Below, piece by piece: positions 1 to 64,000 of a stretch of 64,000 bases of DNA. The notes beneath the pieces are model-generated. The model was given only the letters and a program-made list of their open reading frames with translations. It searched no databases and was not told the DNA's origin. Origin of the DNA: Rhodoferax ferrireducens (GTDB lineage Bacteria; Pseudomonadota; Gammaproteobacteria; Burkholderiales; Burkholderiaceae_C); NCBI RefSeq assembly GCF_003347515.1, contig NZ_QEII01000290.1, forward strand, positions 186,001 through 250,000, read 5' to 3'. Positions within the stretch are counted from its first letter, which is position 1. Every line of letters begins with the position of its first letter. The position numbers and the translations under genes are program-made.

Positions 1-85
1 CTTGACGCTGGTTTCTGTATAGCGTGAGGCCACTCACCCCTGTTGTTGGCGGCGTGACCGGTTATTAACAGTAAGGTACTAAACA

Positions 86-120
86 CGCGAGGGTTTCATC
101 ATGAACCCTCGCGTTTTTTT
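86..120 (+). terminator. Rho-independent terminator upstream of the msh genes
   Basis: A perfect 10-bp stem (86-95 pairing with 104-113) with an 8-nt loop is followed by seven T. It should end transcription of the gene that enters from the left, of which at most about 27 bases lie in the window; frames end at a TAG at 20-22 or a TGA at 25-27. The fragment is too short to identify, though a pilin gene would fit the locus. From here to mshC only AT-rich sequence that may hold the mshC promoter is seen. Confidence 0.9.
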
Positions 121-254
121 GTTTTTGCCCATTCGCCCCTAAGTATTGTCTGGAAGTCGGGTTAACGTGCTTTTATACGTCAAATACGCCTCTAGCCCAC
201 GTAGATATTGCGTAGATAGCTACTAAATATATAGCGTACAATAATTTGACAGCC

Positions 255-740
255 ATGACAGTTCATCGCCGCGACTATGACGTGATGCTTGGGCAGCCAT
301 GCCGGAGTCCGCATCAGCGTGGCTTTACGCTGATTGAACTGATCATGGTGATCGTTTTGCTGGGGGTGCTGGCCGTGTTTGCCGCCCCGCGAATATTCAA
401 CAGCGATGATTTCAATGCTCGGGGTTTTCACGACGAGACGCTCTCTTTGTTGCGTTACGCCCAGAAAACGGCTATTGCACAGCGGCGTACGGTGTGCGTC
501 AATTTGAATGCGACCGGCGTGACCATGACCATGGATACGAACACCCCACCCGACGGAGGCTGCGATGCCGCACCCACTTTGCCCAACACGCCGCGGGGCG
601 GCAGCGGGCTCGCCGGCTCTGTCGTGGCGTTTCAATTTAGGCCTTTGGGCAGCACCAATCAATCTACTGCGGTCACCATCACCATACTCAACAGCAACGG
701 CATCACGGTAGAGGCGGAGACCGGGTATGTCCATGACTAA
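255..740 (+). CDS. mshC: MSHA-type minor prepilin MshC
   Basis: A type IV prepilin-like protein of 161 residues from the ATG at 255. It has a basic leader ending in Gly, cut before Phe24 in a GFTLIELIMVIV-type motif, with Glu at +5 for prepilin peptidase and N-methylase and a single hydrophobic N-terminal helix. The C-terminal half carries two Cys (one after RRTV, one in GGCDAA) that could form a disulfide. It would be a minor pilin at the tip or priming complex of an MSHA-like pilus. In-frame starts also exist at TTG 246 and ATG 285; the latter gives a more usual 13-residue leader, and no strong ribosome site decides between them. It overlaps mshD by 14 nt, and its place before mshD-O-P-Q is the main reason for the name. 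Confidence 0.8.
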   Translation: MTVHRRDYDVMLGQPCRSPHQRGFTLIELIMVIVLLGVLAVFAAPRIFNSDDFNARGFHDETLSLLRYAQKTAIAQRRTVCVNLNATGVTMTMDTNTPPDGGCDAAPTLPNTPRGGSGLAGSVVAFQFRPLGSTNQSTAVTITILNSNGITVEAETGYVHD

Positions 741-1179
741 GTCACGTCAACGCGGCTTCACGCTGATCGAACTCATCATTTTTATCGTGGTGGTCTCGGT
801 CGGCCTGGTCGGGATTCTCAAGGTGATGGACGTCACAGTCAAATCCAGTGCCGATCCCATGGTGCGCAAGCAGACGATTGCCATTGCCGAGTCTCTTTTG
901 GAGGAGATTTTGCTCAAGGACTATGCCAATCCTACAGGGGGTGACACCGGAACCGTTCGCGCCTTGTTTGACGACGTTGATCAGTACGCTGGCTACATCA
1001 CTACAGGCATCAAAGACCCGCTGGGCGTTGATGTCCCCAGTTTGAGTAGCTACAACATTTCCCCGGCAGTTACAGTGGGAACGACCACACTAGGCGGTTT
1101 GACCGTCAAGATAATTACCGTATCGGTCACGGGTCCGCAGGGCATGATCAGCCTGACGGGCTACCGTGGAAACTACTAG
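727..1179 (+). CDS. mshD: MSHA-type minor prepilin MshD
   Basis: A prepilin of 150 residues with a ten-residue leader ending in RG, then FTLIELIIFIVVVSVG with Glu at +5 of the mature protein. The early region after the helix (MVRKQTIAIAESLLEEIL) is typical of MshD/PilV-like minor pilins. The start at 727 is preceded by GGAG around 716; ATG 733 is also possible. It is translationally coupled to mshC by overlap, and mshO starts 3 nt after its stop. It probably enters the pilus as a minor subunit. Family membership is clear; the exact MshD assignment rests mostly on gene order. Confidence 0.8.
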   Translation: MSMTKSRQRGFTLIELIIFIVVVSVGLVGILKVMDVTVKSSADPMVRKQTIAIAESLLEEILLKDYANPTGGDTGTVRALFDDVDQYAGYITTGIKDPLGVDVPSLSSYNISPAVTVGTTTLGGLTVKIITVSVTGPQGMISLTGYRGNY

Positions 1180-1181
1180 CC

Positions 1182-2027
1182 ATGCGCTGTACCAAAACCG
1201 CTTCCCGATGCCAAAGTGGGTTTACCCTGGTTGAGTTGATCATGGTGATCGTCATCATGGGGGTCATCGGCGGCATCGTGTCGGTGTTTATGAAAAGCCC
1301 CATTGATGCTTACTTCGCCAGTGCCCGCCGCGCCGCTTTGACTGACGTGGCCGACACTGCAGTGCGCCGTATCGCACGCGATATTCGCAAAGCCTTGCCC
1401 AACAGCATTGGCACCTCCGTTGACAAGAAATGTATAGAGTTCATCCCCACCAAGACGGGCGGGCGCTATCGGGCCGAAGAGACCATCGCTGGTGACGGGA
1501 GCAGTCTCGCCTTTGGCACCGCCGATACCACTTTCAATTTGTTTGGCAGCAACGATGATCCGCTGCCTGCGGACCAGCGAATTGCTGTAAACGACGTGAT
1601 TGCGGTGTCCAATTTTGGCTTTGGTGTGGCAGATGCCTATGCGGGCAGCAATACAGCGCTGATATCCGGTGTGTCGAACGCCCCGGAGACCGTCATTACC
1701 ATCGCAAGCACGACGTTTGACGTTGCGTTGGCCTCGCCCAACTACCGATTTCAGGTCATTCCCGCGAACGAAAAAGTGGTTGCGTTTGTTTGCAGCGGAA
1801 ACAACTTGTACCGGGTCGCGAGCACTACGCTTGCCCATGTCTGCCCCGTAACGGTGGCATCGACCGATCCCATCCTGGCCCGCAACGTTACCTCTGCTGA
1901 ATGCAGTTTCGACTACAGCGGCTCAAACCTGCAGCGCAACGCTCTCGTCAGCATGAAGATACAGATGACGGACAGTGGTGAGACGGTCAGCCTGCAGCAC
2001 GAGGTTCATGTGAACAACACGCCATGA
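1182..2027 (+). CDS. mshO: MSHA-type minor prepilin MshO
   Basis: A 281-residue prepilin. The leader ends at Gly13 and is followed by FTLVELIMVIVIMGVIGG, the methylated transmembrane helix. Next comes the segment ADTAVRRIARDIRKALPNS, which is strongly characteristic of MshO among pseudopilins. The length is larger than core pilins and usual for MshO. It likely forms part of the pilus tip complex with MshC, MshD and MshP. Its stop overlaps the mshP start by 4 nt, so the genes are read from one transcript. Confidence 0.88.
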   Translation: MRCTKTASRCQSGFTLVELIMVIVIMGVIGGIVSVFMKSPIDAYFASARRAALTDVADTAVRRIARDIRKALPNSIGTSVDKKCIEFIPTKTGGRYRAEETIAGDGSSLAFGTADTTFNLFGSNDDPLPADQRIAVNDVIAVSNFGFGVADAYAGSNTALISGVSNAPETVITIASTTFDVALASPNYRFQVIPANEKVVAFVCSGNNLYRVASTTLAHVCPVTVASTDPILARNVTSAECSFDYSGSNLQRNALVSMKIQMTDSGETVSLQHEVHVNNTP

Positions 2028-2455
2028 GCTACGCCCGGTTTCGCCCCCAGCAAGGCTTTGCCGCCATAGCTGCCATTTTTCTGGTCGTTGTGTTGGCCGC
2101 TTTGGGTGGTTTTATGCTGACGTTTTCCAATACCCAGCAACTCACCTCCACGCAGGATGTGCAAGGAACACGTGCCTTTTGGGCGGCGCGGGTCGGGCTG
2201 GAGTGGGGTGTAGCTGGGGTTTTTGCTCAACCAGCCGCCACGGCCAACTGTGTGTCTGCCAGTCAGACTTTGCCTGGTGGTGTGGCAACTTTCGATGGTG
2301 GTTTTACGGTGGTTGTTTCATGCTCTCGACAGATTTTTGTCGAGGGTGGTGTGGATCGAAAGATTTTCCAGTTCACCTCAGTGGCGTCGTCTGCAGGAGG
2401 CGTTGGGACCGTGGGGTTTGTGGAGCGCAGCATGTCTGCGTCCGTGGAGCGATGA
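2024..2455 (+). CDS. mshP: MSHA biogenesis protein MshP
   Basis: A 143-residue protein with one N-terminal membrane helix (GFAAIAAIFLVVVLAALGGFML) that resembles a pilin helix but lacks the canonical Glu5, as is usual for MshP/PilX-like proteins. The motif TRAFWAARVGLEWG matches the conserved segment after the helix in MshP. Two Cys follow in the C-terminal half. It starts at an ATG overlapping the mshO stop and is followed within a few bases by mshQ. Probable role: minor component of the pilus tip. Confidence 0.85.
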   Translation: MSYARFRPQQGFAAIAAIFLVVVLAALGGFMLTFSNTQQLTSTQDVQGTRAFWAARVGLEWGVAGVFAQPAATANCVSASQTLPGGVATFDGGFTVVVSCSRQIFVEGGVDRKIFQFTSVASSAGGVGTVGFVERSMSASVER

Positions 2456-2489
2456 ATCCATGCCCTCGAATCGCAGATTGGAAGATTCC

Positions 2490-5400
2490 ATGAATACTAT
2501 TTTTGCCACATGCTTTAACCGTGGGTTTCTTTCGCGCAGCCATGAGGCATGGCCAATGCTCAGGCGCATGTTCTTGGTTGTACTTGCGTTGGTGGGCTTG
2601 TTTGGGTTTGCCGAAATGGCCCAAGCTGCCAGAACAATTAACTCGGTCACCCTTGACGGCGCCTCCAGCACCACGGTTGCACCTGGTGCCACTATTTCCG
2701 TTTTGGTCAATGTCACGACCGATTCAAGCGGTGGCAGTAACCCCACACGGTGGCGCAGTACCGGCTGGCGCATTTCAACCACCGGGCCCGGCACGTTGAC
2801 TTGCGAAAACCACGCCAATCATGATTCTTCGGGAGCATACAACGAGACCTTTGACATTGCCGCGCCCAGCACGCCAGGAACCTACAACGCCTATTTCGTT
2901 GCCTATGGCAACGACAGCTGCAGCTCGGGCGCGAGTTCGACGACCGTTTTGGCCAGTAGTGTCATCGTCGTGGCACCGCTGGTTATTAACTCGGTGACGC
3001 TAAATGGTATCGCTAGCGTTACAGTGGGCACTGGCGAGGCCATCACGGCAGTGGTCGACGCCACGACCAATTCCAGTATGGCGGGATACCAGTGGAGATC
3101 CACCGGCTGGCGCATCTCCAATAGCGCGCCAGGTGCCATGATCTGCGTGGACCATGCCAACCACGACACGGCCGGAACCTTTAGCGAAACCTTTAGCATC
3201 ACGGCGCCGGCCACCTCTGGCACCTACAACGCGTATTTCATAGCCTATAACGACAATAGTTGCGGTGCCGGAGCCAGTTCTACCGAGCTGATGAGTGGCG
3301 CCGTCACTATCCTGTCGCTCACCGAGTTCAATTCTTCCGGTGGAACCACTGCTACCAATGGTTTGCACTTCTACCTGGAGGACACGACCAAGATCCAGGT
3401 TCGGCGGCTCAACAATACCGGGCAGGTCTATGCACCCGGGTCCATACCACCCAGCAACAGTCTGGACAATGGGGTTTTTATCCGCGCCAATGGACTGGTT
3501 TACGGCCCCAGCCACACGGTGACTACGTTCAACCCCAGTGGTGGCATGTACAACTTCTATTCCATCACGCCGGCATCGCCCGCCAATCCGTCGTCAATTG
3601 GCGTCCAGCAGACCGCCACAGGCACCTTTGGCATTACCGCAGGCCCCCAAGTCTCGGTGCTGTGGAAGTACACCACTCCGCTGGATTTTTTGATCGCCGA
3701 GGTGACGCTCACGATTCCTACCGGGTATGCGGTCAGCGCGGCCAATCCAGTGCGCTACTACCATGTGTTCGACACCTACCTGGGTGGCAGCGACAGTGGC
3801 TGCGGTGTTTCATTTCTCGACGGTGGCAAACGCGTTATTGGTACCTATCCACCGGCGTCCGGCACTTGCACATCCAGTACTAGCATCCCGGCGGGCGTGT
3901 CGGTGGTGGAGTCATTTCGGGAGCGCAGCGGTCAGGCGTTTTCGAACTACTGTGCCGCAGGCTGGGCTAGTTTTTTCAACACCGGCTCACCCAATTGTTC
4001 GGTTCAGCAGTCTGCCGTGATGAGCAATACGGTGGTTACAAGCTACCAGGACACCGGCATTGGCGTGGAGTTGGATTTCACTGCACCGGGTACCTACACC
4101 TTCAGCTACGACTTTGTGATCGGTTCGCCCAATGTGCCGCCCTACGACCACCTGGAGATTCGGCATGACGGTGCTGGCACCCTGTGTCCTGACACCGTCA
4201 CGGTGCTGGCTTGCACGTCTTCGGCGGTGCCGTGTCCAGCGCTTAGCATCGTCAATACCGGCACTTTGACCGGCGCAGTCACTACAACTCCGGCTGCACC
4301 CGCTATCACCAAGACGCCGGCCACTTTTACACTGGGCACCAGCAATTCGACCCAGGGCGTCGTATTGCAAGCGGCTGGGGCTGGCCCCGTCACTCTGGGC
4401 ACCAGCGGCCTGAGCGCGATCCCCGTGAACGGCACCAAATGCTGGAACACGACGACCTTGATCGAAAGCTGCACTTTGACCTTTGCCAACACACCGTGCG
4501 TCGGTGGTTACGAGTGTCTGGAAATCGGGGCAACGTATAAGAATTTGGTCACAACGCCCACTGACCGCAACCCTCTCTACACCAAGCTGAGCGGAACCAA
4601 CTTCAAGTTTGATGTGGTCGCCTTGCAAAGCGGTGGCGCACAGGCCTCCACATACACTGCCGCTGCCAATGTGACGGTGGAACTGTTTGCTGACAGCGCG
4701 TCACCAGCGCCCAACTGCAGCGCCTACACCAGCCCGATTGCCACCCAGTCCATCACCTTTGCTGCAGGTGACTCCGGGCGGAAGACGCTGAGTACAAACT
4801 TTAACCTGGCCAATGCCTATGGCAAGGTGCGCTGCCGTGTGAGCGATGCCAATCTGTCACCCACGATTTATGGATGCTCGTCGGATGATTTTGCCGTTAG
4901 GCCCCAGCAGCTGACGGTGACCGCACCGACCATGAACAATGGAACCCTCGCCGGTGACCCCAAGGCCGCAGCGGGAACCTCCTTCACGATGGATGCGGCG
5001 GCCGGGGTTACTGCCGGCTACACGGGCACCCCCGCGCTGGACACCAGCAAGGTCCAGGACCATGCCAGCGTGGCCATTGCTGCGAGCACGCTGTCAGGGT
5101 CGTTCTCCGCGGGTGCCGGTACCAAGGCTAGCGGAGCCGCGTTCAAGTATCTGGATGTGGGCAATATCAAGTTTCTGGCCGATGCGGTGGTTGACAGTGG
5201 TTTTACCAGCGTGGACCAAACGAACGATTGTGTTGCGGGCAGTACATCGAATACGCTGTCTGGCGGCAAGTACGGGTGCAACATCGGGAGTGCTGCGTCC
5301 GCCACAATGGGTCGCTGGTACCCCAGTCACTACTCTTTCACAGGCAGCTTGACACCCGCTTGTGTGGCAGGCAGTTTTACCTATATGGACAATGATGCCC

Positions 5401-6239
5401 TGGGCGTGGCGCTGACCTTGAAAGCGCATGCATCCAGCGGGGGCGTTGCGTCTGCAACAGATCCGGTTACCAGTCGCTACACCACGGGATACACCAATCT
5501 TGCCGCAGTCACCATCAGTGGCGACAACAACGGAGCGGCCGTGGCCGTGGCGCGACTCGGCAGCCCCTCATTCCCCGCCATGCCCAATACCGCTTTGTGG
5601 ACGTCAGGCCTGTGGATGCTCAATGACACCTATCAGTTCTCCAAGCTCGCTGCGCTTGACGGGCCCTATGAATTGTTCAAGCTCAAAGCGGCCATTAACG
5701 ACCCGGACCTGAGCGCTTTGATAGGTGCGGCGATAGCGCAGGAAACTGGCACGACGCGGGTACGCTCCGGTCGAGTACGCATGCAGAACGCTTATGGTTC
5801 AGAGCTTTTGGACTTGCCGGTAGTATTTCGAACCGAATACTTGGCAGCCCTTCCCAACGACTGGCGAATTAATAGCGCGGACTCTTGCACGGCTTCAACC
5901 TTGACCTTTGCCGCCGTCGGCACGGATATCACCGCCAATACTTGTGTCTGGGATGATCCCGCCAGTCCTGCCAGCGGCAAGGCCTGTGTTTCGGCGCCTG
6001 CGATCGCAAACCGTAAGTATCTGGAAACCGGAGTGACGGGTACTGACAGCAGCGGAGTTGCTGGATTTGCGGGCAATTTCAATCTCTGGCTCAAAGCACC
6101 TGGCACCGGGCACGCAGGTTCCATAGACATCACGGCAAACGTTCCGGCTTGGCTGCAAGGTGCCACGGGGAACCCCAAGGCGCGCGCCACTTTTGGCGTG
6201 TACAAAAGTCCTTTAATCTATCGTCGGGAAAACTATTGA
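2490..6239 (+). CDS. mshQ: MSHA biogenesis protein MshQ (large exported protein, DUF6701-type C-terminus)
   Basis: A large exported protein of 1249 residues from ATG 2490, which has GGAAG seven bases upstream. In-frame ATGs at 2460 and 2556 are alternatives; the last would begin directly with the signal peptide (MLRRMFLVVLALVGLFGF). Cleavage is predicted after AQA, about residue 46. Two tandem repeats of 116 residues follow (about 50-165 and 166-275), each with the segment WRSTGWRIS, a conserved Cys, NHANHD and GTYNAYF. The rest is Ser/Thr/Gly-rich beta structure with a C-terminal region like MshQ proteins. It has many Cys and no further clear membrane helix. It probably sits at the pilus tip or cell surface as an adhesin-like subunit. 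The open frame extends upstream to 2223, but that part overlaps mshP and is not coding. Confidence 0.8.
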   Translation: MNTIFATCFNRGFLSRSHEAWPMLRRMFLVVLALVGLFGFAEMAQAARTINSVTLDGASSTTVAPGATISVLVNVTTDSSGGSNPTRWRSTGWRISTTGPGTLTCENHANHDSSGAYNETFDIAAPSTPGTYNAYFVAYGNDSCSSGASSTTVLASSVIVVAPLVINSVTLNGIASVTVGTGEAITAVVDATTNSSMAGYQWRSTGWRISNSAPGAMICVDHANHDTAGTFSETFSITAPATSGTYNAYFIAYNDNSCGAGASSTELMSGAVTILSLTEFNSSGGTTATNGLHFYLEDTTKIQVRRLNNTGQVYAPGSIPPSNSLDNGVFIRANGLVYGPSHTVTTFNPSGGMYNFYSITPASPANPSSIGVQQTATGTFGITAGPQVSVLWKYTTPLDFLIAEVTLTIPTGYAVSAANPVRYYHVFDTYLGGSDSGCGVSFLDGGKRVIGTYPPASGTCTSSTSIPAGVSVVESFRERSGQAFSNYCAAGWASFFNTGSPNCSVQQSAVMSNTVVTSYQDTGIGVELDFTAPGTYTFSYDFVIGSPNVPPYDHLEIRHDGAGTLCPDTVTVLACTSSAVPCPALSIVNTGTLTGAVTTTPAAPAITKTPATFTLGTSNSTQGVVLQAAGAGPVTLGTSGLSAIPVNGTKCWNTTTLIESCTLTFANTPCVGGYECLEIGATYKNLVTTPTDRNPLYTKLSGTNFKFDVVALQSGGAQASTYTAAANVTVELFADSASPAPNCSAYTSPIATQSITFAAGDSGRKTLSTNFNLANAYGKVRCRVSDANLSPTIYGCSSDDFAVRPQQLTVTAPTMNNGTLAGDPKAAAGTSFTMDAAAGVTAGYTGTPALDTSKVQDHASVAIAASTLSGSFSAGAGTKASGAAFKYLDVGNIKFLADAVVDSGFTSVDQTNDCVAGSTSNTLSGGKYGCNIGSAASATMGRWYPSHYSFTGSLTPACVAGSFTYMDNDALGVALTLKAHASSGGVASATDPVTSRYTTGYTNLAAVTISGDNNGAAVAVARLGSPSFPAMPNTALWTSGLWMLNDTYQFSKLAALDGPYELFKLKAAINDPDLSALIGAAIAQETGTTRVRSGRVRMQNAYGSELLDLPVVFRTEYLAALPNDWRINSADSCTASTLTFAAVGTDITANTCVWDDPASPASGKACVSAPAIANRKYLETGVTGTDSSGVAGFAGNFNLWLKAPGTGHAGSIDITANVPAWLQGATGNPKARATFGVYKSPLIYRRENY
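2638..3315 (+). repeat. Two tandem 348-bp repeats inside mshQ
   Basis: Two consecutive copies, starting at 2638 and 2986, share a period of 348 nt (116 codons). Both begin with TTAACTCGGT and encode the same succession of motifs (INSVTL, WRSTGWRIS, NHANHD, GTYNAYF). The second copy ends near 3315. They look like duplicated immunoglobulin-like beta domains at the N-terminus of the exported protein. Confidence 0.8.
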
Positions 6240-6412
6240 ACATGTTGCACTTTTGTGGGCTATTCGACAATAAGCGCCATCCATTTTATTGTTGCCCCGA
6301 TTGCGTCACCAGCTATTAAAATTAGAGCAAATTTGTGCTGCATATAAGTCTTCTCCATGATTGAAATCCTGACCCCCATTGACTTGTCCTTGTCACGAGA
6401 GATCGTTTGACC
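6240..6412 (+). promoter_or_regulatory. Gap between mshQ and mshI, possible internal promoter
   Basis: This is the longest gap inside the msh locus (173 bp) and is AT-rich compared with its flanks. It may carry a promoter for the mshI-to-mshN half: TTGCAC at 6245-6250 followed after 17 bases by CAATAA is a poor candidate. No terminator hairpin was seen. The segment near 6310-6330 (AGCTATTAAAATTAGAGC) resembles the right end of the interspersed repeat found elsewhere in the window, but the left end does not match. Confidence 0.25.
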
Positions 6413-7501
6413 ATGCGCTGGCCCTGGATACGTCAAGGCTCGAACGAACAGCTGGTGGTGTCGTGGTCACGGCAAACGCTTGTCTATGTGCTCGCGCGCT
6501 CAGGCGCCGGTGGCGTGCATCAGGTCCTCAAATTTGGTGTGGAGCGCCAGGGGGCTGACAGCATGGAAGACTTTGTCCGCCGGCTGCACGCCTTGGGGCT
6601 CAAGGGTTATGAAGCCCGCGTCATGTTGCGGCCAGAGCAATACCAGTGGCTGCAGATTGATGCACCGGCAGTGGCGCCTGATGAATTGCGTTCGGCCGCC
6701 CGTTACCAGATCAGGGAAATGCTGGAGTCGCATGTGGACGACGTCACGCTGGACGTCATGCGGGTCGGCGATGGTCAGCAAAAAGGGACTGGCCATCTCT
6801 TTGTGGTGGCGGCGACCAATGCGGTGTTGCGCGGGGTGCTGGACCTGGGTGACGCGATGAACTGGACGGTGTCCGTGATTGACGTTCAGGAAACCGCACA
6901 GCGCAACCTCCAGAGCGCATTGGCGACGCGTGATGGCGGCGCGGACCGCGCCAACGCGGCTTTGGTGTTGGTGGACGGGCAGCAGGCGGTGTTGACCATC
7001 GCTGCCAACGACGAGTTGTTTTATACGCGGCGGTTTGAACTGCCCGAAGGATTTTTGGCGGCGTCCTGGGGGCATGGCGACGATGCAGCTGCGGCGGCGG
7101 CCAATGCCTTCACGCCCGTGGACGAATACGTGCCCGACTACAGCGTGGGTGGCGTTTCCTATGGCAATGACTACACGGGTACATCCGCTGCCCAGCCCGC
7201 ATCGCCGGCCGGCGGCTCAATGGATGATGACAAGGCGCAGCGCTTGCTGGTGGAGGTGCAGCGTTCGCTGGATGTGTGGGATCGGTCCTGGTCCAGCATG
7301 CCGCTCAACGGCATGCGCGTCTACGCCGGCGAGCGCAGTGAGGAGTTGTCAAAATGGCTAGGCACGCAGCTGGGGCAGACGGTTGCGCCGCTGGATGTCA
7401 ATGCCTTGTTTCCAGGGTTCGAGGGCGGGGCGGTGGCTGATCAGGCACAGTGTCTGCCTTTGCTGGGCGTTCTGATGCGGACCGAGAGCCGCAAGCTCTG
7501 A
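6413..7501 (+). CDS. mshI: MSHA biogenesis protein MshI (PilM-like)
   Basis: A 362-residue cytoplasmic protein starting with MRWPWIRQG. The region ALGLKGYEARVMLRPEQYQWLQIDAPAV... and the following AARYQIREMLE segment are typical of MshI, the counterpart of the actin-fold PilM/GspL-N proteins. It would bind the N-terminus of the PilN-like protein encoded just downstream and link the inner-membrane platform to the cytoplasmic ATPase. The start at ATG 6413 is preferred to TTG 6407. It is followed after 35 nt by the PilN-like gene. Confidence 0.85.
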   Translation: MRWPWIRQGSNEQLVVSWSRQTLVYVLARSGAGGVHQVLKFGVERQGADSMEDFVRRLHALGLKGYEARVMLRPEQYQWLQIDAPAVAPDELRSAARYQIREMLESHVDDVTLDVMRVGDGQQKGTGHLFVVAATNAVLRGVLDLGDAMNWTVSVIDVQETAQRNLQSALATRDGGADRANAALVLVDGQQAVLTIAANDELFYTRRFELPEGFLAASWGHGDDAAAAAANAFTPVDEYVPDYSVGGVSYGNDYTGTSAAQPASPAGGSMDDDKAQRLLVEVQRSLDVWDRSWSSMPLNGMRVYAGERSEELSKWLGTQLGQTVAPLDVNALFPGFEGGAVADQAQCLPLLGVLMRTESRKL

Positions 7502-7536
7502 ATTCACTCTCTTAATAGCCGTACGCCCCTGCCACC

Positions 7537-8241
7537 ATGTCTCAGCAAATCAACCTCTGCGCTCCGATTCTGTTAACGCAGAAACGTTATTTTTCGGCCC
7601 AAACCATGGTGCAGGCTCTGGCCGTTTTTGTGGTTTTGGGTGGCGGCTTGTGCGCCTATTGGGTGTGGAGCCTGAATGTTGCCAGTGAAGGGTTCAAGAC
7701 AACGCTGGCAACGCAATCGCGCGAGCTTGAAAGCCTGCAATCAGCCATAGCGCAAGGCAAGGCGGGTGCGGCACCCGTGGATGCGTCCCTGACGCAGGAC
7801 CTTCAGCGCCGTCAAGCAGAGTTGCTGCAGCGTGAAGCGCTGCGGGATGCGTTGCAGCGTGGCCTATCCCGGCCGGGCTGGGGTCATGCGGCCCGGCTGC
7901 AACTGGTGGCCCAGAGTATTCCTTCCCAAGTGTGGGTGACGGAGGTGAAAGCCGATGAATCCCAACTGGACGTCAGCGGCTTTACCCTTGAGCCCTCCGC
8001 GCTCAACGACTGGGTGCTCAAACTTGCCACAAGCCCTCTCCTCAAAGGGCAAAAATTGTCAACGGTCAAGGTCGAGAATGCCAGTGTGGCCTTGATAAAA
8101 ACCGTGAACGGCGCGACAGTGCCGGCCGTGCCAGCGGCGTCGTCCACCGTGGCCGCCACGCCGCGTCCCATGTGGTCTTTTAATCTGATGAGTGAATTGG
8201 GCAAGCCTTTGGCACCGGCCTCAATGGGGGGCAAGCCATGA
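7537..8241 (+). CDS. PilN-like MSHA biogenesis protein
   Basis: A 234-residue protein with a short cytoplasmic N-terminus (SQQINLCAPILL, like the PilM-binding INL motif of PilN), one transmembrane helix at about residues 24-46, a coiled region, and a periplasmic ferredoxin-like domain (QSIPSQVWVTEV ... LDVSGFTLEPSALNDWVLKL). This matches PilN/GspL-C type inner-membrane assembly proteins, sometimes annotated as the second half of MshI. It overlaps mshJ by 4 nt. Its job is to form the inner-membrane alignment complex with MshI and MshJ. Confidence 0.8.
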   Translation: MSQQINLCAPILLTQKRYFSAQTMVQALAVFVVLGGGLCAYWVWSLNVASEGFKTTLATQSRELESLQSAIAQGKAGAAPVDASLTQDLQRRQAELLQREALRDALQRGLSRPGWGHAARLQLVAQSIPSQVWVTEVKADESQLDVSGFTLEPSALNDWVLKLATSPLLKGQKLSTVKVENASVALIKTVNGATVPAVPAASSTVAATPRPMWSFNLMSELGKPLAPASMGGKP

Positions 8242-8876
8242 AACGTTGGTGGGAAACGCAGTCTGCGCGCATCAATGCCTTGAGCATGCGCGAGCGCGTG
8301 TTTTTGTTCTTGTCCGTCATCGCCTGCTGCATGGCCTTGGCCGATGTGTTGTGGCTGTCACCGGCGCAAATGGCGCATAAACAATTGACGCAGCGTTTCG
8401 AAAAACAAAGCGCTGAGTTGCAGCGTGCGCGCAATGAGCTGAAAACCGTCGCCACGCCGGTGGATACCAACAAGGCGGTGCGCGATGAAATCGCTGCCGT
8501 CAAAACCCGTGTGGACAGCGTGAACCAGAACATCAAGGACGTGTTGCCCACTACAGCGCAGACCACGCCTCTCGCGCAGGTGCTTGCGCATTTGTTGCAG
8601 CGGCATGCTGGATTGACATTGGTGCGTACCGCCACCATGCCTCCCGAGGCAGGCGTCGGCCCAACCGCTGGGACGGCGGCCACGGCGGCGCCCGTGGGTC
8701 TCACGCGCCAGGGCGTGGAGTTAACCGTGTCGGGGCCCTATTCCGATTTAACGCAATACGTGCAGACGCTTGAGAAGGCGCTGCCGCATGTGCGTTGGGG
8801 CGCCATGAAACTTAAAAGTGAAAAGTTGCCTCCTGAGCTGACGCTGCAATTGTTTTTGGTCGGGGTGCAGCCATGA
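8238..8876 (+). CDS. mshJ: MSHA biogenesis protein MshJ (PilO-like)
   Basis: A 212-residue bitopic inner-membrane protein: basic N-terminus, a hydrophobic helix at about residues 19-38 (FLFLSVIACCMALADVLWL), a coiled coil at about 45-95, and a periplasmic domain with LTRQGVELTVSGPYSDLTQYVQTLE, the hallmark of PilO/GspM-like proteins. It pairs with the PilN-like protein encoded just upstream. Overlaps of 4 nt with both neighbours indicate coupled translation. Confidence 0.85.
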   Translation: MKRWWETQSARINALSMRERVFLFLSVIACCMALADVLWLSPAQMAHKQLTQRFEKQSAELQRARNELKTVATPVDTNKAVRDEIAAVKTRVDSVNQNIKDVLPTTAQTTPLAQVLAHLLQRHAGLTLVRTATMPPEAGVGPTAGTAATAAPVGLTRQGVELTVSGPYSDLTQYVQTLEKALPHVRWGAMKLKSEKLPPELTLQLFLVGVQP

Positions 8877-9328
8877 TGCATTTTTTTAACTCTGCCATGA
8901 CCAGGTCGTCGCCGCTCGGCTGGCTCATGGGCCTCTTCCTGTTTCTCTCGTTCAACCAGGTTGACGCACAGGGCCTGCGCGATCCGACGAAGCCTCCGGC
9001 CGAGGCTGGGCCTGCCAGCACCGCAACGGGTGAGAGATCGTTGAGCATTGAGCCTGGCGCCATGACCATCATCGTGCGCGATGGCCGCCCCTATTTGGCG
9101 GTGGGTACGCGTCTGTATGCCCGGGGAGAAAAGCTGGGTCAGGCCCGTATTGAACGCGTCAGTGAAACAGAAGTGTGGTTGCGCGAAGGTGGCGTGTTGC
9201 GCAAAGTGTCCCAGTTTCCCGGCGTCCAGCGTCGCACGGTGACTCCGCTTGCCGCGATGCCTGTCTGCAAAGCCAGGTCCTCCAAAACATCGTCCCCCGC
9301 CGCTCCTTGCGCCGACGTTCAACCGTGA
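8873..9328 (+). CDS. mshK: MSHA biogenesis protein MshK (PilP-like)
   Basis: A 151-residue exported protein with a signal-like hydrophobic segment at about residues 14-28, followed by GLRDPTKPP, the short motif typical of MshK and of PilP/GspC-type proteins that connect the inner-membrane complex to the secretin. The remainder is a small beta domain (LYARGEKLGQARIERV ... VWLREGGV). Its TGA shares one base with the ATG of mshL. It is predicted to act in the periplasm, docking on MshL. Confidence 0.8.
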   Translation: MMHFFNSAMTRSSPLGWLMGLFLFLSFNQVDAQGLRDPTKPPAEAGPASTATGERSLSIEPGAMTIIVRDGRPYLAVGTRLYARGEKLGQARIERVSETEVWLREGGVLRKVSQFPGVQRRTVTPLAAMPVCKARSSKTSSPAAPCADVQP

Positions 9329-11169
9329 TGTCTATCTCAATGACCCGAAAAGCCCCCGCCATGATCGACATTTTTCAACCCATACAAGGGGGCCGTGTAG
9401 CGCGGACGCGCCCGTGCGCAATCACCGCCTTGTGTTGTGCGATGGGCCTTGGCATGCTCGCGGGCTGTGCCGCTGATCGGCCGCTGCGCACGCCTGATGT
9501 GGGGGCGGCCGTTCGAGCCGATTTGCCACCGGCCGCGATGCCCAAACCGGTTGCCGTGCCGTCGCGCATCAGCGACGCACTGGCCGAGCCGGCGCCGCCT
9601 GTGGTGCCTTTGTTGCCCGAGCCCAAGTTGGATTTGCTGGTGAACAATGCTCAGGCACGCGAGGTGTTTTTGGCGATTGTGGCTGACACGCGCTACAGCA
9701 TGCTGATGCACCCGGATGTGTCGGGCACGCTGTCGGTGACCCTGCGCGGGGTGACGGTGGCCGAAGCGCTGGAGGCCATTCGCGATGTCTATGGTTACGA
9801 CTACAAGATGGAAGGTCGACGCATCATCATCTATGCGCCGACGCTACAGACCCGCATTTTCACGATCAATTATCCGACCTCCCAGCGTACGGGCAACAGT
9901 GAGTTGCGAGTCTCATCGGGTGCAGCGATCCAGTCCAACCCATCAGGCGGCGCTACGTCGGGCACGGGCTCGCCCGCATCGGGGGGCAGTCAGCAGCCAG
10001 AGGGCAGCCGGGTCTCAACCACGTCCAAATCTGATTTCTGGACCGAACTTGCGGGGGCCGCGCGCAGTCTGATTGGCAGCGGCGAGGGTCGCAGTGTCAC
10101 GTCCAGCCCGCAGGCCGGCATCATGGCGGTGCGAGCCATGCCCGAAGAATTGCGACAGGTCGACAAATTTCTCAAAGCAGCGCAGATTGCCGTAGAGCGC
10201 CAGGTGATGCTGGAAGCCAAGGTGGTGGAGGTTGAGCTGCGCGACGGTTACCAAAGCGGTATCGATTGGTCGGCGCTGAAAAATGGGGGAGGCGCAACGG
10301 GCTCGATGGGCGTGCTCAGCGGCAACACGACCAGCAATACCTTGGTCGGCGGCGTTCAGACCAACCTGCCTGGCTTCTCTGCCAGTACCGCATCCTTGCT
10401 GGCCGATGGTGTCTCGCTCCCGGGGGCCGGCGCCGGCTTGTTCGGACTGGCATTTGCCAGGGACGGCTTTCAGGCCGTGCTGGGCTTTCTGGAAACCCAG
10501 GGCGATGTGCAAATTCTCTCAAGCCCGCGCATCGCCACCCTGAACAACCAGAAAGCGGTGCTCAAAGTGGGCGCGGAAGACTTTTTTGTGACCGGTGTCA
10601 CCAGCGGTACCACGACCACGTCCAGCACGAATTCGAATAACGGGACAACGCTGCCCACACTCACGCTGACCCAGTTCTTTTCCGGCATTTCGCTGGACGT
10701 CACGCCGCAGATTGACGAGGGCAGAAATATCATGCTGCACGTTCATCCCTCGGTTACGGCCGTGACGGAAAAGAACAAACAAATCGATCTTGGCAGCGCC
10801 GGCAATTTCCGTTTGCCGCTGGCGTCGAGCAGCGTGAATGAGACCGATACGCTGGTGCGGGTTCAGGATGGCAATATCGTGGCCATCGGTGGCTTGATGC
10901 AAATTGAATCCAATCGCCGGTCTTCCGGTTTGCCGGGGACCAGTGATGTTCCGGTGTTCTCCACCCTCTTTGGCAACCGTGCCAACACCGGGCGGAAAAA
11001 AGAAGTGGTGGTGCTGATCAAGCCCACCATCATCCGCACGGAGCAGGACTGGGAAGCGCAAACCCGGCGCACCCGCGCGGCGCTGGATGATATGGATACG
11101 ACCCGCGCGCGCGTGATTCGCATGGACGGCACCGTGGAAGACGCCAAACCCAAAAGCCCCGTGAAGTGA
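9328..11169 (+). CDS. mshL: MSHA outer-membrane secretin MshL
   Basis: A secretin lipoprotein of 613 residues from ATG 9328, whose A is the last base of the mshK stop. The hydrophobic signal ends in LAGC with Cys47 as lipidation site. An N-terminal STN/N0-like domain (LDLLVNNAQAREVFLAI ... GVTVAEALEAI) precedes a Gly/Ser-rich linker and the secretin core, which contains FLETQGDVQILSSPRIATLN, the segment before VPVFSTLFGN, and KKEVVVLIKPTII at the end. It should form the outer-membrane channel for the pilus. The frame is open upstream to 9175, but that stretch lies on mshK. The stop overlaps the mshM start. Confidence 0.93.
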   Translation: MSISMTRKAPAMIDIFQPIQGGRVARTRPCAITALCCAMGLGMLAGCAADRPLRTPDVGAAVRADLPPAAMPKPVAVPSRISDALAEPAPPVVPLLPEPKLDLLVNNAQAREVFLAIVADTRYSMLMHPDVSGTLSVTLRGVTVAEALEAIRDVYGYDYKMEGRRIIIYAPTLQTRIFTINYPTSQRTGNSELRVSSGAAIQSNPSGGATSGTGSPASGGSQQPEGSRVSTTSKSDFWTELAGAARSLIGSGEGRSVTSSPQAGIMAVRAMPEELRQVDKFLKAAQIAVERQVMLEAKVVEVELRDGYQSGIDWSALKNGGGATGSMGVLSGNTTSNTLVGGVQTNLPGFSASTASLLADGVSLPGAGAGLFGLAFARDGFQAVLGFLETQGDVQILSSPRIATLNNQKAVLKVGAEDFFVTGVTSGTTTTSSTNSNNGTTLPTLTLTQFFSGISLDVTPQIDEGRNIMLHVHPSVTAVTEKNKQIDLGSAGNFRLPLASSSVNETDTLVRVQDGNIVAIGGLMQIESNRRSSGLPGTSDVPVFSTLFGNRANTGRKKEVVVLIKPTIIRTEQDWEAQTRRTRAALDDMDTTRARVIRMDGTVEDAKPKSPVK

Positions 11170-12119
11170 TGTATTCGCGCCATTTTTCCCTGCGGGAGGC
11201 GCCGTTCTCGATCACGCCGGACAGCGCTTTTTTCTACCCCCATGAAGGCGCGCAGGCCGCGCTCAACATGTTGTTGGTCGCGCTGCGCAGTGGCGAAGGG
11301 TTTCTTAAAATTGTGGGTGAGGTCGGGTGCGGCAAAACGGTGCTGTGCCGTCAACTGCTGAAAATCCTGCAAGGCGAATGTGTCACGGCCTATATCCCCA
11401 ATCCGGACATGGGGCCGGACGATCTGCTGATGGCCCTGATCCATGAGCTGGGGGTTGAGGTCGCGCCGCCGCTGAACCGCCACAAGGTTCTCAACGCCTT
11501 GCGTGACTGCCTGCTGCGCCATGCCGAGGCGGGGCGTCGCGTGGTGGTGTGCATAGACGAGGCGCAGGCGATACCCGTTCGCACGGTGGAGAGTCTTCGC
11601 CTGCTGTCGAATCTGGAGACTGAAAAGCAGAAGTTGCTGCAACTCGTTTTGCTGGGGCAACCCGAGCTTGACGAGAAGCTGGCGCGCCCTGAGATTCGCC
11701 AGTTGTTGCAACGTATCACCTTCAGTGAATACCTGGGGCCCATGATGGCCGACCGGGTGCCGGCCTATCTGGCGCATCGCCTGGCGACAGCGGCCATCAG
11801 CGACGCCACCGATACCCGCGTGTTTGAGGCCAATGCCGCGCGGGAAATCGCCCGCTTCAGCCGGGGTGTGCCGCGGCTGGTGAATGTGTTGGCAAACAAG
11901 TGTTTGATGCTGGCGTATGGGGAGAACGAACATCGCGTGAACGTGCGCCATGTGCGCCTGGCCGCGGCCGATACGCCGGGCGTGTGGGTACCGGTGTCGT
12001 GGTGGGTGTCGTCCTGGTTGCGCTGCAAGGGCCTCTGGCGCGACAGGAGGTCACGCGTCACCAAGGCTACGGCATCGGTCAAACCGTTCAAAGATGATTT
12101 TTCCGGAGAGTCGCCGTGA
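11169..12119 (+). CDS. mshM: MSHA biogenesis ATPase MshM (ExeA-like AAA+)
   Basis: A 316-residue AAA+ ATPase of the ExeA/GspA type. The N-terminus YSRHFSLREAPFSITPDSAFFY is the conserved ExeA signature. Walker A is GEVGCGKT at 50-57, Walker B is VVVCIDEAQ with Asp130-Glu131, and a sensor-like QLVLLGQPEL segment follows. No transmembrane helix is obvious; the Trp-rich tail may contact membrane. ExeA relatives help secretins cross peptidoglycan, which fits a position right after mshL. The ATG at 11169 overlaps the mshL TGA by one base. Confidence 0.9.
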   Translation: MYSRHFSLREAPFSITPDSAFFYPHEGAQAALNMLLVALRSGEGFLKIVGEVGCGKTVLCRQLLKILQGECVTAYIPNPDMGPDDLLMALIHELGVEVAPPLNRHKVLNALRDCLLRHAEAGRRVVVCIDEAQAIPVRTVESLRLLSNLETEKQKLLQLVLLGQPELDEKLARPEIRQLLQRITFSEYLGPMMADRVPAYLAHRLATAAISDATDTRVFEANAAREIARFSRGVPRLVNVLANKCLMLAYGENEHRVNVRHVRLAAADTPGVWVPVSWWVSSWLRCKGLWRDRRSRVTKATASVKPFKDDFSGESP

Positions 12120-13261
12120 GCGTGATCAACAAGATGTTGCGTGACCTGGACAGCCGGCAGGGCGCTGGCGCGATCCCGGCTCAGGCCCTTGAGTCGCGAA
12201 GAGGCCTGGCCAGCGGGACGGTGATTGTGAATGATCCAGACCGAACCGGGCGCAGACCTGTTTCGCGGCGTCTCGCGGTCGCATTTGCCGCGTCGATCAC
12301 CTTGTTGGGTGCCGTGTTGGCGGGCTGGTGGTACTTGGATCAACACGAATTTCTGCAGCGCAAAGCGGATCAGGCGGCCCCTGTACCGACACCGGCAGTG
12401 ACCGTACCGGTGAGCGCGGTCGTGCCGGTGGTCGTACCTGTTGTTGCCGCCAGTGCAGTGCCTGCCCTTGTCGCACCCGTTGAGGCGCCGCAAACGGCGG
12501 TGATAGTCGCGGCGCCGGTTGTCCAAAAGGCGCGGGTGTTGGAGCCGGCCGCGGCCCCAGCGGATATGTCGCTGAAGATGGACAACACCTTCAAGGGCTT
12601 GCCAAGCCCTGCCACGCCCTCCCGAACGGGTGCAGCCAGCACGGCGCAAGCGGTGCCAGAGCGTTTGCCGACGGAGCGGCCGCGCAATGAACGGACCGTG
12701 ACCTCGACCACGCCAGCGGTCGCCGTGGACCTTCCTCCAAGCCCGCAGCGCAGGTCGCCTGCGCTGGAAGCATTGGCCCAGGCGCAGAGTCTCTGGAGCG
12801 CGGGCTCCCGCGAAGCTGGCATGGAACTGCTTCGCGACGCGCTGGCCGCGGCCGAGCGGGAAAATCGTAGCGGCACGTCAACAGGCAGCAATTCGGTGCT
12901 GGCCTCTCTGGCCCGTGAACTGGCGCGAATGGAGCTGGCAGAGGGGCGGGTGAGCCACGCCTTGGAGATGCTCACCCGACTGGAGCCTGCGTTATCTGGA
13001 TTTGCCGATGTCTGGGCGATTCGGGGCAATGCCGCGCAGCGCCTTGGGCGCCATGAGGAGTCAGCGGCGGCGTATTTGATGGCTTTGAAGCTTCGACCGG
13101 ATGAGCCACGCTGGATGTTGGGTGCCGCCGTATCGCTTGCCGCACAGGGGAAAACTGCCAATGCGGCCGAGTGGGCAGAGAAGGCCCGTAGCGGTGGTGT
13201 GCTCAGTCCTGAAGTGGCGACCTATCTGCGCCAGTTGGGTGTTCCATTGCGTGAGCGCTGA
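12116..13261 (+). CDS. mshN: MSHA biogenesis protein MshN (TPR protein)
   Basis: A 381-residue protein beginning SVINKMLRDLDSRQG, the characteristic start of MshN. One transmembrane helix lies at about residues 52-72, followed by a Pro/Ala/Val-rich periplasmic linker to about 200, and TPR-like helical repeats in the C-terminal third (SHALEMLTRLEPALSGF ... GRHEESAAAYLMALKLRPDEP). The start is a GTG overlapping the mshM stop. It probably acts as a periplasmic scaffold for the pilus machine. In Vibrio-type loci mshE and mshG come next; here they do not. Confidence 0.88.
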   Translation: MSVINKMLRDLDSRQGAGAIPAQALESRRGLASGTVIVNDPDRTGRRPVSRRLAVAFAASITLLGAVLAGWWYLDQHEFLQRKADQAAPVPTPAVTVPVSAVVPVVVPVVAASAVPALVAPVEAPQTAVIVAAPVVQKARVLEPAAAPADMSLKMDNTFKGLPSPATPSRTGAASTAQAVPERLPTERPRNERTVTSTTPAVAVDLPPSPQRRSPALEALAQAQSLWSAGSREAGMELLRDALAAAERENRSGTSTGSNSVLASLARELARMELAEGRVSHALEMLTRLEPALSGFADVWAIRGNAAQRLGRHEESAAAYLMALKLRPDEPRWMLGAAVSLAAQGKTANAAEWAEKARSGGVLSPEVATYLRQLGVPLRER

Positions 13262-13293
13262 GTCCTATACTTTGACAGGCTTGCGTACCGTCC

Positions 13294-14532
13294 ATGCTCA
13301 AACGTATCAGCGTTAATCAACTCGTCCTCGGGATGCACCTCAAGGAGTTTTGTGGCTCCTGGATGGAGCATCCGTTTTGGCGGACGGCTTTTGTTCTGAC
13401 TGATCCCAAAGATATTGAAGCGATCCTGAGCAGCAGCATCAAAGAGGTTTGGATCGACTGCGACAAGGGCGTGGATGTCGCTCCTGGCGAATCAGCAGTG
13501 TCCGAGGCTGAATCTGAAGCCCAGGTGGAGGCCGCGTTAAGGCAGGTGGTCGACGCGCAGCGGCAAATTGCACCGGTTCCCGCTGCCCTTGAAATTGAAC
13601 GCGCCACCCGAATCTGCCTGCAGGCCAAGCAGGCGGTGGTCTCCATGTTTGAAGAAGCGCGTATGGGCAACACTGTCGACGTGGACGGCGCGAAGCTGCT
13701 GGTTGAGGAAATAGCCGATTCGGTGGCTCGCAACCCCGGCGCGATCATCAGTCTGGCTCGTCTCAAAACGGTGGACGACTACACCTACATGCATTCGGTG
13801 GCGGTGTGCGCCCTGATGGTGGCATTGGCCAGGCAACTGGGTTTGGATGATGCGCAGACGCGATCCGCCGGCCTGGCCGGCCTGTTGCACGATCTGGGCA
13901 AAGCAGTCATGCCGATGGCGGTGCTCAACAAGCCGGGCAAACTCACGGAGGCCGAGTTCACTGTCATCAAGAGCCACCCGGTGGAGGGGCACAAGATGCT
14001 GCTGGGCGGCATCAATGTCGATCCCATGGCGCTGGACGTCTGTCTGCATCACCACGAAAAAACGGATGGTTCCGGCTACCCGAAAGGCCTGAAGGGTGAT
14101 GAGATCAGTCTTTTTGCCAAGATGGGCGCGGTGTGTGATGTGTATGACGCCATCACTTCGAATCGCCCCTACAAGGCCGGCTGGGATCCGGCCGAGTCTT
14201 TGCGCAAAATGGCCGAGTGGACGCGCGGTCATTTCGACCCCACGGTTTTTCAGGCGTTTGTGAAGAGCATCGGCATTTACCCTGTGGGCTCGCTGGTGCG
14301 TCTGAGCTCCGGACGGATTGGGGTCGTGGTGGAGCAAACGGCCAAGTCCTTGACGACGCCCTGCGTCAAGGTTTTTTACTCCACCAAATCGAATATTCGC
14401 ATCGTGCCGCAAGTCATCGATCTGTCCAGTCCCGACATCAACGACAAGATAGCCACCCGTGAAGATCCGGCCCAGTGGCATTTCCTTGATCTGAACGAGC
14501 TGTGGTCAGGTCTGCCCGGTGCACACTGGTGA
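13294..14532 (+). CDS. HD-GYP cyclic-di-GMP phosphodiesterase with DUF3391 domain
   Basis: A 412-residue cytoplasmic protein. The N-terminal DUF3391-type domain (MLKRISVNQLVLGMHL) is followed by an HD-GYP domain with intact residues: HD at 199-200 (GLLHDLGK), HHHE at 252-255 and GYP at 261-263. Such enzymes hydrolyse cyclic-di-GMP to pGpG or GMP. It lies 32 nt after mshN in the same direction and is probably cotranscribed, which suggests local control of pilus function. MshE-type ATPases elsewhere are known cyclic-di-GMP receptors. The motifs predict an active enzyme; which pathway it serves is inference from position. Confidence 0.9.
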   Translation: MLKRISVNQLVLGMHLKEFCGSWMEHPFWRTAFVLTDPKDIEAILSSSIKEVWIDCDKGVDVAPGESAVSEAESEAQVEAALRQVVDAQRQIAPVPAALEIERATRICLQAKQAVVSMFEEARMGNTVDVDGAKLLVEEIADSVARNPGAIISLARLKTVDDYTYMHSVAVCALMVALARQLGLDDAQTRSAGLAGLLHDLGKAVMPMAVLNKPGKLTEAEFTVIKSHPVEGHKMLLGGINVDPMALDVCLHHHEKTDGSGYPKGLKGDEISLFAKMGAVCDVYDAITSNRPYKAGWDPAESLRKMAEWTRGHFDPTVFQAFVKSIGIYPVGSLVRLSSGRIGVVVEQTAKSLTTPCVKVFYSTKSNIRIVPQVIDLSSPDINDKIATREDPAQWHFLDLNELWSGLPGAHW

Positions 14533-14541
14533 ATTGCAATT

Positions 14542-15246
14542 TCAACGTTTCTGATACTGGGTCTTGCCGAACAGAATGTCGCGCTCCTTGTCGCCGGTGA
14601 GGGGCTGGCGCAGCTCGGCCAGCACGGCAACGCCGCGCTTCACGGCGGGTCGGTCCGCGATTTTGTCGAACCAGGCCTTGAGCTGCGGGTAGTCAGCCCA
14701 GTCAATGCCCTGGTTCTTCCAGCTGCGCAGCCAGGGGAAGATGGCGATGTCGGCAATCGAATAACTGTTGCCGGCGATGTAGCGGTGTTGGGTCAGCTGC
14801 CGGTTCATCACGCCGTAAAGACGCTTGGCCTCATTGGTGTAGCGGTTCACCGCATACCCGATCTTCTCTGGCGCGTACATGCGGAAATGATGGGCCTGGC
14901 CCAGCATAGGGCCGACGCCGCCCATCTGGAACATGAGCCATTGCAGCACTTCGAACTTCTGCCGGTCGCTCTTGGGCAGGAACTTGCCGGTCTTGGCGGC
15001 CAGGTACAAGAGGATGGCGCCGGATTCAAACAAGGCGATGGGTTTGCCATCCGGACCCTGCGGGTCAGTCAATGCCGGAATCTTGTTGTTCGGGCTGATC
15101 TGCAGGAACTCCGGCTTGAACTGGTCACCCGCGCCAATGTTGATGGGGACGGCTTGCCAGTCATGCCCCAGCCGCAGGCCGCACTCTTCCAGCATGATAT
15201 GAACCTTGTGCCCGTTGGGGGTGGGCCAGGAGTAGACCTTGATCAT
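14542..15246 (-). CDS. Glutathione S-transferase, YfcG/YghU-like
   Basis: A 234-residue two-domain GST starting MIKVYSWPTPNGHKVHIMLEE. The N-terminal thioredoxin-like domain has the glutathione-binding ISPNNKIPAL and an ES motif (ALFESGAILLYLA); the all-helical C-terminal domain contains YSIADIAIFPWLRSW. This is the Nu-class or disulfide-bond oxidoreductase-like group, which reduces disulfides or organic peroxides with glutathione. It is the last gene of a minus-strand run and starts 4 nt after the stop of the acyl-CoA dehydrogenase gene, so it is probably cotranscribed. It is convergent with the HD-GYP gene and no terminator hairpin was seen between them. Confidence 0.88.
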   Translation of the reverse strand: MIKVYSWPTPNGHKVHIMLEECGLRLGHDWQAVPINIGAGDQFKPEFLQISPNNKIPALTDPQGPDGKPIALFESGAILLYLAAKTGKFLPKSDRQKFEVLQWLMFQMGGVGPMLGQAHHFRMYAPEKIGYAVNRYTNEAKRLYGVMNRQLTQHRYIAGNSYSIADIAIFPWLRSWKNQGIDWADYPQLKAWFDKIADRPAVKRGVAVLAELRQPLTGDKERDILFGKTQYQKR

Positions 15247-15250
15247 AAAT

Positions 15251-16525
15251 CTAGCAGCCGCGCGTGATGGGCATCTCGATCGGCTTGGGATTGAGCGCGT
15301 ACTTGCCCAGTTCCATTTTGGCAATGGAGTTGCGGTGCACCTCGTCCGGACCATCGGCAAAACGCAGGGTGCGTGCACAGGCATAGCTGTAGGCCAGCGG
15401 AAAATCATCGCACATACCGCCACCGCCATGCACTTGTATCGCCCAGTCGATGACCTGGCAGGCCATGCTGGGCGCCACCACCTTGATCATGGCGATCTCG
15501 TTTTTGGCAAATTTGTTGCCGGCCATGTCCATCATCCAGGCCGCCTTGAGGGTCAGCAGCCGGGCCATGTCGATGTTGCAGCGGGCCTCGGCGATGCGCT
15601 CCTGGGTCACGGTCTGCGAGGCGATGGTCTTGCCAAAAGCCACCCGTGACGAGGCGCGTTTGCACATCAATTCCAGGGCGCGTTCCGCCAGACCGATCAG
15701 GCGCATGCAGTGGTGGATGCGGCCTGGGCCAAGCCGTCCTTGCGCGATCTCGAAGCCGCGGCCTTCGCCGAGCAGGATGTTGGAAGCGGGCACGCGGACG
15801 TTTTCAAACAGCACCTCCATGTGGCCATGCGGCGCGTCGTCATAACCCATCACATTGAGCGCGCGCACCACGGTGATGCCGGGCGTGTTGGCCGGCACCA
15901 GCACCATGCTTTGCTGCGAATGGCGCGGTGCATCCGGGTTGGTCTTGCCCATGGTGATGTAGATGGCGCAACGCGGGTCGCCCGCGCCGGAGGTCCACCA
16001 CTTGCGGCCGTTGATGACGTAGTCGTCGCCCTGGCGCTCGATGCGGGTTTCGATATTGGTGGCGTCACTGGACGCGACATCGGGTTCGGTCATGGCAAAG
16101 GACGAGCGGATCTTGCCTTCGAGCAGGGGTTTGAGCCAGCGCGCCTTGTTTTCCTCGGAGCCGTAGCGGGCAATGGTTTCCATGTTGCCGGTGTCGGGCG
16201 CCGAGCAGTTGAACACTTCGCTGGACCACATCACGCGGCCCATGATTTCGGCCAGCGGCGCGTATTCCTGATTGGTCAGGCCGGCACCGGTATAGCCGGA
16301 GGCGGCGGCACTGTCCACCGGCAAAAACAGGTTCCACAAGCCCGCGGCCTGTGCCTTGGGTTTGAGGTTTTCGATGGTCTGCAATGGTGTCCAGCGTTTG
16401 CCAGCCACGGTGTTGGCCGCGATCTCGGCGTGATAGGCGCCCTCGGCGGGGTAAATGTAGTCATCCATGAAGGCCTGTAATTTGCCTTGGAGTTCTTTTG
16501 TTTTGGGTGAGTAGTCAAAGTCCAT
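15251..16525 (-). CDS. Acyl-CoA dehydrogenase (ACAD10/11-like)
   Basis: A 424-residue flavin acyl-CoA dehydrogenase. Family motifs include [15 protein letters not shown] (FAD/substrate loop), [18 protein letters not shown], and the C-terminal [34 protein letters not shown]. The length and the extra N-terminal helix region match the long-chain or ACAD10/11-like group. GGAG lies a few bases before the start. Its upstream neighbour is an APH-type kinase; in ACAD10/11 and in the Pseudomonas levulinate (lva) pathway such a kinase and dehydrogenase act together on 4-hydroxyacyl-CoA. That parallel is inference; a plain beta-oxidation role is possible. Confidence 0.9.
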
Positions 16526-16573
16526 GGGGTCTCCGGTTGTGTCGGTTGAAAAGGGTGCGAATTGACGGGTGAT

Positions 16574-17677
16574 TTATGCCTGCTGGGCGAATTTCCAGGC
16601 CATCTGGGCCAGCGGCTTGGCACCGGCAGCCGAGCTCACGGCCTGCGCACTGGCGGCGGTACCCATCTCTACACGCTTGGCGATGCCCTGCAGGATGGCG
16701 GCGATGCGAAACAGGTTGTAGGCCATGTAGAAATTCCAGTCTGCCTTGAGCTCTTCGGGTGTGGCCAGGCCGGTGCGCTCACAGTACAGGCGGATGTACT
16801 CGTCCTCCGTGGGAATACCCAGGCTGGCCACATCCAGCCCGCCGATGCCTCGAAATGCGCCCGGTGGAATGTGCCAGGCCATGCAGTGGTAGCTGAAGTC
16901 GGCCAGGGGATGCCCCAGCGTGGACAGCTCCCAATCCAGCACCGCCACAATGCGCGGCTCGGTCGGGTGAAACATCAGGTTGTCTAATCTGTAATCGCCG
17001 TGCACGATGCTAACCATGTGCTCAGCCCGCGCCATCGCCGGAATGTGCTGCGGCAGCCAGGCCATGAGCTGGTCCATCTCGCGAATCGGCTGGGACATGG
17101 GGCCCGCTCCGTCGGCGGAGGCGACATATTGCTTGCTCCAGCGACTGATCTGGCGGTCGAAGTAGTTGCCGGGTTTGCCGTAAGCGGCCAGGCCACGATC
17201 CACGAACTTGACTGTGTGCAGGGCGGCGATGACGCGATTCATTTCGTTGTATATCGCGCCGCGTTCAACCGTGGACATGCCCGGCAGGGTCTGATCCCAG
17301 AGGATGCGGCCCGGCATGAATTCCATGATGTAGAAGGCCCGGCCAATGACGCTTTCGTCTTCGCACAGGCAGTGCATGCGGGGCACCGGCACATCGGTGC
17401 CATGCAAGCCGCTCATGACGGCGAACTCGCGCTCAATTGCATGCGCCGAGGGCAGCAGTTTGGCCACCGGTCCGGGCTTGGCGCGCATGACGTAGCTCAG
17501 CAAAGGGGTGTTGAGTTTGTAGGTCGGGTTGGACTGCCCCCCTTTGAACGATTCCACTGTCAAAGGACCACGGAAGCCGGGCAGGTTTTGCGCCAGCCAG
17601 GTGGACAGCGCGCCAACATCAAACGCCTGTTTGTCGCTAACGGCCTGGGTGCCTGTGAAATGATCGAAATCGCTCAT
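16574..17677 (-). CDS. APH-family phosphotransferase (ACAD10/LvaA-like kinase)
   Basis: A 367-residue protein of the aminoglycoside phosphotransferase fold. The nucleotide loop lies near residues 42-52 (VESFKGGQSNPTY). The catalytic loop is HGDYRLDNLMF with His226, Asp228 and Asn233, followed by VLDWE with the metal-binding Asp248. The intact active site points to real kinase activity. Members next to acyl-CoA dehydrogenases, or fused to them in ACAD10/11, phosphorylate hydroxyacyl-CoA rather than antibiotics. It lies between the Crp/Fnr-type regulator (23 nt upstream) and the dehydrogenase (48 nt downstream) in one apparent operon. It should not be read as a resistance gene. Confidence 0.88.
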   Translation of the reverse strand: MSDFDHFTGTQAVSDKQAFDVGALSTWLAQNLPGFRGPLTVESFKGGQSNPTYKLNTPLLSYVMRAKPGPVAKLLPSAHAIEREFAVMSGLHGTDVPVPRMHCLCEDESVIGRAFYIMEFMPGRILWDQTLPGMSTVERGAIYNEMNRVIAALHTVKFVDRGLAAYGKPGNYFDRQISRWSKQYVASADGAGPMSQPIREMDQLMAWLPQHIPAMARAEHMVSIVHGDYRLDNLMFHPTEPRIVAVLDWELSTLGHPLADFSYHCMAWHIPPGAFRGIGGLDVASLGIPTEDEYIRLYCERTGLATPEELKADWNFYMAYNLFRIAAILQGIAKRVEMGTAASAQAVSSAAGAKPLAQMAWKFAQQA

Positions 17678-17700
17678 GGTGGGGTATGTCCTGGTTTGCT

Positions 17701-18420
17701 CTAGGTGTCGGCTTCAATGATGCGCATCAGGGCGTCGCGGTCGCGAATCACCAGACCACCCGGTTCGATGCGAATGGCGTCCTCGCGCTCCATGGACTTG
17801 AGTTCCTGGTTGACACGCTGGCGGGATGCGCCCAGCAACTGCGCCAGCTCTTCCTGTGCCAACTGCAGGCCGATGCGCACCTCGGAGCCATCGCTCAAAG
17901 ATGGCACGCCATAACTTCGAGCCAAATGCAGCAACTGCTTGGCCAGTCGCGCCCGCAGCGGCAGGGTGTTGAGATCTTCCACCAGACCGAACAGCTGCCG
18001 AATGCGGCGTGCATGCAGCCGTAGCAGCGCTTCGTAAAGCTCGGTGTGCAGCGCCAGAATTTTCTTGAAGTCGGCTCGGGCTACGCACAAAGTCGTGGTG
18101 TCGCCATGGGCATAGGCATCGTGGGTGCGCCGGTCGCCGTCGAAGATGGCCACATCGCCAAACCAGATGCCCGGCTCCACATAGGTCAGCGTAATCTGCT
18201 TGCCCGAAATGGAGGTCGAGCTGACCCGCACGGCGCCCCGCGCACAGGCAATCCATTCGTCCGGCGACTCGCCGCGCGCTGCGATCAGTTCGCTGTCTTT
18301 GTAACGTTTGACGTAGGCGCATCGGAGAATGTCGTGTCGCAGTGAGGGTGAGAGGGTTGAGAACCAGCGACCGGAATTGATCGCCTCGCGTTCATCGATG
18401 GTAAGAATAGGATCGTCCAT
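17701..18420 (-). CDS. Crp/Fnr-family transcriptional regulator
   Basis: A 239-residue regulator with an N-terminal cyclic-nucleotide-binding-type beta barrel (about residues 25-130, with GESPDEWIACARGAVRVSS and WFGDVAIFDGDRRTHDAYAHGDT) and a C-terminal winged helix-turn-helix (LAQEELAQLLGASRQRVNQELKSM). There is no Fnr-like Cys cluster, so it is not an obvious iron-sulfur oxygen sensor. It heads the kinase/dehydrogenase/GST run and may control it. Its ligand cannot be told from sequence. Confidence 0.88.
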   Translation of the reverse strand: MDDPILTIDEREAINSGRWFSTLSPSLRHDILRCAYVKRYKDSELIAARGESPDEWIACARGAVRVSSTSISGKQITLTYVEPGIWFGDVAIFDGDRRTHDAYAHGDTTTLCVARADFKKILALHTELYEALLRLHARRIRQLFGLVEDLNTLPLRARLAKQLLHLARSYGVPSLSDGSEVRIGLQLAQEELAQLLGASRQRVNQELKSMEREDAIRIEPGGLVIRDRDALMRIIEADT

Positions 18421-18566
18421 GGCCTGTCCTTTGGGTGACTGAAAACGTCCCCATTGTCGCGCTGGGGACGAACCGCTGGGCTAAGGGTTGTCACCTGCGC
18501 GTCTGCAGCGCGGGTATTCGAAATGCTGGACGCAGGCACACGGTAGCGGCCTGGGCGGCCAAGTAT

Positions 18567-20087
18567 TTATTCTTCTTCGTGTAGCAGGCTCAGTCCGATG
18601 GCGCCGCGTCGGCGCAACCAGGGGCTGGGACGATAGCGCGGGTCGCCGTACACGGTTTGCATGTTGAACAGGACTTCCAGCACATTGGTAGGTCCATGTA
18701 GATTGCCCATGGCCAGCGGTCCCATCGGGTAGCCCAGACCCAGGGTCACGGCGGTTTCAAGGTCAGCGGGCGAACAGATATTTTGCTGGCACATGTCGGA
18801 GGCGATGTTGACGATGGTCGCCACCACCCGTTGGGTGACAAAGCCGCCGCTGTCCCGGATGACACTCACGGCCTTGCCGTCACGGGCCATCAGCGCATGG
18901 GCCGCCCGGCGCATGTCGGGCCGGGTCGCAGGATTGGTGGCCAACACGCGCCGCCGGGTGGTGGCATCGTCCACCAGCATGTCTATGCCGAGGGTGCGTG
19001 CCGGGTCGAGCCGTTCGACCACCGCCATGGTGGTGATGTCAAAACCAAGTGGCGCTACCAAGGTGAGGGCCAGCTCGGAGGGGGCGCTGCCGGTCTCGAT
19101 TTTTGCGCCCAGGTTCTTGAGCAATAAAAGCAATTCGGCCCGACGTACTGCGCGGGGTGACACCCACACGGGCGGCATCTCGTCCACCTGTGGCGGCGCC
19201 GGTTCCAGACTGATCTGGGCGACACCGTCCTCATAGCGGTAAAAACCTTCGCCCACTTTTTTGCCAAGCATGCCCCCGGCCAGTCGCTGGGCGGTGATGA
19301 CACTGGGCCGGTAACGCGGCTCTTCATAGTACTGGTGATAAACCGACTCCATCACGGGATGGGACACATCCAGTCCGGTCAGGTCCATCAGTTCAAAGGG
19401 CCCAAGTTTGAAGCCGATCTGGTCTTTCAGAATACGGTCAATGGTGGCGAAATCGGCGATACCTTCACTGACGATGCGCAGCGCCTCGGTGCCATAGCCC
19501 CGACCGGCGTGGTTGACGATGAAGCCGGGCGTATCTTGTGCCTGCACCGGCGTGTGCCCCAATTGCTTCGCGTAAGCCGCCAGGTCGGAGCAGACGCTGG
19601 CACTGGTTTTGAGCCCGGCGATGACTTCCACCACCTTCATCAAGGGGACCGGGTTGAAGAAGTGAAAGCCGGCAAACTGTGCCGGCCGCTTGAGGCGCGC
19701 CGCAATAGCGGTCACTGAAAGCGAGGAGGTATTGGTGGCCAGCACCGTGCTGGGACTGAGCTTGTCTTCGAGCTCGGCGAACAGATTCGTCTTGACCTCC
19801 AGACGCTCAACCACGGCTTCCACGATCAGATCGCAGCCGACCAGCGCCCCGAGCGTGTCCGCGCAATGCAGGCGGGATTTACAGGCACTGACCTGGGCCG
19901 CGTCCAGACGGCCTTTCTCACAGAGCTTGTCCCACTGCAAAAAAACCGTCGCCTGTGCCGCGCGTGTAGCTTCAATCTGCATATCAAACAGAAGCACGGT
20001 GCTGCCCGCCTGAGCGGCAATCTGGGCAATTCCGCGGCCCATGGCACCGGCACCAACGATGCCAACGTTAAGAAAAATGGGTTTCAT
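18567..20087 (-). CDS. 3-hydroxyacyl-CoA dehydrogenase (PaaH/PaaC-like, double C-terminal domain)
   Basis: A 506-residue NAD-dependent dehydrogenase. A Rossmann motif GAGAMG at residues 12-17 lies at the N-terminus, with NTSSLSVTAIA and the substrate region FAGFHFFNPVPLMKVVEV. The 3HCDH C-terminal domain appears twice (GFIVNHAGRGYGTEALRI and GFVTQRVVATIVNIASDM), as in phenylacetate-pathway PaaH/PaaC enzymes. It oxidises 3-hydroxyacyl-CoA to 3-oxoacyl-CoA. The start at ATG 20087 is chosen because the Rossmann motif follows directly; the frame is open 20 codons further upstream. It is upstream of the Crp/Fnr gene on the same strand with 146 bp between. Confidence 0.92.
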   Translation of the reverse strand: MKPIFLNVGIVGAGAMGRGIAQIAAQAGSTVLLFDMQIEATRAAQATVFLQWDKLCEKGRLDAAQVSACKSRLHCADTLGALVGCDLIVEAVVERLEVKTNLFAELEDKLSPSTVLATNTSSLSVTAIAARLKRPAQFAGFHFFNPVPLMKVVEVIAGLKTSASVCSDLAAYAKQLGHTPVQAQDTPGFIVNHAGRGYGTEALRIVSEGIADFATIDRILKDQIGFKLGPFELMDLTGLDVSHPVMESVYHQYYEEPRYRPSVITAQRLAGGMLGKKVGEGFYRYEDGVAQISLEPAPPQVDEMPPVWVSPRAVRRAELLLLLKNLGAKIETGSAPSELALTLVAPLGFDITTMAVVERLDPARTLGIDMLVDDATTRRRVLATNPATRPDMRRAAHALMARDGKAVSVIRDSGGFVTQRVVATIVNIASDMCQQNICSPADLETAVTLGLGYPMGPLAMGNLHGPTNVLEVLFNMQTVYGDPRYRPSPWLRRRGAIGLSLLHEEE

Positions 20088-20205
20088 GCGGAGAATTATG
20101 ACGCGGTACGGCGTTGCGTTTCGTGCCGTCCATTGTGCGAATATCATGGGTGTCCGCGACTGTTTGCTTGCGGGCCAGCAGCTTCAACCCAACCTATTCA
20201 ATGCC

Positions 20206-20865
20206 ATGACTCTCAAACTCTGCGGTTTTGCGGCCAGTAATTACTACAACAAAATCAAACTCCAGTTGCTGGAGAAGGCGGTTGTTTTTGAGGAGGAACT
20301 GGTCTGGACGGGCCAGGCCCACGCCACCTTGATCGACCGATCGCCTATGGGTAAAGTGCCGTTTTTGCAAACCCGAGACGGCCCGATCTCCGAATCAATG
20401 GCCTGCGCCGAGTACATCGAGGCCGTCTACCCCCAGAACAAGCTGCTGCCCGCGGACCCGTATGCCGCAGCCAAGGTGCGCGAGTTGGTTGTCTATATCG
20501 AACTGCATCTGGAACTGGTCGCCCGCCAGCTTTATCCGGAGGCTTTTTTCGGCGGCAAAGTCAGCGACGGCACCAAAGAGCGTGCCCACAAGCTGCTGGT
20601 CCAAGGCATAGCAGCTTTTGCCAAATTGGCCAAGTTTGCGCCCTTCATCGCAGGCCCGCAATTCACGCTGGCAGACTGCGCTGCCATCGTTCACTTGCCC
20701 GTGGTGTCGAGCGCCTGCAAGATCATTTATGGGGAAGATTTGCTGGTCGCGTTGCCGGTGAAAGACTATCTCCGGGCGATGGGGGAACGAGCGACAGTGA
20801 GAACGGTCAATGCGGACCGCAAGACCAATACCGAGATTATGTTGACCACGCGTCCAAAAAAATAA
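20206..20865 (+). CDS. Glutathione S-transferase family protein
   Basis: A 219-residue GST. The N-terminal thioredoxin-like domain starts MTLKLCGFAASNYYNKIKLQLLE and contains SPMGKVPFLQT and the glutathione-binding ISESMACAEYIE. The helical C-terminal domain includes PQFTLADCAAIVHLP. It is divergent from the hydroxyacyl-CoA dehydrogenase gene, with 118 bp between that can hold both promoters. The specific substrate is unknown. ATG 20206 is chosen because the first beta strand begins there; the frame is open further upstream. Confidence 0.85.
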   Translation: MTLKLCGFAASNYYNKIKLQLLEKAVVFEEELVWTGQAHATLIDRSPMGKVPFLQTRDGPISESMACAEYIEAVYPQNKLLPADPYAAAKVRELVVYIELHLELVARQLYPEAFFGGKVSDGTKERAHKLLVQGIAAFAKLAKFAPFIAGPQFTLADCAAIVHLPVVSSACKIIYGEDLLVALPVKDYLRAMGERATVRTVNADRKTNTEIMLTTRPKK

Positions 20866-20877
20866 GGCTGGACCCGT

Positions 20878-21885
20878 CTAGCGACGGACCTGCAAGGCAC
20901 CCGGATTGACGATATTGGTCGGCGTGCCTTTGATGAAGTTGATCACGTTGTCAAACGCGGCACCAAAGTACATCTCATAGCTGTCCTGCTCGACATAGCC
21001 AATGTGCGGCGTGCAAATGCAGTTCTCCAGGCGCAACAGGGCATGGCCTTGCAAAATCGGTTCGGTCTCGAATACGTCGACCGCCGCCATGCCGGGTCGG
21101 CCACGGTTGAGTCCGGCGATCAAGGCGTCGGGCTCGATCAATTCGGAGCGCGACGTGTTCACCAGCAGGGCGGTGGGCTTCATGCGCGCCAGATCATCGA
21201 GCCGGACAATACTGACGGTTTCATCCACCAGCCGGAGATGCAGTGACAGCACATCACATTGCGCAAAAAACTCGTCCCGGCTGGAGGCGGCTTCAAACCC
21301 GTCCAGAAAGGCTTTTTCGCGTGAAGGTGCCCGGCCCCACACCAGCACGCGCATGCCGAAGGCCTTGCCGTAGCCTGCCACCAGCTGGCCTATCCTGCCG
21401 TAGCCCCAGATGCCGAGAGTTTTACCCTTGAGGACAGTCCCCAAGCCAAAATTTGGTGGCATGGAGCCGGCTTTCAGGCCCGATTGCTGCCAAGCGCCAT
21501 GCTTGAGATTGCCGATGTACTGCGGCAGGCGACGCATGGCGGCCATGATCAGTGCCCAGGTGAGCTCTGCCGGCGCCACCGGCGAGCCGGTCCCCTCGGC
21601 CACGGCAATGCCGCGTTCGGTACAGGCGGCCACGTCAACATGCGGGCCAACCCGGCCGGTTTGCACAATGAGCTTGAGCTTGGGCAGTTTCTCGATCAGC
21701 TGGCGTGTTATATGGGTGCGCTCGCGGTTGAGCACAATCACGTCGGCATCTTTCAGTCGGACCGACAACTGGCCCAAGCCCTTGACCGTGTTGGTGTACA
21801 CCTTGGCCTGGTAGGCTTCCAGCGTGGCGGCGCATTCGAGCTTTCGAACCGCGTCCTGGTAATCATCAAGAATCACAATATTCAT
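20878..21885 (-). CDS. D-2-hydroxyacid dehydrogenase family protein
   Basis: A 335-residue NAD-dependent dehydrogenase of the phosphoglycerate/hydroxypyruvate dehydrogenase type. The nucleotide-binding motif GIWGYGRIG is at 158-166. The catalytic triad is visible as Arg246 (NTSRSELI), Glu275 (FETEP) and His294 (CTPHIGY). There is no ACT regulatory domain, so it is the short form and not necessarily SerA. It acts in the cytosol on a 2-hydroxy or 2-oxo acid that the sequence does not specify. It is convergent with the GST gene to its left. Confidence 0.9.
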   Translation of the reverse strand: MNIVILDDYQDAVRKLECAATLEAYQAKVYTNTVKGLGQLSVRLKDADVIVLNRERTHITRQLIEKLPKLKLIVQTGRVGPHVDVAACTERGIAVAEGTGSPVAPAELTWALIMAAMRRLPQYIGNLKHGAWQQSGLKAGSMPPNFGLGTVLKGKTLGIWGYGRIGQLVAGYGKAFGMRVLVWGRAPSREKAFLDGFEAASSRDEFFAQCDVLSLHLRLVDETVSIVRLDDLARMKPTALLVNTSRSELIEPDALIAGLNRGRPGMAAVDVFETEPILQGHALLRLENCICTPHIGYVEQDSYEMYFGAAFDNVINFIKGTPTNIVNPGALQVRR

Positions 21886-21977
21886 AAAGAGTGATTGTGC
21901 CTTGGGCTTACCAGTGATTCTGACGACGGGGCTGTCTTCCTCCCGTTACGGTATGTAAATAGTGCGATTGATCCGGT

Positions 21978-22304
21978 TCAGTGAAGTGCCGCTTCGCGCG
22001 CCGCCAGGCGGTCCAGCTCGGCGCACACATCGGCCATGCGGCCCGAGATCACCATACGCCCCACGTTGGCGGGCGCCTGGCCGGCTTCCAGGATGCGCAC
22101 GACGCGTAGCGGTCTGCATGTTGATGTCTTAGACACAGTATGAAGCTCAGCCCCTGCGCGACGGCTGTTGAGAGCTATTGAATTTATAGCAATTTCGCGA
22201 CCGCGTTTGTCCAGGCGTGAGTGCGATGTGGCGGGCACGAGCCAGCGCCACAAACCCTGCAGGGGGGCCAAAACGCCGGGAACAGCAAATAATGCAGTAC
22301 TCAT
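21978..22304 (-). CDS. Hypothetical protein downstream of lexA, contains interspersed repeat
   Basis: A 108-residue protein (start MSTALFAVPG) that I cannot assign to a family with certainty. The C-terminal third (about VVRILEAGQAPANVGRMVISGRMADVCAELDRL, residues 70-103) looks like a real conserved segment. The middle, about residues 38-55, is encoded by a copy of the interspersed repeat (22143-22194) that reads through in frame. It lies 21 nt after the lexA stop on the same strand and may be cotranscribed. It could be a functional small protein or a decayed one. Confidence 0.5.
   Translation of the reverse strand: MSTALFAVPGVLAPLQGLWRWLVPATSHSRLDKRGREIAINSIALNSRRAGAELHTVSKTSTCRPLRVVRILEAGQAPANVGRMVISGRMADVCAELDRLAAREAALH
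22143..22194 (+). repeat. Interspersed repeat, copy 1 (within the gene downstream of lexA)
   Basis: This roughly 50-bp element runs from AGCTCAGCCCC to AGCTATTGAATTTATAGC and aligns over its whole length with the copies at 23719, 28915 (inverted) and 30375. It is read in frame in the small gene on the opposite strand. Confidence 0.65.
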
Positions 22305-22325
22305 TTGATACCTTTCTATCAATGC

Positions 22326-23000
22326 CTACATCAGCATGGTGTTGCGAATGAGGCCAACCGCCAGACCTTCAATTTCAAACGGTTCCCCGGGCTCAACCAC
22401 AATGGTCTGGTAGTCGGGGTTTTCAGGGTGCAGTTCGATCACATCTTTGTTGCGCCTAAAGCGTTTAACGGTCACTTCATCGCCCAGGCGAGCCACCACA
22501 ATCTGGCCATTTTTGGCTTCTTTGGTGGATTGCACCGCGAGCAAGTCACCGTCCATGATGCCGGCGTCTCGCATGGACATGCCGCGCACCTTGAGCAGGT
22601 AGTCCGGCTTGTGCTGGAACAGGCTGTTCTCCAGGTAATAGGTCTGGTCGATGTGTTCTTGCGCGAGAATGGGGGAGCCTGCTGCGACCCGTCCAATCAG
22701 GGGCAAGGCCAGTTGGGTCATGCCTGGCAGCGTTAGGGAGTATTGCTTGTTACGGGATTCATTGATGGAGCGCAGGGCGTCACTCTTGAGGCGGATGCCA
22801 CGCGAGGTACCACTGACCAGCTCAATCACGCCTTTGCGCGCCAGGGCCTGCAAGTGCTCTTCGGCCGCGTTGGCGGACTTGAATCCCAGTTCGGAAGCGA
22901 TCTCGGCCCGGGTGGGCGGGGCACCGGTGCGGGCAATGGCACTCTGGATGAGGTCCAGAATCTGTTGCTGGCGGGCTGTGAGTTTCGGGCTTTCAAGCAT
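22326..23000 (-). CDS. lexA: SOS repressor LexA
   Basis: A 224-residue LexA. The N-terminal winged helix-turn-helix ([16 protein letters not shown] ... [23 protein letters not shown]) is followed by the self-cleavage region with the Ala107-Gly108 bond (GRVAAGSP). The S24 protease dyad is Ser142 (RGMSMRDAG) and Lys179 (DEVTVKRF). On DNA damage RecA filaments trigger cleavage and derepress the SOS genes. Three SOS-box-like sites lie between it and the divergent asparaginase gene, consistent with autorepression. Confidence 0.97.
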
Positions 23001-23031
23001 GGTGACTCCTTTAAAGTAGGGTAGGGTCTTA

Positions 23032-23083
23032 CTGTCGGTCTATACACACTGTCTTGATATCCAGTAACTGTATTTTTAACCAG
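23032..23083 (-). promoter_or_regulatory. Three tandem SOS-box-like LexA operators
   Basis: Three sites of the form CTGT-N8-(A/C)CA(G/C) follow one another: 23032-23047 (ending ACAC), 23049-23064 (ending CCAG) and 23068-23083 (ending CCAG). The known consensus is CTGT-N8-ACAG, so each site deviates by one base. Spacing is 17 and 19 bp. They lie 32-83 bases upstream of lexA and only 18 bases from the asparaginase GTG start. Confidence 0.7.
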
Positions 23084-23100
23084 TTTTTGAAAGTTTGCAA

Positions 23101-24120
23101 GTGACGTCAACCAACGTGAATGAAAAAGTTGTTGTTTTGGGCACGGGAGGCACGATTGCCGGTACCGCGTCCAATGTTTCCGACAACATTGGGTACACCG
23201 CCGCCCAGGTGGGTGTCGACCAGTTGCTGGGCGCCATTCCCGGTCTGTCAAAGGTCTTGGCAGGCCGCTTGCTGGTGAGCGAGCAAGTTGCCCAAATCGA
23301 CAGCAAGGATATGAGTTTTCCGGTCTGGCAGCAGCTGGCCTTGCGGGTGAACCATTACCTGATGCAAGCGGATGTGCGTGGCGTCGTCATCACCCACGGC
23401 ACCGATACGCTGGAAGAAACCGCTTATTTTTTGCATGCCGTGCTGCCCTCGGCGCTGCTGGCCAGCAAACCGGTGGTGTTGACCTGTGCCATGCGTCCGG
23501 CCTCCAGTGCGGCGCCTGACGGTCCGCAAAACCTGATGGATGCCGTGGCCGTCACCCTAACGCCGGGGGCGTCTGGCGTGGTCGCCGTGTGTGCCGGCAC
23601 CGTTCATGGGGCGGTGGATGTGCAAAAAATCCATACCTACCGGGTTGATGCCTTCAATTCGGGCGACGCGGGCCCCCTGGGTTATATCGAGGAAGGACGC
23701 GTTCGTTTGCTAAGAAATTGGCCTCTAGCCCAGGCGGCTAGTGCGCAAGTAGCTATTGAAAAACTAGCAAAAATGAGTCTCTGGCCGCGCGTGGAGATTG
23801 TGATGAACTACGCTGGCGCGAGTGGCGCCATCGTGGATGCCCTCGTTTCTCATGGGTCCCAGGCTTCGCAAAATGGCGCACAGCATTCGGATGTGGCGCC
23901 CTTGCGTGGACTGGTGGTGGCGGCCACCGGCAATGGCACCGTGCACCGCGACCTTGAAGCGGCCTTGCTCAGGGCGCACGCTGCGGGTGTGACGGTTGTG
24001 CTGGCCACCCGCTGCGCCAGCGGGCGCGTATTGCCCACGCCGGCCAGTGCCTTCCCCGATTCGCGGGGACTTTCGCCCGTGAAGGCGCGAGTGGCATTGA
24101 TGCTCGCGTTGATGCGTTGA
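23101..24120 (+). CDS. L-asparaginase
   Basis: A 339-residue asparaginase from GTG 23101 (GAAAG seven bases upstream). The first catalytic motif GTGGTIAG is at residues 14-21, and the second (HGTDTLEETAYF) has Thr101-Asp102. The usual ending ASAFPDSRGLSP... is present. No signal peptide is visible, so it is likely cytoplasmic despite type II-like motifs. Residues about 207-224 (LAQAASAQVAIEKLAK) are encoded by a copy of the interspersed repeat and may form an extra loop. It is divergent from lexA and the promoter region overlaps the SOS-like boxes. Confidence 0.9.
   Translation: MTSTNVNEKVVVLGTGGTIAGTASNVSDNIGYTAAQVGVDQLLGAIPGLSKVLAGRLLVSEQVAQIDSKDMSFPVWQQLALRVNHYLMQADVRGVVITHGTDTLEETAYFLHAVLPSALLASKPVVLTCAMRPASSAAPDGPQNLMDAVAVTLTPGASGVVAVCAGTVHGAVDVQKIHTYRVDAFNSGDAGPLGYIEEGRVRLLRNWPLAQAASAQVAIEKLAKMSLWPRVEIVMNYAGASGAIVDALVSHGSQASQNGAQHSDVAPLRGLVVAATGNGTVHRDLEAALLRAHAAGVTVVLATRCASGRVLPTPASAFPDSRGLSPVKARVALMLALMR
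23719..23770 (+). repeat. Interspersed repeat, copy 2 (in frame in the asparaginase gene)
   Basis: The element begins GGCCTCTAGCCC and ends GTAGCTATTGAAAAACTAGC. It aligns with the copies at 22143, 28915 (inverted) and 30375. Here it is read as coding sequence without a stop. Confidence 0.7.
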
Positions 24121-24152
24121 TGCCGACCCGCTACGGCCGGTTGCCGCAGTGA

Positions 24153-24932
<780 letters not shown>

Positions 24933-25688
24933 TCAAGAGCCGAACAGGCGACGCACGCGCTCCAGGTCTTCGGGTGTGTCTACCCCGGGGCCGGGCGCAT
25001 GCGCTGCCACGTGAACCGCAATTCGATGACCATGCCACATGGCGCGCAGCTGCTCCAGCGCTTCCGTGATCTCGATGGGGGCTTGCGGCAGGCTTGGAAA
25101 CTGCCGCAAAAACCCCACCCGATAGCCATAGATGCCAATGTGACGCAAGGGCGCCGGGCTGGGCAATGTGCCTGGCTGATCCCGCCAGTAGGGGATCGGC
25201 GCACGAGAGAAATACAGGGCCAGCCCGCGTGCGTCAAGCACGACCTTGACGACATTGGGGTTGGTGAAGTCGACCCAACTGTCAATGGCGTGTGCTGCCG
25301 TGCTCATGCTGGCTTCCGGCCGCTGGGTCAGCAATTGCGCGACCGCGCCCACCAGCGAGGGATCAATCAGGGGTTCGTCACCCTGAACGTTCACCACGAT
25401 TTCCTCGTCACCGAGCCCCAGCAACTGGCAGGCCTCCGCCAGCCGGTCACTGCCGGAAGGGTGGTCGGCACGGGTCAACAAGGCATCAATGCCGTGGGCC
25501 TGACAGGCGCTGATGATCGAGGGACTGTCAGCAGCCACCACCACCCGAACGCGGCCCGAAGCGCCTGTGACCGACATGACCCGCTGGGCCACCCGCACCA
25601 CCATGGGCGCGCCACCGATGTCGGCCAGCGGCTTGTTGGGCAGACGGGTCGAGGCCAGCCGGGCCGGAATGAGAACGGTGAAATTCAA
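24933..25688 (-). CDS. kdsB: 3-deoxy-manno-octulosonate cytidylyltransferase (CMP-KDO synthetase)
   Basis: A 251-residue nucleotidyltransferase with the N-terminal signature [20 protein letters not shown], then [10 protein letters not shown] and the C-terminal [12 protein letters not shown]-like region ([10 protein letters not shown]) followed by [12 protein letters not shown]. It activates KDO with CTP for lipopolysaccharide inner-core synthesis in the cytosol. It overlaps the Trm112-like gene by 4 nt and shares the lipid A/core theme with lpxK. Confidence 0.96.
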
Positions 25689-25867
25689 AGCCCGAGTTCC
25701 TCGTCGGTGAGCGTGCGTGCCTCACTCTCCAGCAGGATGGGGATGCCGTCTCGCACCGGGTAAGCGAGGCGCGCGCTGCGGGAGGTCAACTCCTGTTTTT
25801 CGCGGTCGTATTCGAGAGGTCCTTTGGTGACCGGGCAAACCAGCAGTTCAAGAAGTCGTGTGTCCAT
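25685..25867 (-). CDS. Trm112/YcaR-like small protein
   Basis: A 60-residue Trm112-family protein ([20 protein letters not shown] ... [18 protein letters not shown]). It has only one Cys, whereas zinc-binding relatives have four; related E. coli YcaR also lacks the full set. It sits between lpxK and kdsB, overlapping both (20 nt and 4 nt), a conserved arrangement in beta- and gammaproteobacteria. A direct function is not known to me. Confidence 0.9.
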
Positions 25868-26906
25868 GGGGAGATGATAGCGTTGGGTTCAATCGGGTCG
25901 CCAGCAAAACTGACAGCAAGCCGTCGAGCTTGGCGAGGAAGGCCGGCTCGGGAGTGAAGACCAGGGGCACGGCCAGCGCATCGGCCTGTTGATGCCACAG
26001 CTTGACAGCGTCTTTTTCGGTACAAATCAGGGTGTAGCCCGCGTATTCATTGCGCAACCAGCTATCAAAAGAATAGTGATCCGGCAGCGCGATGGTGCGC
26101 GCCAGCGGCAGACCCTGAGCGTGCAGCATGGCAAAGAAGTCTTCTGGCTTGGCGATGGCCGCCACCGCCAGCAGGGGTCTTGCGCCACCTTGCGCCAGGT
26201 CGGCCAGTCGGACCTGGCTGCCATCGGCCCGCAGCGCGTGTCGGGCCAGTGTGCGTTGGGCGGTGAAACCGCCAAAAGCTGGTTGGGCACCGGTGTGCAG
26301 CACCAGGTCCGCCGCGCGGGGCCAGGGTTCGCGCAACGGACCGGCCGGCAGCAAAAAGCCGTTGCCGATGCCCCGGTCGTCAAAAACGCAGATTTCCAGG
26401 TCGCGCTGCAGACCCAGGTGTTGCAGGCCATCGTCACAGACGATGATTTGCGTATCCGGGTAGGCCGCCAGCAGCGCTCTCGCGGCCTCGATACGGCGGG
26501 CCGCCACAAACACGGGGACGGCGGTGGCGTGCTTGATCAGGGCCGGCTCATCGCCCACGTCCTCAATCGGGCTGTCATCCAGAACTTCGCGGCAGTCTGT
26601 TGCCTGGCGGCCATAGCCGCGCGAAATCACGCCTGCCTGCAGACCACGGGCCTGCAAATGCCGCACCAGCGCCATGACGACCGGCGTCTTGCCGGACCCG
26701 CCCGCCACCACGTTACCGACGACGATCACCAGGGCCGGCACGCGCTGAGTCTTGAACAATCCGGTGCGATACAGGCCACGTCTGAGCGCTGCGAGCGCGC
26801 CAAACAAGAGCGCGACCGGCCACAAAAGCCAAGCCAGCCAGCCCCGCCGGGTCCAGGCGCTGATCAGGATGCGCTGCAACCGGGATTGCTGCAGGGCCCC
26901 CGTCAT
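25848..26906 (-). CDS. lpxK: Tetraacyldisaccharide 4'-kinase
   Basis: A 352-residue lipid A kinase. An N-terminal membrane-associated helix ([18 protein letters not shown], about residues 20-37) precedes the P-loop [12 protein letters not shown] and the LpxK motif [16 protein letters not shown]. It adds the 4'-phosphate to the lipid A precursor at the inner face of the membrane. ATG 26906 is chosen since exbD stops at 26911; a longer frame to 26948 would overlap exbD. Its end overlaps the Trm112-like gene. Confidence 0.96.
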
Positions 26907-26910
26907 GAAT

Positions 26911-27339
26911 TTACTTCGACCCGACCCGGGTTGCGGACTGGGTGGCAAAGGTAATTTGGCTCAGGCCCGATCGGCGGGCGGCTTCCATCACTGTGACCAC
27001 GGCCTGGTGCTTGGCGCTGGCATCGGCGCTGATGATCACCACCGATTCCTTGCCCGCCTTGGCGCCATCCAGCAGCGCTGCGGCAAGGGCATCCACGCTG
27101 CGGCCCGCCACGGATACCTTGTTGATCGCGTAGGCCCCGTCGCTGGTCACGGTGACCAGCACCTCTTTCGGGTAGTCGCGCTGTGCGTCGGCGTCGGCCA
27201 CGGGCAGCGTGAGTTGCAGTTCGGTGAACTTGCTGTAGGTGGTGGACAGCATCAAGAAGATCAGCACCACCAGCAGCACGTCGATGAACGGGATCAGGTT
27301 GATTTCGGGCTCTTCACGCAGCCGGGGACGAAAATTCAT
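26911..27339 (-). CDS. exbD: Biopolymer transport protein ExbD
   Basis: A 142-residue ExbD/TolR-type protein with a short cytoplasmic N-terminus ([20 protein letters not shown]), one transmembrane helix containing the functional Asp of the ExbD/TolR family ([13 protein letters not shown]) and a periplasmic domain. With ExbB it forms the proton-driven motor that energises TonB or Tol. It follows exbB by 22 nt in the same operon. Confidence 0.94.
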
Positions 27340-27361
27340 GCTTGGCCTTCGTGCGGGGTCA

Positions 27362-27991
27362 TCATTTGCGCAGGTTATTCAGGTGACGTACCAGCCGTTC
27401 GGATGCCAGTTCGAGTGTCATCAGGTACTCATCGACCCGTCCCCGAAAGTAGCGCCAGAAAATCAGGGAGGGAATGGCCACGATCAGGCCAAAGGCGGTG
27501 TTGTACAAGGCAATGGAAATGCCGTGCGCCAGCTGCGCCGGGTTGCCCCCGGTGGCGCCGCCGGCTGGCGTCTGCGAACCGAAAATCTCGATCATGCCGA
27601 TGACGGTGCCAAACAGCCCCATGAGTGGCGCGGCCGACGCGATCGTGGCCAGTGCGTTGAGATAACGCTCCAGACGGTGCGCAACCACCCGGCCGGCGCC
27701 CTCCATGGAGGAACGAAGGTCGTCCTCGCTGCAGCGCGGGTCGGTATTGAGGGCCCGAAAACCACTGGCCAAGACCTCGCCCAAGGCAGAGTTTTGCTCC
27801 AGTTGCGTCACTACATCTGGCGCCGGCACGGAAGCGCGCGAAACACTCAACACCTCGTCGAGCAATTTGGGGGGTGCTATCTTGGCGGTCTTGAGGCTGA
27901 CAAAGCGCTCGATGACGAGGGCCAAGGCCAGGATGGAGCAGGCAACCAGTGGCCAGATCGGCCAGCCTGCGGCTTGTATGATTGAAAACAA
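27362..27991 (-). CDS. exbB: Biopolymer transport protein ExbB (MotA/TolQ/ExbB family)
   Basis: A 209-residue inner-membrane proton channel with an N-terminal helix (WPIWPLVACSILALALVIERF), and two later helices around ATIASAAPLMGLFGTVIGMIEIF and GISIALYNTAFGLIVAIPSLIFW, which carry the conserved family signature. The start is taken as TTG 27991, with GGAGA a few bases before; a longer frame reaches 28024. It is first in the exbB-exbD-lpxK-trm112-kdsB run. Confidence 0.93.
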   Translation of the reverse strand: MFSIIQAAGWPIWPLVACSILALALVIERFVSLKTAKIAPPKLLDEVLSVSRASVPAPDVVTQLEQNSALGEVLASGFRALNTDPRCSEDDLRSSMEGAGRVVAHRLERYLNALATIASAAPLMGLFGTVIGMIEIFGSQTPAGGATGGNPAQLAHGISIALYNTAFGLIVAIPSLIFWRYFRGRVDEYLMTLELASERLVRHLNNLRK

Positions 27992-28341
27992 ATGGAATCT
28001 CCGCGCAGATGAAAAGCCGCGCAATTATCGCCCAAGCCTCCGTAATTGCCGAAGCATTGGCGCTGGTTCGTGTCGCATCCTGCAGCGTTACATTTGCTTG
28101 CACTTGACCCCAGATTCTGTGGATAACTTTGTGGGCAAGTGGCTTGCGATGTAATGCAAAGCCACGGCGGGCTTGGCTTATGACAGATTGCTGACAAATT
28201 AGGCAATGAAATATTCAATGAAATCAATGACATATACCATGGGATCAAGCAAGCAGCGGGTTGCTTCGCGTCCAAGCTGGCAGTGGCAACTGCTGTGGAG
28301 AATTCATTCCTTCAATTCCGCCGAAACCCTTGTTGCCATTG
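27992..28341. promoter_or_regulatory. Divergent intergenic region exbB/xseA
   Basis: A 350-bp region without a gene that must hold the promoters for exbB (leftward) and xseA (rightward). A single perfect DnaA-box-like nonamer, TGTGGATAA, is at 28118-28126. No cluster of further boxes, no iterons and no clear hairpin were seen. The stretch 28180-28250 is AT-rich. Confidence 0.5.
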
Positions 28342-29688
28342 ATGTTTGAGCCCCAATCTCCCGTATTGACGCCACGAATCTGGCAAGTTGGGGCGCTGTG
28401 CCGCGCCATTGCTGACGCGCTGGATGCCAGATTTAACCCGGTCGCCGTGCGCGGCGAGATTTCGGGCTTTTCCCGCGCGTCCAGCGGGCATTGCTATTTT
28501 TCCCTGAAGGACGAAAGTGGCCAGATTCGCTGCGCCATGTTTCGCCGTGCCGCTACCTTGCTGGATTTTTCTCCACGCGATGGTGAACTGGTCGAGGTCC
28601 GTGGTCGCTTGGGCGTGTACGAACCCCGCGGTGACCTGCAGCTGATTGTGGAAAGCGTGATCCGGGCCGGGCAGGGTGCGTTGTTTGAACAGTTTCTCAA
28701 GCTCAAGGCCAAACTGGAAGCCGAGGGTCTGTTTGACACCGCCCGCAAACGCCCGCTGCCGATGATGCCGCGTGGCATTGGCGTGGTGACCTCGCTGGGT
28801 GCCGCGGCGCTGCACGATGTGATGACGGCCTTGCAGCGGCGTGTGCCACACATTCCTGTGGTGGTGGCGCCCGCCTCGGTCCAAGGCGGCAACGCGCCGG
28901 CGGAGTTGATCAGGGCGCTATCAAACTTATATCTACTCACGCCCGAGGTACGGGGGCTAGAGCCTGATTTAGCTAAAAAAACAAGAAAAAAGGCCGATGA
29001 TTCTGCCCCGGTCATCGACGTGATTCTGCTGGTGCGGGGCGGCGGCTCGATTGAGGATTTGTGGGCTTTCAACGACGAGCAACTGGCACGCACCATGCTG
29101 CAAAGTCCGGTGCCCATCATCTGTGGTGTGGGGCACGAGACCGACTTCTCCATTGCCGATTTTGTGGCCGACCTGCGGGCCCCAACCCCCACCGCCGCAG
29201 CCGAGCTGGTCGCACAACCGCGCGAAGTCTGGCTAGGCGCCATCGATGGCGCGGCGCGGCGCCTGCAGGACGCGGTGTTGCGGCGCCTCGACCAGCAAAG
29301 TCAGCGTCTTGACTTGACCTCTTCCCGATTGGGCCGACCATCCGCACTGGTCGGCCGGCAACGCCTGCGACTGGCAGCCAGCGCACAGCGACTGCAGTCC
29401 TCGTCACTCCATTTTTTGAAGCAGAGGCAGCAGGATCTGCAACGCCTGCAGAACGCTTTGCCAGACGCGATGCAGCGGACATTAAGCCGCCGGGACGAGC
29501 GGCTGCAGCGAGCGGCGCTGCGCCTGGGCTTGCTGGACCCGACTCTGGTGTTGCAGCGCGGCTATGCCTGGCTGACCAGCGCCGAAGGCAAAACCATTAC
29601 CAGCGTGCGGCAAACCCAAGTTGGTCAACTGGTGCGGGGCAGCCTTGCAGATGGCACGGTTGAATTGACAGTGGTAAAAATCGATTAA
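28342..29688 (+). CDS. xseA: Exodeoxyribonuclease VII large subunit
   Basis: A 448-residue XseA. The N-terminal OB-fold (VAVRGEISGFSRASSGHCYFSLKD) is followed by the catalytic region with GIGVVTSLGAAALHDVMTAL, LLVRGGGSIEDLWAFNDE and GVGHETDFSIADFVADLRAPTPTAAAE, then a long coiled-coil C-terminus that binds the small subunit. It degrades single-stranded DNA. Residues about 192-211 (ALSNLYLLTPEVRGLEPDLA) are encoded by an inverted interspersed repeat in the loop before the LLVRGGGS strand, an in-frame insertion relative to the family. Start at ATG 28342. Confidence 0.95.
   Translation: MFEPQSPVLTPRIWQVGALCRAIADALDARFNPVAVRGEISGFSRASSGHCYFSLKDESGQIRCAMFRRAATLLDFSPRDGELVEVRGRLGVYEPRGDLQLIVESVIRAGQGALFEQFLKLKAKLEAEGLFDTARKRPLPMMPRGIGVVTSLGAAALHDVMTALQRRVPHIPVVVAPASVQGGNAPAELIRALSNLYLLTPEVRGLEPDLAKKTRKKADDSAPVIDVILLVRGGGSIEDLWAFNDEQLARTMLQSPVPIICGVGHETDFSIADFVADLRAPTPTAAAELVAQPREVWLGAIDGAARRLQDAVLRRLDQQSQRLDLTSSRLGRPSALVGRQRLRLAASAQRLQSSSLHFLKQRQQDLQRLQNALPDAMQRTLSRRDERLQRAALRLGLLDPTLVLQRGYAWLTSAEGKTITSVRQTQVGQLVRGSLADGTVELTVVKID
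28915..28974 (-). repeat. Interspersed repeat, copy 3 (inverted, in frame in xseA)
   Basis: On the minus strand the element reads from GGCTCTAGCCCCC through GGGCGTGAGTAGATATAAG to GATAGCGC, aligning with the other three copies. It is read as coding sequence in xseA without disrupting the frame. Confidence 0.7.
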
Positions 29689-29739
29689 GCTAAGTTTCTA
29701 CAATCAAAATTTTTCGTTCAACCAACTCAAGAGGTCATC

Positions 29740-30321
29740 ATGGAACACACCCTGCCCCCCCTGCCGTACGCAATTGACGCCCTGGCGCCGAGCTACTCCC
29801 AGGAAACCCTGGAATACCACCATGGCAAGCACCACAACGCTTATGTCGTCAACCTGAACAACCTGCAAAAAGGCACTGAGTTTGAGAGCATGACGCTGGA
29901 AGAGATCATCAAGAAGTCCAGCGGCGGCATCTACAACAACTCGGCGCAAATCTGGAACCACACGTTCTTCTGGAACTGCATGAAGCCCAGCGGCGGTGGC
30001 GAGCCAAGCGGTGCGCTGGCGGCCGCCATCAATGCCAAGTGGGGCTCTTATGCTGCGTTCAAGGACGCCTTCGTGAAGTCCGCCGTAGGCAACTTCGGTT
30101 CCGGCTGGACCTGGCTGGTGAAGAAGGTGGATGGCTCGGTGGATATCGTCAACATGGGCGCCGCCGGTACACCGCTGACCACGGCCGACAAGGCCCTGCT
30201 GACGGTGGACGTGTGGGAGCACGCTTACTACATCGACTACCGCAATATGCGCCCCAAGTATGTCGAAACCTTCCTTGACAAGCTGGTGAACTGGAGCTTT
30301 GCCGAAGCCAACTTCGCCTGA
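29740..30321 (+). CDS. sodB: Superoxide dismutase [Fe]
   Basis: A 193-residue Fe-type superoxide dismutase. Metal ligands are His27, His74 (NHTFFW), Asp157 and His161 (DVWEHAYYIDYRN). Gln70 in SAQIWNH is the active-site glutamine typical of the iron enzyme. No signal peptide, so cytosolic. AAGAGG lies seven bases upstream of the ATG. The gene is followed by a strong terminator. Confidence 0.97.
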   Translation: MEHTLPPLPYAIDALAPSYSQETLEYHHGKHHNAYVVNLNNLQKGTEFESMTLEEIIKKSSGGIYNNSAQIWNHTFFWNCMKPSGGGEPSGALAAAINAKWGSYAAFKDAFVKSAVGNFGSGWTWLVKKVDGSVDIVNMGAAGTPLTTADKALLTVDVWEHAYYIDYRNMRPKYVETFLDKLVNWSFAEANFA

Positions 30322-30335
30322 GTTTCACCGTCATC

Positions 30336-30366
30336 AAAAAAGCCACCGTGATGCGGTGGCTTTTTT
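30336..30366 (+). terminator. Rho-independent terminator of sodB
   Basis: A 7-bp GC-rich stem (30342-30348 with 30354-30360) and 5-nt loop, flanked by six A on the left and six T on the right, 14 nt after the sodB stop. It could work in both directions. Confidence 0.9.
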
Positions 30367-30374
30367 ATGCCTCA

Positions 30375-30428
30375 TTGGCCTCTGGCGCTTAAGAGTAGGG
30401 CGCATGATGCTATCTATAGGGTAGCATC
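30375..30428 (+). repeat. Interspersed repeat, copy 4 (sodB/DUF192 intergenic)
   Basis: The element starts GGCCTCTGGCGC and ends GATGCTATCTATAGGGTAGC, aligning with the copies at 22143, 23719 and 28915. Its right edge coincides with the stop codon of the DUF192 gene. Confidence 0.65.
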
Positions 30429-30879
30429 ACTTGGTCTCAAACGGTTTCCCGCCAAGCTTGAATCCGGCCTTGATTCCCTTTTTGGCGAACCAGCCCTGGT
30501 TCATTTCCAGCACATAGCGAACCGGCTGCGCGGAACAATGCGAATCGGTGGTCTGTGGTTTCATGTCGGCCAGGTTGACAATGGTGCCGTCGTCCGCCAC
30601 AAAGGCTGCGCTCAAGGGCAGCACCGTGTTTTTCATCCAGAAGCACTGCTGAGCCGCCTGTTCGAATACAAACAACATGCCTTCGGAAGTCGGCATGTCT
30701 TTGCGGAACATGAGTCCGATCGATCGTTGTTCGGGGGTTGCAGCCACTTGCGTGTCTATCAGGTGCATGCCCGCCGACAGCTTGACGCGCTGAAGATCCA
30801 TTTGCGGTGCGTTTTGCGCGTAGCTTGAATGGCCCAGGGTGAGGGCCAATCCGAGAAGTCCAATAGAGATGTGTTTCAT
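30427..30879 (-). CDS. DUF192 family exported protein
   Basis: A 150-residue protein with a signal peptide (KHISIGLLGLALTLGHSSYAQ, cleavage near residue 22) and a complete DUF192 domain: QRSIGLMFRKDMPTSEGMLFVF, CFWMKNTVLPLSAAFV and QPVRYVLEMNQGWFAKKGIKAG. It is periplasmic. The biochemical role of the family is not established to my knowledge. The stop lies at the edge of an interspersed repeat. Confidence 0.9.
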   Translation of the reverse strand: MKHISIGLLGLALTLGHSSYAQNAPQMDLQRVKLSAGMHLIDTQVAATPEQRSIGLMFRKDMPTSEGMLFVFEQAAQQCFWMKNTVLPLSAAFVADDGTIVNLADMKPQTTDSHCSAQPVRYVLEMNQGWFAKKGIKAGFKLGGKPFETK

Positions 30880-30918
30880 AGGTACATTTTGACGTAACTA
30901 TCAAAAAGATTCAGCCAT

Positions 30919-30948
30919 AAAAAATGCCCGCTTCAAGCGGGCATTTTT
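30919..30948 (-). terminator. Terminator of the Ala/Lys-rich protein gene
   Basis: A 9-bp perfect stem (30924-30932 with 30936-30944) with a 3-nt loop and A/T runs on both sides, located 36 nt past the stop at 30985 in the direction of transcription. Confidence 0.9.
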
Positions 30949-30984
30949 CGATCAAAGCGCCAAGAATTAGTTCTTGGCTGCTCT

Positions 30985-31311
30985 TTACTTGGCAGCAGCG
31001 GGGGCTGAAGCAGCGGCCTTCTTGGCGGCAGCTTTTTCAGCTTTAGCAGCTTTGGCAGCAGCAACTTTTTCGGCCTTGGCGGCCTTGGCAGCAGCGGCTT
31101 TTTCAGCTTTTGCAGCCTTGGCGGCAGCCGCTTTTTCGGCTTTGGCGGCCTTGGCATCTACCTTGGCGGGGGCAGCAGCAGACGCGGCGGCAGCGGGGGC
31201 TGCAACAGCAGCGGGTGCAGCAGGTGCTGCAGCTTTGGCAGGTGCCGACGCTTGAGCGAATGCGCCAGCGGCGAAGAGACCAGCAACCAAAACGGCGAGA
31301 AGTTTGTTCAT
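30985..31311 (-). CDS. Exported Ala/Lys-rich repeat protein
   Basis: A 108-residue protein with a signal peptide (MNKLLAVLVAGLFAAGAFAQ, cleaved about residue 19-20), an Ala/Pro-rich stretch to residue 52, four exact or near-exact 11-residue repeats AKAAKAEKAAA at 53-96, and a basic tail. The repeats resemble histone-H1-like or PhaF-like tails, but the signal peptide points to the periplasm. AAGGAAA lies before the start at 31311. Small proteins of this composition are common in this bacterial group; I know of no function. It is divergent from icd. Confidence 0.8.
   Translation of the reverse strand: MNKLLAVLVAGLFAAGAFAQASAPAKAAAPAAPAAVAAPAAAASAAAPAKVDAKAAKAEKAAAAKAAKAEKAAAAKAAKAEKVAAAKAAKAEKAAAKKAAASAPAAAK
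31024..31155 (-). repeat. Four 33-bp tandem repeats in the Ala/Lys-rich gene
   Basis: Four consecutive 33-nt units each encode AKAAKAEKAAA, with one Val replacement in the third. The near identity of the units means copy number may vary between strains. Confidence 0.85.
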
Positions 31312-31526
31312 TTGCAATTTCCTTGAGATATCGGTATTTCGAAACTCCTTCCATGCATTGGAAGGTCTGTCCGTAACGGGGTTGATTTGCCCCGGGTTGA
31401 CAGAAATTGGTAATTATTTGGGACTAAAATTTAAAAGCGTCTTCGAACCAGGCGGAAGCAGCATTTTTGTTTGGTTCCAGCACCCAAAATCGCGCAAATT
31501 GAACCCATTCATGGAGACCTCACTAC

Positions 31527-32780
31527 ATGTACCAGCACATCAAGGTGCCCTCAGAAGGCCAAAAAATTACCGTCAATGCGGACTTTTCACTCAACGTGCC
31601 TGATCAGCCGATCATTCCGTTCATTGAAGGCGATGGCACTGGTCTGGATATCACGCCAGTGATGCTCAAGGTCGTTGATGCGGCTGTGGCCAAGGCATAC
31701 GGTGGCAAGAAGAAAATTCACTGGATGGAAGTCTATGCCGGTGAAAAGTCCACCAATGTGTACGGTCCCGATGTGTGGCTGCCAGAAGAAACCATCAAAG
31801 TCCTGCGCGAGTATGTCGTGTCCATCAAAGGTCCGCTGACCACGCCTGTCGGCGGTGGTATTCGCTCACTCAATGTGGCGCTTCGCCAGGAATTGGACTT
31901 GTATGTTTGCCTGCGACCGATCCAGTACTTTGACGGCGTGCCCAGCCCGGTGAAAGAGCCCCACAAGACGAACATGGTGATCTTCCGTGAAAACTCCGAA
32001 GACATTTATGCCGGTATCGAATTTGAAGCTGAGTCCGACAAGGCCAAGAAGTTGATCAAGTTCCTGCAAGATGAAATGGGTGTCACCAAGATCCGCTTCC
32101 CGAACACATCCGGCATTGGCATCAAGCCAGTTTCGCGCGAAGGCACTGAACGCCTGGTACGCAAGGCACTTCAGTACACGATCGACAATGACAAGCCTAG
32201 CCTGACTATCGTGCACAAGGGCAACATCATGAAGTTCACCGAAGGCGGCTTCCGTGACTGGGCTTACGGTCTGGCTCAAAAGGAGTTTGGCGCCGAGTTG
32301 ATTGATGGCGGCCCCTGGATGAAATTCAAAAATCCAAAAACGGGCAAGGACATCATCGTCAAGGACGTGATTGCCGACGCATTCCTGCAGCAAATTTTGT
32401 TGCGTCCTGCGGAATACAGCGTGATTGCAACGCTCAACCTCAACGGCGACTACGTATCCGACGCGCTGGCGGCTCAAGTGGGTGGCATTGGTATTGCCCC
32501 AGGCGCCAATTTGTCTGACTCCGTAGCCTGTTTTGAAGCAACCCACGGGACGGCGCCCAAATACGCGGGCAAAGATTATGTCAACCCCGGCTCCGAAATC
32601 CTGTCTGCCGAGATGATGCTGCGGCATATGGGCTGGTTTGAGGCAGCGGACCTGATCATCAGCTCGATGAAAAAGTCAATTGACAGCAAGAAAGTTACCT
32701 ATGATTTTGCCCGCTTGATGGATGGCGCGACGCAAGTCAGCTGTTCTGGCTTTGGTCAAGTAATGATCGACAACATGTGA
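31527..32780 (+). CDS. icd: NADP-dependent isocitrate dehydrogenase
   Basis: A 417-residue E. coli-type isocitrate dehydrogenase. It has the phosphate/substrate region [18 protein letters not shown], the Arg-rich [34 protein letters not shown], and the nucleotide site segment [22 protein letters not shown]. It oxidises isocitrate to 2-oxoglutarate in the TCA cycle. The gene is complete, and its 3' end lies right next to an integrase gene. The 215-bp gap upstream holds two short inverted repeats (near 31350 and 31376) and the divergent promoters. Confidence 0.97.
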
Positions 32781-32976
32781 TCCTGTCCCCCGACGTCTCA
32801 TAACGTCCTGTAAGCCCTTGATTTTCCTAGTGAAATTCAAGGGCTTTTGTTTTAGCTCGTCCCATACGTAATCACGAAATCCCTTCATTTGTTAGGGCAA
32901 TCGTAAGGGTAATCCGTAAGGAAATCCTTCAAATTCCTCACTTGTGAGGAACGTAACTTGGACTGGCTAGGACACC
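32700..32976. other. Candidate attachment site region at the icd 3' end
   Basis: Integrases of this type recombine next to their own gene, and icd is a known target of phages and islands in other bacteria. The crossover would lie in the last icd codons or just after. Between the terminator and the integrase, GTAAGGG (32909-32915) and GTAAGGA (32925-32931) repeat directly and might be arm-type binding sites. The core cannot be fixed without the other end of the element. Confidence 0.4.
32812..32850 (+). terminator. Terminator of icd
   Basis: A long inverted repeat: AAGCCCTTGA followed by further paired bases, a short loop, and TCAAGGGCTT ending in a T-rich run. It lies 31 nt after the icd stop. 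If the attachment core is upstream of this hairpin, the terminator itself would come from the element. Confidence 0.85.
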
Positions 32977-34260
32977 ATGAGACACACAAACTACACCCTT
33001 TCACCGACCCGAATCAACAATGCCAAGCCGAAGGCGAAGCCTTACAAGCTGACCGATGGCGGTGGGCTGTACCTGCTCATCATTCCCAGCGGCGCGAAGA
33101 GTTGGCGTTACCAGTACAAACTGGGATGCACCCGAGGCGAGGTATCGATCGGGAAATTTCCAGAGATTGGCGTCGCTGACGCCCGGGACCGCCACTTCGA
33201 GTGCCGGGCCATGGTTGAACGCGGAGAAGATCCTGCCGAACTTCGGCGTAAGGAGCTGGAGGAGCGTAAAGATCGAAATCTGAAAGCCAAGCAAGGTGGC
33301 GATGATGATTTCGAGGCATTCTCCAAGCGGTGGATCACTGAGCGGTTGAAAACAAAGTCAAAGACTTATCGAGCGCAGATTGAATCGCGACTGGAGCGGT
33401 TTGTCTGGCCGGAGATTGGCGCAAAAGCATTGAATACGGTCAAACCCCTGCATGTTTTGGCCATCATCGAGGCGCGGCGTGCCACCCCCAATACGGCGGA
33501 GGGGGTGCGCATCATCATTCAACAGGTCTACAACTACGCCATCCAGAAACTGCTGGTAGAGGTCAATCCCGCGCTCCCTTTGCGCGGCGTGATCGAAGTG
33601 CCAGCTGCGGCACATCACAAGCACCTGAAAGAGGCAGAACTCGGTGCCTTTTGGCGATCCGTGGAAAAGCAGGGGGCTCATTTCGTCACCATTGCGGCAA
33701 CCAAGATGCTGATGTATAGCATGTGCCGAAAGTCGGAGGTCCTGCGCGCAACGTGGGATGAAATTGACTTGGATAAGGCTGTTTGGGAGATCCCAGCCGG
33801 TCGGATGAAGATGAAGCAGCCGCATCGGGTGTACCTGTCCAGTCAGGCACTCGAAATATTCAGGTTTCTCAAGGCGATTGGTGAGGCGCGGGGCTATGTT
33901 TTTCCATCGGTGTTGCGCGGGGCGGTTCCTCTTGGCGATGTCACGCTGAATCATTTTTTCAAACGCCTTGATTTTGGCGTCGAGGAATTTTCCCCGCATG
34001 GCACACGGGGGACTGCGGCGACTCTCCTGCGAGAGCATGGGTTTGGTCGGGAAGTTGTCGAACTGCTGCTTGCCCATGCGGAGCGAAACCATACCGCAGC
34101 GGCTTACCATCATCACGAACTGCCAGAGGAGCGGCGCCGGGCTCTTCAATACCTTGCCGATCAGATTGATCGGCTTGCCGCGACCAGTGCAGTCGATCAG
34201 CAGAAGGTCGCAGAAACAGTCCAACAATCATCTTTGTTGTATACAGGGACAGAAGGCTGA
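32977..34260 (+). CDS. int: P4-type tyrosine integrase (DUF4102 N-terminus)
   Basis: A 427-residue tyrosine recombinase. The N-terminal DUF4102/arm-binding domain (LSPTRINNAKPKAKPYKLTDGGGLYLLI) is followed by a core-binding SAM-like domain (about 105-195) and the catalytic domain. Catalytic residues are visible as Arg in MCRKSEVL, His and Arg in SPHGTRGTAATLL, His in LLAHAERN and Tyr in AAAYHHH. It is complete and probably active. It reads away from icd into the element and carries out integration and excision. Confidence 0.95.
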   Translation: MRHTNYTLSPTRINNAKPKAKPYKLTDGGGLYLLIIPSGAKSWRYQYKLGCTRGEVSIGKFPEIGVADARDRHFECRAMVERGEDPAELRRKELEERKDRNLKAKQGGDDDFEAFSKRWITERLKTKSKTYRAQIESRLERFVWPEIGAKALNTVKPLHVLAIIEARRATPNTAEGVRIIIQQVYNYAIQKLLVEVNPALPLRGVIEVPAAAHHKHLKEAELGAFWRSVEKQGAHFVTIAATKMLMYSMCRKSEVLRATWDEIDLDKAVWEIPAGRMKMKQPHRVYLSSQALEIFRFLKAIGEARGYVFPSVLRGAVPLGDVTLNHFFKRLDFGVEEFSPHGTRGTAATLLREHGFGREVVELLLAHAERNHTAAAYHHHELPEERRRALQYLADQIDRLAATSAVDQQKVAETVQQSSLLYTGTEG

Positions 34261-34408
34261 TCGGTGCAGATGTTGAAGGGCGGTGCTCGCTCTGCCTCTA
34301 CGATGAATATTTTTAGAATTCAATCGCGAAATTTGAGTTTCTGGCAACGCCTGTCTGCCTTGATTTCCTTTTTTATTTTGTATAAAATTTTGTACAATCG
34401 GAAGTGCC
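34261..34408 (+). promoter_or_regulatory. higBA promoter region with palindromic operator
   Basis: The sequence at 34378-34397, TTGTATAAAATTTTGTACAA, is a 20-bp palindrome with one mismatched pair, directly before the ribosome site and start of the toxin frame. This is the expected arrangement for an antitoxin operator that overlaps its promoter. The rest of this 148-bp gap shows nothing clear. Confidence 0.6.
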
Positions 34409-34762
34409 ATGAGTCGCCATGAAGCAGACAAAGAGATTCGCTGACTAGGGTCCTCATATGGAGACTTATTGGCGTTTCCCAGCGAACCCAGGAAAAAGGC
34501 TGGTTTTCAGTTGGGTAAAGTGCAAGCTGGCTTGGAGCCGGAGGACTGGAAGCCGTTTGACGATGTGGGCGCGGGTACGAAAGAAATCCGCATTAAAGAC
34601 AGTCAGGGCATTTACCGTGTCATGTACGTCGCGAAGTTCGAAGAAGCTGTGTATGTCCTGCATTGCTTCCAGAAAAAGACGGAAGCGACGACCAAACATG
34701 ACAAAGACATCGCCGAGGCACGCTACCGTGCCGTTGTGAGAGAAAGAAAGGCCAAGAAATGA
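34409..34762 (+). pseudogene. HigB/RelE-type toxin (Gp49-like) with in-frame stop at codon 12
   Basis: The frame starts at ATG 34409 with GGAAG four bases upstream, encodes MSRHEADKEIR, meets a TGA at 34442-34444, and continues without further stops as LGSSYGDLLAFPSEPRKKAG..., KEIRIKDSQGIYRVMYVAKFEE and VYVLHCFQKKTEAT to 34762. The last two are hallmarks of phage-derived Gp49-like HigB toxins. In relatives a Trp usually precedes LGSS, so TGG to TGA is a likely single change. A truncated protein of 97 residues could start at TTG 34469, but that start has no good ribosome site. It would be an mRNA interferase if functional. The stop overlaps the antitoxin start by 4 nt. Confidence 0.75.
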
Positions 34763-35091
34763 CGATTGATATCAAAGTCCGTCACGTTACGAAGCCCGGG
34801 GTGAACCTGTTTCGTGAATTGGGATTTGCTCCAGATGAAGCTGATAGGCTCCAGATGGAATCGCAACAGCAGATCAATGACACGAAGGTGCTGAAAGAGC
34901 AGTTGATGGTTGAATTATCCAGATGGATCGCAGACAACCATCTGAAACAGGCTGATGCAGCGGAAATTTTGATGGTTTCACGGCCGCGAGTGTCAGACGT
35001 GGTGAACATGAAGGTTAGCAAGTTCACAATAGACACACTGGTCAATATGTTGAGTCGTGTGGGGAAGCCGGTTCGGTTGGCTATTGGGTAA
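34759..35091 (+). CDS. HigA-type antitoxin (XRE family)
   Basis: A 110-residue protein with a helix-turn-helix of the XRE type (LKQADAAEILMVSRPRVSDVVNMKVSKFTIDTLVNML) after an N-terminal segment (about 1-50) likely to bind the toxin. ATG 34759 overlaps the toxin stop, as in higB-higA order with toxin first. It should bind the palindrome at 34378. The gene looks intact while its toxin partner does not. Confidence 0.88.
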   Translation: MTIDIKVRHVTKPGVNLFRELGFAPDEADRLQMESQQQINDTKVLKEQLMVELSRWIADNHLKQADAAEILMVSRPRVSDVVNMKVSKFTIDTLVNMLSRVGKPVRLAIG

Positions 35092-35215
35092 AAGTGCGCC
35101 ACAAGCGTAAGACCAATATTGTGTGTTGCATGGACAATAAAAGAATAGGTTTTGCGAAGATTGTTCAAGGCCTCGAAAATATTCGATCTCTCAATAAAAA
35201 AACAAGGCTTAACTG

Positions 35216-36523
35216 GTGCTACTTCTTCATCTTTCAGATATTCATTTTCGAAGGGAGGAAATTGGGACTCCAATGGACCCCAATTGTCACCTTCGCAACG
35301 AACTCCTCCGCGATGCCGAGAATATGTGCCAGCGTTTGGGCAAGGCACCATCCGCAATATTAATTTCTGGAGACATCGCGTACGCCGCTCATGCCGACGA
35401 GTATGCGTTCGCGCTCTCATGGCTTGAAAAACTGGCCACGAACTGCGGCACCACGACCGAGAGCGTTTTCGTCATTCCAGGTAATCATGATGTCGTTCGA
35501 AGCATGGCGTCTAAACCAATGGTTCAGGCGCTTCATGAACAAATCAAATCCACAAATCCGTTATTCCTCGATGGAGTACTGCGGGGACTTCTTCTTGACT
35601 CAGAGACGAGTCGAGTACTGTATGCGCCTCTAGATGAATTTAATCTGTTTGCGGGTCAATTTTTTTGCGACGTGAGCGCGCCGATGCAGACAATTGCCAG
35701 ACGAGATTTGAAATTGAACGATGGGTCAACTTTACGACTCACTGGGTTGAATTCCGCAATTGTCTCAAGTCATGCCGACAAGGCTGGCGACTTGTATGTC
35801 GACCCTGCTTGCTTCCAGATAATAAGGGAGCGTGGTGTAGAACATGTGGCCCTTTGCCATCATCCGTTCACATGGCTCAAGAATGGAGAAGTATTGAAAG
35901 ACCACCTCAACGATGTTGTGCGAATTCAATTGTTTGGTCATGAGCATACAAGCCGAATCGAACAACATCATGACTCCGTTCGCATCTCGGCCAGTGCTGC
36001 TCACCCTGATCGCACCGAACCTGGCTGGGAACCGGGCTATAACCTCATCGAATTGGAAGTAAACAATTCTGGTCCGGAACGTCAACTCATCGTAACCGCA
36101 CATATCCGAATCTGGCAATCCAGGCCCGGGCAGTTTCGAGCCAAGATGAAAGGTGATAAAGATGTTTTTCAGCAAAAATTCAGTCTTGATGGTTGGACAG
36201 CAACCCCAGCGCAAGCAGCCGGCACAGCAAGCACTACGGAGTCGGCACATTCTGAAGTCGACGGTCCGACGGTGGAGCTACAAACCGCAGGGAGAGACCC
36301 CATGGATACACTGCGAAACATCAGCGTACGTTTTTTCAAGCTAACTTTTAGTCAAAAATCTGCAATCGCAGGGAAGTTAGGTCTGCTTGAGGATGAAGAC
36401 TTGAATCAGCCTGATTTTGTCCGTTTCCGTCGCGTGTTCGAGCGCGCTCGGGATCGAAATTTGATTGGTGACTTGGATACTGAAATCACCGCAGCGACAG
36501 CAATGGTCAGTAAAAATAAATGA
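35216..36523 (+). CDS. Calcineurin-like metallophosphoesterase with C-terminal adaptor-like domain (GTPase-associated conflict system)
   Basis: A 435-residue protein. The phosphoesterase domain (about 1-300) has all metal motifs: Asp8-x-His10, Gly52-Asp53, Gly89-Asn90-His91-Asp92, His215-His216 and Gly241-His242-Glu-His244. The stretch 325-360 is a low-complexity linker. The last 70 residues (DPMDTLRNISVRFFKLT ... IAGKLGLLEDEDLNQPDFVRFRRVFERARDR) form a small helical domain like the GTPase-associated adaptor or effector-associated domains of conflict systems. There is no signal peptide. The start is GTG 35216. It is first of five co-directional genes and is probably the effector, hydrolysing nucleic acid or a nucleotide; the substrate is unknown. 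Confidence 0.85.
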   Translation: MLLLHLSDIHFRREEIGTPMDPNCHLRNELLRDAENMCQRLGKAPSAILISGDIAYAAHADEYAFALSWLEKLATNCGTTTESVFVIPGNHDVVRSMASKPMVQALHEQIKSTNPLFLDGVLRGLLLDSETSRVLYAPLDEFNLFAGQFFCDVSAPMQTIARRDLKLNDGSTLRLTGLNSAIVSSHADKAGDLYVDPACFQIIRERGVEHVALCHHPFTWLKNGEVLKDHLNDVVRIQLFGHEHTSRIEQHHDSVRISASAAHPDRTEPGWEPGYNLIELEVNNSGPERQLIVTAHIRIWQSRPGQFRAKMKGDKDVFQQKFSLDGWTATPAQAAGTASTTESAHSEVDGPTVELQTAGRDPMDTLRNISVRFFKLTFSQKSAIAGKLGLLEDEDLNQPDFVRFRRVFERARDRNLIGDLDTEITAATAMVSKNK

Positions 36524-36535
36524 GGAGACGACACA

Positions 36536-37618
36536 ATGCCCAGTTATAACTTCGCGGATCAATACAAAGCGGCTGGACTTGCTCCGGGACCGGAGATCAT
36601 CCGGTTGCGGCAAGCGCCCTTCGATAAACTGCGAAAGGATATCGGCTCAAATGCGTTGCTGGACCTGACTAGGTTGTACTTCGGTCTTCCCGTGCCAGAT
36701 GGAACTGATTGGTTCCGGGATGCGTTTTTGGAGACGGATCCCAGCTTTAGCATGCTTGACAATGAGCGCGAGGCTTCGGTTCTTTCAGCCTGCCTACTCG
36801 CAGCAGCATTGGAAGATGGCAATGTCCTTGCTGGCCTAGCACCTGTTGTGACCGCTCTAGGTGGAAATCGAACTCCGCTGGTACACCCTGAGTTCGTTGA
36901 AGACGCTCGGCAAGCAATCGCCGCCAACTCGGTCGCATCTCGGCAAAAAAATGCCGCTGATGTCAATAAAATCAAACAACCCGCAAAGGGTAAGCTTGCT
37001 GCATCAGTAGACGTTCTTTTGACAGCGCCTGACTGGCCCAAAACCGGTGAAGCTATAAAGTTAGCCGGCAGTGAATCTTTCGAAGCATCCAATGCCCTTG
37101 CCAGTCAGGTTTTCTCCGTGATTTCTCCATTGGCCGAGCAGGTGCGCGACCTGAGGGAAGAGGTCAGCATGCTGTGGTGGTACATCGGTGGTTGGAGCCG
37201 TTCCCTTGATAAGCCATTCGCAGATATGGACGTGGGCCTGGCTGCCCTCATGGCGGGACTTGATCTGGCGCATTTGACTCAAGGAAAAAGTGGACCTGCG
37301 GCTGCTCCCGCTATCTTGCAGCGTCTTGTAATCGGCTCTCGTTCTGGAGGAGACGAAAAAATATCCTTGAGATCGGCTGTTGAAGCATTACCTGCTGGTG
37401 TGTTTCAGCGACTGGCAATTCCCAAAAACGTCAGCATGGTTGGCGACATCTGTCCCATTTTGACCGCTTTGACGAAAGCTGATGATATTGGCGGTGACGG
37501 TGCATGGCTTACAGCATTCAAAAAGGCCTCTGGACTGGATGCCACGCTAACGTTATCGCCGATTGAGCTTGCGATGCAAGTCTATCGTGAGTCGCTCTTG
37601 CTCTCGCAAGTTGATTGA
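36536..37618 (+). CDS. GTPase-associated system all-helical protein (GASH-like)
   Basis: A 360-residue, predicted all-helical cytosolic protein. The segment LREEVSMLWWYIGGWSRSLDKPF (near residues 205-227), the helical N-terminus (FADQYKAAGLAPGPEIIRLRQ) and the position between an effector-like gene and two GTPase genes match what I recall as the GTPase-associated system helical (GASH) family. It has no enzymatic motif, so an adaptor or sensor role is likely. GAGGAG lies upstream of ATG 36536; 12 nt separate it from the phosphoesterase gene and 8 nt from the next. Family assignment is from memory of conserved features. Confidence 0.7.
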   Translation: MPSYNFADQYKAAGLAPGPEIIRLRQAPFDKLRKDIGSNALLDLTRLYFGLPVPDGTDWFRDAFLETDPSFSMLDNEREASVLSACLLAAALEDGNVLAGLAPVVTALGGNRTPLVHPEFVEDARQAIAANSVASRQKNAADVNKIKQPAKGKLAASVDVLLTAPDWPKTGEAIKLAGSESFEASNALASQVFSVISPLAEQVRDLREEVSMLWWYIGGWSRSLDKPFADMDVGLAALMAGLDLAHLTQGKSGPAAAPAILQRLVIGSRSGGDEKISLRSAVEALPAGVFQRLAIPKNVSMVGDICPILTALTKADDIGGDGAWLTAFKKASGLDATLTLSPIELAMQVYRESLLLSQVD

Positions 37619-37626
37619 GGCGGAAC

Positions 37627-38688
37627 ATGGTCGTAATTGCTCAATCGCATAGATGTGGGAGGCCGGAATGTGATGTGTCGAAAACTGGGGTTTGCGTCGA
37701 AGGCCATACTCCTTCGGAGTCATGCCCCTTTTTTGGCCAAGCAACCGACGATACTCTGGACGATTTCGAAGATGAAGACAATGCAGAATCATCCGACGCT
37801 CAGCAATCCGTAGAGCCAACTCGCATTCCTTTGCATTCAGGCGAGGCGCTTACTCCGGCAGAAATAGATCAGTTTTTGCTTTGGAAACCGGCTCGATTTG
37901 TCACCATTGTTGGTGAATTCGATAGCGGCAAGACTACCTTGATTTGTTGTCTATATGACAGGTTCTTGCGGGGGAGTTTTGCTGGTCATCTTTTTGCTGG
38001 AAGTCGCACGCTGGTTGGGTTAGAGAAAAAGTCACATCACTCGCGAATCGATTCAGGTCGCGTGGCTCCTGATACTTTGCGAACGTCACTTTCAGATGGG
38101 CTAACGTATTTTCATTTTTCACTTGTGTCTAGCGAAGATCTGCAGGCGCGGGTTGAATTAATGCTTTCGGATAGAGCAGGTGAGCAATATCAAAAAGCTC
38201 GCAATAATTCGGATATCGTGTCCCAATTGATTGAAGTAAAGAAGGCGCAGCATGTTGTCTTGTTGATGGACGGCAGCCGCATCGCTGACCCCATCCATCG
38301 TTCTGGCGCAATGCAATCTGTCCGGCAAACCCTTCGTGCATTTCTTGATGGTGGGGCTCTCTTGGATGCTTCTCGAGTTCAGGTGGTTACGACGAAAGTC
38401 GACCTACTGGCAGCAGTCCCCGGCAAACAAGTGCTCGATACTCAGCTGGAGCAATTCCGTACCGGGCTCCAAAATGACTTTGGTGGACGCCTTGGCGAAC
38501 TGTCTTTTTGGGAAATCGCTGCGCGTGACCCACATGGTGGATTTTCTCCCGCCCATGGGGTGGAGCAATTATTGGCAAGTTGGTGTGCTTCCATTACTAC
38601 GGCCGTAACACGTGTCCCTCTTCGAATCCCCTTGAGTACCGAGTTTGATCGTTTGCTGTCGCGTACACCAATGGGAGACTTAATATGA
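37627..38688 (+). CDS. Conflict-system GTPase with N-terminal Cys cluster (DO-GTPase2-like)
   Basis: A 353-residue P-loop GTPase. Near the N-terminus four Cys (10, 15, 23 and 33) with His8 and His27 resemble a small zinc ribbon. After an acidic linker comes the G domain: Walker A GEFDSGKT at 96-103, switch II-like DRAGE at 182-186, and TKVD at 256-259 as guanine-specificity motif. It matches the second of the paired double-GTPase families of GTPase-associated conflict systems. ATG 37627 has GAGG six bases upstream. The end overlaps the next GTPase by 4 nt, suggesting a fixed ratio and complex formation. Confidence 0.78.
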   Translation: MVVIAQSHRCGRPECDVSKTGVCVEGHTPSESCPFFGQATDDTLDDFEDEDNAESSDAQQSVEPTRIPLHSGEALTPAEIDQFLLWKPARFVTIVGEFDSGKTTLICCLYDRFLRGSFAGHLFAGSRTLVGLEKKSHHSRIDSGRVAPDTLRTSLSDGLTYFHFSLVSSEDLQARVELMLSDRAGEQYQKARNNSDIVSQLIEVKKAQHVVLLMDGSRIADPIHRSGAMQSVRQTLRAFLDGGALLDASRVQVVTTKVDLLAAVPGKQVLDTQLEQFRTGLQNDFGGRLGELSFWEIAARDPHGGFSPAHGVEQLLASWCASITTAVTRVPLRIPLSTEFDRLLSRTPMGDLI

Positions 38689-39527
38689 CATCGTTTCAGC
38701 ATTCGATCATTGGGCTGCCCGGCTCAGGTAAGACCACCTTCTTGGCAGCACTCTGGCATTTGTTGGACGCAAATGAAGTGTCTAGTAAGTTTGTGCTGGA
38801 TAAATTGGTTGGCGATCATACCCATCTCAATACCATTGTCGAAGCTTGGCGCAGATGCGAAGAGGTTCCGAGAACCTCCATGGCGGCTGAGGTCAAGGTT
38901 TCTATTCATGTGAAAGAAACTGCAAGCGGGAAAAAAGCTGTATTGCATTTCCCGGATCTGTCGGGCGAATCGTTTGAGCGTCAGCTGTCCACACGTTCAT
39001 GCACACCCGATTACGTGGGAGGTTTTGAGGGTTCGGGTGGCATCTTGTTATTCGTTACGGCAGATGGCCCGTCGAATGGAATGACGATTCTCGATATCGC
39101 CCCCCTAGTGCCCGGAGAAGTGGTTATAGAAAAACCTGAAGAACATCGTGAGTGGACGCCAGAAATGGTCTCCACGCAGGTGAACCTGGTTGATCTTTTG
39201 CAATTTCTACAGCGTTTGCCGTTTCGACCTGGTATCCGTCGAGTTGCGATCGTAGTTTCAGCTTGGGATGTAATTCAAACACCTGATCTTGAACCAGCGT
39301 ATTGGCTGCAAAGAGAGCTTCCGTTGCTGCATCAATTCCTGTACTCAAATCCCGGTAGTTTTGAATTCCGAATATATGGCGTTTCAGCTCAAGGCGGTGA
39401 CGTTACCAGTGATCGGAAAAGCGATCTGGTTGTAAAAACGCCTAGTACGCGCATTCGTTGCGTTGGCCCCGAAACTGATCCTCACGATCTGACGAGCCCA
39501 ATTGCTTGGTTGATGTCCAGTGAATGA
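38685..39527 (+). CDS. Conflict-system GTPase (DO-GTPase1-like)
   Basis: A 280-residue P-loop GTPase. Walker A is GLPGSGKT at 10-17 and the Walker B/switch II region is LHFPDLSGE with Asp91 and Gly94. The segment VAIVVSAWDVIQTP occupies the place of the specificity strand and has SAWD rather than NKxD, so the nucleotide preference is not certain. It lacks extra domains and is the shorter partner of the upstream GTPase, overlapping it by 4 nt and the next gene by 8 nt. Confidence 0.78.
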   Translation: MTSFQHSIIGLPGSGKTTFLAALWHLLDANEVSSKFVLDKLVGDHTHLNTIVEAWRRCEEVPRTSMAAEVKVSIHVKETASGKKAVLHFPDLSGESFERQLSTRSCTPDYVGGFEGSGGILLFVTADGPSNGMTILDIAPLVPGEVVIEKPEEHREWTPEMVSTQVNLVDLLQFLQRLPFRPGIRRVAIVVSAWDVIQTPDLEPAYWLQRELPLLHQFLYSNPGSFEFRIYGVSAQGGDVTSDRKSDLVVKTPSTRIRCVGPETDPHDLTSPIAWLMSSE

Positions 39528-41559
39528 GATTGTGAGTAAAACTGACTCCCACATCGAACTTCAACAGTGTCTATTTGGATATCAAGATGGACACCGTTTG
39601 CTCGCGTCTTCATTTCGACTGTCCGAAGATGCTGCCTCCATACTTTTGTTGTTGAGTGATCTGGCCCCTGGTCTTAGCTTGCCTGCGCATGGAGGTTACT
39701 GGACCGGAATTCCACTTCCCAGCGTGAAATCTTATGCTTTGATGCGTACTTGGCTGGCACCTGAGATGTCTCGGCCTGGATGCGTATGGACGCATGTACT
39801 GATTGTCGCCTTTGCAGACATAGCCAGGTTCCCTGATCTCTCCGTTCTTGTTGAGCATGTGACACGGCCACGCGGACCAAGTGGCTTCGATGGGTACAGT
39901 ACGCCGATCTTACTGACTCCGCAATCAGGCGAATCCACGCCAAAGCGGGATGCTATCGGTTCTAATGCGAGAGATGCCAACCGAGTAATTCGTACGATTT
40001 ATGGAGATCATGGAACGGGGAAAGTTGTAGCTCCGTTAGGTATTCTTGATGACATGATATTCGCGGTGTGGTCGCAGCAATGGCCACGATTGAGAAGATC
40101 TTTTTCATTCCGAACAGCGGCGAGTTCAAGCGATAGTCCGTCCACCACTAAAAGGTTTGATTTGACCGTTCTACTTGGATCTGATCGGGACCAGATCAGC
40201 TTGCTTGATGATGACGCCGATGCTATCGAGACATGGGAAATGGCCTGTATTGATGACCTTCTGTTTCCTCATAGCACTGAATTTCGACGATTTCTCTGGC
40301 GGTATGGATCGGACGTTCGTCTGGGGCGTAAGCGCTTCAAGTTCTTGGCTAGTGTCTATCTGTCAACGCGGTCCACTCAACTGAGTGGCAAGAACCTGCA
40401 CAAAATCTTAGTAAACGTAACAAAAGAGTTTTCTTCACTGGAAGATGGAAAAGTGCTCAAAGAGGATCTGGTGGGGCGGAATCAGTATTCATTGCTGCCT
40501 TCGACAGATCCCATCGAAATGCTTGCGTTCTATGTGAGGGATCCAATAGCCAGCAAGCTGCCAACCCCATCAGCGGAGGCTTTCGATGCGATTTATTCCG
40601 ACTGGCCGGATAGATCAGACGAAATTCTTTCTATTGCGGAGGCCGCTGTTGAGCGTGAAACTGAATTGGGGACTAAATTATTAGATCGATTGGCGGCTGT
40701 GACCGACACATCTACCTTTCTTTCCTCGACGGCGACTAGACCGAACCTTCGCAACAAGTTTTTGACTTCAAATCCCTCGCTGCTGGACAGCAACGACTTG
40801 GTCAAGGTTTCGGGCGCAGAACTATTGAGGCTTCTTGAGTATGTTCCGGATGACGATCACGTGTTGATCGATCGTATTCTTTTACGCTTGCTCGCAGTTG
40901 ATGAAATTGATATTGCCAGGGAAATGGTTCGGCGTTTCCCAGATTCGGCGATTGGAGCAGTCATTACAGCAATGGAATTATTCCTGACGGGTAGTGGCAC
41001 GAATGTGCCTCATTCATGGGTAAAAGCGATCAAGGAGAAATCCTCCGCTGTTCTGCATGGCGGCTTTATTGAACGCGCCCGAACGACTTCCGCCCTGTCT
41101 TTCTTTGCATCGATGCTTGGCTATGTCCAACCAGAGACATTGCAGGTCGGACCAATGCCCTGGGCGAACGGACTTAAGGTCGCCCATGATGATCTCCGAG
41201 GCTCTGACCGACAAAAATTGCTTGTTTTTCTGTTGGAGCTTGCTTTGCACAAACCTGCTCTCGGGTGCGAGTCGCTATTTGAGATTGCGTTTGATTCAAT
41301 TCACAGCGATTTGCAATATTCAAAGCTCGGTTGGGACCAGACATCCCAATTGTTGCAATATCTACCGAATTTGGGTTGGTTGAAGAATTGGGATAATTGT
41401 TTAAGACTCAAAGTTGGAATCGTAGACGCTTACGTAACTTGCAATCTAAGTCTCAAAAGTTTTAAACAACTAACTGCAAATGCCGATCTGTACAAAGATC
41501 TCACGGAGTTGGTCAATCGGTCCAAAGATGGACGTAGGTTTTTGAAAAACCTGACTTGA
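39520..41559 (+). CDS. GTPase-associated protein 1 (GAP1-like)
   Basis: A 679-residue cytosolic protein that starts with the element CLFGYQDGHRLLASS (residues 17-31), the most recognisable feature of the GAP1 N-terminal domain found next to conflict GTPases. A middle region (about 120-350) and a long helical C-terminal region follow, without a known catalytic motif. It is the last gene of the five and the largest, possibly the sensor or scaffold. The start at GTG 39520 overlaps the upstream stop; GTG 39535 is an alternative. No terminator was recognised before the convergent ABC-3C genes; only a weak 5-bp hairpin lies near 41590. Confidence 0.78.
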   Translation: MNEIVSKTDSHIELQQCLFGYQDGHRLLASSFRLSEDAASILLLLSDLAPGLSLPAHGGYWTGIPLPSVKSYALMRTWLAPEMSRPGCVWTHVLIVAFADIARFPDLSVLVEHVTRPRGPSGFDGYSTPILLTPQSGESTPKRDAIGSNARDANRVIRTIYGDHGTGKVVAPLGILDDMIFAVWSQQWPRLRRSFSFRTAASSSDSPSTTKRFDLTVLLGSDRDQISLLDDDADAIETWEMACIDDLLFPHSTEFRRFLWRYGSDVRLGRKRFKFLASVYLSTRSTQLSGKNLHKILVNVTKEFSSLEDGKVLKEDLVGRNQYSLLPSTDPIEMLAFYVRDPIASKLPTPSAEAFDAIYSDWPDRSDEILSIAEAAVERETELGTKLLDRLAAVTDTSTFLSSTATRPNLRNKFLTSNPSLLDSNDLVKVSGAELLRLLEYVPDDDHVLIDRILLRLLAVDEIDIAREMVRRFPDSAIGAVITAMELFLTGSGTNVPHSWVKAIKEKSSAVLHGGFIERARTTSALSFFASMLGYVQPETLQVGPMPWANGLKVAHDDLRGSDRQKLLVFLLELALHKPALGCESLFEIAFDSIHSDLQYSKLGWDQTSQLLQYLPNLGWLKNWDNCLRLKVGIVDAYVTCNLSLKSFKQLTANADLYKDLTELVNRSKDGRRFLKNLT

Positions 41560-41623
41560 TTTGCCAGTTCACCATGACACAGTGCTACGCCCCGTTGGGC
41601 GGTACGTGCCTTGATCGAAGCGT

Positions 41624-43597
41624 TTACCGCCGAAGTTCGGAAGATGCATCAGACGGAACTGGCCAATTTTCTGGCACAAGGGCAGGCGGTTTGCTCCATG
41701 GCTGCTCAACCAACGCGTCTTGAAACCATTGGTCTCGAAGATTTGCGTGTTCCGTGACGATGATTTGAAAGCCCGGTACATCCTTCTGCGTGAATTCCAA
41801 CAATAGTTCGAACAACCTGCGAACTGCCACTAGATCCGCGTCTGCTTCTGTTTTTTGAACGGAACCATCAGCTTCCTTATAGACTTTTTCAGATGGAAAA
41901 TAAACTTGGGTCGGCTGATCTATGAGAAGGAACTGAGGAATTGGCCGATTGTTGCGTGCAGCAAAGTGATGCAGTGCAAGTAGGGCGGCAAGGTGGTAGG
42001 CCAAATGATTCTCGCCACCCCCGGTTCGACTCATTGGTACCGGACGATCAGGACGGTCGATCACCACTGTCAGGTGCGTGAGATCAAATCGGGAAGGAAA
42101 CTCACTAAACTCCGCCTCAAAGGCGCGGATGTAGTGCGACATCTGCGCTGAAATATTGTTCAAAATGGAAGTCAACCGTTCGTTACTGTCGTCCGCACCG
42201 ATTTTCTTTTCTAGCTCTTCGACCTTGAACTTCAGGCGCCGTTGCTCAGTTTCGCGGGCCGCCAGTTCCTCATTGGGAACCAAGTTCTCCAAGAATAAAC
42301 TGATTCGACCCACAACGCGCGCCGCAGCGTTGTTGCGTGTTCCCATTTGCGCAATGACTTCATTTGTCGCAATCGCTGCGGAAAGCTCCATTTCTTTGCT
42401 TTTGATCGTGTCGACAAGAAGCTGAACTTTTCCCTGTTGTTCCCCTAAATATGCTTCAAGTTTGGGGCGCTGACCAGCGACGATGTCCATTTCTGCTTCA
42501 AGTGATGCCAATTCACTGATGAGAACTTGTGCAATGGGGGACGCCATGGCCAGGTTCACTTCACAGAACGGCCATTGCCATTCACCGGTCTGCGAGTTTT
42601 TAGGCAGGGCCTTGATGGAAGACAGTCGATCCTTCTGCTCGGCCGCTTCGCTTTGGAATCCCACCGCTCGCTTGGAAAACTGGCGGGCGGCATCTATTTT
42701 TGTTTGAATCGCCCGTCTTTCTTTTCGCATTTGGACCAGTTCTTCTTCCAGGCTCGAAATTCTGAAGCCATCATCTTCCGGAGTCGATGTAGGCTTCCAT
42801 TGCAATGCAGTACGTAAGGCGTCCACTACGGAATCGGCGCCCACATTCTGATCCGCTTGAGTGATAATGCCGACGGTCTTGGCTTCCGAAAAAAGGCCGA
42901 TGCCTTTCTGTTGAGATGTGTCAATCGCGTCCCGCGCTTGCTCCAGCAACTTTGCATTGAGCCTCAAGTCTCTCTGCGCCGTTCTGAGTTTTCCTTCCAG
43001 TTCGTATCGCAGGCTTGAGGAGACGCCGAGCAGAATAGGCAGTGTGTCGCGAATCGCCTGCGGCTGGAACTGTTCGTTCTGCCGATACAGGAGCTGATCT
43101 TTGTTTGCGACAATGCCTTGTTTTTGGAAAAGATAGTAGTACGTATGCTTGATGTTTGCATCGTAGCTAGCCCGGCTATGTTCTATTGCGACATCTGTTT
43201 TGTTTTCGGGAATTCCCAATAGCCGCGAAAGAAGGGCTACTACAGCATCGTCATCCGAACTGACCTTCAATTCCTCAAAGGTAGGCACAGCCAGTTGAGC
43301 ACCCCTACGCAACATGACCGTGCTGCCGCTACTGTTTCCTGCGTTCGGCGTTGGCTTGGCGATGAGGACCTGTTCTTGGGAAAACTGATAAATCACGGCG
43401 AACCAGGCCACCTTGTCCCTGATGACTCCTTCAGGGACGTTGAACGTCGAACGACCCATGCAGTATTCAATGATCTCGGACAATGCTGACTTCCCGGTCG
43501 ACGATCGACCGGTGATGATGTTGATGCCATCAAGTCTGAACTGAAGGTCTCTGCGCTGACCGTCATGGCTGTAGATGTGAATTGATTTTATTTTCAT
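41624..43597 (-). CDS. ABC-3C system ATPase (DUF3732, SMC-like)
   Basis: A 657-residue SMC/RecN-like ABC ATPase. Walker A is GRSSTGKS at 30-37, preceded by INIIT. The middle is coiled coil (about 195-460). The signature region is SRTGGGENHLAYHLAALLALHHFA, followed by Walker B FLLIDQPTQVYFPSE, where the usual Glu is replaced by Gln. This is the DUF3732 family, the ATPase of ABC three-component systems. It is the last of three genes with 4-nt overlaps. It probably senses a nucleic-acid structure of invaders and licenses the effector. Confidence 0.85.
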   Translation of the reverse strand: MKIKSIHIYSHDGQRRDLQFRLDGINIITGRSSTGKSALSEIIEYCMGRSTFNVPEGVIRDKVAWFAVIYQFSQEQVLIAKPTPNAGNSSGSTVMLRRGAQLAVPTFEELKVSSDDDAVVALLSRLLGIPENKTDVAIEHSRASYDANIKHTYYYLFQKQGIVANKDQLLYRQNEQFQPQAIRDTLPILLGVSSSLRYELEGKLRTAQRDLRLNAKLLEQARDAIDTSQQKGIGLFSEAKTVGIITQADQNVGADSVVDALRTALQWKPTSTPEDDGFRISSLEEELVQMRKERRAIQTKIDAARQFSKRAVGFQSEAAEQKDRLSSIKALPKNSQTGEWQWPFCEVNLAMASPIAQVLISELASLEAEMDIVAGQRPKLEAYLGEQQGKVQLLVDTIKSKEMELSAAIATNEVIAQMGTRNNAAARVVGRISLFLENLVPNEELAARETEQRRLKFKVEELEKKIGADDSNERLTSILNNISAQMSHYIRAFEAEFSEFPSRFDLTHLTVVIDRPDRPVPMSRTGGGENHLAYHLAALLALHHFAARNNRPIPQFLLIDQPTQVYFPSEKVYKEADGSVQKTEADADLVAVRRLFELLLEFTQKDVPGFQIIVTEHANLRDQWFQDALVEQPWSKPPALVPENWPVPSDASSELRR

Positions 43598-44082
43598 GGC
43601 CGTATCCCTAAAGTCGTATATATCGTCACGCGGTCCGCAATACGAGCAAACTCTTTCCCGACGATTCGGGCAACTCGCTGACAGGCAATAGATTCAGTTG
43701 TGCCAGTGACGGTCTTGCGAACGCGGCTCGGAACGGTCTTAAGTCGCCCGTCCTGGGTCACCTCAAAGCAGCCCAATTGCATCGAGAATCCAAGCGCCTC
43801 AAAGGCGTAGGGCAGTAGATCTTTGGTACGGTCCGCGAACCCAACGAGTAAATGAGGGTTGCTCTCTACTGTCTTGAGAAGATAACTGCGGGGGCTGCCT
43901 GATATGATTTCGCGAGAGTCTTTGTGCAGGCATAACGGCAGTACCAGTAGTGCCAAAGAAAAAGGCATGCCGTCTGGATTTTCTTCTTCGAAGCCCTGCA
44001 ATGACCTGAACAGAACAAGGCCACAGAACGCGGGGTTAAAGAGATTTCTTACTTCGAATGGACGCTGATCCCATCGCTTCAT
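43594..44082 (-). CDS. ABC-3C system middle component
   Basis: A 162-residue protein starting MKRWDQRPFEVRNLFNPAFCG. The motif RPFEVRNLFNPAFCGLVL and the hydrophobic PFSLALLVLPLCLH segment are typical of the short middle component of ABC three-component systems. It is soluble, with no catalytic motif. It overlaps the ATPase gene and the effector gene by 4 nt each. Its presumed role is to connect the ATPase to the effector. Confidence 0.78.
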   Translation of the reverse strand: MKRWDQRPFEVRNLFNPAFCGLVLFRSLQGFEEENPDGMPFSLALLVLPLCLHKDSREIISGSPRSYLLKTVESNPHLLVGFADRTKDLLPYAFEALGFSMQLGCFEVTQDGRLKTVPSRVRKTVTGTTESIACQRVARIVGKEFARIADRVTIYTTLGIRP

Positions 44083-45299
44083 TGGGATGCTCCAAGTAAT
44101 TCGCCGACACGGTTCAGAAAACGTGGGTGCCAATAAATTCGAGGTAACGGGCGTGCGTTCGCAAGGATATGGAAGCCGCCACGCAGCACATACGATTCAG
44201 TTACACGCTCTCGTATTCTTAATGTGCTGATATTGCCGCTTTCCAGGTCTGCCCATCGATAGAGTGCCTTGCCTGCTTCGAGGAGGACCGCATCGGCGCT
44301 TTCCTCATCAAGGTCTTCAAAGATCACATCTTTATAGCGGCCCCATTCGTCTATGAGTCGATCTTCGTATTCTTCCATCTCGCCCCCCACGAGTAGGTTT
44401 TCGCGGGCCCAGGCCGACCTTTGTTCAAATGCGCGGTAGTAGTCCAGGATGGCATTACGGATTCTGTTGGATGCGACACCGATTTCTCTCAGTTGCACGA
44501 CAAATAATCTGGGATCGTTTTCCGGATCGATTTCCCCCGTCGGTTCTTTTCCTCGATAAGTGATGGGAAGATTGTCGGATTTGTATTCTTCAGCGAACGC
44601 AGAAAGCTTGTCGGAAATTTCGTATCCAAACACGGGCTCTGCGCGTTTTCCCGAAAGCAGATTGATGACGACATCATTCCACCAACCTTCAAGGCGTTCA
44701 AATACAGCTGTTCTGAACTCGCGTCGGATGCTCCGCATGTGCTGATCCTTGATGATCCCGGGGACATCGACGATTCGAGGGCCATTGTGAAAAATGACGA
44801 TGCGAGAAAGAAAATCTTCTTTCTCTCCGTCATTGAGTTTGTTGAACTCCTGGCCTATCGGTTCAATCAGCTTCGATTTGCTTTTCGCGAGTGTTTCTTC
44901 CGCGAGCGTCGAAAGGGATGTTATTTCTTCATCTTTTGGAGCGTCCGGAAGGAAATGTCGCAAGAATGAATTGTCCGCAACAGCATCTGTGGTGAATAGA
45001 AAAAAACGCAGATTGGATTCACTGCGGTCATCGCGGTTGTAGCGCGCGAGCCAGATTCGGACCGATTTCCAAAAATCGGTAGACAGGTCACTTAGTCGGT
45101 CACCAACAGCCTTGTGTTTGAGAGACGCGAGTGTTTTGATGCCACCTTGATCCATAAAATCGAGGTCATCATCTTTCTCGATCAGGATAGAGTTGCTCTC
45201 TGGCAACTGCAAAAGTTTGAGCAAGGCGAACCGCCCTTGGTAGATGTACCCAAGTCCCTGTTCACCGGCGGAATACGGATTGGAAGAAGACTCGGTCAT
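44079..45299 (-). CDS. ABC-3C system effector: nuclease-like N-terminus plus C-terminal ABC-3C domain
   Basis: A 406-residue protein. The N-terminus (SAGEQGLGYIYQGRFALLKLL) and the pattern Glu41, Asp43-45, then LASLKHK with Lys61 and Lys63 fit a PD-(D/E)xK-type dsDNA nuclease fold as in Cap4/DUF4297 proteins. The C-terminal half (about 230-406) matches the position of the conserved ABC-3C C-terminal domain. ATG 45299 has GGAGGG six bases upstream. It heads the three-gene operon. The nuclease assignment rests on motif spacing and is moderately certain. Confidence 0.75.
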   Translation of the reverse strand: MTESSSNPYSAGEQGLGYIYQGRFALLKLLQLPESNSILIEKDDDLDFMDQGGIKTLASLKHKAVGDRLSDLSTDFWKSVRIWLARYNRDDRSESNLRFFLFTTDAVADNSFLRHFLPDAPKDEEITSLSTLAEETLAKSKSKLIEPIGQEFNKLNDGEKEDFLSRIVIFHNGPRIVDVPGIIKDQHMRSIRREFRTAVFERLEGWWNDVVINLLSGKRAEPVFGYEISDKLSAFAEEYKSDNLPITYRGKEPTGEIDPENDPRLFVVQLREIGVASNRIRNAILDYYRAFEQRSAWARENLLVGGEMEEYEDRLIDEWGRYKDVIFEDLDEESADAVLLEAGKALYRWADLESGNISTLRIRERVTESYVLRGGFHILANARPLPRIYWHPRFLNRVGELLGASQ

Positions 45300-45481
45300 T
45301 GTCAACCCTCCACAGGGCATATCTGCCAACAGAGCTTCATGCAGTGAGTGCCCATTAAGGTGGGCTCCTGCCGCGGCAATTCTTCACCGGTTTGCGAAAA
45401 TTCCATCCATCCCCTCCGTTGTCATGAACAGCAAGCCGATCTATGTCGGTCGATTTTTTTCAAGAATAGTAACAAAGTATT

Positions 45482-45862
45482 TCATGCGTCTTGAAGAAGC
45501 GTGGATTCTTTCGGTGGGTTGGCGTTGTCGGAAGGAGCAATAGCCGCGCTCGATATTCTTTCAAGCACCATGGCCTTCAGACCCAGGACATGCATTGCGA
45601 CATGCGTGCCGCCATGAAAAAGGGTAGATGGTGGGGCCGCAACCAGATCGCGCGCCAGGGTTAGTCGTGGTGCATGGAATGCCGACGGCCCTTGCTGCCG
45701 GGCATCACGTAGTTCAGTTAGCGGTCGATGACGTTCAAGCTGACAAACAGCTCCTGCAGTCAGAATGATGTACCACCTTGGGCTCCAGTCTCGGACTGGT
45801 TCTGAAAGAGTCTGAATCCCTGGGCCTTTTTCAGTGGCAATTCTCACTTCAAAGCATCTCAC
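45482..45862 (-). CDS. Hypothetical ORF between ABC-3C operon and the tra region
   Basis: A 126-codon open frame with an ATG start. No family is recognised. The translation has a plausible composition (GAVCQLERHRPLTELRDARQ, LFHGGTHVAMHVLGLKAM) and no membrane helix. It lies in the 622-bp space between the ABC-3C promoter and the small membrane protein gene; nothing else was identified there. It could be a remnant or spurious. Confidence 0.3.
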   Translation of the reverse strand: MRCFEVRIATEKGPGIQTLSEPVRDWSPRWYIILTAGAVCQLERHRPLTELRDARQQGPSAFHAPRLTLARDLVAAPPSTLFHGGTHVAMHVLGLKAMVLERISSAAIAPSDNANPPKESTLLQDA

Positions 45863-45921
45863 AAATCCGGCTGGTTGAAACTCTAAAAATGACGGGTACC
45901 CTGAGTTTTCAGGAGGCCTGT

Positions 45922-46236
45922 ATGTGTAAATCTGTATTCGTATTCTTCATCCTGCTTGGCGCGGCGCTGGGCATGTTCGTTGCACTTAACGAGAGCATCG
46001 GTCTCAAGATTGTCCTGGGCAGTATTGGTGCCGTGGTGGGTACTGCCGTTGGTGGTTCGCTCGCAGGCATTGGTCGACGGCGTCACCGGCCCATGGTTCA
46101 CTTCGACGACACGAATGGGTTCACGACTGAGCAGGAAAATCAAATCCGCAACTACTGGCTGGACCGCGGACGACTGACGGCATCGCCGGGCCTGCCTCAC
46201 CCCGACGACAACGACCCCCACAGTCACGGGTCGTGA
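45922..46236 (+). CDS. Small membrane protein convergent with traG
   Basis: A 104-residue protein with two hydrophobic helices (about residues 3-20 and 27-48; KSVFVFFILLGAALGMFVAL and a Gly-rich second helix) and a polar C-terminus ending PHPDDNDPHSHGS. AGGAGG five bases before ATG 45922 makes it a convincing gene although no family is recognised. It runs against traG, with the two stops adjacent. As exclusion proteins often lie next to traG in conjugative elements, such a role is possible but untested. Confidence 0.7.
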   Translation: MCKSVFVFFILLGAALGMFVALNESIGLKIVLGSIGAVVGTAVGGSLAGIGRRRHRPMVHFDDTNGFTTEQENQIRNYWLDRGRLTASPGLPHPDDNDPHSHGS

Positions 46237-49014
46237 CTACTTGTCGCGCTTGATCACGTTTTTTACCGCATCTTTGGCGGCGTCCAGCGTCACGTCGGCG
46301 TCGCCAATCACCTGCTTGCCGGTCTGCACGAACAGCGACTTTCTGGATTTGAGCGTGCCATCGGGCGTTTTGACGATCTCGGCCTTCGCATCGAAATTGC
46401 CAATGGCTCCTGTCGTCTGGCCTTGAAGGTGTTCGTGAGCGCGCTGAATTTCCGCCCTGACCGGTGATGGCCTTGCTGTGGGAGTCTTGCTCGTCGTGGT
46501 GCGGGACTTCTGTGCCGCTACCTGTCCGTCGTTGGCCTGACGGGCCGTGTCCAAGCCCGGTGCAAATTTGCCCTCTGCACGTTCCAGCTCGTAGGTCTCA
46601 CGGATACTTCCAAACGAGGTGGGCAGTGCTGTCCCGTCAGAAAACACCCGTGTGGGCCGCAACCCCTGTCGCGCCAATTCAGACCCCATCATCGTGTGCG
46701 CCGCCGCGCTGGTGCCGCCATACTGTTCGGCGTAACGCATGAACATGTCCAGGTTGTGCGGGTCCTGGGCGATGTCGATGGACAAGGTCTCGCCACGCTC
46801 GTGCGCCGCGCTCATGCGCTCGGCCAGTCCCTGGCGCTGGACAAACACCGCGTCAGCACGTTCCGCCTGTGAGGTTGCCGTGGCCAGGCGGGACGACATG
46901 TCGCGTCCCTCCTTGCTGTCTGACGCAATCACGTTCATCACGCTGCTATCCCGCGAGACCCGGTCGCCAAACTGTTTGAAGGCGGCGAGCTGTTCGGTGG
47001 TCATGGTGTTGAGCACCTTCTGCTCATCGCTCAGGATGCCAGATTGGTAGTTTTTCCCGGCGCTGCCCTGGATTTTCGCGCTGAGGGCGGGTGTGGAGAG
47101 ACCCAGTGAGCCACTGGCACCAAAGGCGATGTGGGCAACCTGGGACTGGGACAGCCCGGTCCGCTGCGATACGCTCTGGGCGATCTGATCGAGGTTGTTG
47201 AGGCTTTCGCCCAGTTGTTCAAAACTGCTGGACGCGGTGCCCGTGCTGTTGCGCGTTGAACGCAGCTTGCTGACACCGCGCGTGAAGGCTTCTGTGAGCG
47301 TGGCGGAACGTTGCTGCCCTGCGGAGACCGCTTCGCTGCGCGCCGTTTCCGCCTGGTGGCTGGCCTCGGTCAGGTCCTGTTCTGACACCCGCATCGACAC
47401 CACGCGCGAAGCAAAGCCCTGGTTACGCAGCAGGCTGGCCGCAGTGCGTCCGGTCAGCACGTTGGAAGACAAGGTATTTCCGCTCAAGTCGTTCTGCAAG
47501 CTGCCCATGAAGGCCGAGGTGCGATTCGGTGCCAGTTGCAACTGGTCCATGCCCACATTGCCCAGGCTGACGTTGCCAGCTGCGGCGTTACTGGTCGCGC
47601 CGGACAACGTGCCCTGCAGTCCCGACAGGCCGCCCACCAGGGCCGTGCCCATGTTCTGCATTCCCTTGAGCGCCGCCCAGGCAATGAAAGGCACGCTGAT
47701 CGCCAGGTAACCCACCACCGCTTCCCCCGAAATCGCGCGCGAATAAATGGTTGATGCCGTCTGAAGCGCCAGCGCCTTGGTGCCGGTACCGAGATCGGCG
47801 GCGGCGGCCAGGTCGTAGGCCGCGTAGATCGACGCCATGTAGTTCAGGATGGCATACAGCGGTGGCCAGAGCTGGATCCAGATCAGGATGGCGGCATAGC
47901 CCTTGAATGCCATCATGGTCTCCCTGCCACTGGTAAGCAGGAGCAGCAGCACAAACAGCGGAAACAGGGCGTAGGTCACGGCCTCGACCACATTGCGGAA
48001 TACCGGCAGCGCCTGTTCAGCCACCTTGCCGTAATTGAGCCAGGACGCATTCTGCTGGGCGACCGCTTGGGCCCGTCCTACCGCCAGCACCATGGCGGCC
48101 GGGTCGTTGACTTTCTGACCAACAATCTTGCCCGTGTCCTCGATGGCATTGAGCACCGCGTTTTGCCGGATGATGTCGGCCGCTGTGGATGCGGCATTGG
48201 CAATGCTGTTCTTGAGGTAGGCTTGCTGCACCTGGCCCGCGATGGCAGCGGCGGCCGCAGCGCCCGGCAACGTCGGATTGAGCTGGAAGGCGAGGCGCCC
48301 CTGAATCCGCGTGATCTGGGCTGGCAGGCGACCATTGAGGTTCAGGTAGACATTCGGGCAGGTATCGATGCTGATGCCGCCAGCGCCTGTCAACGTGCTG
48401 AAACGCGCCGGATTGGGGGTTGCCATCAGCAGCCAGACATCGCCGGAACTGGAGAAGGTCGCAGGATCCAACGTGCCGTCGACCAGGTCGTAGGTCGTGC
48501 AGTTGTGGATGAAGTTGATGAGGTCGGTCCGAAAGCCCGGATCGGGGAACACCACATTGCCGGTCTCCCGGATCAGCCGGTTGCCGAACATCAGGCCGTT
48601 CTGCTGGTAGCTCAGTTCTGCCGGAAGTGCTCCCGGCCCCGGGATCACCTGGAAGGCGGTTTCAAACAATCCCGTCAGAGTGTGGCCGATGGTGCTAGTG
48701 AGGCTTCCCAGTACCGCGATGCCGAAGGGCACGTTGTCGACGATCTTGACCGCCGAGCCCCCGGTCTTGTCCACGATGCCTACCGTCACCTTGGGCACGA
48801 TCAACACGGAGAACACCAGCACCACCGAGCCCAGCCACTTCCAGCCCTGCAGCTTCTCTGGCGCGAAGGCGTAGGCGATCAGGGCGGAGACGAAGCCGCA
48901 GAAGGCGACCGCGGCCACGGCAGACAGGTAATCGTTGGAGGCATGGATGGCGGCAGCGGCATTGAACACACCGAACAGGCTGTCCGAATTCTGGTAAGCG
49001 TAGATTTCCCACAT
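46237..49014 (-). CDS. traG: F-type conjugation protein TraG (mating-pair stabilisation)
   Basis: A 925-residue inner-membrane protein. The N-terminal part has about four to five transmembrane helices (near 30-50, 60-80, 340-370, 375-400, 430-455). The TraG-N region includes TYALFPLFVLLLLL and AYAAILIWIQLWPPLYAILNY-like segments. A long periplasmic, Ser/Gln-rich coiled tail follows (about 480-925). F TraG acts in pilus assembly and mating-pair stabilisation, and its tail is the target of entry exclusion. It is last in the tra run, after traH. Confidence 0.92.
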   Translation of the reverse strand: MWEIYAYQNSDSLFGVFNAAAAIHASNDYLSAVAAVAFCGFVSALIAYAFAPEKLQGWKWLGSVVLVFSVLIVPKVTVGIVDKTGGSAVKIVDNVPFGIAVLGSLTSTIGHTLTGLFETAFQVIPGPGALPAELSYQQNGLMFGNRLIRETGNVVFPDPGFRTDLINFIHNCTTYDLVDGTLDPATFSSSGDVWLLMATPNPARFSTLTGAGGISIDTCPNVYLNLNGRLPAQITRIQGRLAFQLNPTLPGAAAAAAIAGQVQQAYLKNSIANAASTAADIIRQNAVLNAIEDTGKIVGQKVNDPAAMVLAVGRAQAVAQQNASWLNYGKVAEQALPVFRNVVEAVTYALFPLFVLLLLLTSGRETMMAFKGYAAILIWIQLWPPLYAILNYMASIYAAYDLAAAADLGTGTKALALQTASTIYSRAISGEAVVGYLAISVPFIAWAALKGMQNMGTALVGGLSGLQGTLSGATSNAAAGNVSLGNVGMDQLQLAPNRTSAFMGSLQNDLSGNTLSSNVLTGRTAASLLRNQGFASRVVSMRVSEQDLTEASHQAETARSEAVSAGQQRSATLTEAFTRGVSKLRSTRNSTGTASSSFEQLGESLNNLDQIAQSVSQRTGLSQSQVAHIAFGASGSLGLSTPALSAKIQGSAGKNYQSGILSDEQKVLNTMTTEQLAAFKQFGDRVSRDSSVMNVIASDSKEGRDMSSRLATATSQAERADAVFVQRQGLAERMSAAHERGETLSIDIAQDPHNLDMFMRYAEQYGGTSAAAHTMMGSELARQGLRPTRVFSDGTALPTSFGSIRETYELERAEGKFAPGLDTARQANDGQVAAQKSRTTTSKTPTARPSPVRAEIQRAHEHLQGQTTGAIGNFDAKAEIVKTPDGTLKSRKSLFVQTGKQVIGDADVTLDAAKDAVKNVIKRDK

Positions 49015-49033
49015 GATGGTTCACCGGGGTCCA

Positions 49034-50485
49034 TTACCGGGAAAGGTAAGCCGCCTGCTGGCCCAGCATGTCGATCACATGTTGCGGCATGCTGGAACGC
49101 AACTGGCGCTCCAACTGCTCCAGATGGCTGGAGACGGCGCGGAAAGATCCCACCTTCTGGTACAGCAGGTTCTTCTCCTGCGACAGCTGCAGCAACATGG
49201 CCTGTGCCCGCTGGCGGATATGGTTGGCTTGCTCACGTTGCGTCTGTTGCAAGGTGTAGTCCTTGTCCAGCGCCGCCATGCCGAGCCGCAGATTGCGTTC
49301 CAGGAAAACATAAGCGTAGTCGGCGGCGATGACATCCCGGTACTGGCCGATCAGACTGTCCGAGAGGCCGGAACCGGGGATCGTGGCGCCGATGGACAGC
49401 ATCTTGTAGACCGGCTCGGTGGTCTGGTTGACGAAGCCAACCTCCGGCGAGTTGTTGGGGATGGCGGTGCGCGTGGCGATCTTGTTGGCAATGGACCGCA
49501 TCATGGTTTCCACCTTCGCCGTGAACGGGGTGTGGGTGTAACCGGTGTTCAGGGTCACTGCATCGCAATTGGTGTAGTCATTGCAGCGCAGCAGGTGCTG
49601 CACGACATCGGTGCCGGTGCCAGCGGCCTGTCCGTAGAGCAACTGGCTGATGGATGTGAGGGTGGGCGCAATCGGTTCCGGGTCTCGGTTGGCGTCTTCC
49701 GGGTAAAAGATCACGGTGCCGACCAGGCTCATGATCAGTTCGCGCTCGGGGTCGTCCAGGTAGGCACCAGTGTACTGCAGGGCCTTCCAGGTCAGGTTGC
49801 CAACGAAGGGGGCCTTGTTGCGGACATTGGCGTCGCCGGAGGACCGGGCTGAGGCCAGGATGCTGGTCCGGTCGGTCGCACAGCGCCGCCGTGCCGCGTC
49901 CCGGTCGCTTTCCAGGCCCATCTCGATCGCCAGATCCGCACAGGTTTCCTGCGAGCTGTAGCCGCTCGCTTCAGCGGCAGTGCTGACGATGGCCTTGGCG
50001 GTTTCACAGGAATTGATGCGGGCATTGTTGATCCAGGTTTCCAGGCCCTTGGCCCACTTGGTCAGCCCGCCCAGCAGGGGCGATACCGCTTCCAGTGCCA
50101 ACTGGAAGGCGATGCCCGGCAGCGCCGCCGTGATGTTTTTGAGCATGTTCTTGAACTCGGTGGCGGAGATGTGGCTGAAGCTGCCGCCAAACACGTCGAT
50201 GCCGCCGCAACCGGCCTTGGCGCTGGGAAACTGGATGGCAGCCAGTTGGTAGACCTTGTTGGGGGAGCGCATCATCAGGTTGCCACCGGTGTAGGTGTTG
50301 AAGGTCTGACTGCGGAAAGCTCCCGGCGCGGTGTAGTTGCCGATGGCCCCGAGGTTGTTGAACATGGTGTTCACCTCGGCGTTGAGGTCGCCGGCCAATA
50401 GCGGATGCGGAACGATTGCTGTCACGGCCGCCAGGGTGAGGGCGATGGCAGAGGCGCTAGTTCTCTGGAACAGGGTACGGGTCAT
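49034..50485 (-). CDS. traH: F-type conjugation protein TraH
   Basis: A 483-residue exported protein with a signal peptide cut after about residue 31 (PHPLLAG). It carries the TraH motifs MFNNLGAIGNYTAPGAFRSQTFNTYTGG-type near the N-terminus and VFGGSFSHISATEF, plus several Cys (CGGIDVFGG, CETAKA, CADLAIEMG). A C-terminal coiled coil is near 395-470. TraH is an outer-membrane-associated component for pilus assembly, working with TraF and TraW. It lies 9 nt after traF and 19 nt before traG. Confidence 0.94.
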   Translation of the reverse strand: MTRTLFQRTSASAIALTLAAVTAIVPHPLLAGDLNAEVNTMFNNLGAIGNYTAPGAFRSQTFNTYTGGNLMMRSPNKVYQLAAIQFPSAKAGCGGIDVFGGSFSHISATEFKNMLKNITAALPGIAFQLALEAVSPLLGGLTKWAKGLETWINNARINSCETAKAIVSTAAEASGYSSQETCADLAIEMGLESDRDAARRRCATDRTSILASARSSGDANVRNKAPFVGNLTWKALQYTGAYLDDPERELIMSLVGTVIFYPEDANRDPEPIAPTLTSISQLLYGQAAGTGTDVVQHLLRCNDYTNCDAVTLNTGYTHTPFTAKVETMMRSIANKIATRTAIPNNSPEVGFVNQTTEPVYKMLSIGATIPGSGLSDSLIGQYRDVIAADYAYVFLERNLRLGMAALDKDYTLQQTQREQANHIRQRAQAMLLQLSQEKNLLYQKVGSFRAVSSHLEQLERQLRSSMPQHVIDMLGQQAAYLSR

Positions 50486-50494
50486 GGAAGACTC

Positions 50495-51373
50495 CTACGG
50501 AAAAACAGACTGACGGCCCATCTGGCGGGAGGCGCTGGGCAGCATGGCCTCGGCCTGGGGTGTGGCGACCAGAGCGATGCGCTCCAGCAACTGCGCTTCG
50601 GACAGCACGCCAAAGCCAATCGGCGTGATTTTTCCGGTGAAGGGCTGGGCCAGGAACACGGCCGGGACCTGAGTCACCTTCAGGGTCGTGGCAATGCCGT
50701 TGTCGGCACGCGCGTCCGGAAAACCCGGCATCGGTCCGCCATCCACCCCAATGGCCACGACTTTGATGCTATGACGCGCCTGGAAGGCCGCCAGTGTCGG
50801 TGCGAACGCGTGGCAGTAGGGGCAGTCGGCGCGGTAGAAAAAGAACAGCACATGATCCCGGCCCAAGTCGGCGATGGAACGGGAACGATCCGCCAGCTGC
50901 TGCTGCTCGAACACCTCCAGCGCCTTCGCCCCGACCGGGCGACCTTGCAGGGTGGGATCAAGCTCCGGCGTCGCCCATGCCACACGCTGGGCCACGTCCG
51001 CAAAATACGACGCCCGTTCAACCACCTGGGATTCGAGTTCCATGTAACGGCGCACATTGGCTTCGGTCGGGTGCATGATGGCGATGTTGCGGGTCTCCTC
51101 CACGGCTTTTTGCAGGCGTTCGAACGCTGCCAGTTCGGGGGCCTTGGGCGACACGGTTGGTACCGTCGGGGTCAGGGTTTTGGGTGACGTCGCGGGCTTG
51201 GCTTCAACGTCTGGTGACGGGTCTTCGTAGAAGTGCCAGCCCCGCCAGGTGTCCGACCAATAGCGCTGCGGGCCGTCCTGGGCGCTGGCGGTCAAGGTAC
51301 CCAGCATGAGCAGGACCGTCAAAGTCATCAGCTTCAGCCGGGCAAGGGCTGGGTCAGTGTGCCGGTACGTCAT
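50495..51373 (-). CDS. traF: F-type conjugation protein TraF (thioredoxin-like, CxxC present)
   Basis: A 292-residue exported protein with a signal peptide to about residue 31 (LGTLTASAQ), a helical middle part, and a thioredoxin-like domain with CPYC at 184-187 (FFFYRADCPYCHAFAP) and the cis-Pro region VTQVPAVFLAQP. From memory F-plasmid TraF lacks an active CxxC, so this version looks redox-competent. It would support disulfide formation in TraH, TraU and TraN. ATG 51373 is 10 nt after the preceding stop. Confidence 0.9.
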   Translation of the reverse strand: MTYRHTDPALARLKLMTLTVLLMLGTLTASAQDGPQRYWSDTWRGWHFYEDPSPDVEAKPATSPKTLTPTVPTVSPKAPELAAFERLQKAVEETRNIAIMHPTEANVRRYMELESQVVERASYFADVAQRVAWATPELDPTLQGRPVGAKALEVFEQQQLADRSRSIADLGRDHVLFFFYRADCPYCHAFAPTLAAFQARHSIKVVAIGVDGGPMPGFPDARADNGIATTLKVTQVPAVFLAQPFTGKITPIGFGVLSEAQLLERIALVATPQAEAMLPSASRQMGRQSVFP

Positions 51374-51383
51374 GACGGTCCCT

Positions 51384-51785
51384 TCATAGCAGCGACTTCG
51401 GCGGCAAGCCGTCGCGGCAGTAGTTGATGCCAAATTCCATGCTCTGCTTACGCGGGTCCTTGGCACCGGGCAGCAGCACGCCGTCCTGCCAGAACAGCAC
51501 CTTGAGGCGGCTGCAGCCCGGCTGCTGGTAGCGGCGTTCGGTGGTGACGTCGATGAAGATCGGTGAGGTGGCGCCAAAACGCTGGGTGATCGCATTGGCG
51601 ACGTCCCCGGTCAGCATGCCGTGCGCTTCGCCGTTGCTGGCCTGGATCGCGGCCAGCAGCACCGGTCGGGCATCGGAGACGGGTGTGCGTGGGGGCATGC
51701 TGGGCGGTTCATCGGCAAACGCGGGTATTGCGAATGCTGGCACGGCGAAGGCGGCCATGGCAAGCAGGAACGTGGAGGACTTCAT
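51384..51785 (-). CDS. Small exported conjugation-operon protein of unknown function
   Basis: A 133-residue protein with a signal peptide (KSSTFLLAMAAFAVPAFAIPAFA, cut near residue 24) and two Cys in the C-terminal half (QQPGCSRLKVLFWQDG and GINYCRDGLPPKSLL). The N-terminal part of the mature domain is helical. GGGGAA sits six bases before ATG 51785, and the start overlaps the traN stop. I cannot name a family; its place between traN and traF suggests a periplasmic transfer protein. Confidence 0.75.
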   Translation of the reverse strand: MKSSTFLLAMAAFAVPAFAIPAFADEPPSMPPRTPVSDARPVLLAAIQASNGEAHGMLTGDVANAITQRFGATSPIFIDVTTERRYQQPGCSRLKVLFWQDGVLLPGAKDPRKQSMEFGINYCRDGLPPKSLL

Positions 51786-54193
51786 TGGCATTTCCCCTGA
51801 CCGTAGTAGCAGTTGCTGGCCCGGCTGGCGTTGCCACTCTGGACGGCATTCACGTTGGGCAGCGTGGGCACGATGGACGCATAGAACTCGCTCAGGTCCA
51901 TGCGTGAAAAATCCATGCTCTGCAACTGGACGATCGAGAAGCCGGAACACTCGGGGCCCTCGGCACTGCCCCAGCCCTTGCCGAACTGCTGGCGTCCCTG
52001 TTCATTGATGATGCGGGCCAGCTTGCTGTTGAAACAGCATTTGCCGGTGGTGTTTTCGATGCACGAGACGCAATGGCCGAAGATGCGGATGCAGGAAGAG
52101 CAGTAGCTGCCGATGCTGTGGCACAACCCCGCGCCTTCCTTCATCGCGAGTTTCACTTCCCCCCCATTACAGGACATCATTGACATCACGATGTAGATCA
52201 CAACGGCGATGGCCAGCGACCAGGGATCGAAGGCGATCACCATGCTTTCGCCCGAATACATCACGGCGGAACCTGCGGGCAGGGCGGTGCCGTTGACGGC
52301 GACCGTGACGCCATAGCTGGTGAAGGAGCCGCTGAAACCCCCGCTGGTGAGCAGTGCTGAGAGGCCCTGATAGAGAAACTCTCGGTTCTCGGAATTCATC
52401 AGGACGTCGTATACCAATCGGGAGCCGGTGCCGAACAGGCTCTGGTTGCTCATGCCCGCGCCCGCTGAATCCGAAGCGCAGCAGTTCTTGAACAAGCGGT
52501 CCCGGCAGCTGTTGGCCTCGCCCTTGAACACTTGCATATTGTCGGTGTCCAGATACACGCCCGCTTCCCGCGCGGCTTCCATGAAGGACATGGAGCGGGC
52601 GAAGTCGCTGTCGTGCGTGTAGCTGGTGTTGAAGCAGCTCCCCGCGAGGCAGAACACGTTGGCCGGGCAGTTGCTTGCCGTCACGTTGGTGCCCGGTGCC
52701 ACCGGGCAGGTGTAGCTATTCTCGGTGATCTCGCAGACCCCGGTGGACGCATTCATCTGACGGCAAGCCGTTCCAGCGAGGGTACATCCTGCCGCAATCA
52801 GTGGGCCGCACTCGCTCGATCCGGCGCTCTGCGGACAGGACAGCTGCGTTTCATAGCGCCAGCAGGCGCGTGTCACCGCAATGCCATCTACGCTTTTGGT
52901 GACCGGTCCGTCGACACAGCGCGCCGCACCGGCCACCGTGCAGCGGGACCCGGTGCCGCTTCCCTGGTTCAGGCTTGGGCATTGGTCATCCCACTGATCT
53001 GTTTCAGTCACAGAAGTCCGCGGCCGGTCGTAACTCAGGATCATCTGGGGAATGGCTCCGTAGGCGGGATTGACACGCCAGCCCACGACCGGACGCTGCG
53101 ACTGGGCACGCCAGTAGACGCCCGCGAGGGTGCCCGTCACGTCATAGCCGTAGTCGGGTGAGTAGCTTGCCGATGGCGCATAGCAGGTGAGCTCGTCGAG
53201 ATAGCTCACTGTGTAGCTCTCTCCGCTGCTGGTCCAGTTCTGGATATTGTTGCCGCTTTGCGTGCCGGTCGGACAGGCAGCGTAGACCTCCAGGAAGGGG
53301 CGTACTTGCGCGCAACTGTAGTCACCCCCGTCACCGCCACTGCCGGTGCAGATCGTCCGGTAGTCGTTGGCCACCATGGCCGTCAGGTGGCAGGCGTCAC
53401 CGAGGCACTGGTTGTCGACGATCCAGACGCCATTCGGGCCGTCCGCCCAGCCGAAAAAGGTGTTCGGTAGTGCCGCCACTCGGCGCGGAAACACCAGGGG
53501 TGTTGTCATGTCGACGTCGAAGAAGGCCTGAGGGACACCGTTGCTGGTGCTGCGGAAATGCTGCTGGGCAATGGATCGGTCCGGCATGCACTGCACGTCC
53601 AGCCCGGTGCTGCCCGATCCGGCATGTGCGAACCAGTCGCCCGGTGTGCAGCTTTCGGTTCGTGCCACGGACACACTCAAGGTGCGTGCACACGACTGCT
53701 GGGCGCTGCCGCTGTACTGGCGGCAGACGCGGGTTTCCGCGGCGGGGGTGGCGACGCTGCTGACCTGGCAGCCGCTGTAGTAATTCGCGATGTCCTCCAG
53801 CGTGGTGGCCGGGTTGCCCGCGATGCGGCGTGCCGCCAGCACCGCCGGGTCATTGGGGGAGACACCATTGCGCGGCGTATTGGCCGAGGACAGCGCGCCG
53901 TGCTGAGCCTGACACACCGGGTCGTTGGGCGTCAAGGCGCAGGCGGCGAGCCGGGCGTTGGCTTGGGCCGCCAGGTTGGGCTGACCGTAATAGGTCGATT
54001 CAGGTGGCGCCGTCGTGTAGCCGGGCACGACCTCGGTGGCGCGGGGCGTGCTGATCTGGCTGCGCGTTGCCGCATTGGCAGCCTGGCCTGCAGCAGTTCC
54101 TTCATCATGCGCTTGGGCCAGTGCGGCGGTTTGCGTTGTGACGAAGCACAACAGGGTGAACCAGGTGACAACAATACGGATGGAGCGGCGCAT
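51782..54193 (-). CDS. traN: F-type conjugation protein TraN (mating-pair stabilisation adhesin)
   Basis: An 803-residue, very Cys-rich outer-membrane protein. The signal peptide ends near residue 27 (TAALAQA). After a low-complexity region come the Cys-rich parts and the conserved TraN C-terminal block (CCASDSAGAGMSNQ ..., CHSIGSYCSSC, CIENTTGKCCFNSKLARIINEQGRQQFGKGWG). TraN recognises the recipient surface and stabilises mating pairs. Its start is 1 nt after the trbC stop. The many Cys explain the need for DsbC and TraF. Confidence 0.94.
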   Translation of the reverse strand: MRRSIRIVVTWFTLLCFVTTQTAALAQAHDEGTAAGQAANAATRSQISTPRATEVVPGYTTAPPESTYYGQPNLAAQANARLAACALTPNDPVCQAQHGALSSANTPRNGVSPNDPAVLAARRIAGNPATTLEDIANYYSGCQVSSVATPAAETRVCRQYSGSAQQSCARTLSVSVARTESCTPGDWFAHAGSGSTGLDVQCMPDRSIAQQHFRSTSNGVPQAFFDVDMTTPLVFPRRVAALPNTFFGWADGPNGVWIVDNQCLGDACHLTAMVANDYRTICTGSGGDGGDYSCAQVRPFLEVYAACPTGTQSGNNIQNWTSSGESYTVSYLDELTCYAPSASYSPDYGYDVTGTLAGVYWRAQSQRPVVGWRVNPAYGAIPQMILSYDRPRTSVTETDQWDDQCPSLNQGSGTGSRCTVAGAARCVDGPVTKSVDGIAVTRACWRYETQLSCPQSAGSSECGPLIAAGCTLAGTACRQMNASTGVCEITENSYTCPVAPGTNVTASNCPANVFCLAGSCFNTSYTHDSDFARSMSFMEAAREAGVYLDTDNMQVFKGEANSCRDRLFKNCCASDSAGAGMSNQSLFGTGSRLVYDVLMNSENREFLYQGLSALLTSGGFSGSFTSYGVTVAVNGTALPAGSAVMYSGESMVIAFDPWSLAIAVVIYIVMSMMSCNGGEVKLAMKEGAGLCHSIGSYCSSCIRIFGHCVSCIENTTGKCCFNSKLARIINEQGRQQFGKGWGSAEGPECSGFSIVQLQSMDFSRMDLSEFYASIVPTLPNVNAVQSGNASRASNCYYGQGKCQ

Positions 54194-54194
54194 G

Positions 54195-54980
54195 TCAGTT
54201 CCCCTGTCCCTTGATGCGTCGCAGGAATCCATCCACCACCTTGGCGAACTGCGGTGCCCTGCGTTGCATGTGTTCGAGCGCATAGTCAAGGCTGACATCA
54301 CCGGTCGTTCGCAGGAAGCCTTCCGGCGGCGCGCAGGTGCCGCTGGCACAGGAGACCGGGCGCGTGCCGTCACGCACCAGCACGAAACTTGGCACCCGCT
54401 CGATGGTGAACCGGTCAAAGGCCTGCGGATCGATCTGGATGGCCACCTGGTTCTGGCCGATCAGGCCTTGTACCTGGGCCACGGTTGCGCGCAAGGAGCC
54501 GCCGGTAAAACCCCGGATGAATATGGAGGCTTGGGCACGCGCCGCTTGGTCGACCAAGCGCTGGAGTGTGGCCTGCGGCATGGACAGGCTGATGAACACG
54601 AACAGGCCCGGTCCGGTCGCGAACCCTTGTGCCTGCGCCATCGCATCCGACTGTGCGCTGTAGCCTTTCGCCAGAGCCTCCAGGTCGATGGGCGCATTGG
54701 TTTTGGGTTGGGGCAGGGCGTCGATGTTCGGCTGCGCTGGCACGGGTGCCGCGTTCAGTTCGGCCTCGCTCGGTGCACGGTATTTCTGCCGCGCTCGCGC
54801 CATGTCCTGGTCCGTGATGTTGGGCTGCTCGCGGCGGACGCGCTCGAGGTCTGCCTCCGTGATGACGGGCGCCGGTTGGGCCCAGGCGGTGCCGATGCTG
54901 ACGGCGCTGCTCAGAAGCAGGGCAGTGAGGGCCAGGGAAAGGCGATTGAGAGGGCGGATGAAAAGATCAGAAGCCGACAC
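54195..54980 (-). CDS. trbC: F-type conjugation protein TrbC
   Basis: A 261-residue periplasmic protein. The GTG at 54980 (SASDLFIRPLNRLSLALTALLL) gives a signal peptide cut near residue 34 (GTAWAQ). The conserved domain reads LFVFISLSMPQATLQRLVDQAARAQASIFIRGF and IDPQAFDRFTIERVPSFVL, typical of type-F TrbC and related to a thioredoxin-like fold. The start overlaps the traU end by 14 nt; no better start was seen. It works with TraW in pilus assembly. Confidence 0.92.
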   Translation of the reverse strand: MSASDLFIRPLNRLSLALTALLLSSAVSIGTAWAQPAPVITEADLERVRREQPNITDQDMARARQKYRAPSEAELNAAPVPAQPNIDALPQPKTNAPIDLEALAKGYSAQSDAMAQAQGFATGPGLFVFISLSMPQATLQRLVDQAARAQASIFIRGFTGGSLRATVAQVQGLIGQNQVAIQIDPQAFDRFTIERVPSFVLVRDGTRPVSCASGTCAPPEGFLRTTGDVSLDYALEHMQRRAPQFAKVVDGFLRRIKGQGN

Positions 54981-56001
54981 AGCAGTTCCTTTTTCTGAAC
55001 AACATGAAGGCGAAGTCTTCGCCCATGACCGGGTATTCCTTGCCGGCACCCCAAATGACCGTGGTGCGCCCAAAGGGCTGGCAGCAGCGCCCGCCTTCCT
55101 TCTCGGTGGCGGGAATGGGGTAGGTGAGCTGGGTCTTGTAGGCGGTCTTGTCCATGACCGGCAGAAAATACGGTCCGCACAGGCCCGCGCGCCCATGCCA
55201 GCCCCACGAGACCAGTTCGCGGTGCAGCTTGGCCGTCAGTCGTTGGGCCATCAACTCGGCGGTACGCACGCCACCCAGGTGGTAGGGCACATGGCCATCG
55301 AGTGGATACAGGCCGCCCTGGCAACCCGCGCACCAGAACATCTCGCGGATACCGAAACCCAAGGATGCCGCCACGCAGTCGGCGGCACAGGCGGCGATGG
55401 CGACCGGATTGGCAAACAGCACCGCATCGGGGTTCAGGATCAGCGTCAGCTCGTCGTCGTTCCAGAGTGGGTCGACCTCGGTGAGGTAGGCCAGATCAAA
55501 CGATCCCCTCTCAAGGCACGGAAAATCCGCCACCACCTCCAGCCAGTACATGACGGGGTTGGTGTAGTAATGCGCCTGGTAAAAACTGCCGCCGTCGCCA
55601 TCCCCTTCTGGCCGCGTGAACCGAGCGGCTTCGGGCGCCGGAATCCCCGGATCGAGGTTGATACCGCCCAGCGAGGTCAGGCAAAAGGGTTTGCGCACCG
55701 CCTCGACGTGCCGAGCCGGCTCCCAGAAACCGATGGACAGGCCGATCACCGGATTGACCCCGCAACTGCACACGGGGCTGCCGGGGTTGTCGATGTCTTC
55801 CTGGTCACCGAAGTTGGCGATGCGCGCGCTGCCGATGCTGATGGGCAGAATGCAGGACCAGCAGATGTCGGTGATGGGGTTGGGGAACTTGCCGGTGCAG
55901 GTGGCGACGCCTGCGGCCAGCGCGGGGATTGATAGCAGGCCCAAGATAAGGATGAGCAGGGGTACGAGAGCACCCGCGATCCGGTGAAGCAGCCGATTCA
56001 T
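54967..56001 (-). CDS. traU: F-type conjugation protein TraU
   Basis: A 344-residue exported, Cys-rich protein with a signal peptide cut near residue 30 (IPALAAG). Hallmarks are CTGKFPNPITDICWSCILPI, CSCGVNPVIGLSIGFWEPAR, VMYWLEVVADFPCLE and the C-terminal GEDFAFMLFRKRNCC. TraU is a periplasmic factor needed for DNA transfer more than for pilus growth. It overlaps the traW end by 4 nt. Confidence 0.95.
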   Translation of the reverse strand: MNRLLHRIAGALVPLLILILGLLSIPALAAGVATCTGKFPNPITDICWSCILPISIGSARIANFGDQEDIDNPGSPVCSCGVNPVIGLSIGFWEPARHVEAVRKPFCLTSLGGINLDPGIPAPEAARFTRPEGDGDGGSFYQAHYYTNPVMYWLEVVADFPCLERGSFDLAYLTEVDPLWNDDELTLILNPDAVLFANPVAIAACAADCVAASLGFGIREMFWCAGCQGGLYPLDGHVPYHLGGVRTAELMAQRLTAKLHRELVSWGWHGRAGLCGPYFLPVMDKTAYKTQLTYPIPATEKEGGRCCQPFGRTTVIWGAGKEYPVMGEDFAFMLFRKRNCCVGF

Positions 56002-56639
56002 TTCGTGACCTCCAACTCGTCAATGCGCAGTCGCTGGCCTTCCTGAGAGACCAGGGCCGGCACTTGGTGGATGCCGAAGCGCCGGGTTAGCAAACCCTGC
56101 TGGTCGTAATAGACAGGGATACGCCAGGATTTCATGAGGTCCAGGTAGGAGCCACCGGTCAGGATGGGCTTGACCTTTCCTTGGTAGGTCGCCAGCAATT
56201 CACGCGCCCGGTTGACCTGCCGACGGTCGCGTGCGTCAAAGAACAGCAGGTGTTTGGACAGCGACACGATCTCCAGCGGGTTCTTGCGTGTGCCTGCGGG
56301 AAACAGCAGTCGGCCCTGGGCGTCCAGGATGTTGCGGTCCAGCGTGAAGCTCGGGTCCATATAGAAAGTCCGTGCGGCCTGTGTGGTCCGGATACCTGCG
56401 ACGGGCTGCGGGTTGGTGACGGCATCAACGCCACGCGCTTTCGCCGCCTCCTCCAGGCGCTTGAGTTCACCGGTGCGCTCTTTCTCGCGCAGGCGTTGCT
56501 CAATCATCTTGAGCAGGTGCGGTTCGCTGATCTCGTAGGTTGGGCCGATGACGCCGAGGTCAGTGGCGTAGGCCCAGGACGTGCCGGTCAGCATGACAAG
56601 ACCTGTCAACAGAAGGTTAAAAACAAGGCGTGGGCTCAT
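55998..56639 (-). CDS. traW: F-type conjugation protein TraW
   Basis: A 213-residue exported protein. The signal peptide ends near residue 25 (SWAYA). TraW features are DLGVIGPTYEISEPHLLKMI at the mature N-terminus, RTFYMDPSFTLDRNILDAQGRLLFPAGTRKNPLE, LLFFDARDRRQV and the end QVPALVSQEGQRLRIDE. It acts in the periplasm with TrbC in pilus assembly. ATG 56639 overlaps the stop of the preceding small gene. Confidence 0.94.
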   Translation of the reverse strand: MSPRLVFNLLLTGLVMLTGTSWAYATDLGVIGPTYEISEPHLLKMIEQRLREKERTGELKRLEEAAKARGVDAVTNPQPVAGIRTTQAARTFYMDPSFTLDRNILDAQGRLLFPAGTRKNPLEIVSLSKHLLFFDARDRRQVNRARELLATYQGKVKPILTGGSYLDLMKSWRIPVYYDQQGLLTRRFGIHQVPALVSQEGQRLRIDELEVTK

Positions 56640-57016
56640 CGCGGCCCCTTGTCCGGGCAGCGCAACTGCTGGACCCAATAGTCGCGTGCGGTGGAGTCTT
56701 TCAGATGGCTGGCACGGATCAAACCCATCAGCATAGGGTCTCCCTCGCCCTGCGTTATGGCTCGGCGCAATTCAACCGTGCTTAAGGTGCGCCCGCAACG
56801 CTGGTGGAAGGTGGCGAGATAGGCTTTTGTACCTTCTTCAGCGGCGGGCGCGATTTGCTGCAACAGGCCCAGGTAGTCGGCAAGGGGCATGTCGTTGGTG
56901 CTCTGCAGGCTGCCACGCGCCGGGCTGGTTTGCGCCCGTGTCGACGAATGGGCAATGAGGGTCAAGGCCGCGATGAGCGCAAGCGTCAAAGGGAGTTTCT
57001 GAACAGTGGATGGCAT
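56636..57016 (-). CDS. Small exported conjugation-operon protein of unknown function
   Basis: A 126-residue protein with a signal peptide (LPLTLALIAALTLIAHSSTRA, cut near residue 28) and a helical mature part with two Cys (HQRCGRTLST and VQQLRCPDKGP). The family is not recognised. It lies between the S26 peptidase gene (9 nt) and traW (4-nt overlap), so it belongs to the transfer operon. Confidence 0.75.
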   Translation of the reverse strand: MPSTVQKLPLTLALIAALTLIAHSSTRAQTSPARGSLQSTNDMPLADYLGLLQQIAPAAEEGTKAYLATFHQRCGRTLSTVELRRAITQGEGDPMLMGLIRASHLKDSTARDYWVQQLRCPDKGPR

Positions 57017-57025
57017 GATTTCTCC

Positions 57026-57628
57026 TCAGAACAGTGGAAGCACGGTGGCGATCACCTGGTCCGCGCGCACCAGGCCGCTGCTGCGGTAGCGTGAGTCGAA
57101 GGAGTCGGGACCCGTGCCCTGCACGTAGTAGTGCCCTGGCGGAATGACGGTGGCCGTGATCGGCGCCAGGGCTCGCTTATCAAAAGCCTGGGTCTTGGCA
57201 ATACCTACGACTTCGCCGTTGAGCGCGACCGCGCGTCCTTCGACCGTCACCACGTCGCCGGGCAGTCCCCGCACTTGTTTGAAGAAGGGCTGTCCGCGCA
57301 GTCCGGGGTAGGTTTCTTGTGCTTGCCCGGAGAAGGAGAACACGATGTAGTCGCCGCGCACAAGGGTGTGCGGGCCGTAGCGGACGAGCGCGACGTGGTA
57401 GGGCAGACTGGCTGTCCAGTTGAAAAGCACTGGCAGGCGTGGCGTTGGATCGATGTAGAGCCGGGTGTAAGCCAGGCCCCAGATCACGGCTACCGGCAGG
57501 TACAGGTACCAGCGCCGACGCACATGACGCAGGAATTCCGCCGTGTGGCACCGCAGACCCGACCACCTGCTCGCAACAGATCCAGTCGGAAAGCGGGGCA
57601 GGGGTCGACGTGTGGATGAGGGTGTCAT
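57026..57628 (-). CDS. Conjugative signal peptidase (S26, TraF/TrhF type)
   Basis: A 200-residue membrane-anchored serine peptidase of family S26. One transmembrane helix lies at about residues 40-55. Ser74 (NWTASLPYHVAL) is the likely nucleophile and Lys117 (FFKQVRGLPGD) the general base; GHYYVQGTGPDSFDSRY is the conserved C-terminal box. In F-type systems of the R391/Rts1 kind such a peptidase matures pilin or another transfer protein. It overlaps trbI by 4 nt. Confidence 0.9.
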   Translation of the reverse strand: MTPSSTRRPLPRFPTGSVASRWSGLRCHTAEFLRHVRRRWYLYLPVAVIWGLAYTRLYIDPTPRLPVLFNWTASLPYHVALVRYGPHTLVRGDYIVFSFSGQAQETYPGLRGQPFFKQVRGLPGDVVTVEGRAVALNGEVVGIAKTQAFDKRALAPITATVIPPGHYYVQGTGPDSFDSRYRSSGLVRADQVIATVLPLF

Positions 57629-57993
57629 GGGGCGTCCACCTTCCGGCGCAGCAGGGGTGTCAAGTCAAGCGTGTGCGGCGTTGGCCCGGCGACGGCGCTC
57701 TTGAGAATCACCAGGCAGCTGCAATCACGTGGCAATTCCTCCAGCGCCACAGGCAGGCGCTGGGCAAAGGCGCGCGCCATCAGCAGCGCCTTTTGGCGGT
57801 CCTCCTCCAAGGTGGTCCTGGTCAGGAGCTGGGTGAACTCGGTTTCCTTGGCCCGGTAGATTTCGGCGACGTCAACCATGCCAATGACCAAGGCGGGGCG
57901 GATCACCGTGTGGTCATACAGTGCCAGGCCAGCAGCGACGATGAGTACCGACAGCACGGCACTCACAAGTATTTGGGCGATGGGGTTCTTCAT
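57625..57993 (-). CDS. trbI: F-type conjugation protein TrbI
   Basis: A 122-residue bitopic protein: N-terminal transmembrane helix (AQILVSAVLSVLIVAAGLALY, about 5-25), then VIGMVDVAEIYRAKE, a coiled stretch, and ALEELPRDCSCLVILKSAVAG, typical of the type-F TrbI family involved in pilus extension and retraction. It overlaps traC and the S26 peptidase gene by 4 nt each. Confidence 0.88.
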   Translation of the reverse strand: MKNPIAQILVSAVLSVLIVAAGLALYDHTVIRPALVIGMVDVAEIYRAKETEFTQLLTRTTLEEDRQKALLMARAFAQRLPVALEELPRDCSCLVILKSAVAGPTPHTLDLTPLLRRKVDAP

Positions 57994-60545
57994 ACCGCAT
58001 GCCCCCGGCGGCGCAGCAACTCGGTGATCGCCTCGTCCACGCTCAGGCCCTGCGCCCGCAACTCGTCAATGGGCGCGTTGTCCTCCAGTTTGTTGGAAAA
58101 CAGCAGGTGCGTGGCCGGATCGAGGATGTTGCGTGCCACGCCTTCACCGACCGGCGACGAGATGTAAAGCTCGGAGAACACGCCCGCTTCGGTGCGCAGC
58201 GAGTTCAACAGGCGTTTCTTGGGCTCGTCCATGGTCAGGCGCCCCTTGCGGTCCAGCATTTCGATCGATTCCGGCTTCTGGCGCAACAGGAACACCCAGT
58301 CCGAGCAGTTGAAGGCCGCTTCCATCTGGGCCGAGCCATAGAAGTCATCGGCGCTTTGCGTCGCGGTACCGAGGGCACCGCCGTATTTGCGGGCACGCCG
58401 GGCTGCTTCCTCGATCACGGCGGCCTTGACCGGGTCGTCGGCGCCGATGTCACCGAGTTGTTGCTTGAGCTCGTCAATGAACAGCACTTTGCGCCGGTTG
58501 CGCGTCAGGTACATCTCGCCGGTGATCTGGTGCAGCAGCAGGATGTTGACCACGGCATGCAGGTCAGGCCGGCGTTTGAGTTCCTCGTTCTCGATGACGA
58601 TGAAGTCGTTGGAGAAGTCGACGTTGTTGGGCCCTTCGAAGAAGCGCTCGTACTGCCCGCCCCTCGCATAGGGGTTGAGCATGATGGCCAGGTCCTTGAT
58701 GCGCTGGTCATTGACCATGCCCAGTTCTTCGAGGGTGCCAGTCTTGAAGGCGTCACGCAGTGCCGTGATCCGAAGGTCACGGCCGTATTGCCGGAACAGC
58801 TTGAGCACCATCGCCGAGATCGCCTTGTACTGGACCTCCTCCAGCGTGTGCTGCATGGAAGCCATCTTGGCGATGCCGGGCACCAGCATGTCGATGTCTT
58901 CATTGATGTCCGTGATGTGGGTGAACGGGTTCAGGCAGATGTCCACGTCGGGTCGAAACTCGATGTAAGTGCCTTTGGCCTTGCGGCACAGCTTCTCGAA
59001 GGACCGTCCCAGGTCCAGCATCCAGACCTTGGCCCCAATGGCGCGGTAGGACCAGGCCATCTCGTTCATCAGCACCGACTTGCCGGAGCCCGGCGCGCCG
59101 ATGATGGCGAAGTTGTAGTTGCCCAGGTCGTTGTCAAAGATGTCCAGCGTCATCAACTGGCCGCGCCGCCCACCAAATACCAGAGCCGGTGTGCGGGTGC
59201 CGCGCCATTCCGCGATCAGCGGCGCCATGTGGATGGCGTTGGCCATGGTCTTGCGCGTGACCCGGCGCATCTTGGCCAAATCCCTGTGGAATTTCTCGGT
59301 GAGTGTCATTGGCAGGCTGGCCAACAATGCCTGCCGATGCATGTAGGCGTCCGCATTGAGCTGGAAGCCGCGGCCGCGCCAGATGGCGTTCGCCGTTTCA
59401 TGGGCGGACACGGCTTTCTCAGGTGACGAAAAGATCGCGAGCTGGTGGTACAGGCTGACCAGGCTGCCGCCGGTGTCGATGGCATCCGCCGCCGCGGTCC
59501 AGTCCTGCAGCTTCTTGTTGACGTCCGGCATGACGTCGGCCATCTTGCTTTTGGCGTTCTGGGTGGCGCGCACCACGTTGGCCGTGACCACTGACTTGGT
59601 GACGTTGGGATCCAGCACATGCACGCCCATGGTCAGCAGAAACGGCGCGCTGTACTGCAGTGCCGGCTGCATCAGGTCGCCAATCAGCGAGCCCATCTGC
59701 CACAACGCAAAGCGCTCCGGAAAACTCTTGATCGAGTAAAAGCGCGCCTCCAGCACGTCCGGGCTGTTCTGCTTCCACAGCGTCAGGCCGTTGGGGTGTG
59801 GATCCTGGATGGTGTCGAAGTCGACAATCTGGTCGCGGATTTCGCGCCCATCGTCGTAGCGCAGGTCGGGTCCGTCGGTCTGCGAGATGCGGTCCGGGTT
59901 GGTGAACAGCGCGCACCAGTTGATCAGGTCGGCGGCGTCACAGACGCGGTTTGGCAGCGAGGCAGAGCGCAGTGTCGAGGCCATCGAGTCGCGCAAGGCC
60001 ATCAGTTCATCCCGTTTGTTCAGATCCTCGGCGTCGCCCGCGAAGGCGACGCTCAGCATCAAGCGGAAATCGCGGACCGTGTAATGAAAACCCGCTGTCA
60101 ATGATTGCTGGGCCCCCTGCAGCAGATGGCCGACCCGCTGGCGTGCCAGTTTGCGAAACAGGTTGTCGTTGCGCGCGGGTCGACCCCACTGCTGGGCCTT
60201 CTCGGCCTGGTCTTCGTCCTCGACGCGCAGGTTGGCGTACTGGCGCAACTGCGCCCGGACATGGGGCGAGGCGAACAGGTGGAACTGGATGCCGGTGCCG
60301 GACGGGCAGTTGGCGTACAGAGAGACCAGCACCTCGGCCATGCGATCGTCGGCACCGGATTGCGGCATCACTTCCAGCATGAAACCCAGGCTGTCGCGGT
60401 TCACGAAAATCTTCTCGGCGGCGAGGTAGGCGGAGTAGGGCAGCCAGCTTGCAAACTGTTCGGCCGGGGTGTCGACGGGCTGGCCCAGGTTGAACAGGGG
60501 TGCGCGGGAGCGCGGTGACGGGGCGGCGGTCGAGGTTGGGATCAT
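57990..60545 (-). CDS. traC: F-type conjugation ATPase TraC (VirB4-like)
   Basis: An 851-residue cytoplasmic ATPase at the inner membrane. Walker A is GAPGSGKS at 483-490; Walker B is RKVLFIDELKQQLGD; the C-terminal conserved segment ALGTATQSADDF is also present. The N-terminal TraC/VirB4 domain (about 30-430) contains FASWLPYSAYLAAEKIFVNRDSLGFMLEV-like sequence. It powers pilus assembly. ATG 60545 lies 8 nt after traV; a GTG four codons upstream is an alternative. Confidence 0.96.
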   Translation of the reverse strand: MIPTSTAAPSPRSRAPLFNLGQPVDTPAEQFASWLPYSAYLAAEKIFVNRDSLGFMLEVMPQSGADDRMAEVLVSLYANCPSGTGIQFHLFASPHVRAQLRQYANLRVEDEDQAEKAQQWGRPARNDNLFRKLARQRVGHLLQGAQQSLTAGFHYTVRDFRLMLSVAFAGDAEDLNKRDELMALRDSMASTLRSASLPNRVCDAADLINWCALFTNPDRISQTDGPDLRYDDGREIRDQIVDFDTIQDPHPNGLTLWKQNSPDVLEARFYSIKSFPERFALWQMGSLIGDLMQPALQYSAPFLLTMGVHVLDPNVTKSVVTANVVRATQNAKSKMADVMPDVNKKLQDWTAAADAIDTGGSLVSLYHQLAIFSSPEKAVSAHETANAIWRGRGFQLNADAYMHRQALLASLPMTLTEKFHRDLAKMRRVTRKTMANAIHMAPLIAEWRGTRTPALVFGGRRGQLMTLDIFDNDLGNYNFAIIGAPGSGKSVLMNEMAWSYRAIGAKVWMLDLGRSFEKLCRKAKGTYIEFRPDVDICLNPFTHITDINEDIDMLVPGIAKMASMQHTLEEVQYKAISAMVLKLFRQYGRDLRITALRDAFKTGTLEELGMVNDQRIKDLAIMLNPYARGGQYERFFEGPNNVDFSNDFIVIENEELKRRPDLHAVVNILLLHQITGEMYLTRNRRKVLFIDELKQQLGDIGADDPVKAAVIEEAARRARKYGGALGTATQSADDFYGSAQMEAAFNCSDWVFLLRQKPESIEMLDRKGRLTMDEPKKRLLNSLRTEAGVFSELYISSPVGEGVARNILDPATHLLFSNKLEDNAPIDELRAQGLSVDEAITELLRRRGHAV

Positions 60546-60553
60546 GACGGGTC

Positions 60554-61216
60554 TCACTGCGTGCGGTTTAAGGAGGATCCCGCGGGCGTGCCCAGCGCTG
60601 GGAATTGGCCGTTGCCGAACATGGGGCGAACGGGGGCAGATAGTTCTGCTGGGCTGCTAGATCCCTGAGTCGCATCACCACCGGAAGCGTTCCTTGCCGC
60701 CTTGGGTGGTTGGCGTAGCGGGGCATAGGTGTCGCGAATTTGGCGCTGCACGTGGTCGATTAGCCATTGGCCGCTATCGACTTGCACATAGACATAGCCC
60801 TGGTCATAGAGGTCCCCATCCGCGTCTTCCCAGGGTTTGGTCCACAGGCGCAGGACACGAGCCTGCGAGCGCAGTGGATTGGTCTCCAGGCTTGGGATCA
60901 GCGTGCCGGTGGTTGCGACGGCGGGCGCGGCTGCCAGGGGGGCGTGACGCGGCGCAGTCGATGGCGAGGGTACTGATGGTGTTGTCGAAGCGTCGACGGG
61001 CTGCTGCTGACGCTGGCTGGGCAAGTTGTTGTGGAGGGCGTTGGCATAGGTGCCGGACACCGAATCGCAGGCCACACCTTCGGGCGCCTTGCAGGCGTAT
61101 TTGGCGCTGCCACCCATGCCCGACAGGTTGCTGCAGCCGCTCAGGGCTAGCATGCTTGCCAGTGCGATAGCCCTCAGGCCAGCGTCCCCACTCAGAAGTT
61201 GAAACCGTGTGTTCAT
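60554..61216 (-). CDS. traV: F-type conjugation lipoprotein TraV
   Basis: A 220-residue outer-membrane lipoprotein. The signal peptide ends in LALSGC with Cys28 as lipidation site, followed by [31 protein letters not shown] with the two Cys conserved in TraV. The middle is Pro/Ala-rich; the C-terminal part has [24 protein letters not shown]. TraV anchors the TraK-TraB-TraV core complex (VirB7-like). It overlaps dsbC by 4 nt. Confidence 0.93.
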
Positions 61217-62031
61217 GGTCGAACCTCTTTCGTGTTTTGCAGCAGGCGTGCCTCTAGCACGCTGCGGTCGACGTACCCTTCAGTGCGACTGCCATCGGCC
61301 CAGATCAGGGTCGGTGTGCCCTGCACGGCGAGTTGACGGGCCAGCGCCAGGTTGCGGGCAATGGGGTGGGGGCAGGCGGTGGCCGTGCTCAACAGCGTGC
61401 TGTCACCGCGCAGCATCAGGCGCTGCCAAGCTTGTTCACGGTCCGTGGCGCACCAGATCGCAATGGGCTTGGCCTCACCCTGGAACGGCACAAGGAAGGT
61501 GTAGACCGTCACGTTGTCAATGCTGGCGAGCTCGGGTTCCAACTGCTTGCAGAAGGCGCAGTTCGGGTCGCTGAAGATGGCAACTTTGCGTTGGCCGTTG
61601 CCGCGCACGGTCTTGATCGCGTCCGCCAGCGGCAGCTGATCAAACGACACCGCAGACGGCGAGACGCTGGGGCGAATGGCCTCGTCTGACGGGTTTGATG
61701 TTTGAGCCAACTTCGGCCCGGTAATGTCCCGCATCGTTTGCGTGTCAAAGACCCGTCCAAAGATGAAATAGCGCGGATTCCTGGCCGCCACATAGGCGAC
61801 GTTGCCATTCATCCAGACCTCATAGATGCCCTCGACCGGGGAGCGCGAGATTTCGGTGAAGCGGGTGCCGGGGTGGGCCTTTTTGAGGGTGACCAGCAAC
61901 CGCACTTCCTCTGCGGTCGAGGCGCGGGCCGGGGCGACGACGCAAAAGAGCGCGGTGGCCAAGACCGTCATGAATGCAGGGGCGAGCATAGAGGCGAGCT
62001 TGGGCGCGCGCCAGACATCAATAGTTGCCAT
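61213..62031 (-). CDS. dsbC: DsbC-type protein disulfide isomerase of the conjugation operon
   Basis: A 272-residue exported protein. The signal peptide ends near residue 37; an N-terminal dimerisation-like domain includes [13 protein letters not shown]; the thioredoxin-fold domain has CAFC at 158-161 ([16 protein letters not shown]) and the cis-Pro region [12 protein letters not shown]. It should isomerise disulfides in the Cys-rich TraN, TraU and TraH. It overlaps traB by 14 nt and traV by 4 nt. Confidence 0.92.
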
Positions 62032-63406
62032 CGTCAGGAACCTCCAGGTAGCGGGTTTCAGGGGAAGGGGATGTGTGCGACGGGGGTGTCGCGGCGCTGG
62101 CCGTCATGGGCACGTCGATGCGCACGCCCTTGGTGATGACCACGTCGATCTCGCGGCCGGCATCGACTTCGATGACGGGAAAGGTGTTTTCGGCCAGCTT
62201 GATGTAGTACTGGGCCAAGCGGTCCAATGCGCGACCGACGCCGGTGCCGACGCCCGCACGGTAGGCATCGGCCCCTTGTGCGCTGGCGACCGTGCCCAGC
62301 GCCGAGGTGCTGTACTCCGTGGAGGAGGTGGACAAGCCCTGGCCGATGCCGCTGACCACGCCGGCCAGCAGCGCATTGGCCAGCATCTGGCCTTGCTTGG
62401 TCACCAGACGCCCCCGCATGCCGACCTTGCCGTCCTCGCCATAGACGCTGCCCTGGATCTTGACCTCCAGCGTGGCGCCGTCGATGCGCACGCACGACAA
62501 ACTCTCGGTGCGCAGGTAGGCCCGCTCCGAACTGATGTCACCGTAACCGGCAGCCACGACGAAGCAGTCTCGGTACTCGCCCCGGAAGCGGTTGGGCAGG
62601 ATGCTGTTGTCCGACAGCCGGATCAAGACCGGGTGGGGATTGGATTGTGATTGCCCCCCGGTGGGTGCATCGAGTCCGCCGAGCAGCGTGCCGCGCATGA
62701 AGCTCACAGGCAGGAAGGTCGAGACGGTCCGGGCATCCTTGGGTGAGCTGGCATCCGGTCCCGCTCCGGTCGTGGCGCTGGTGGACTTGTTCCTTTCTGC
62801 CAGCGTGATGCGGGTGATACCGGGAGTCGCGGGCACCGCGTTAGGCGAAACCGGAAATGGGTTGCCCTGCATGCCGCCTGGCAGCGCTGCCGCCGGGGAT
62901 GCCTTGGAGGGCGGTGGCAAAGGAGGCAGGCTCGCGGCCGGTGGCATACCCATAGAAGGTGTGGGCATCATGGGCAGAGCCGGGGGCAGTGAGGTCGGTG
63001 GATTGAGCGTCGCCTGCTGGGTCGAAGTCAGCTTCTGCTCCAGGTCGGCGAAGCGCTGCAGGGTCTTGGACTCAAAGGCCTGCCGGTCCTTGTTCAGCCG
63101 ACCCTGTTCCTCACGCTCGTTCTCGTACTGCGCGAGCTTGCGTCCGGCGGTGCCCACCCATTGGTCGACCGGATTGACCTGGCCGCCGGGCGGCATGATG
63201 CCGATGTTGGTGACTGCGCTGGGCAGTCCGGTCGAAGCTTTAGCCTCGCCGCTCTTCGGACGCGATTCCGTGAATGAAAAAACCAGCCACAGCAGGCCGA
63301 CGCCACCGACCAGAATGGTGGCGAGCATGGCGTACTGGCGCTGACGCGGAGACAGGCGCGACAGCAGGCTACGCAGAATCTGGGATGGGTGGCGTGATGG
63401 ATTCAT
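62018..63406 (-). CDS. traB: F-type conjugation protein TraB (VirB10-like)
   Basis: A 462-residue protein with a cytoplasmic N-terminus, one transmembrane helix (about 26-45), a coiled coil (about 85-130), a Pro-rich linker (about 135-200) and a VirB10-like C-terminal beta barrel: [45 protein letters not shown], and [27 protein letters not shown]. It spans the envelope and links the inner membrane to TraV/TraK. It overlaps traK by 4 nt. Confidence 0.95.
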
Positions 63407-64000
63407 GGCGTACCCTCGCGTCGAATCACGTAGACGCTGGTGCTCTCACCGGGGCGCAGCTTGTGTTCCTCGATGGCGATACCGGCGACGTTGCCGCCTT
63501 CTCGGTCAAATTCCTGCTCGGCCAGCACCATGTCGTCCTGACTGACGTTTTGCAGCAGGTATTTTTCGCCCAGCAGGCCGCGCCCCTCGTACTGGCGCAC
63601 CTGGGAAAACCGGGCTTCGACCCAAAGTTGAACGGAGCGATTGGTCTCTTCAACCCGGATGTCCGCCGGAACCCGGTCAGAAGCCATTGCAACCAGCAGA
63701 GCCTTCATGGCGCGGATGTGGTTGGGCGACGGGCCGGCCGGGCTCAGCGTGGCTGCGGTGGGTTTGAGCCACCTGGGTGTCTTGTCGCGGATGACGATGG
63801 TGTCGGCGGGCGTGTCCGAGCGGCGCAGCAGCAGGGTGTAGGTGGCGGTCGCGGAGGAGATGAACAGGTTGATGGGTTTGGTCGATTCACCTGCCGGACG
63901 GAGGTAGATCTCACCCTTGTCGCGGTCGCATTCCAGGACCACATCACCGGCCGGGTTGGCCACCGGGGTGATCGGGCCGCTTGGGCTTGTTCCGGCAGGC
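63403..64000 (-). CDS. traK: F-type conjugation protein TraK, N-terminus cut by window end
   Basis: At least 198 residues of TraK (VirB9-like). The frame is open to the last base of the window, so the signal peptide and start lie beyond 64000. Visible features are INLFISSATATYTLLLRRSDTPADTIVIRDK, a core beta domain, and LWVEARFSQVRQYEGRGLLGEKYLLQNVS near the C-terminus. It is a periplasmic secretin-like component of the TraK-B-V core. Upstream traL and traE are expected next. Confidence 0.92.
   Translation of the reverse strand, partial: PAGTSPSGPITPVANPAGDVVLECDRDKGEIYLRPAGESTKPINLFISSATATYTLLLRRSDTPADTIVIRDKTPRWLKPTAATLSPAGPSPNHIRAMKALLVAMASDRVPADIRVEETNRSVQLWVEARFSQVRQYEGRGLLGEKYLLQNVSQDDMVLAEQEFDREGGNVAGIAIEEHKLRPGESTSVYVIRREGTP

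What the first reader, a model, noticed from the sequence alone, without database searches (positions are those of the whole stretch)
22143..30428. Short interspersed repeat inserted in frame in three genes
Four copies of a roughly 50-bp element (22143, 23719, inverted 28915, 30375) share the pattern GGC(C)TCTAGCCC ... GCGC ... GTAGCTAT ... TAGC. Three sit inside coding regions (the gene after lexA, asparaginase, xseA) and are translated without a stop, adding about 17-20 residues in what should be surface loops; one marks the end of the DUF192 gene. I associate similar repeats with Comamonadaceae genomes, but how they move and why they keep frames open is unclear.
Basis: partly seen in the sequence, partly recalled or inferred. 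Interest (0 to 1): 0.55.

Follow-up and report, generated by a model that had tools for sequence, protein, structure and literature searches.

The report
Genome-wide 67-base motif overwritten in genes
The repeat is mostly not a piece of DNA inserted into genes but a 67-base sequence motif, present in hundreds of copies in many genomes of this bacterial family, that is written over existing genes and gaps, usually without changing their length, and has faded genome-wide in some lineages, much like the DNA-uptake tags of some naturally competent bacteria.

Summary
The repeat is real, but "inserted in frame" is mostly wrong. A pattern with 19 fixed bases has 47 exact copies in the 6.87 Mb genome (0 in the backwards control) and occurs in 49 of 299 family genomes sampled. 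The unit is a gapless 67-base DNA motif of 50-55 bits; its apparent hairpins do not covary. Matrix hits: about 0.7-2.3 per 10 kb in motif-rich species, none in 77-80 kb of two motif-poor ones. At 7 of 11 coding sites with usable motif-free homologues (among them asparaginase, lpxK, trmH) length differs by 0-3 residues: the motif overlays native codons. At 4 (xseA, waaC, an FdhF-like gene, one DUF192-region site) it differs by 5 or more. Informative columns diverge 0.12-0.23 in motif-rich and 0.43-0.53 in motif-poor species, with similar flanks. The genus splits into 19 rich and 17 poor genomes, with 4 changes on a 30-genome tree; genera have dialects. Best reading: an uptake-sequence-like motif kept by molecular drive; main rival: sites of an unknown chromosomal protein. 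The trans-acting factor was not found, and ComP-type pilins do not track the motif.

The parts
172..238 (+). motif copy, no spanning ORF homologue found
   Evidence: 67-column matrix 59.3 bits; 3 mismatches to the 19-base pattern
23705..23771 (+). motif copy inside the asparaginase gene, sense; exact match to the 19-base pattern
   Evidence: 61.7 bits; motif-free orthologues of the same length or 1-3 residues longer
23095..24120 (+). asparaginase gene that carries the motif in place
   Evidence: ORF; solved homologue 3nxk aligned through the region with a 3-residue gap
26014..26080 (+). motif copy inside lpxK, antisense, not in the finding; overlays the conserved LICTEKD stretch
   Evidence: 35.0 bits; 8 of 8 motif-free orthologues with no gap
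25848..26906 (-). lpxK gene
   Evidence: solved homologue 4ehw, 2-residue gap in the region
28914..28980 (-). motif copy inside xseA, antisense; part overlays native ALSNLY, part lies in a loop of varying length
   Evidence: 30.8 bits; 4 of 9 motif-free orthologues the same length, 5 shorter by 11-17 residues
28354..29688 (+). xseA gene
   Evidence: ORF; solved homologue 8txr lacks about 23 residues here
30362..30428 (+). motif copy in the gap between sodB and the DUF192 gene, overlapping two bases of the DUF192 stop codon
   Evidence: 32.8 bits (own matrix), 38.3 bits (multi-genus matrix); copies in the same gap of several relatives
   Evidence: best matrix score -14.3 bits
32977..64000 (.). 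region that looks like an integrative conjugative element (integrase, defence-type genes, F-type Tra genes), without a motif copy
   Evidence: Pfam hits for 10 ORFs; 0 hits in 32801-64000 against 5 in 1-32800

Best explanation
A 67-base double-stranded DNA recognition motif is scattered through the chromosomes of many Comamonadaceae. Copies arise and persist in place, by base changes over existing coding and non-coding DNA, and mostly not by insertion (shown best for asparaginase, lpxK and trmH; supported by one or two homologues each for a phytoene/squalene-synthase-like gene and an esterase). Something trans-acting keeps the copies in shape: where it is lost the whole set fades, and where its taste shifts the set takes on a new dialect (inferred). 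The mechanism I commit to is an uptake-sequence-like molecular drive: a sequence-specific receptor of the natural transformation machinery favours DNA fragments that carry the motif, so recombination keeps restoring and spreading it, even at some cost to the underlying proteins (inferred by analogy with USS/DUS; neither a receptor nor an uptake bias was shown here).
For: Abundance with zero controls. One spacing in all 47 copies although the pattern allowed others. Columns vary independently: pair counts are close to expectation and RNAalifold finds 2 non-covarying pairs at -0.57 kcal/mol. In place over native codons. Constraint on DNA only in motif-rich species: high-information columns diverge .167/.225/.124/.213/.202 (asn/lpxK/xseA/trmH/waaC) against .505/.527/.432/.474/.476 in motif-poor species, with similar flanks. 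Rich/poor split of the genus, no genome between 15 and 63 matches; 4 label changes on the tree against a minimum of 5 in 2000 label shuffles. Dialects of the centre. Fewer copies in coding DNA: 17 of 57 against 1448 of 3000 random positions. None in the ICE-like part of the window; 1 in 60 kb of three low-GC stretches of G010, grouped after the fact. No regional strand bias over 150 copies of G010 (permutation p 0.63). ComEC matched in 36 of 37 rich and 26 of 26 poor genomes.
Against: 67 bases and 50-55 bits is far more than the cores of about 10-12 bases of known uptake sequences, and the density is about ten times lower than in Haemophilus (both recalled). ComEC is present in rich and poor alike. 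ComP_DUS-family pilins were matched in 26 of 26 poor but only 31 of 37 rich genomes; the six misses (G008, G011, G013, G020, G025, G031) are all rich, and G013 is rated 100% complete, so this pilin family is not the receptor. The inner 35 bases lean towards a palindrome, which would suit a dimeric binding protein. Spacing of 150 G010 copies is no more even than random. In genus g159, 8 of 33 listed copies share one 11-base centre, which could mean copying. At 4 of 11 usable coding sites the motif-free form is shorter by 5 or more residues in at least some species.
Confidence: 0.38

Rival explanations
1. The motif is the binding site of an unidentified multimeric chromosomal protein (architecture, segregation, repair or similar). 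Each copy is kept by selection for binding, and the set fades when the protein is lost.
For: Fixed spacing; AT-rich flanks around a GC-rich core; AT/GC pattern most symmetric about core position 17, with a suggestive inner palindrome; no strand bias; retention at the same gene positions across species; whole-set loss in several lineages.
Against: Hundreds of sites would each need selection strong enough to override protein sequence; a common dialect shift of many sites is hard under site-by-site selection. Strand-level dyad symmetry is p 0.03 and 0.025 at centre 17 but p 0.66 and 0.81 when all centres are allowed. No candidate protein was found.
Confidence: 0.3
2. A mobile miniature element (MITE or RPE type) that inserted in frame and was later worn down, or copies itself in some lineages.
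For: High information content; shared centres in g159; longer loops with the motif in xseA, waaC, FdhF-like L196 and G300 asparaginase; two places on a 32 kb Rhodoferax antarcticus plasmid.
Against: 0-3 residues of length difference at 7 of 11 usable coding sites; the outer ends do not mirror each other; no target duplication was noticed in the alignments, though none was searched for systematically; only 1 of 72,556 plasmid records in a one-query search and 9 viral stretches with the strict pattern; none in the ICE-like region.
Confidence: 0.13
3. A structured RNA or hairpin element (REP, terminator or mRNA stability element), possibly moved by a Y1 (REP-associated) transposase.
For: Single copies can be drawn as two hairpins; Y1_Tnp is common in the family (222 of 299 genomes).
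Against: No covariation; both orientations inside genes; motif-rich genomes G199 and G327 are not in the list of Y1_Tnp matches; 9 Rfam matches in 20000-31500, all below their gathering scores.
Confidence: 0.03

Closest known systems
DNA uptake sequences: USS of Pasteurellaceae and DUS of Neisseriaceae
   Same: Many copies in place in coding and non-coding DNA, fewer in coding and newly acquired DNA, spread by molecular drive (passages of PMC7811141 seen); dialects between lineages (recalled; only the title of a paper on DUS dialects was seen, in the reference list)
   Different: 67 bases with a weak centre against cores of about 10-12 bases (recalled); far sparser; no receptor or uptake bias known to me in Comamonadaceae
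Chromosome-organising sites such as matS and SlmA sites
   Same: In-place sites read by one protein, also within genes (recalled)
   Different: Dozens of short sites in those systems (recalled) against hundreds of 67-base sites here; no protein known
Rickettsia palindromic elements (RPE)
   Same: Repeats read through in frame inside protein genes (passages of PMC10969869)
   Different: RPEs are described there as integrated elements of about 150 bp; here most usable coding copies show no insertion
Betaproteobacterial repeat element BRE (Hot et al. 2011, PMC3110155; abstract and section 14 read)
   Same: Repeat in Bordetella, Azoarcus and Comamonadaceae including Rhodoferax and Polaromonas; some copies entirely within genes
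   Different: Full-length Bordetella copies 75-91 bp, mean 69% GC, often in tandem and number-variable; here 67 bases, about 43% GC (my sum of the column frequencies), one length, dispersed. The BRE letters were not available, so a relation could not be tested
REP/RAYT and ERIC-type repeats
   Same: Dispersed short repeats with palindromic parts (recalled)
   Different: No covarying hairpin; no tie to Y1 transposase

Membership tests
USS/DUS uptake sequences | many copies arising in place, without insertion, in coding and non-coding DNA | tested here: met
   7 of 11 usable coding sites with 0-3 residues of difference, best shown for asparaginase, lpxK, trmH
USS/DUS uptake sequences | under-represented in coding and newly acquired DNA | tested here: met
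   17 of 57 against 1448 of 3000 random positions coding; 0 in 31 kb of ICE-like DNA; the low-GC G010 stretches were grouped after seeing the counts
USS/DUS uptake sequences | short core of about 10-12 bases at roughly one per kb (recalled) | tested here: not met
   67 bases, about 0.7-2.3 per 10 kb
USS/DUS uptake sequences | ComP_DUS-type pilin receptor accompanies the motif | tested here: not met
   PF16732 in 31 of 37 rich and 26 of 26 poor genomes; rich and complete G013 has no match
USS/DUS uptake sequences | DNA import machinery (ComEC) accompanies the motif | tested here: inconclusive
   36 of 37 rich and 26 of 26 poor; the miss, G023, is rated 89% complete
USS/DUS uptake sequences | motif DNA is taken up preferentially | not testable with these tools
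   needs an uptake assay
MITE / RPE in-frame insertion | empty sites shorter by the element length at orthologous genes | tested here: not met
   0-3 residues at 7 of 11 usable sites; at xseA, waaC, FdhF-like L196 and G010 44225 the motif-free form is shorter in some or all homologues, by 5-36 residues
MITE / RPE in-frame insertion | terminal inverted repeats or target duplications | tested here: inconclusive
   outer ends do not mirror each other; target duplications were not searched for systematically
REP / structured RNA | covarying hairpin | tested here: not met
REP / RAYT | tied to a Y1 transposase | tested here: not met
   Y1_Tnp in 222 of 299 genomes, the 19-base pattern in 49 of 299; rich G199 and G327 not among the Y1_Tnp matches
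BRE | sequence identity to BRE | not testable with these tools
   letters only in a figure and supplement; GC, length and tandem arrangement differ
Chromosome-organising site (matS type) | bound by a dedicated protein | not testable with these tools
   no candidate identified

The most novel reading that the evidence does not exclude
A so far undescribed trans-acting system in Comamonadaceae, either an uptake receptor of unprecedented specificity or a multimeric chromosomal protein, reads a 67-base motif at several hundred places, overwrites conserved genes with it by concerted evolution, and has been switched off genome-wide several times in one genus.
Probability: 0.5. Interest if true: 0.85.

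Novelty: new variant of a known kind. Interest (0 to 1): 0.72.

Why it matters
If true, a large and common bacterial family carries a self-DNA mark or chromosome code much longer than any uptake sequence I know of, strong enough to bend core enzymes such as LpxK, XseA and a TrmH-family methyltransferase. The natural on/off contrast between sister species makes the search for the factor behind it a tractable comparison. It also warns that in-frame repeats in proteins need not be insertions.

Tried and rejected
Insertion as the general explanation: rejected on same-length motif-free orthologues. Structured RNA: rejected. Y1 transposase as mover: no tie. Loss of ComEC or of ComP_DUS pilins as the cause of motif loss: not supported; the six genomes without a ComP_DUS match are all motif-rich. 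While checking this report I counted those six, which I had first passed over, and lowered the uptake reading from 0.42 to 0.38 and raised the binding-protein rival from 0.27 to 0.30. Strand-level palindrome: a first test by column permutation gave z 4.1 at centre 17; a stricter test that keeps the AT/GC pattern gave p 0.03 and 0.025 at that centre and 0.66 and 0.81 over all centres, so only the symmetry of the AT/GC pattern is claimed. Another dialect in motif-poor genomes: in 77 kb blocks of G010 and G032, 7 of the 8 top repeat hubs each score as the motif; G006 has no hub with more than 4 partners; the 5 G003 hubs looked at are GC-rich similarities, and G003 also has a REP-like repeat. The reversed-sequence control is not a valid control, because reversing both copies keeps the similarity. 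The large gaps between the 150 listed G010 copies are largely an effect of the cap: 33 matrix hits lie in 300 kb sampled from them. Solved-structure search for L034: the printed alignment stops before the motif, uninformative. L037 looked to me, by eye and from memory of its family, as if it had extra residues at the motif; not tested. The 22143 copy: rejected.

Literature: ten searches, all the cap allows. Those aimed at this repeat or family were; some searches sought comparators. Only the listings were seen (0 papers; 15 of 172, 15 of 1,209, 12 of 415 and 8 of 138), and none of the papers listed is about this motif as far as title and start of abstract tell. Most subscription papers and all supplements are outside what I could search.

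Limits: the 19-base pattern fixes 19 of 67 columns, so its counts are minimum counts and its copies look more alike than the whole set. The matrix allows no gaps, so forms with indels would be missed. The rich/poor labels came, whose blocks contain the same three sites; the whole-genome counts confirm them, and one search used other sites and the whole-genome labels. G015, G019 and G026 were left out; G019 counts as rich and G015 as poor. In one search the G031 trmH row (a paralogue) was dropped. For the tree, 5 of 35 labelled genomes (G008, G020, G026, G017, G322) were dropped for too little sequence, and its three proteins include the motif stretches. The random positions came from rich and poor blocks together. 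In one search only places printed were used (59 of those of five genomes). Orthologue alignments are automatic.
Full report
What is there. The window is part of a 6.87 Mb draft genome (G000, contig C290). Its genus is probably Rhodoferax, judging by the company among named matches; I did not test this. The pattern GGCNTCTAGC-N{10,30}-GCGC-N{0,12}-AGCTAT has 47 exact places in this genome (23 forward, 24 reverse, 0 for the pattern read backwards), and all 47 have the same spacing. With that spacing fixed (19 specified bases) it occurs in 49 of 299 sampled genomes of the same family and in 28 of 141 genera, with 0 in the control.

Anatomy. Aligned copies show a unit of 67 bases: an AT-rich left flank (roughly TTTTA..G..AAAT), GGCCTCTAGCCC, a weakly conserved centre, GCGC(A)AG, AGCTAT, an AT-rich stretch and ATAGC. 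The information is 49.7 bits in 126 non-redundant copies that do not meet the fixed pattern, 55.1 bits in 266 copies including those that do, and 0.838 bits x 67 positions in the model. The apparent hairpins are not maintained as pairs: for the candidate pairs tested, the observed number of pairs is close to that expected from independent columns, and RNAalifold finds 2 pairs, none covarying, at -0.57 kcal/mol on 95 sequences. The strongest dependence between columns is within the left A/T tract. The AT/GC pattern is most symmetric about core position 17 and the inner arms lean towards a palindrome, but strand-level symmetry is only suggestive.

Copies in the window. With the matrix there are five: 172 (+), 23705 (+), 26014 (+), 28914 (-) and 30362 (+); ten first-order resamplings of the window gave none even at 5 bits. 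The lpxK and 172 copies were not in the finding.

Density. In blocks of 60 kb or more around xseA, motif-rich species carry 0.78 (own), 1.33 (G024), 1.7 (G032) and 2.25 (G010) hits of at least 14 bits per 10 kb, and G006 and G003 none; shorter blocks of other species range from 0 to 3.55. For G010, 72 hits lie in 540 kb (300 kb chosen as gaps between strong copies, 140 kb around xseA, 100 kb elsewhere), which extrapolates to about 660 per 4.9 Mb. For the own genome, 10 hits lie in 144 kb (window plus L277-L280), which extrapolates to about 480. The reversed-sequence controls gave 0.

Mostly not an insertion. Usable coding sites are those with at least one motif-free homologue (score below 0) that spans the site and is not a low-identity match; there are 11. 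Asparaginase: 4 of 6 motif-free orthologues have no gap, two are longer by 1 and 3 residues; across the family and order most copies have 39-42 residues in the aligned stretch, while G300, which carries a shifted motif, has 57; the solved structure 3nxk aligns through with a 3-residue gap. lpxK: 8 of 8 motif-free orthologues have no gap, and 4ehw differs by 2 residues; the motif runs over the conserved LICTEKD stretch. trmH (L018): of 15 motif-poor orthologues 14 have 38 residues and one 37; of 15 motif-rich ones 14 have 38 and one 50; the solved structure 7qiu is 4 residues shorter across the stretch. A phytoene/squalene-synthase-like gene (own copy 51.9 bits; named by eye) shows 0 against its one motif-free homologue, and an esterase (28.0 bits; named by eye) 0 and 1 against two. 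A weak site in G024 and G013 (17.3 and 15.6 bits) shows no gap in the 12 motif-free orthologues displayed of 14, and G010 23691 (44.3 bits) 1 residue against one. In asparaginase the residues R-N-W-P are written AGA AAT TGG CCT in the 7 motif-bearing genomes of the genus aligned; the six without the motif start with CGN (4) or AAA (2).

Exceptions, told in full. xseA: 4 of 9 motif-free orthologues have the same length and 5 are 11-17 residues shorter, and the solved 8txr lacks about 23 residues there; yet the ALSNLY part of the motif overlays native residues. waaC (L046): 16 motif-rich loops have 31-32 residues, 14 motif-poor ones 18 to 40, and the solved 6dfe is 8 residues shorter. An FdhF-like copy (L196, 74.5 bits; named by eye) lies in a stretch that its one motif-free homologue, 59% identical, lacks by 32-36 residues. 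G010 44225 shows 5 residues against one homologue. Not counted either way: L114, L142 and L152 (homologues of 29-37% identity, varied gaps), L269 (28-34% identity, 2-3 residues) and G019 11230 (14.0 bits, in the variable gene after lexA, varied gaps). Of 307 sites of at least 20 bits, some of them the same place fetched twice, 47 had spanning homologues.

Constraint on DNA. Within the genus I compared columns of high information (at least 1 bit, 22 columns) in motif-rich and motif-poor species. Rich against poor mean pairwise difference: asparaginase .167/.505, lpxK .225/.527, xseA .124/.432, trmH .213/.474, waaC .202/.476. Third codon positions of the flanks are .45-.53 in rich and .48-.57 in poor, and first and second positions differ by at most .03 between the groups. 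Low-information columns in rich species are .303.221.477.296 and .504, so in lpxK they are no more variable than the informative ones. The species are not all alike: some motif-rich genomes score low at a given site (trmH of G019 6.5 bits; waaC of G019, G022 and G004 9.5-12.3 bits), and motif-poor G015 scores 11.2 at trmH. All sites were chosen because the own copy has the motif. The motif is thus kept at the DNA level, and in some lineages only.

On and off. Other genera mix too: in g113 G322 has 1 while G147 and G248 reach the cap; in g152 G276 has 1 and G346 0 while G186 reaches it. On a tree of 30 genomes from three proteins the label needs 4 changes, against a mean of 10.3 and a minimum of 5 in 2000 shuffles; some nodes are weakly supported. 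Since related genera are rich, loss is the likelier direction (inference).

Dialects. Core positions 10-30 differ by lineage: own CC.CGT.gAataTGCGCAAGc, g159 GCTtATgtATCAAGCGCtAGC, g160 GCTTgcc.GtcAAGCGC.AGC, g97 GCtTGCC.g.CAAGCGCtaGC (47, 33, 13 and 13 copies, the last three from the places printed). In g159 8 of 33 share one 11-base centre, which may mean copying or a tight dialect.

Where it is and is not. By a conservative test 17 of 57 copies in 420 kb of rich blocks are coding, against 1448 of 3000 random positions. The right half of the window looks like an integrative conjugative element (integrase at 32977; TraG, TraH, TraN, TraC, TrbI and DsbC-like genes) and has no copy, against 5 in the left half. 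In G010 three low-GC stretches have 1 copy in 60 kb, and two of them hold polysaccharide genes; this grouping was made after seeing the counts. One plasmid record of 72,556 has the element, in two places, in a search with one query and limited sensitivity; nine stretches of viral contigs have the fixed pattern. In G010, 150 listed copies are 78 forward and 72 reverse with no regional strand bias, and their spacing (CV 1.13) is no more even than random (0.99, sd 0.08).

How it may work. The facts suggest a homogenising process that acts in trans on the whole set: dialects, loss of the set as a whole, in-place emergence, and fewer copies in coding and foreign DNA. The known process with these properties is uptake bias with recombination; passages of PMC7811141 describe under-representation in coding and newly acquired DNA and modelling of molecular drive. 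What does not fit is the length, the information content and the low density (known values recalled), and the competence genes: ComEC is in 36 of 37 rich and 26 of 26 poor genomes, and ComP_DUS-family pilins are in 26 of 26 poor but 31 of 37 rich ones, so that pilin family is not the receptor. A chromosomal binding protein is the main rival. I give 0.38 and 0.30.

Known or not. Six literature searches aimed at the repeat or family (listings only, capped) show no paper on such a motif. The closest described repeat found is BRE (PMC3110155; abstract and section 14 read): also in Comamonadaceae and sometimes inside genes, but 75-91 bp, 69% GC and often in tandem. Its letters were not available, so a relation is not excluded.

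Noticed in passing
window 32977-64000: Region that looks like an integrative conjugative element: tyrosine integrase, GAP1-N1 and ABC-3C (CTD7) defence-type genes, a DUF3732 gene, F-type Tra genes; no tRNA found by ARAGORN in 32000-34000.
   Followed up: partly
window 30985-31317 (-): Small alanine/lysine-rich ORF (110 aa) with KAEKAAAAKAA-type repeats encoded by 33-base units and what looks like a signal peptide.
   Followed up: no
L274:15481-17315, L275:19286-19351, L276:1017-1131 (G003): Motif-poor G003 carries a different, REP-like interspersed repeat with GGGTCAGA...TCTGACCC arms.
   Followed up: no
L381:2390-2456 and 4837-4903: Two very strong motif copies (82.5 and 79.2 bits) in what looks like a his operon, one at the start of a hisH-like frame, one overlapping the end of a hisF-like frame (gene names by eye).
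   Followed up: no
L223 (G300): Asparaginase of another genus carries a motif (40.7 bits) at a shifted position in a loop 15 residues longer than in the own gene.
   Followed up: partly
G028:C68:19749-19814: A very strong motif copy (62.3 bits) in a motif-poor genome, perhaps recently acquired or contamination.
   Followed up: no
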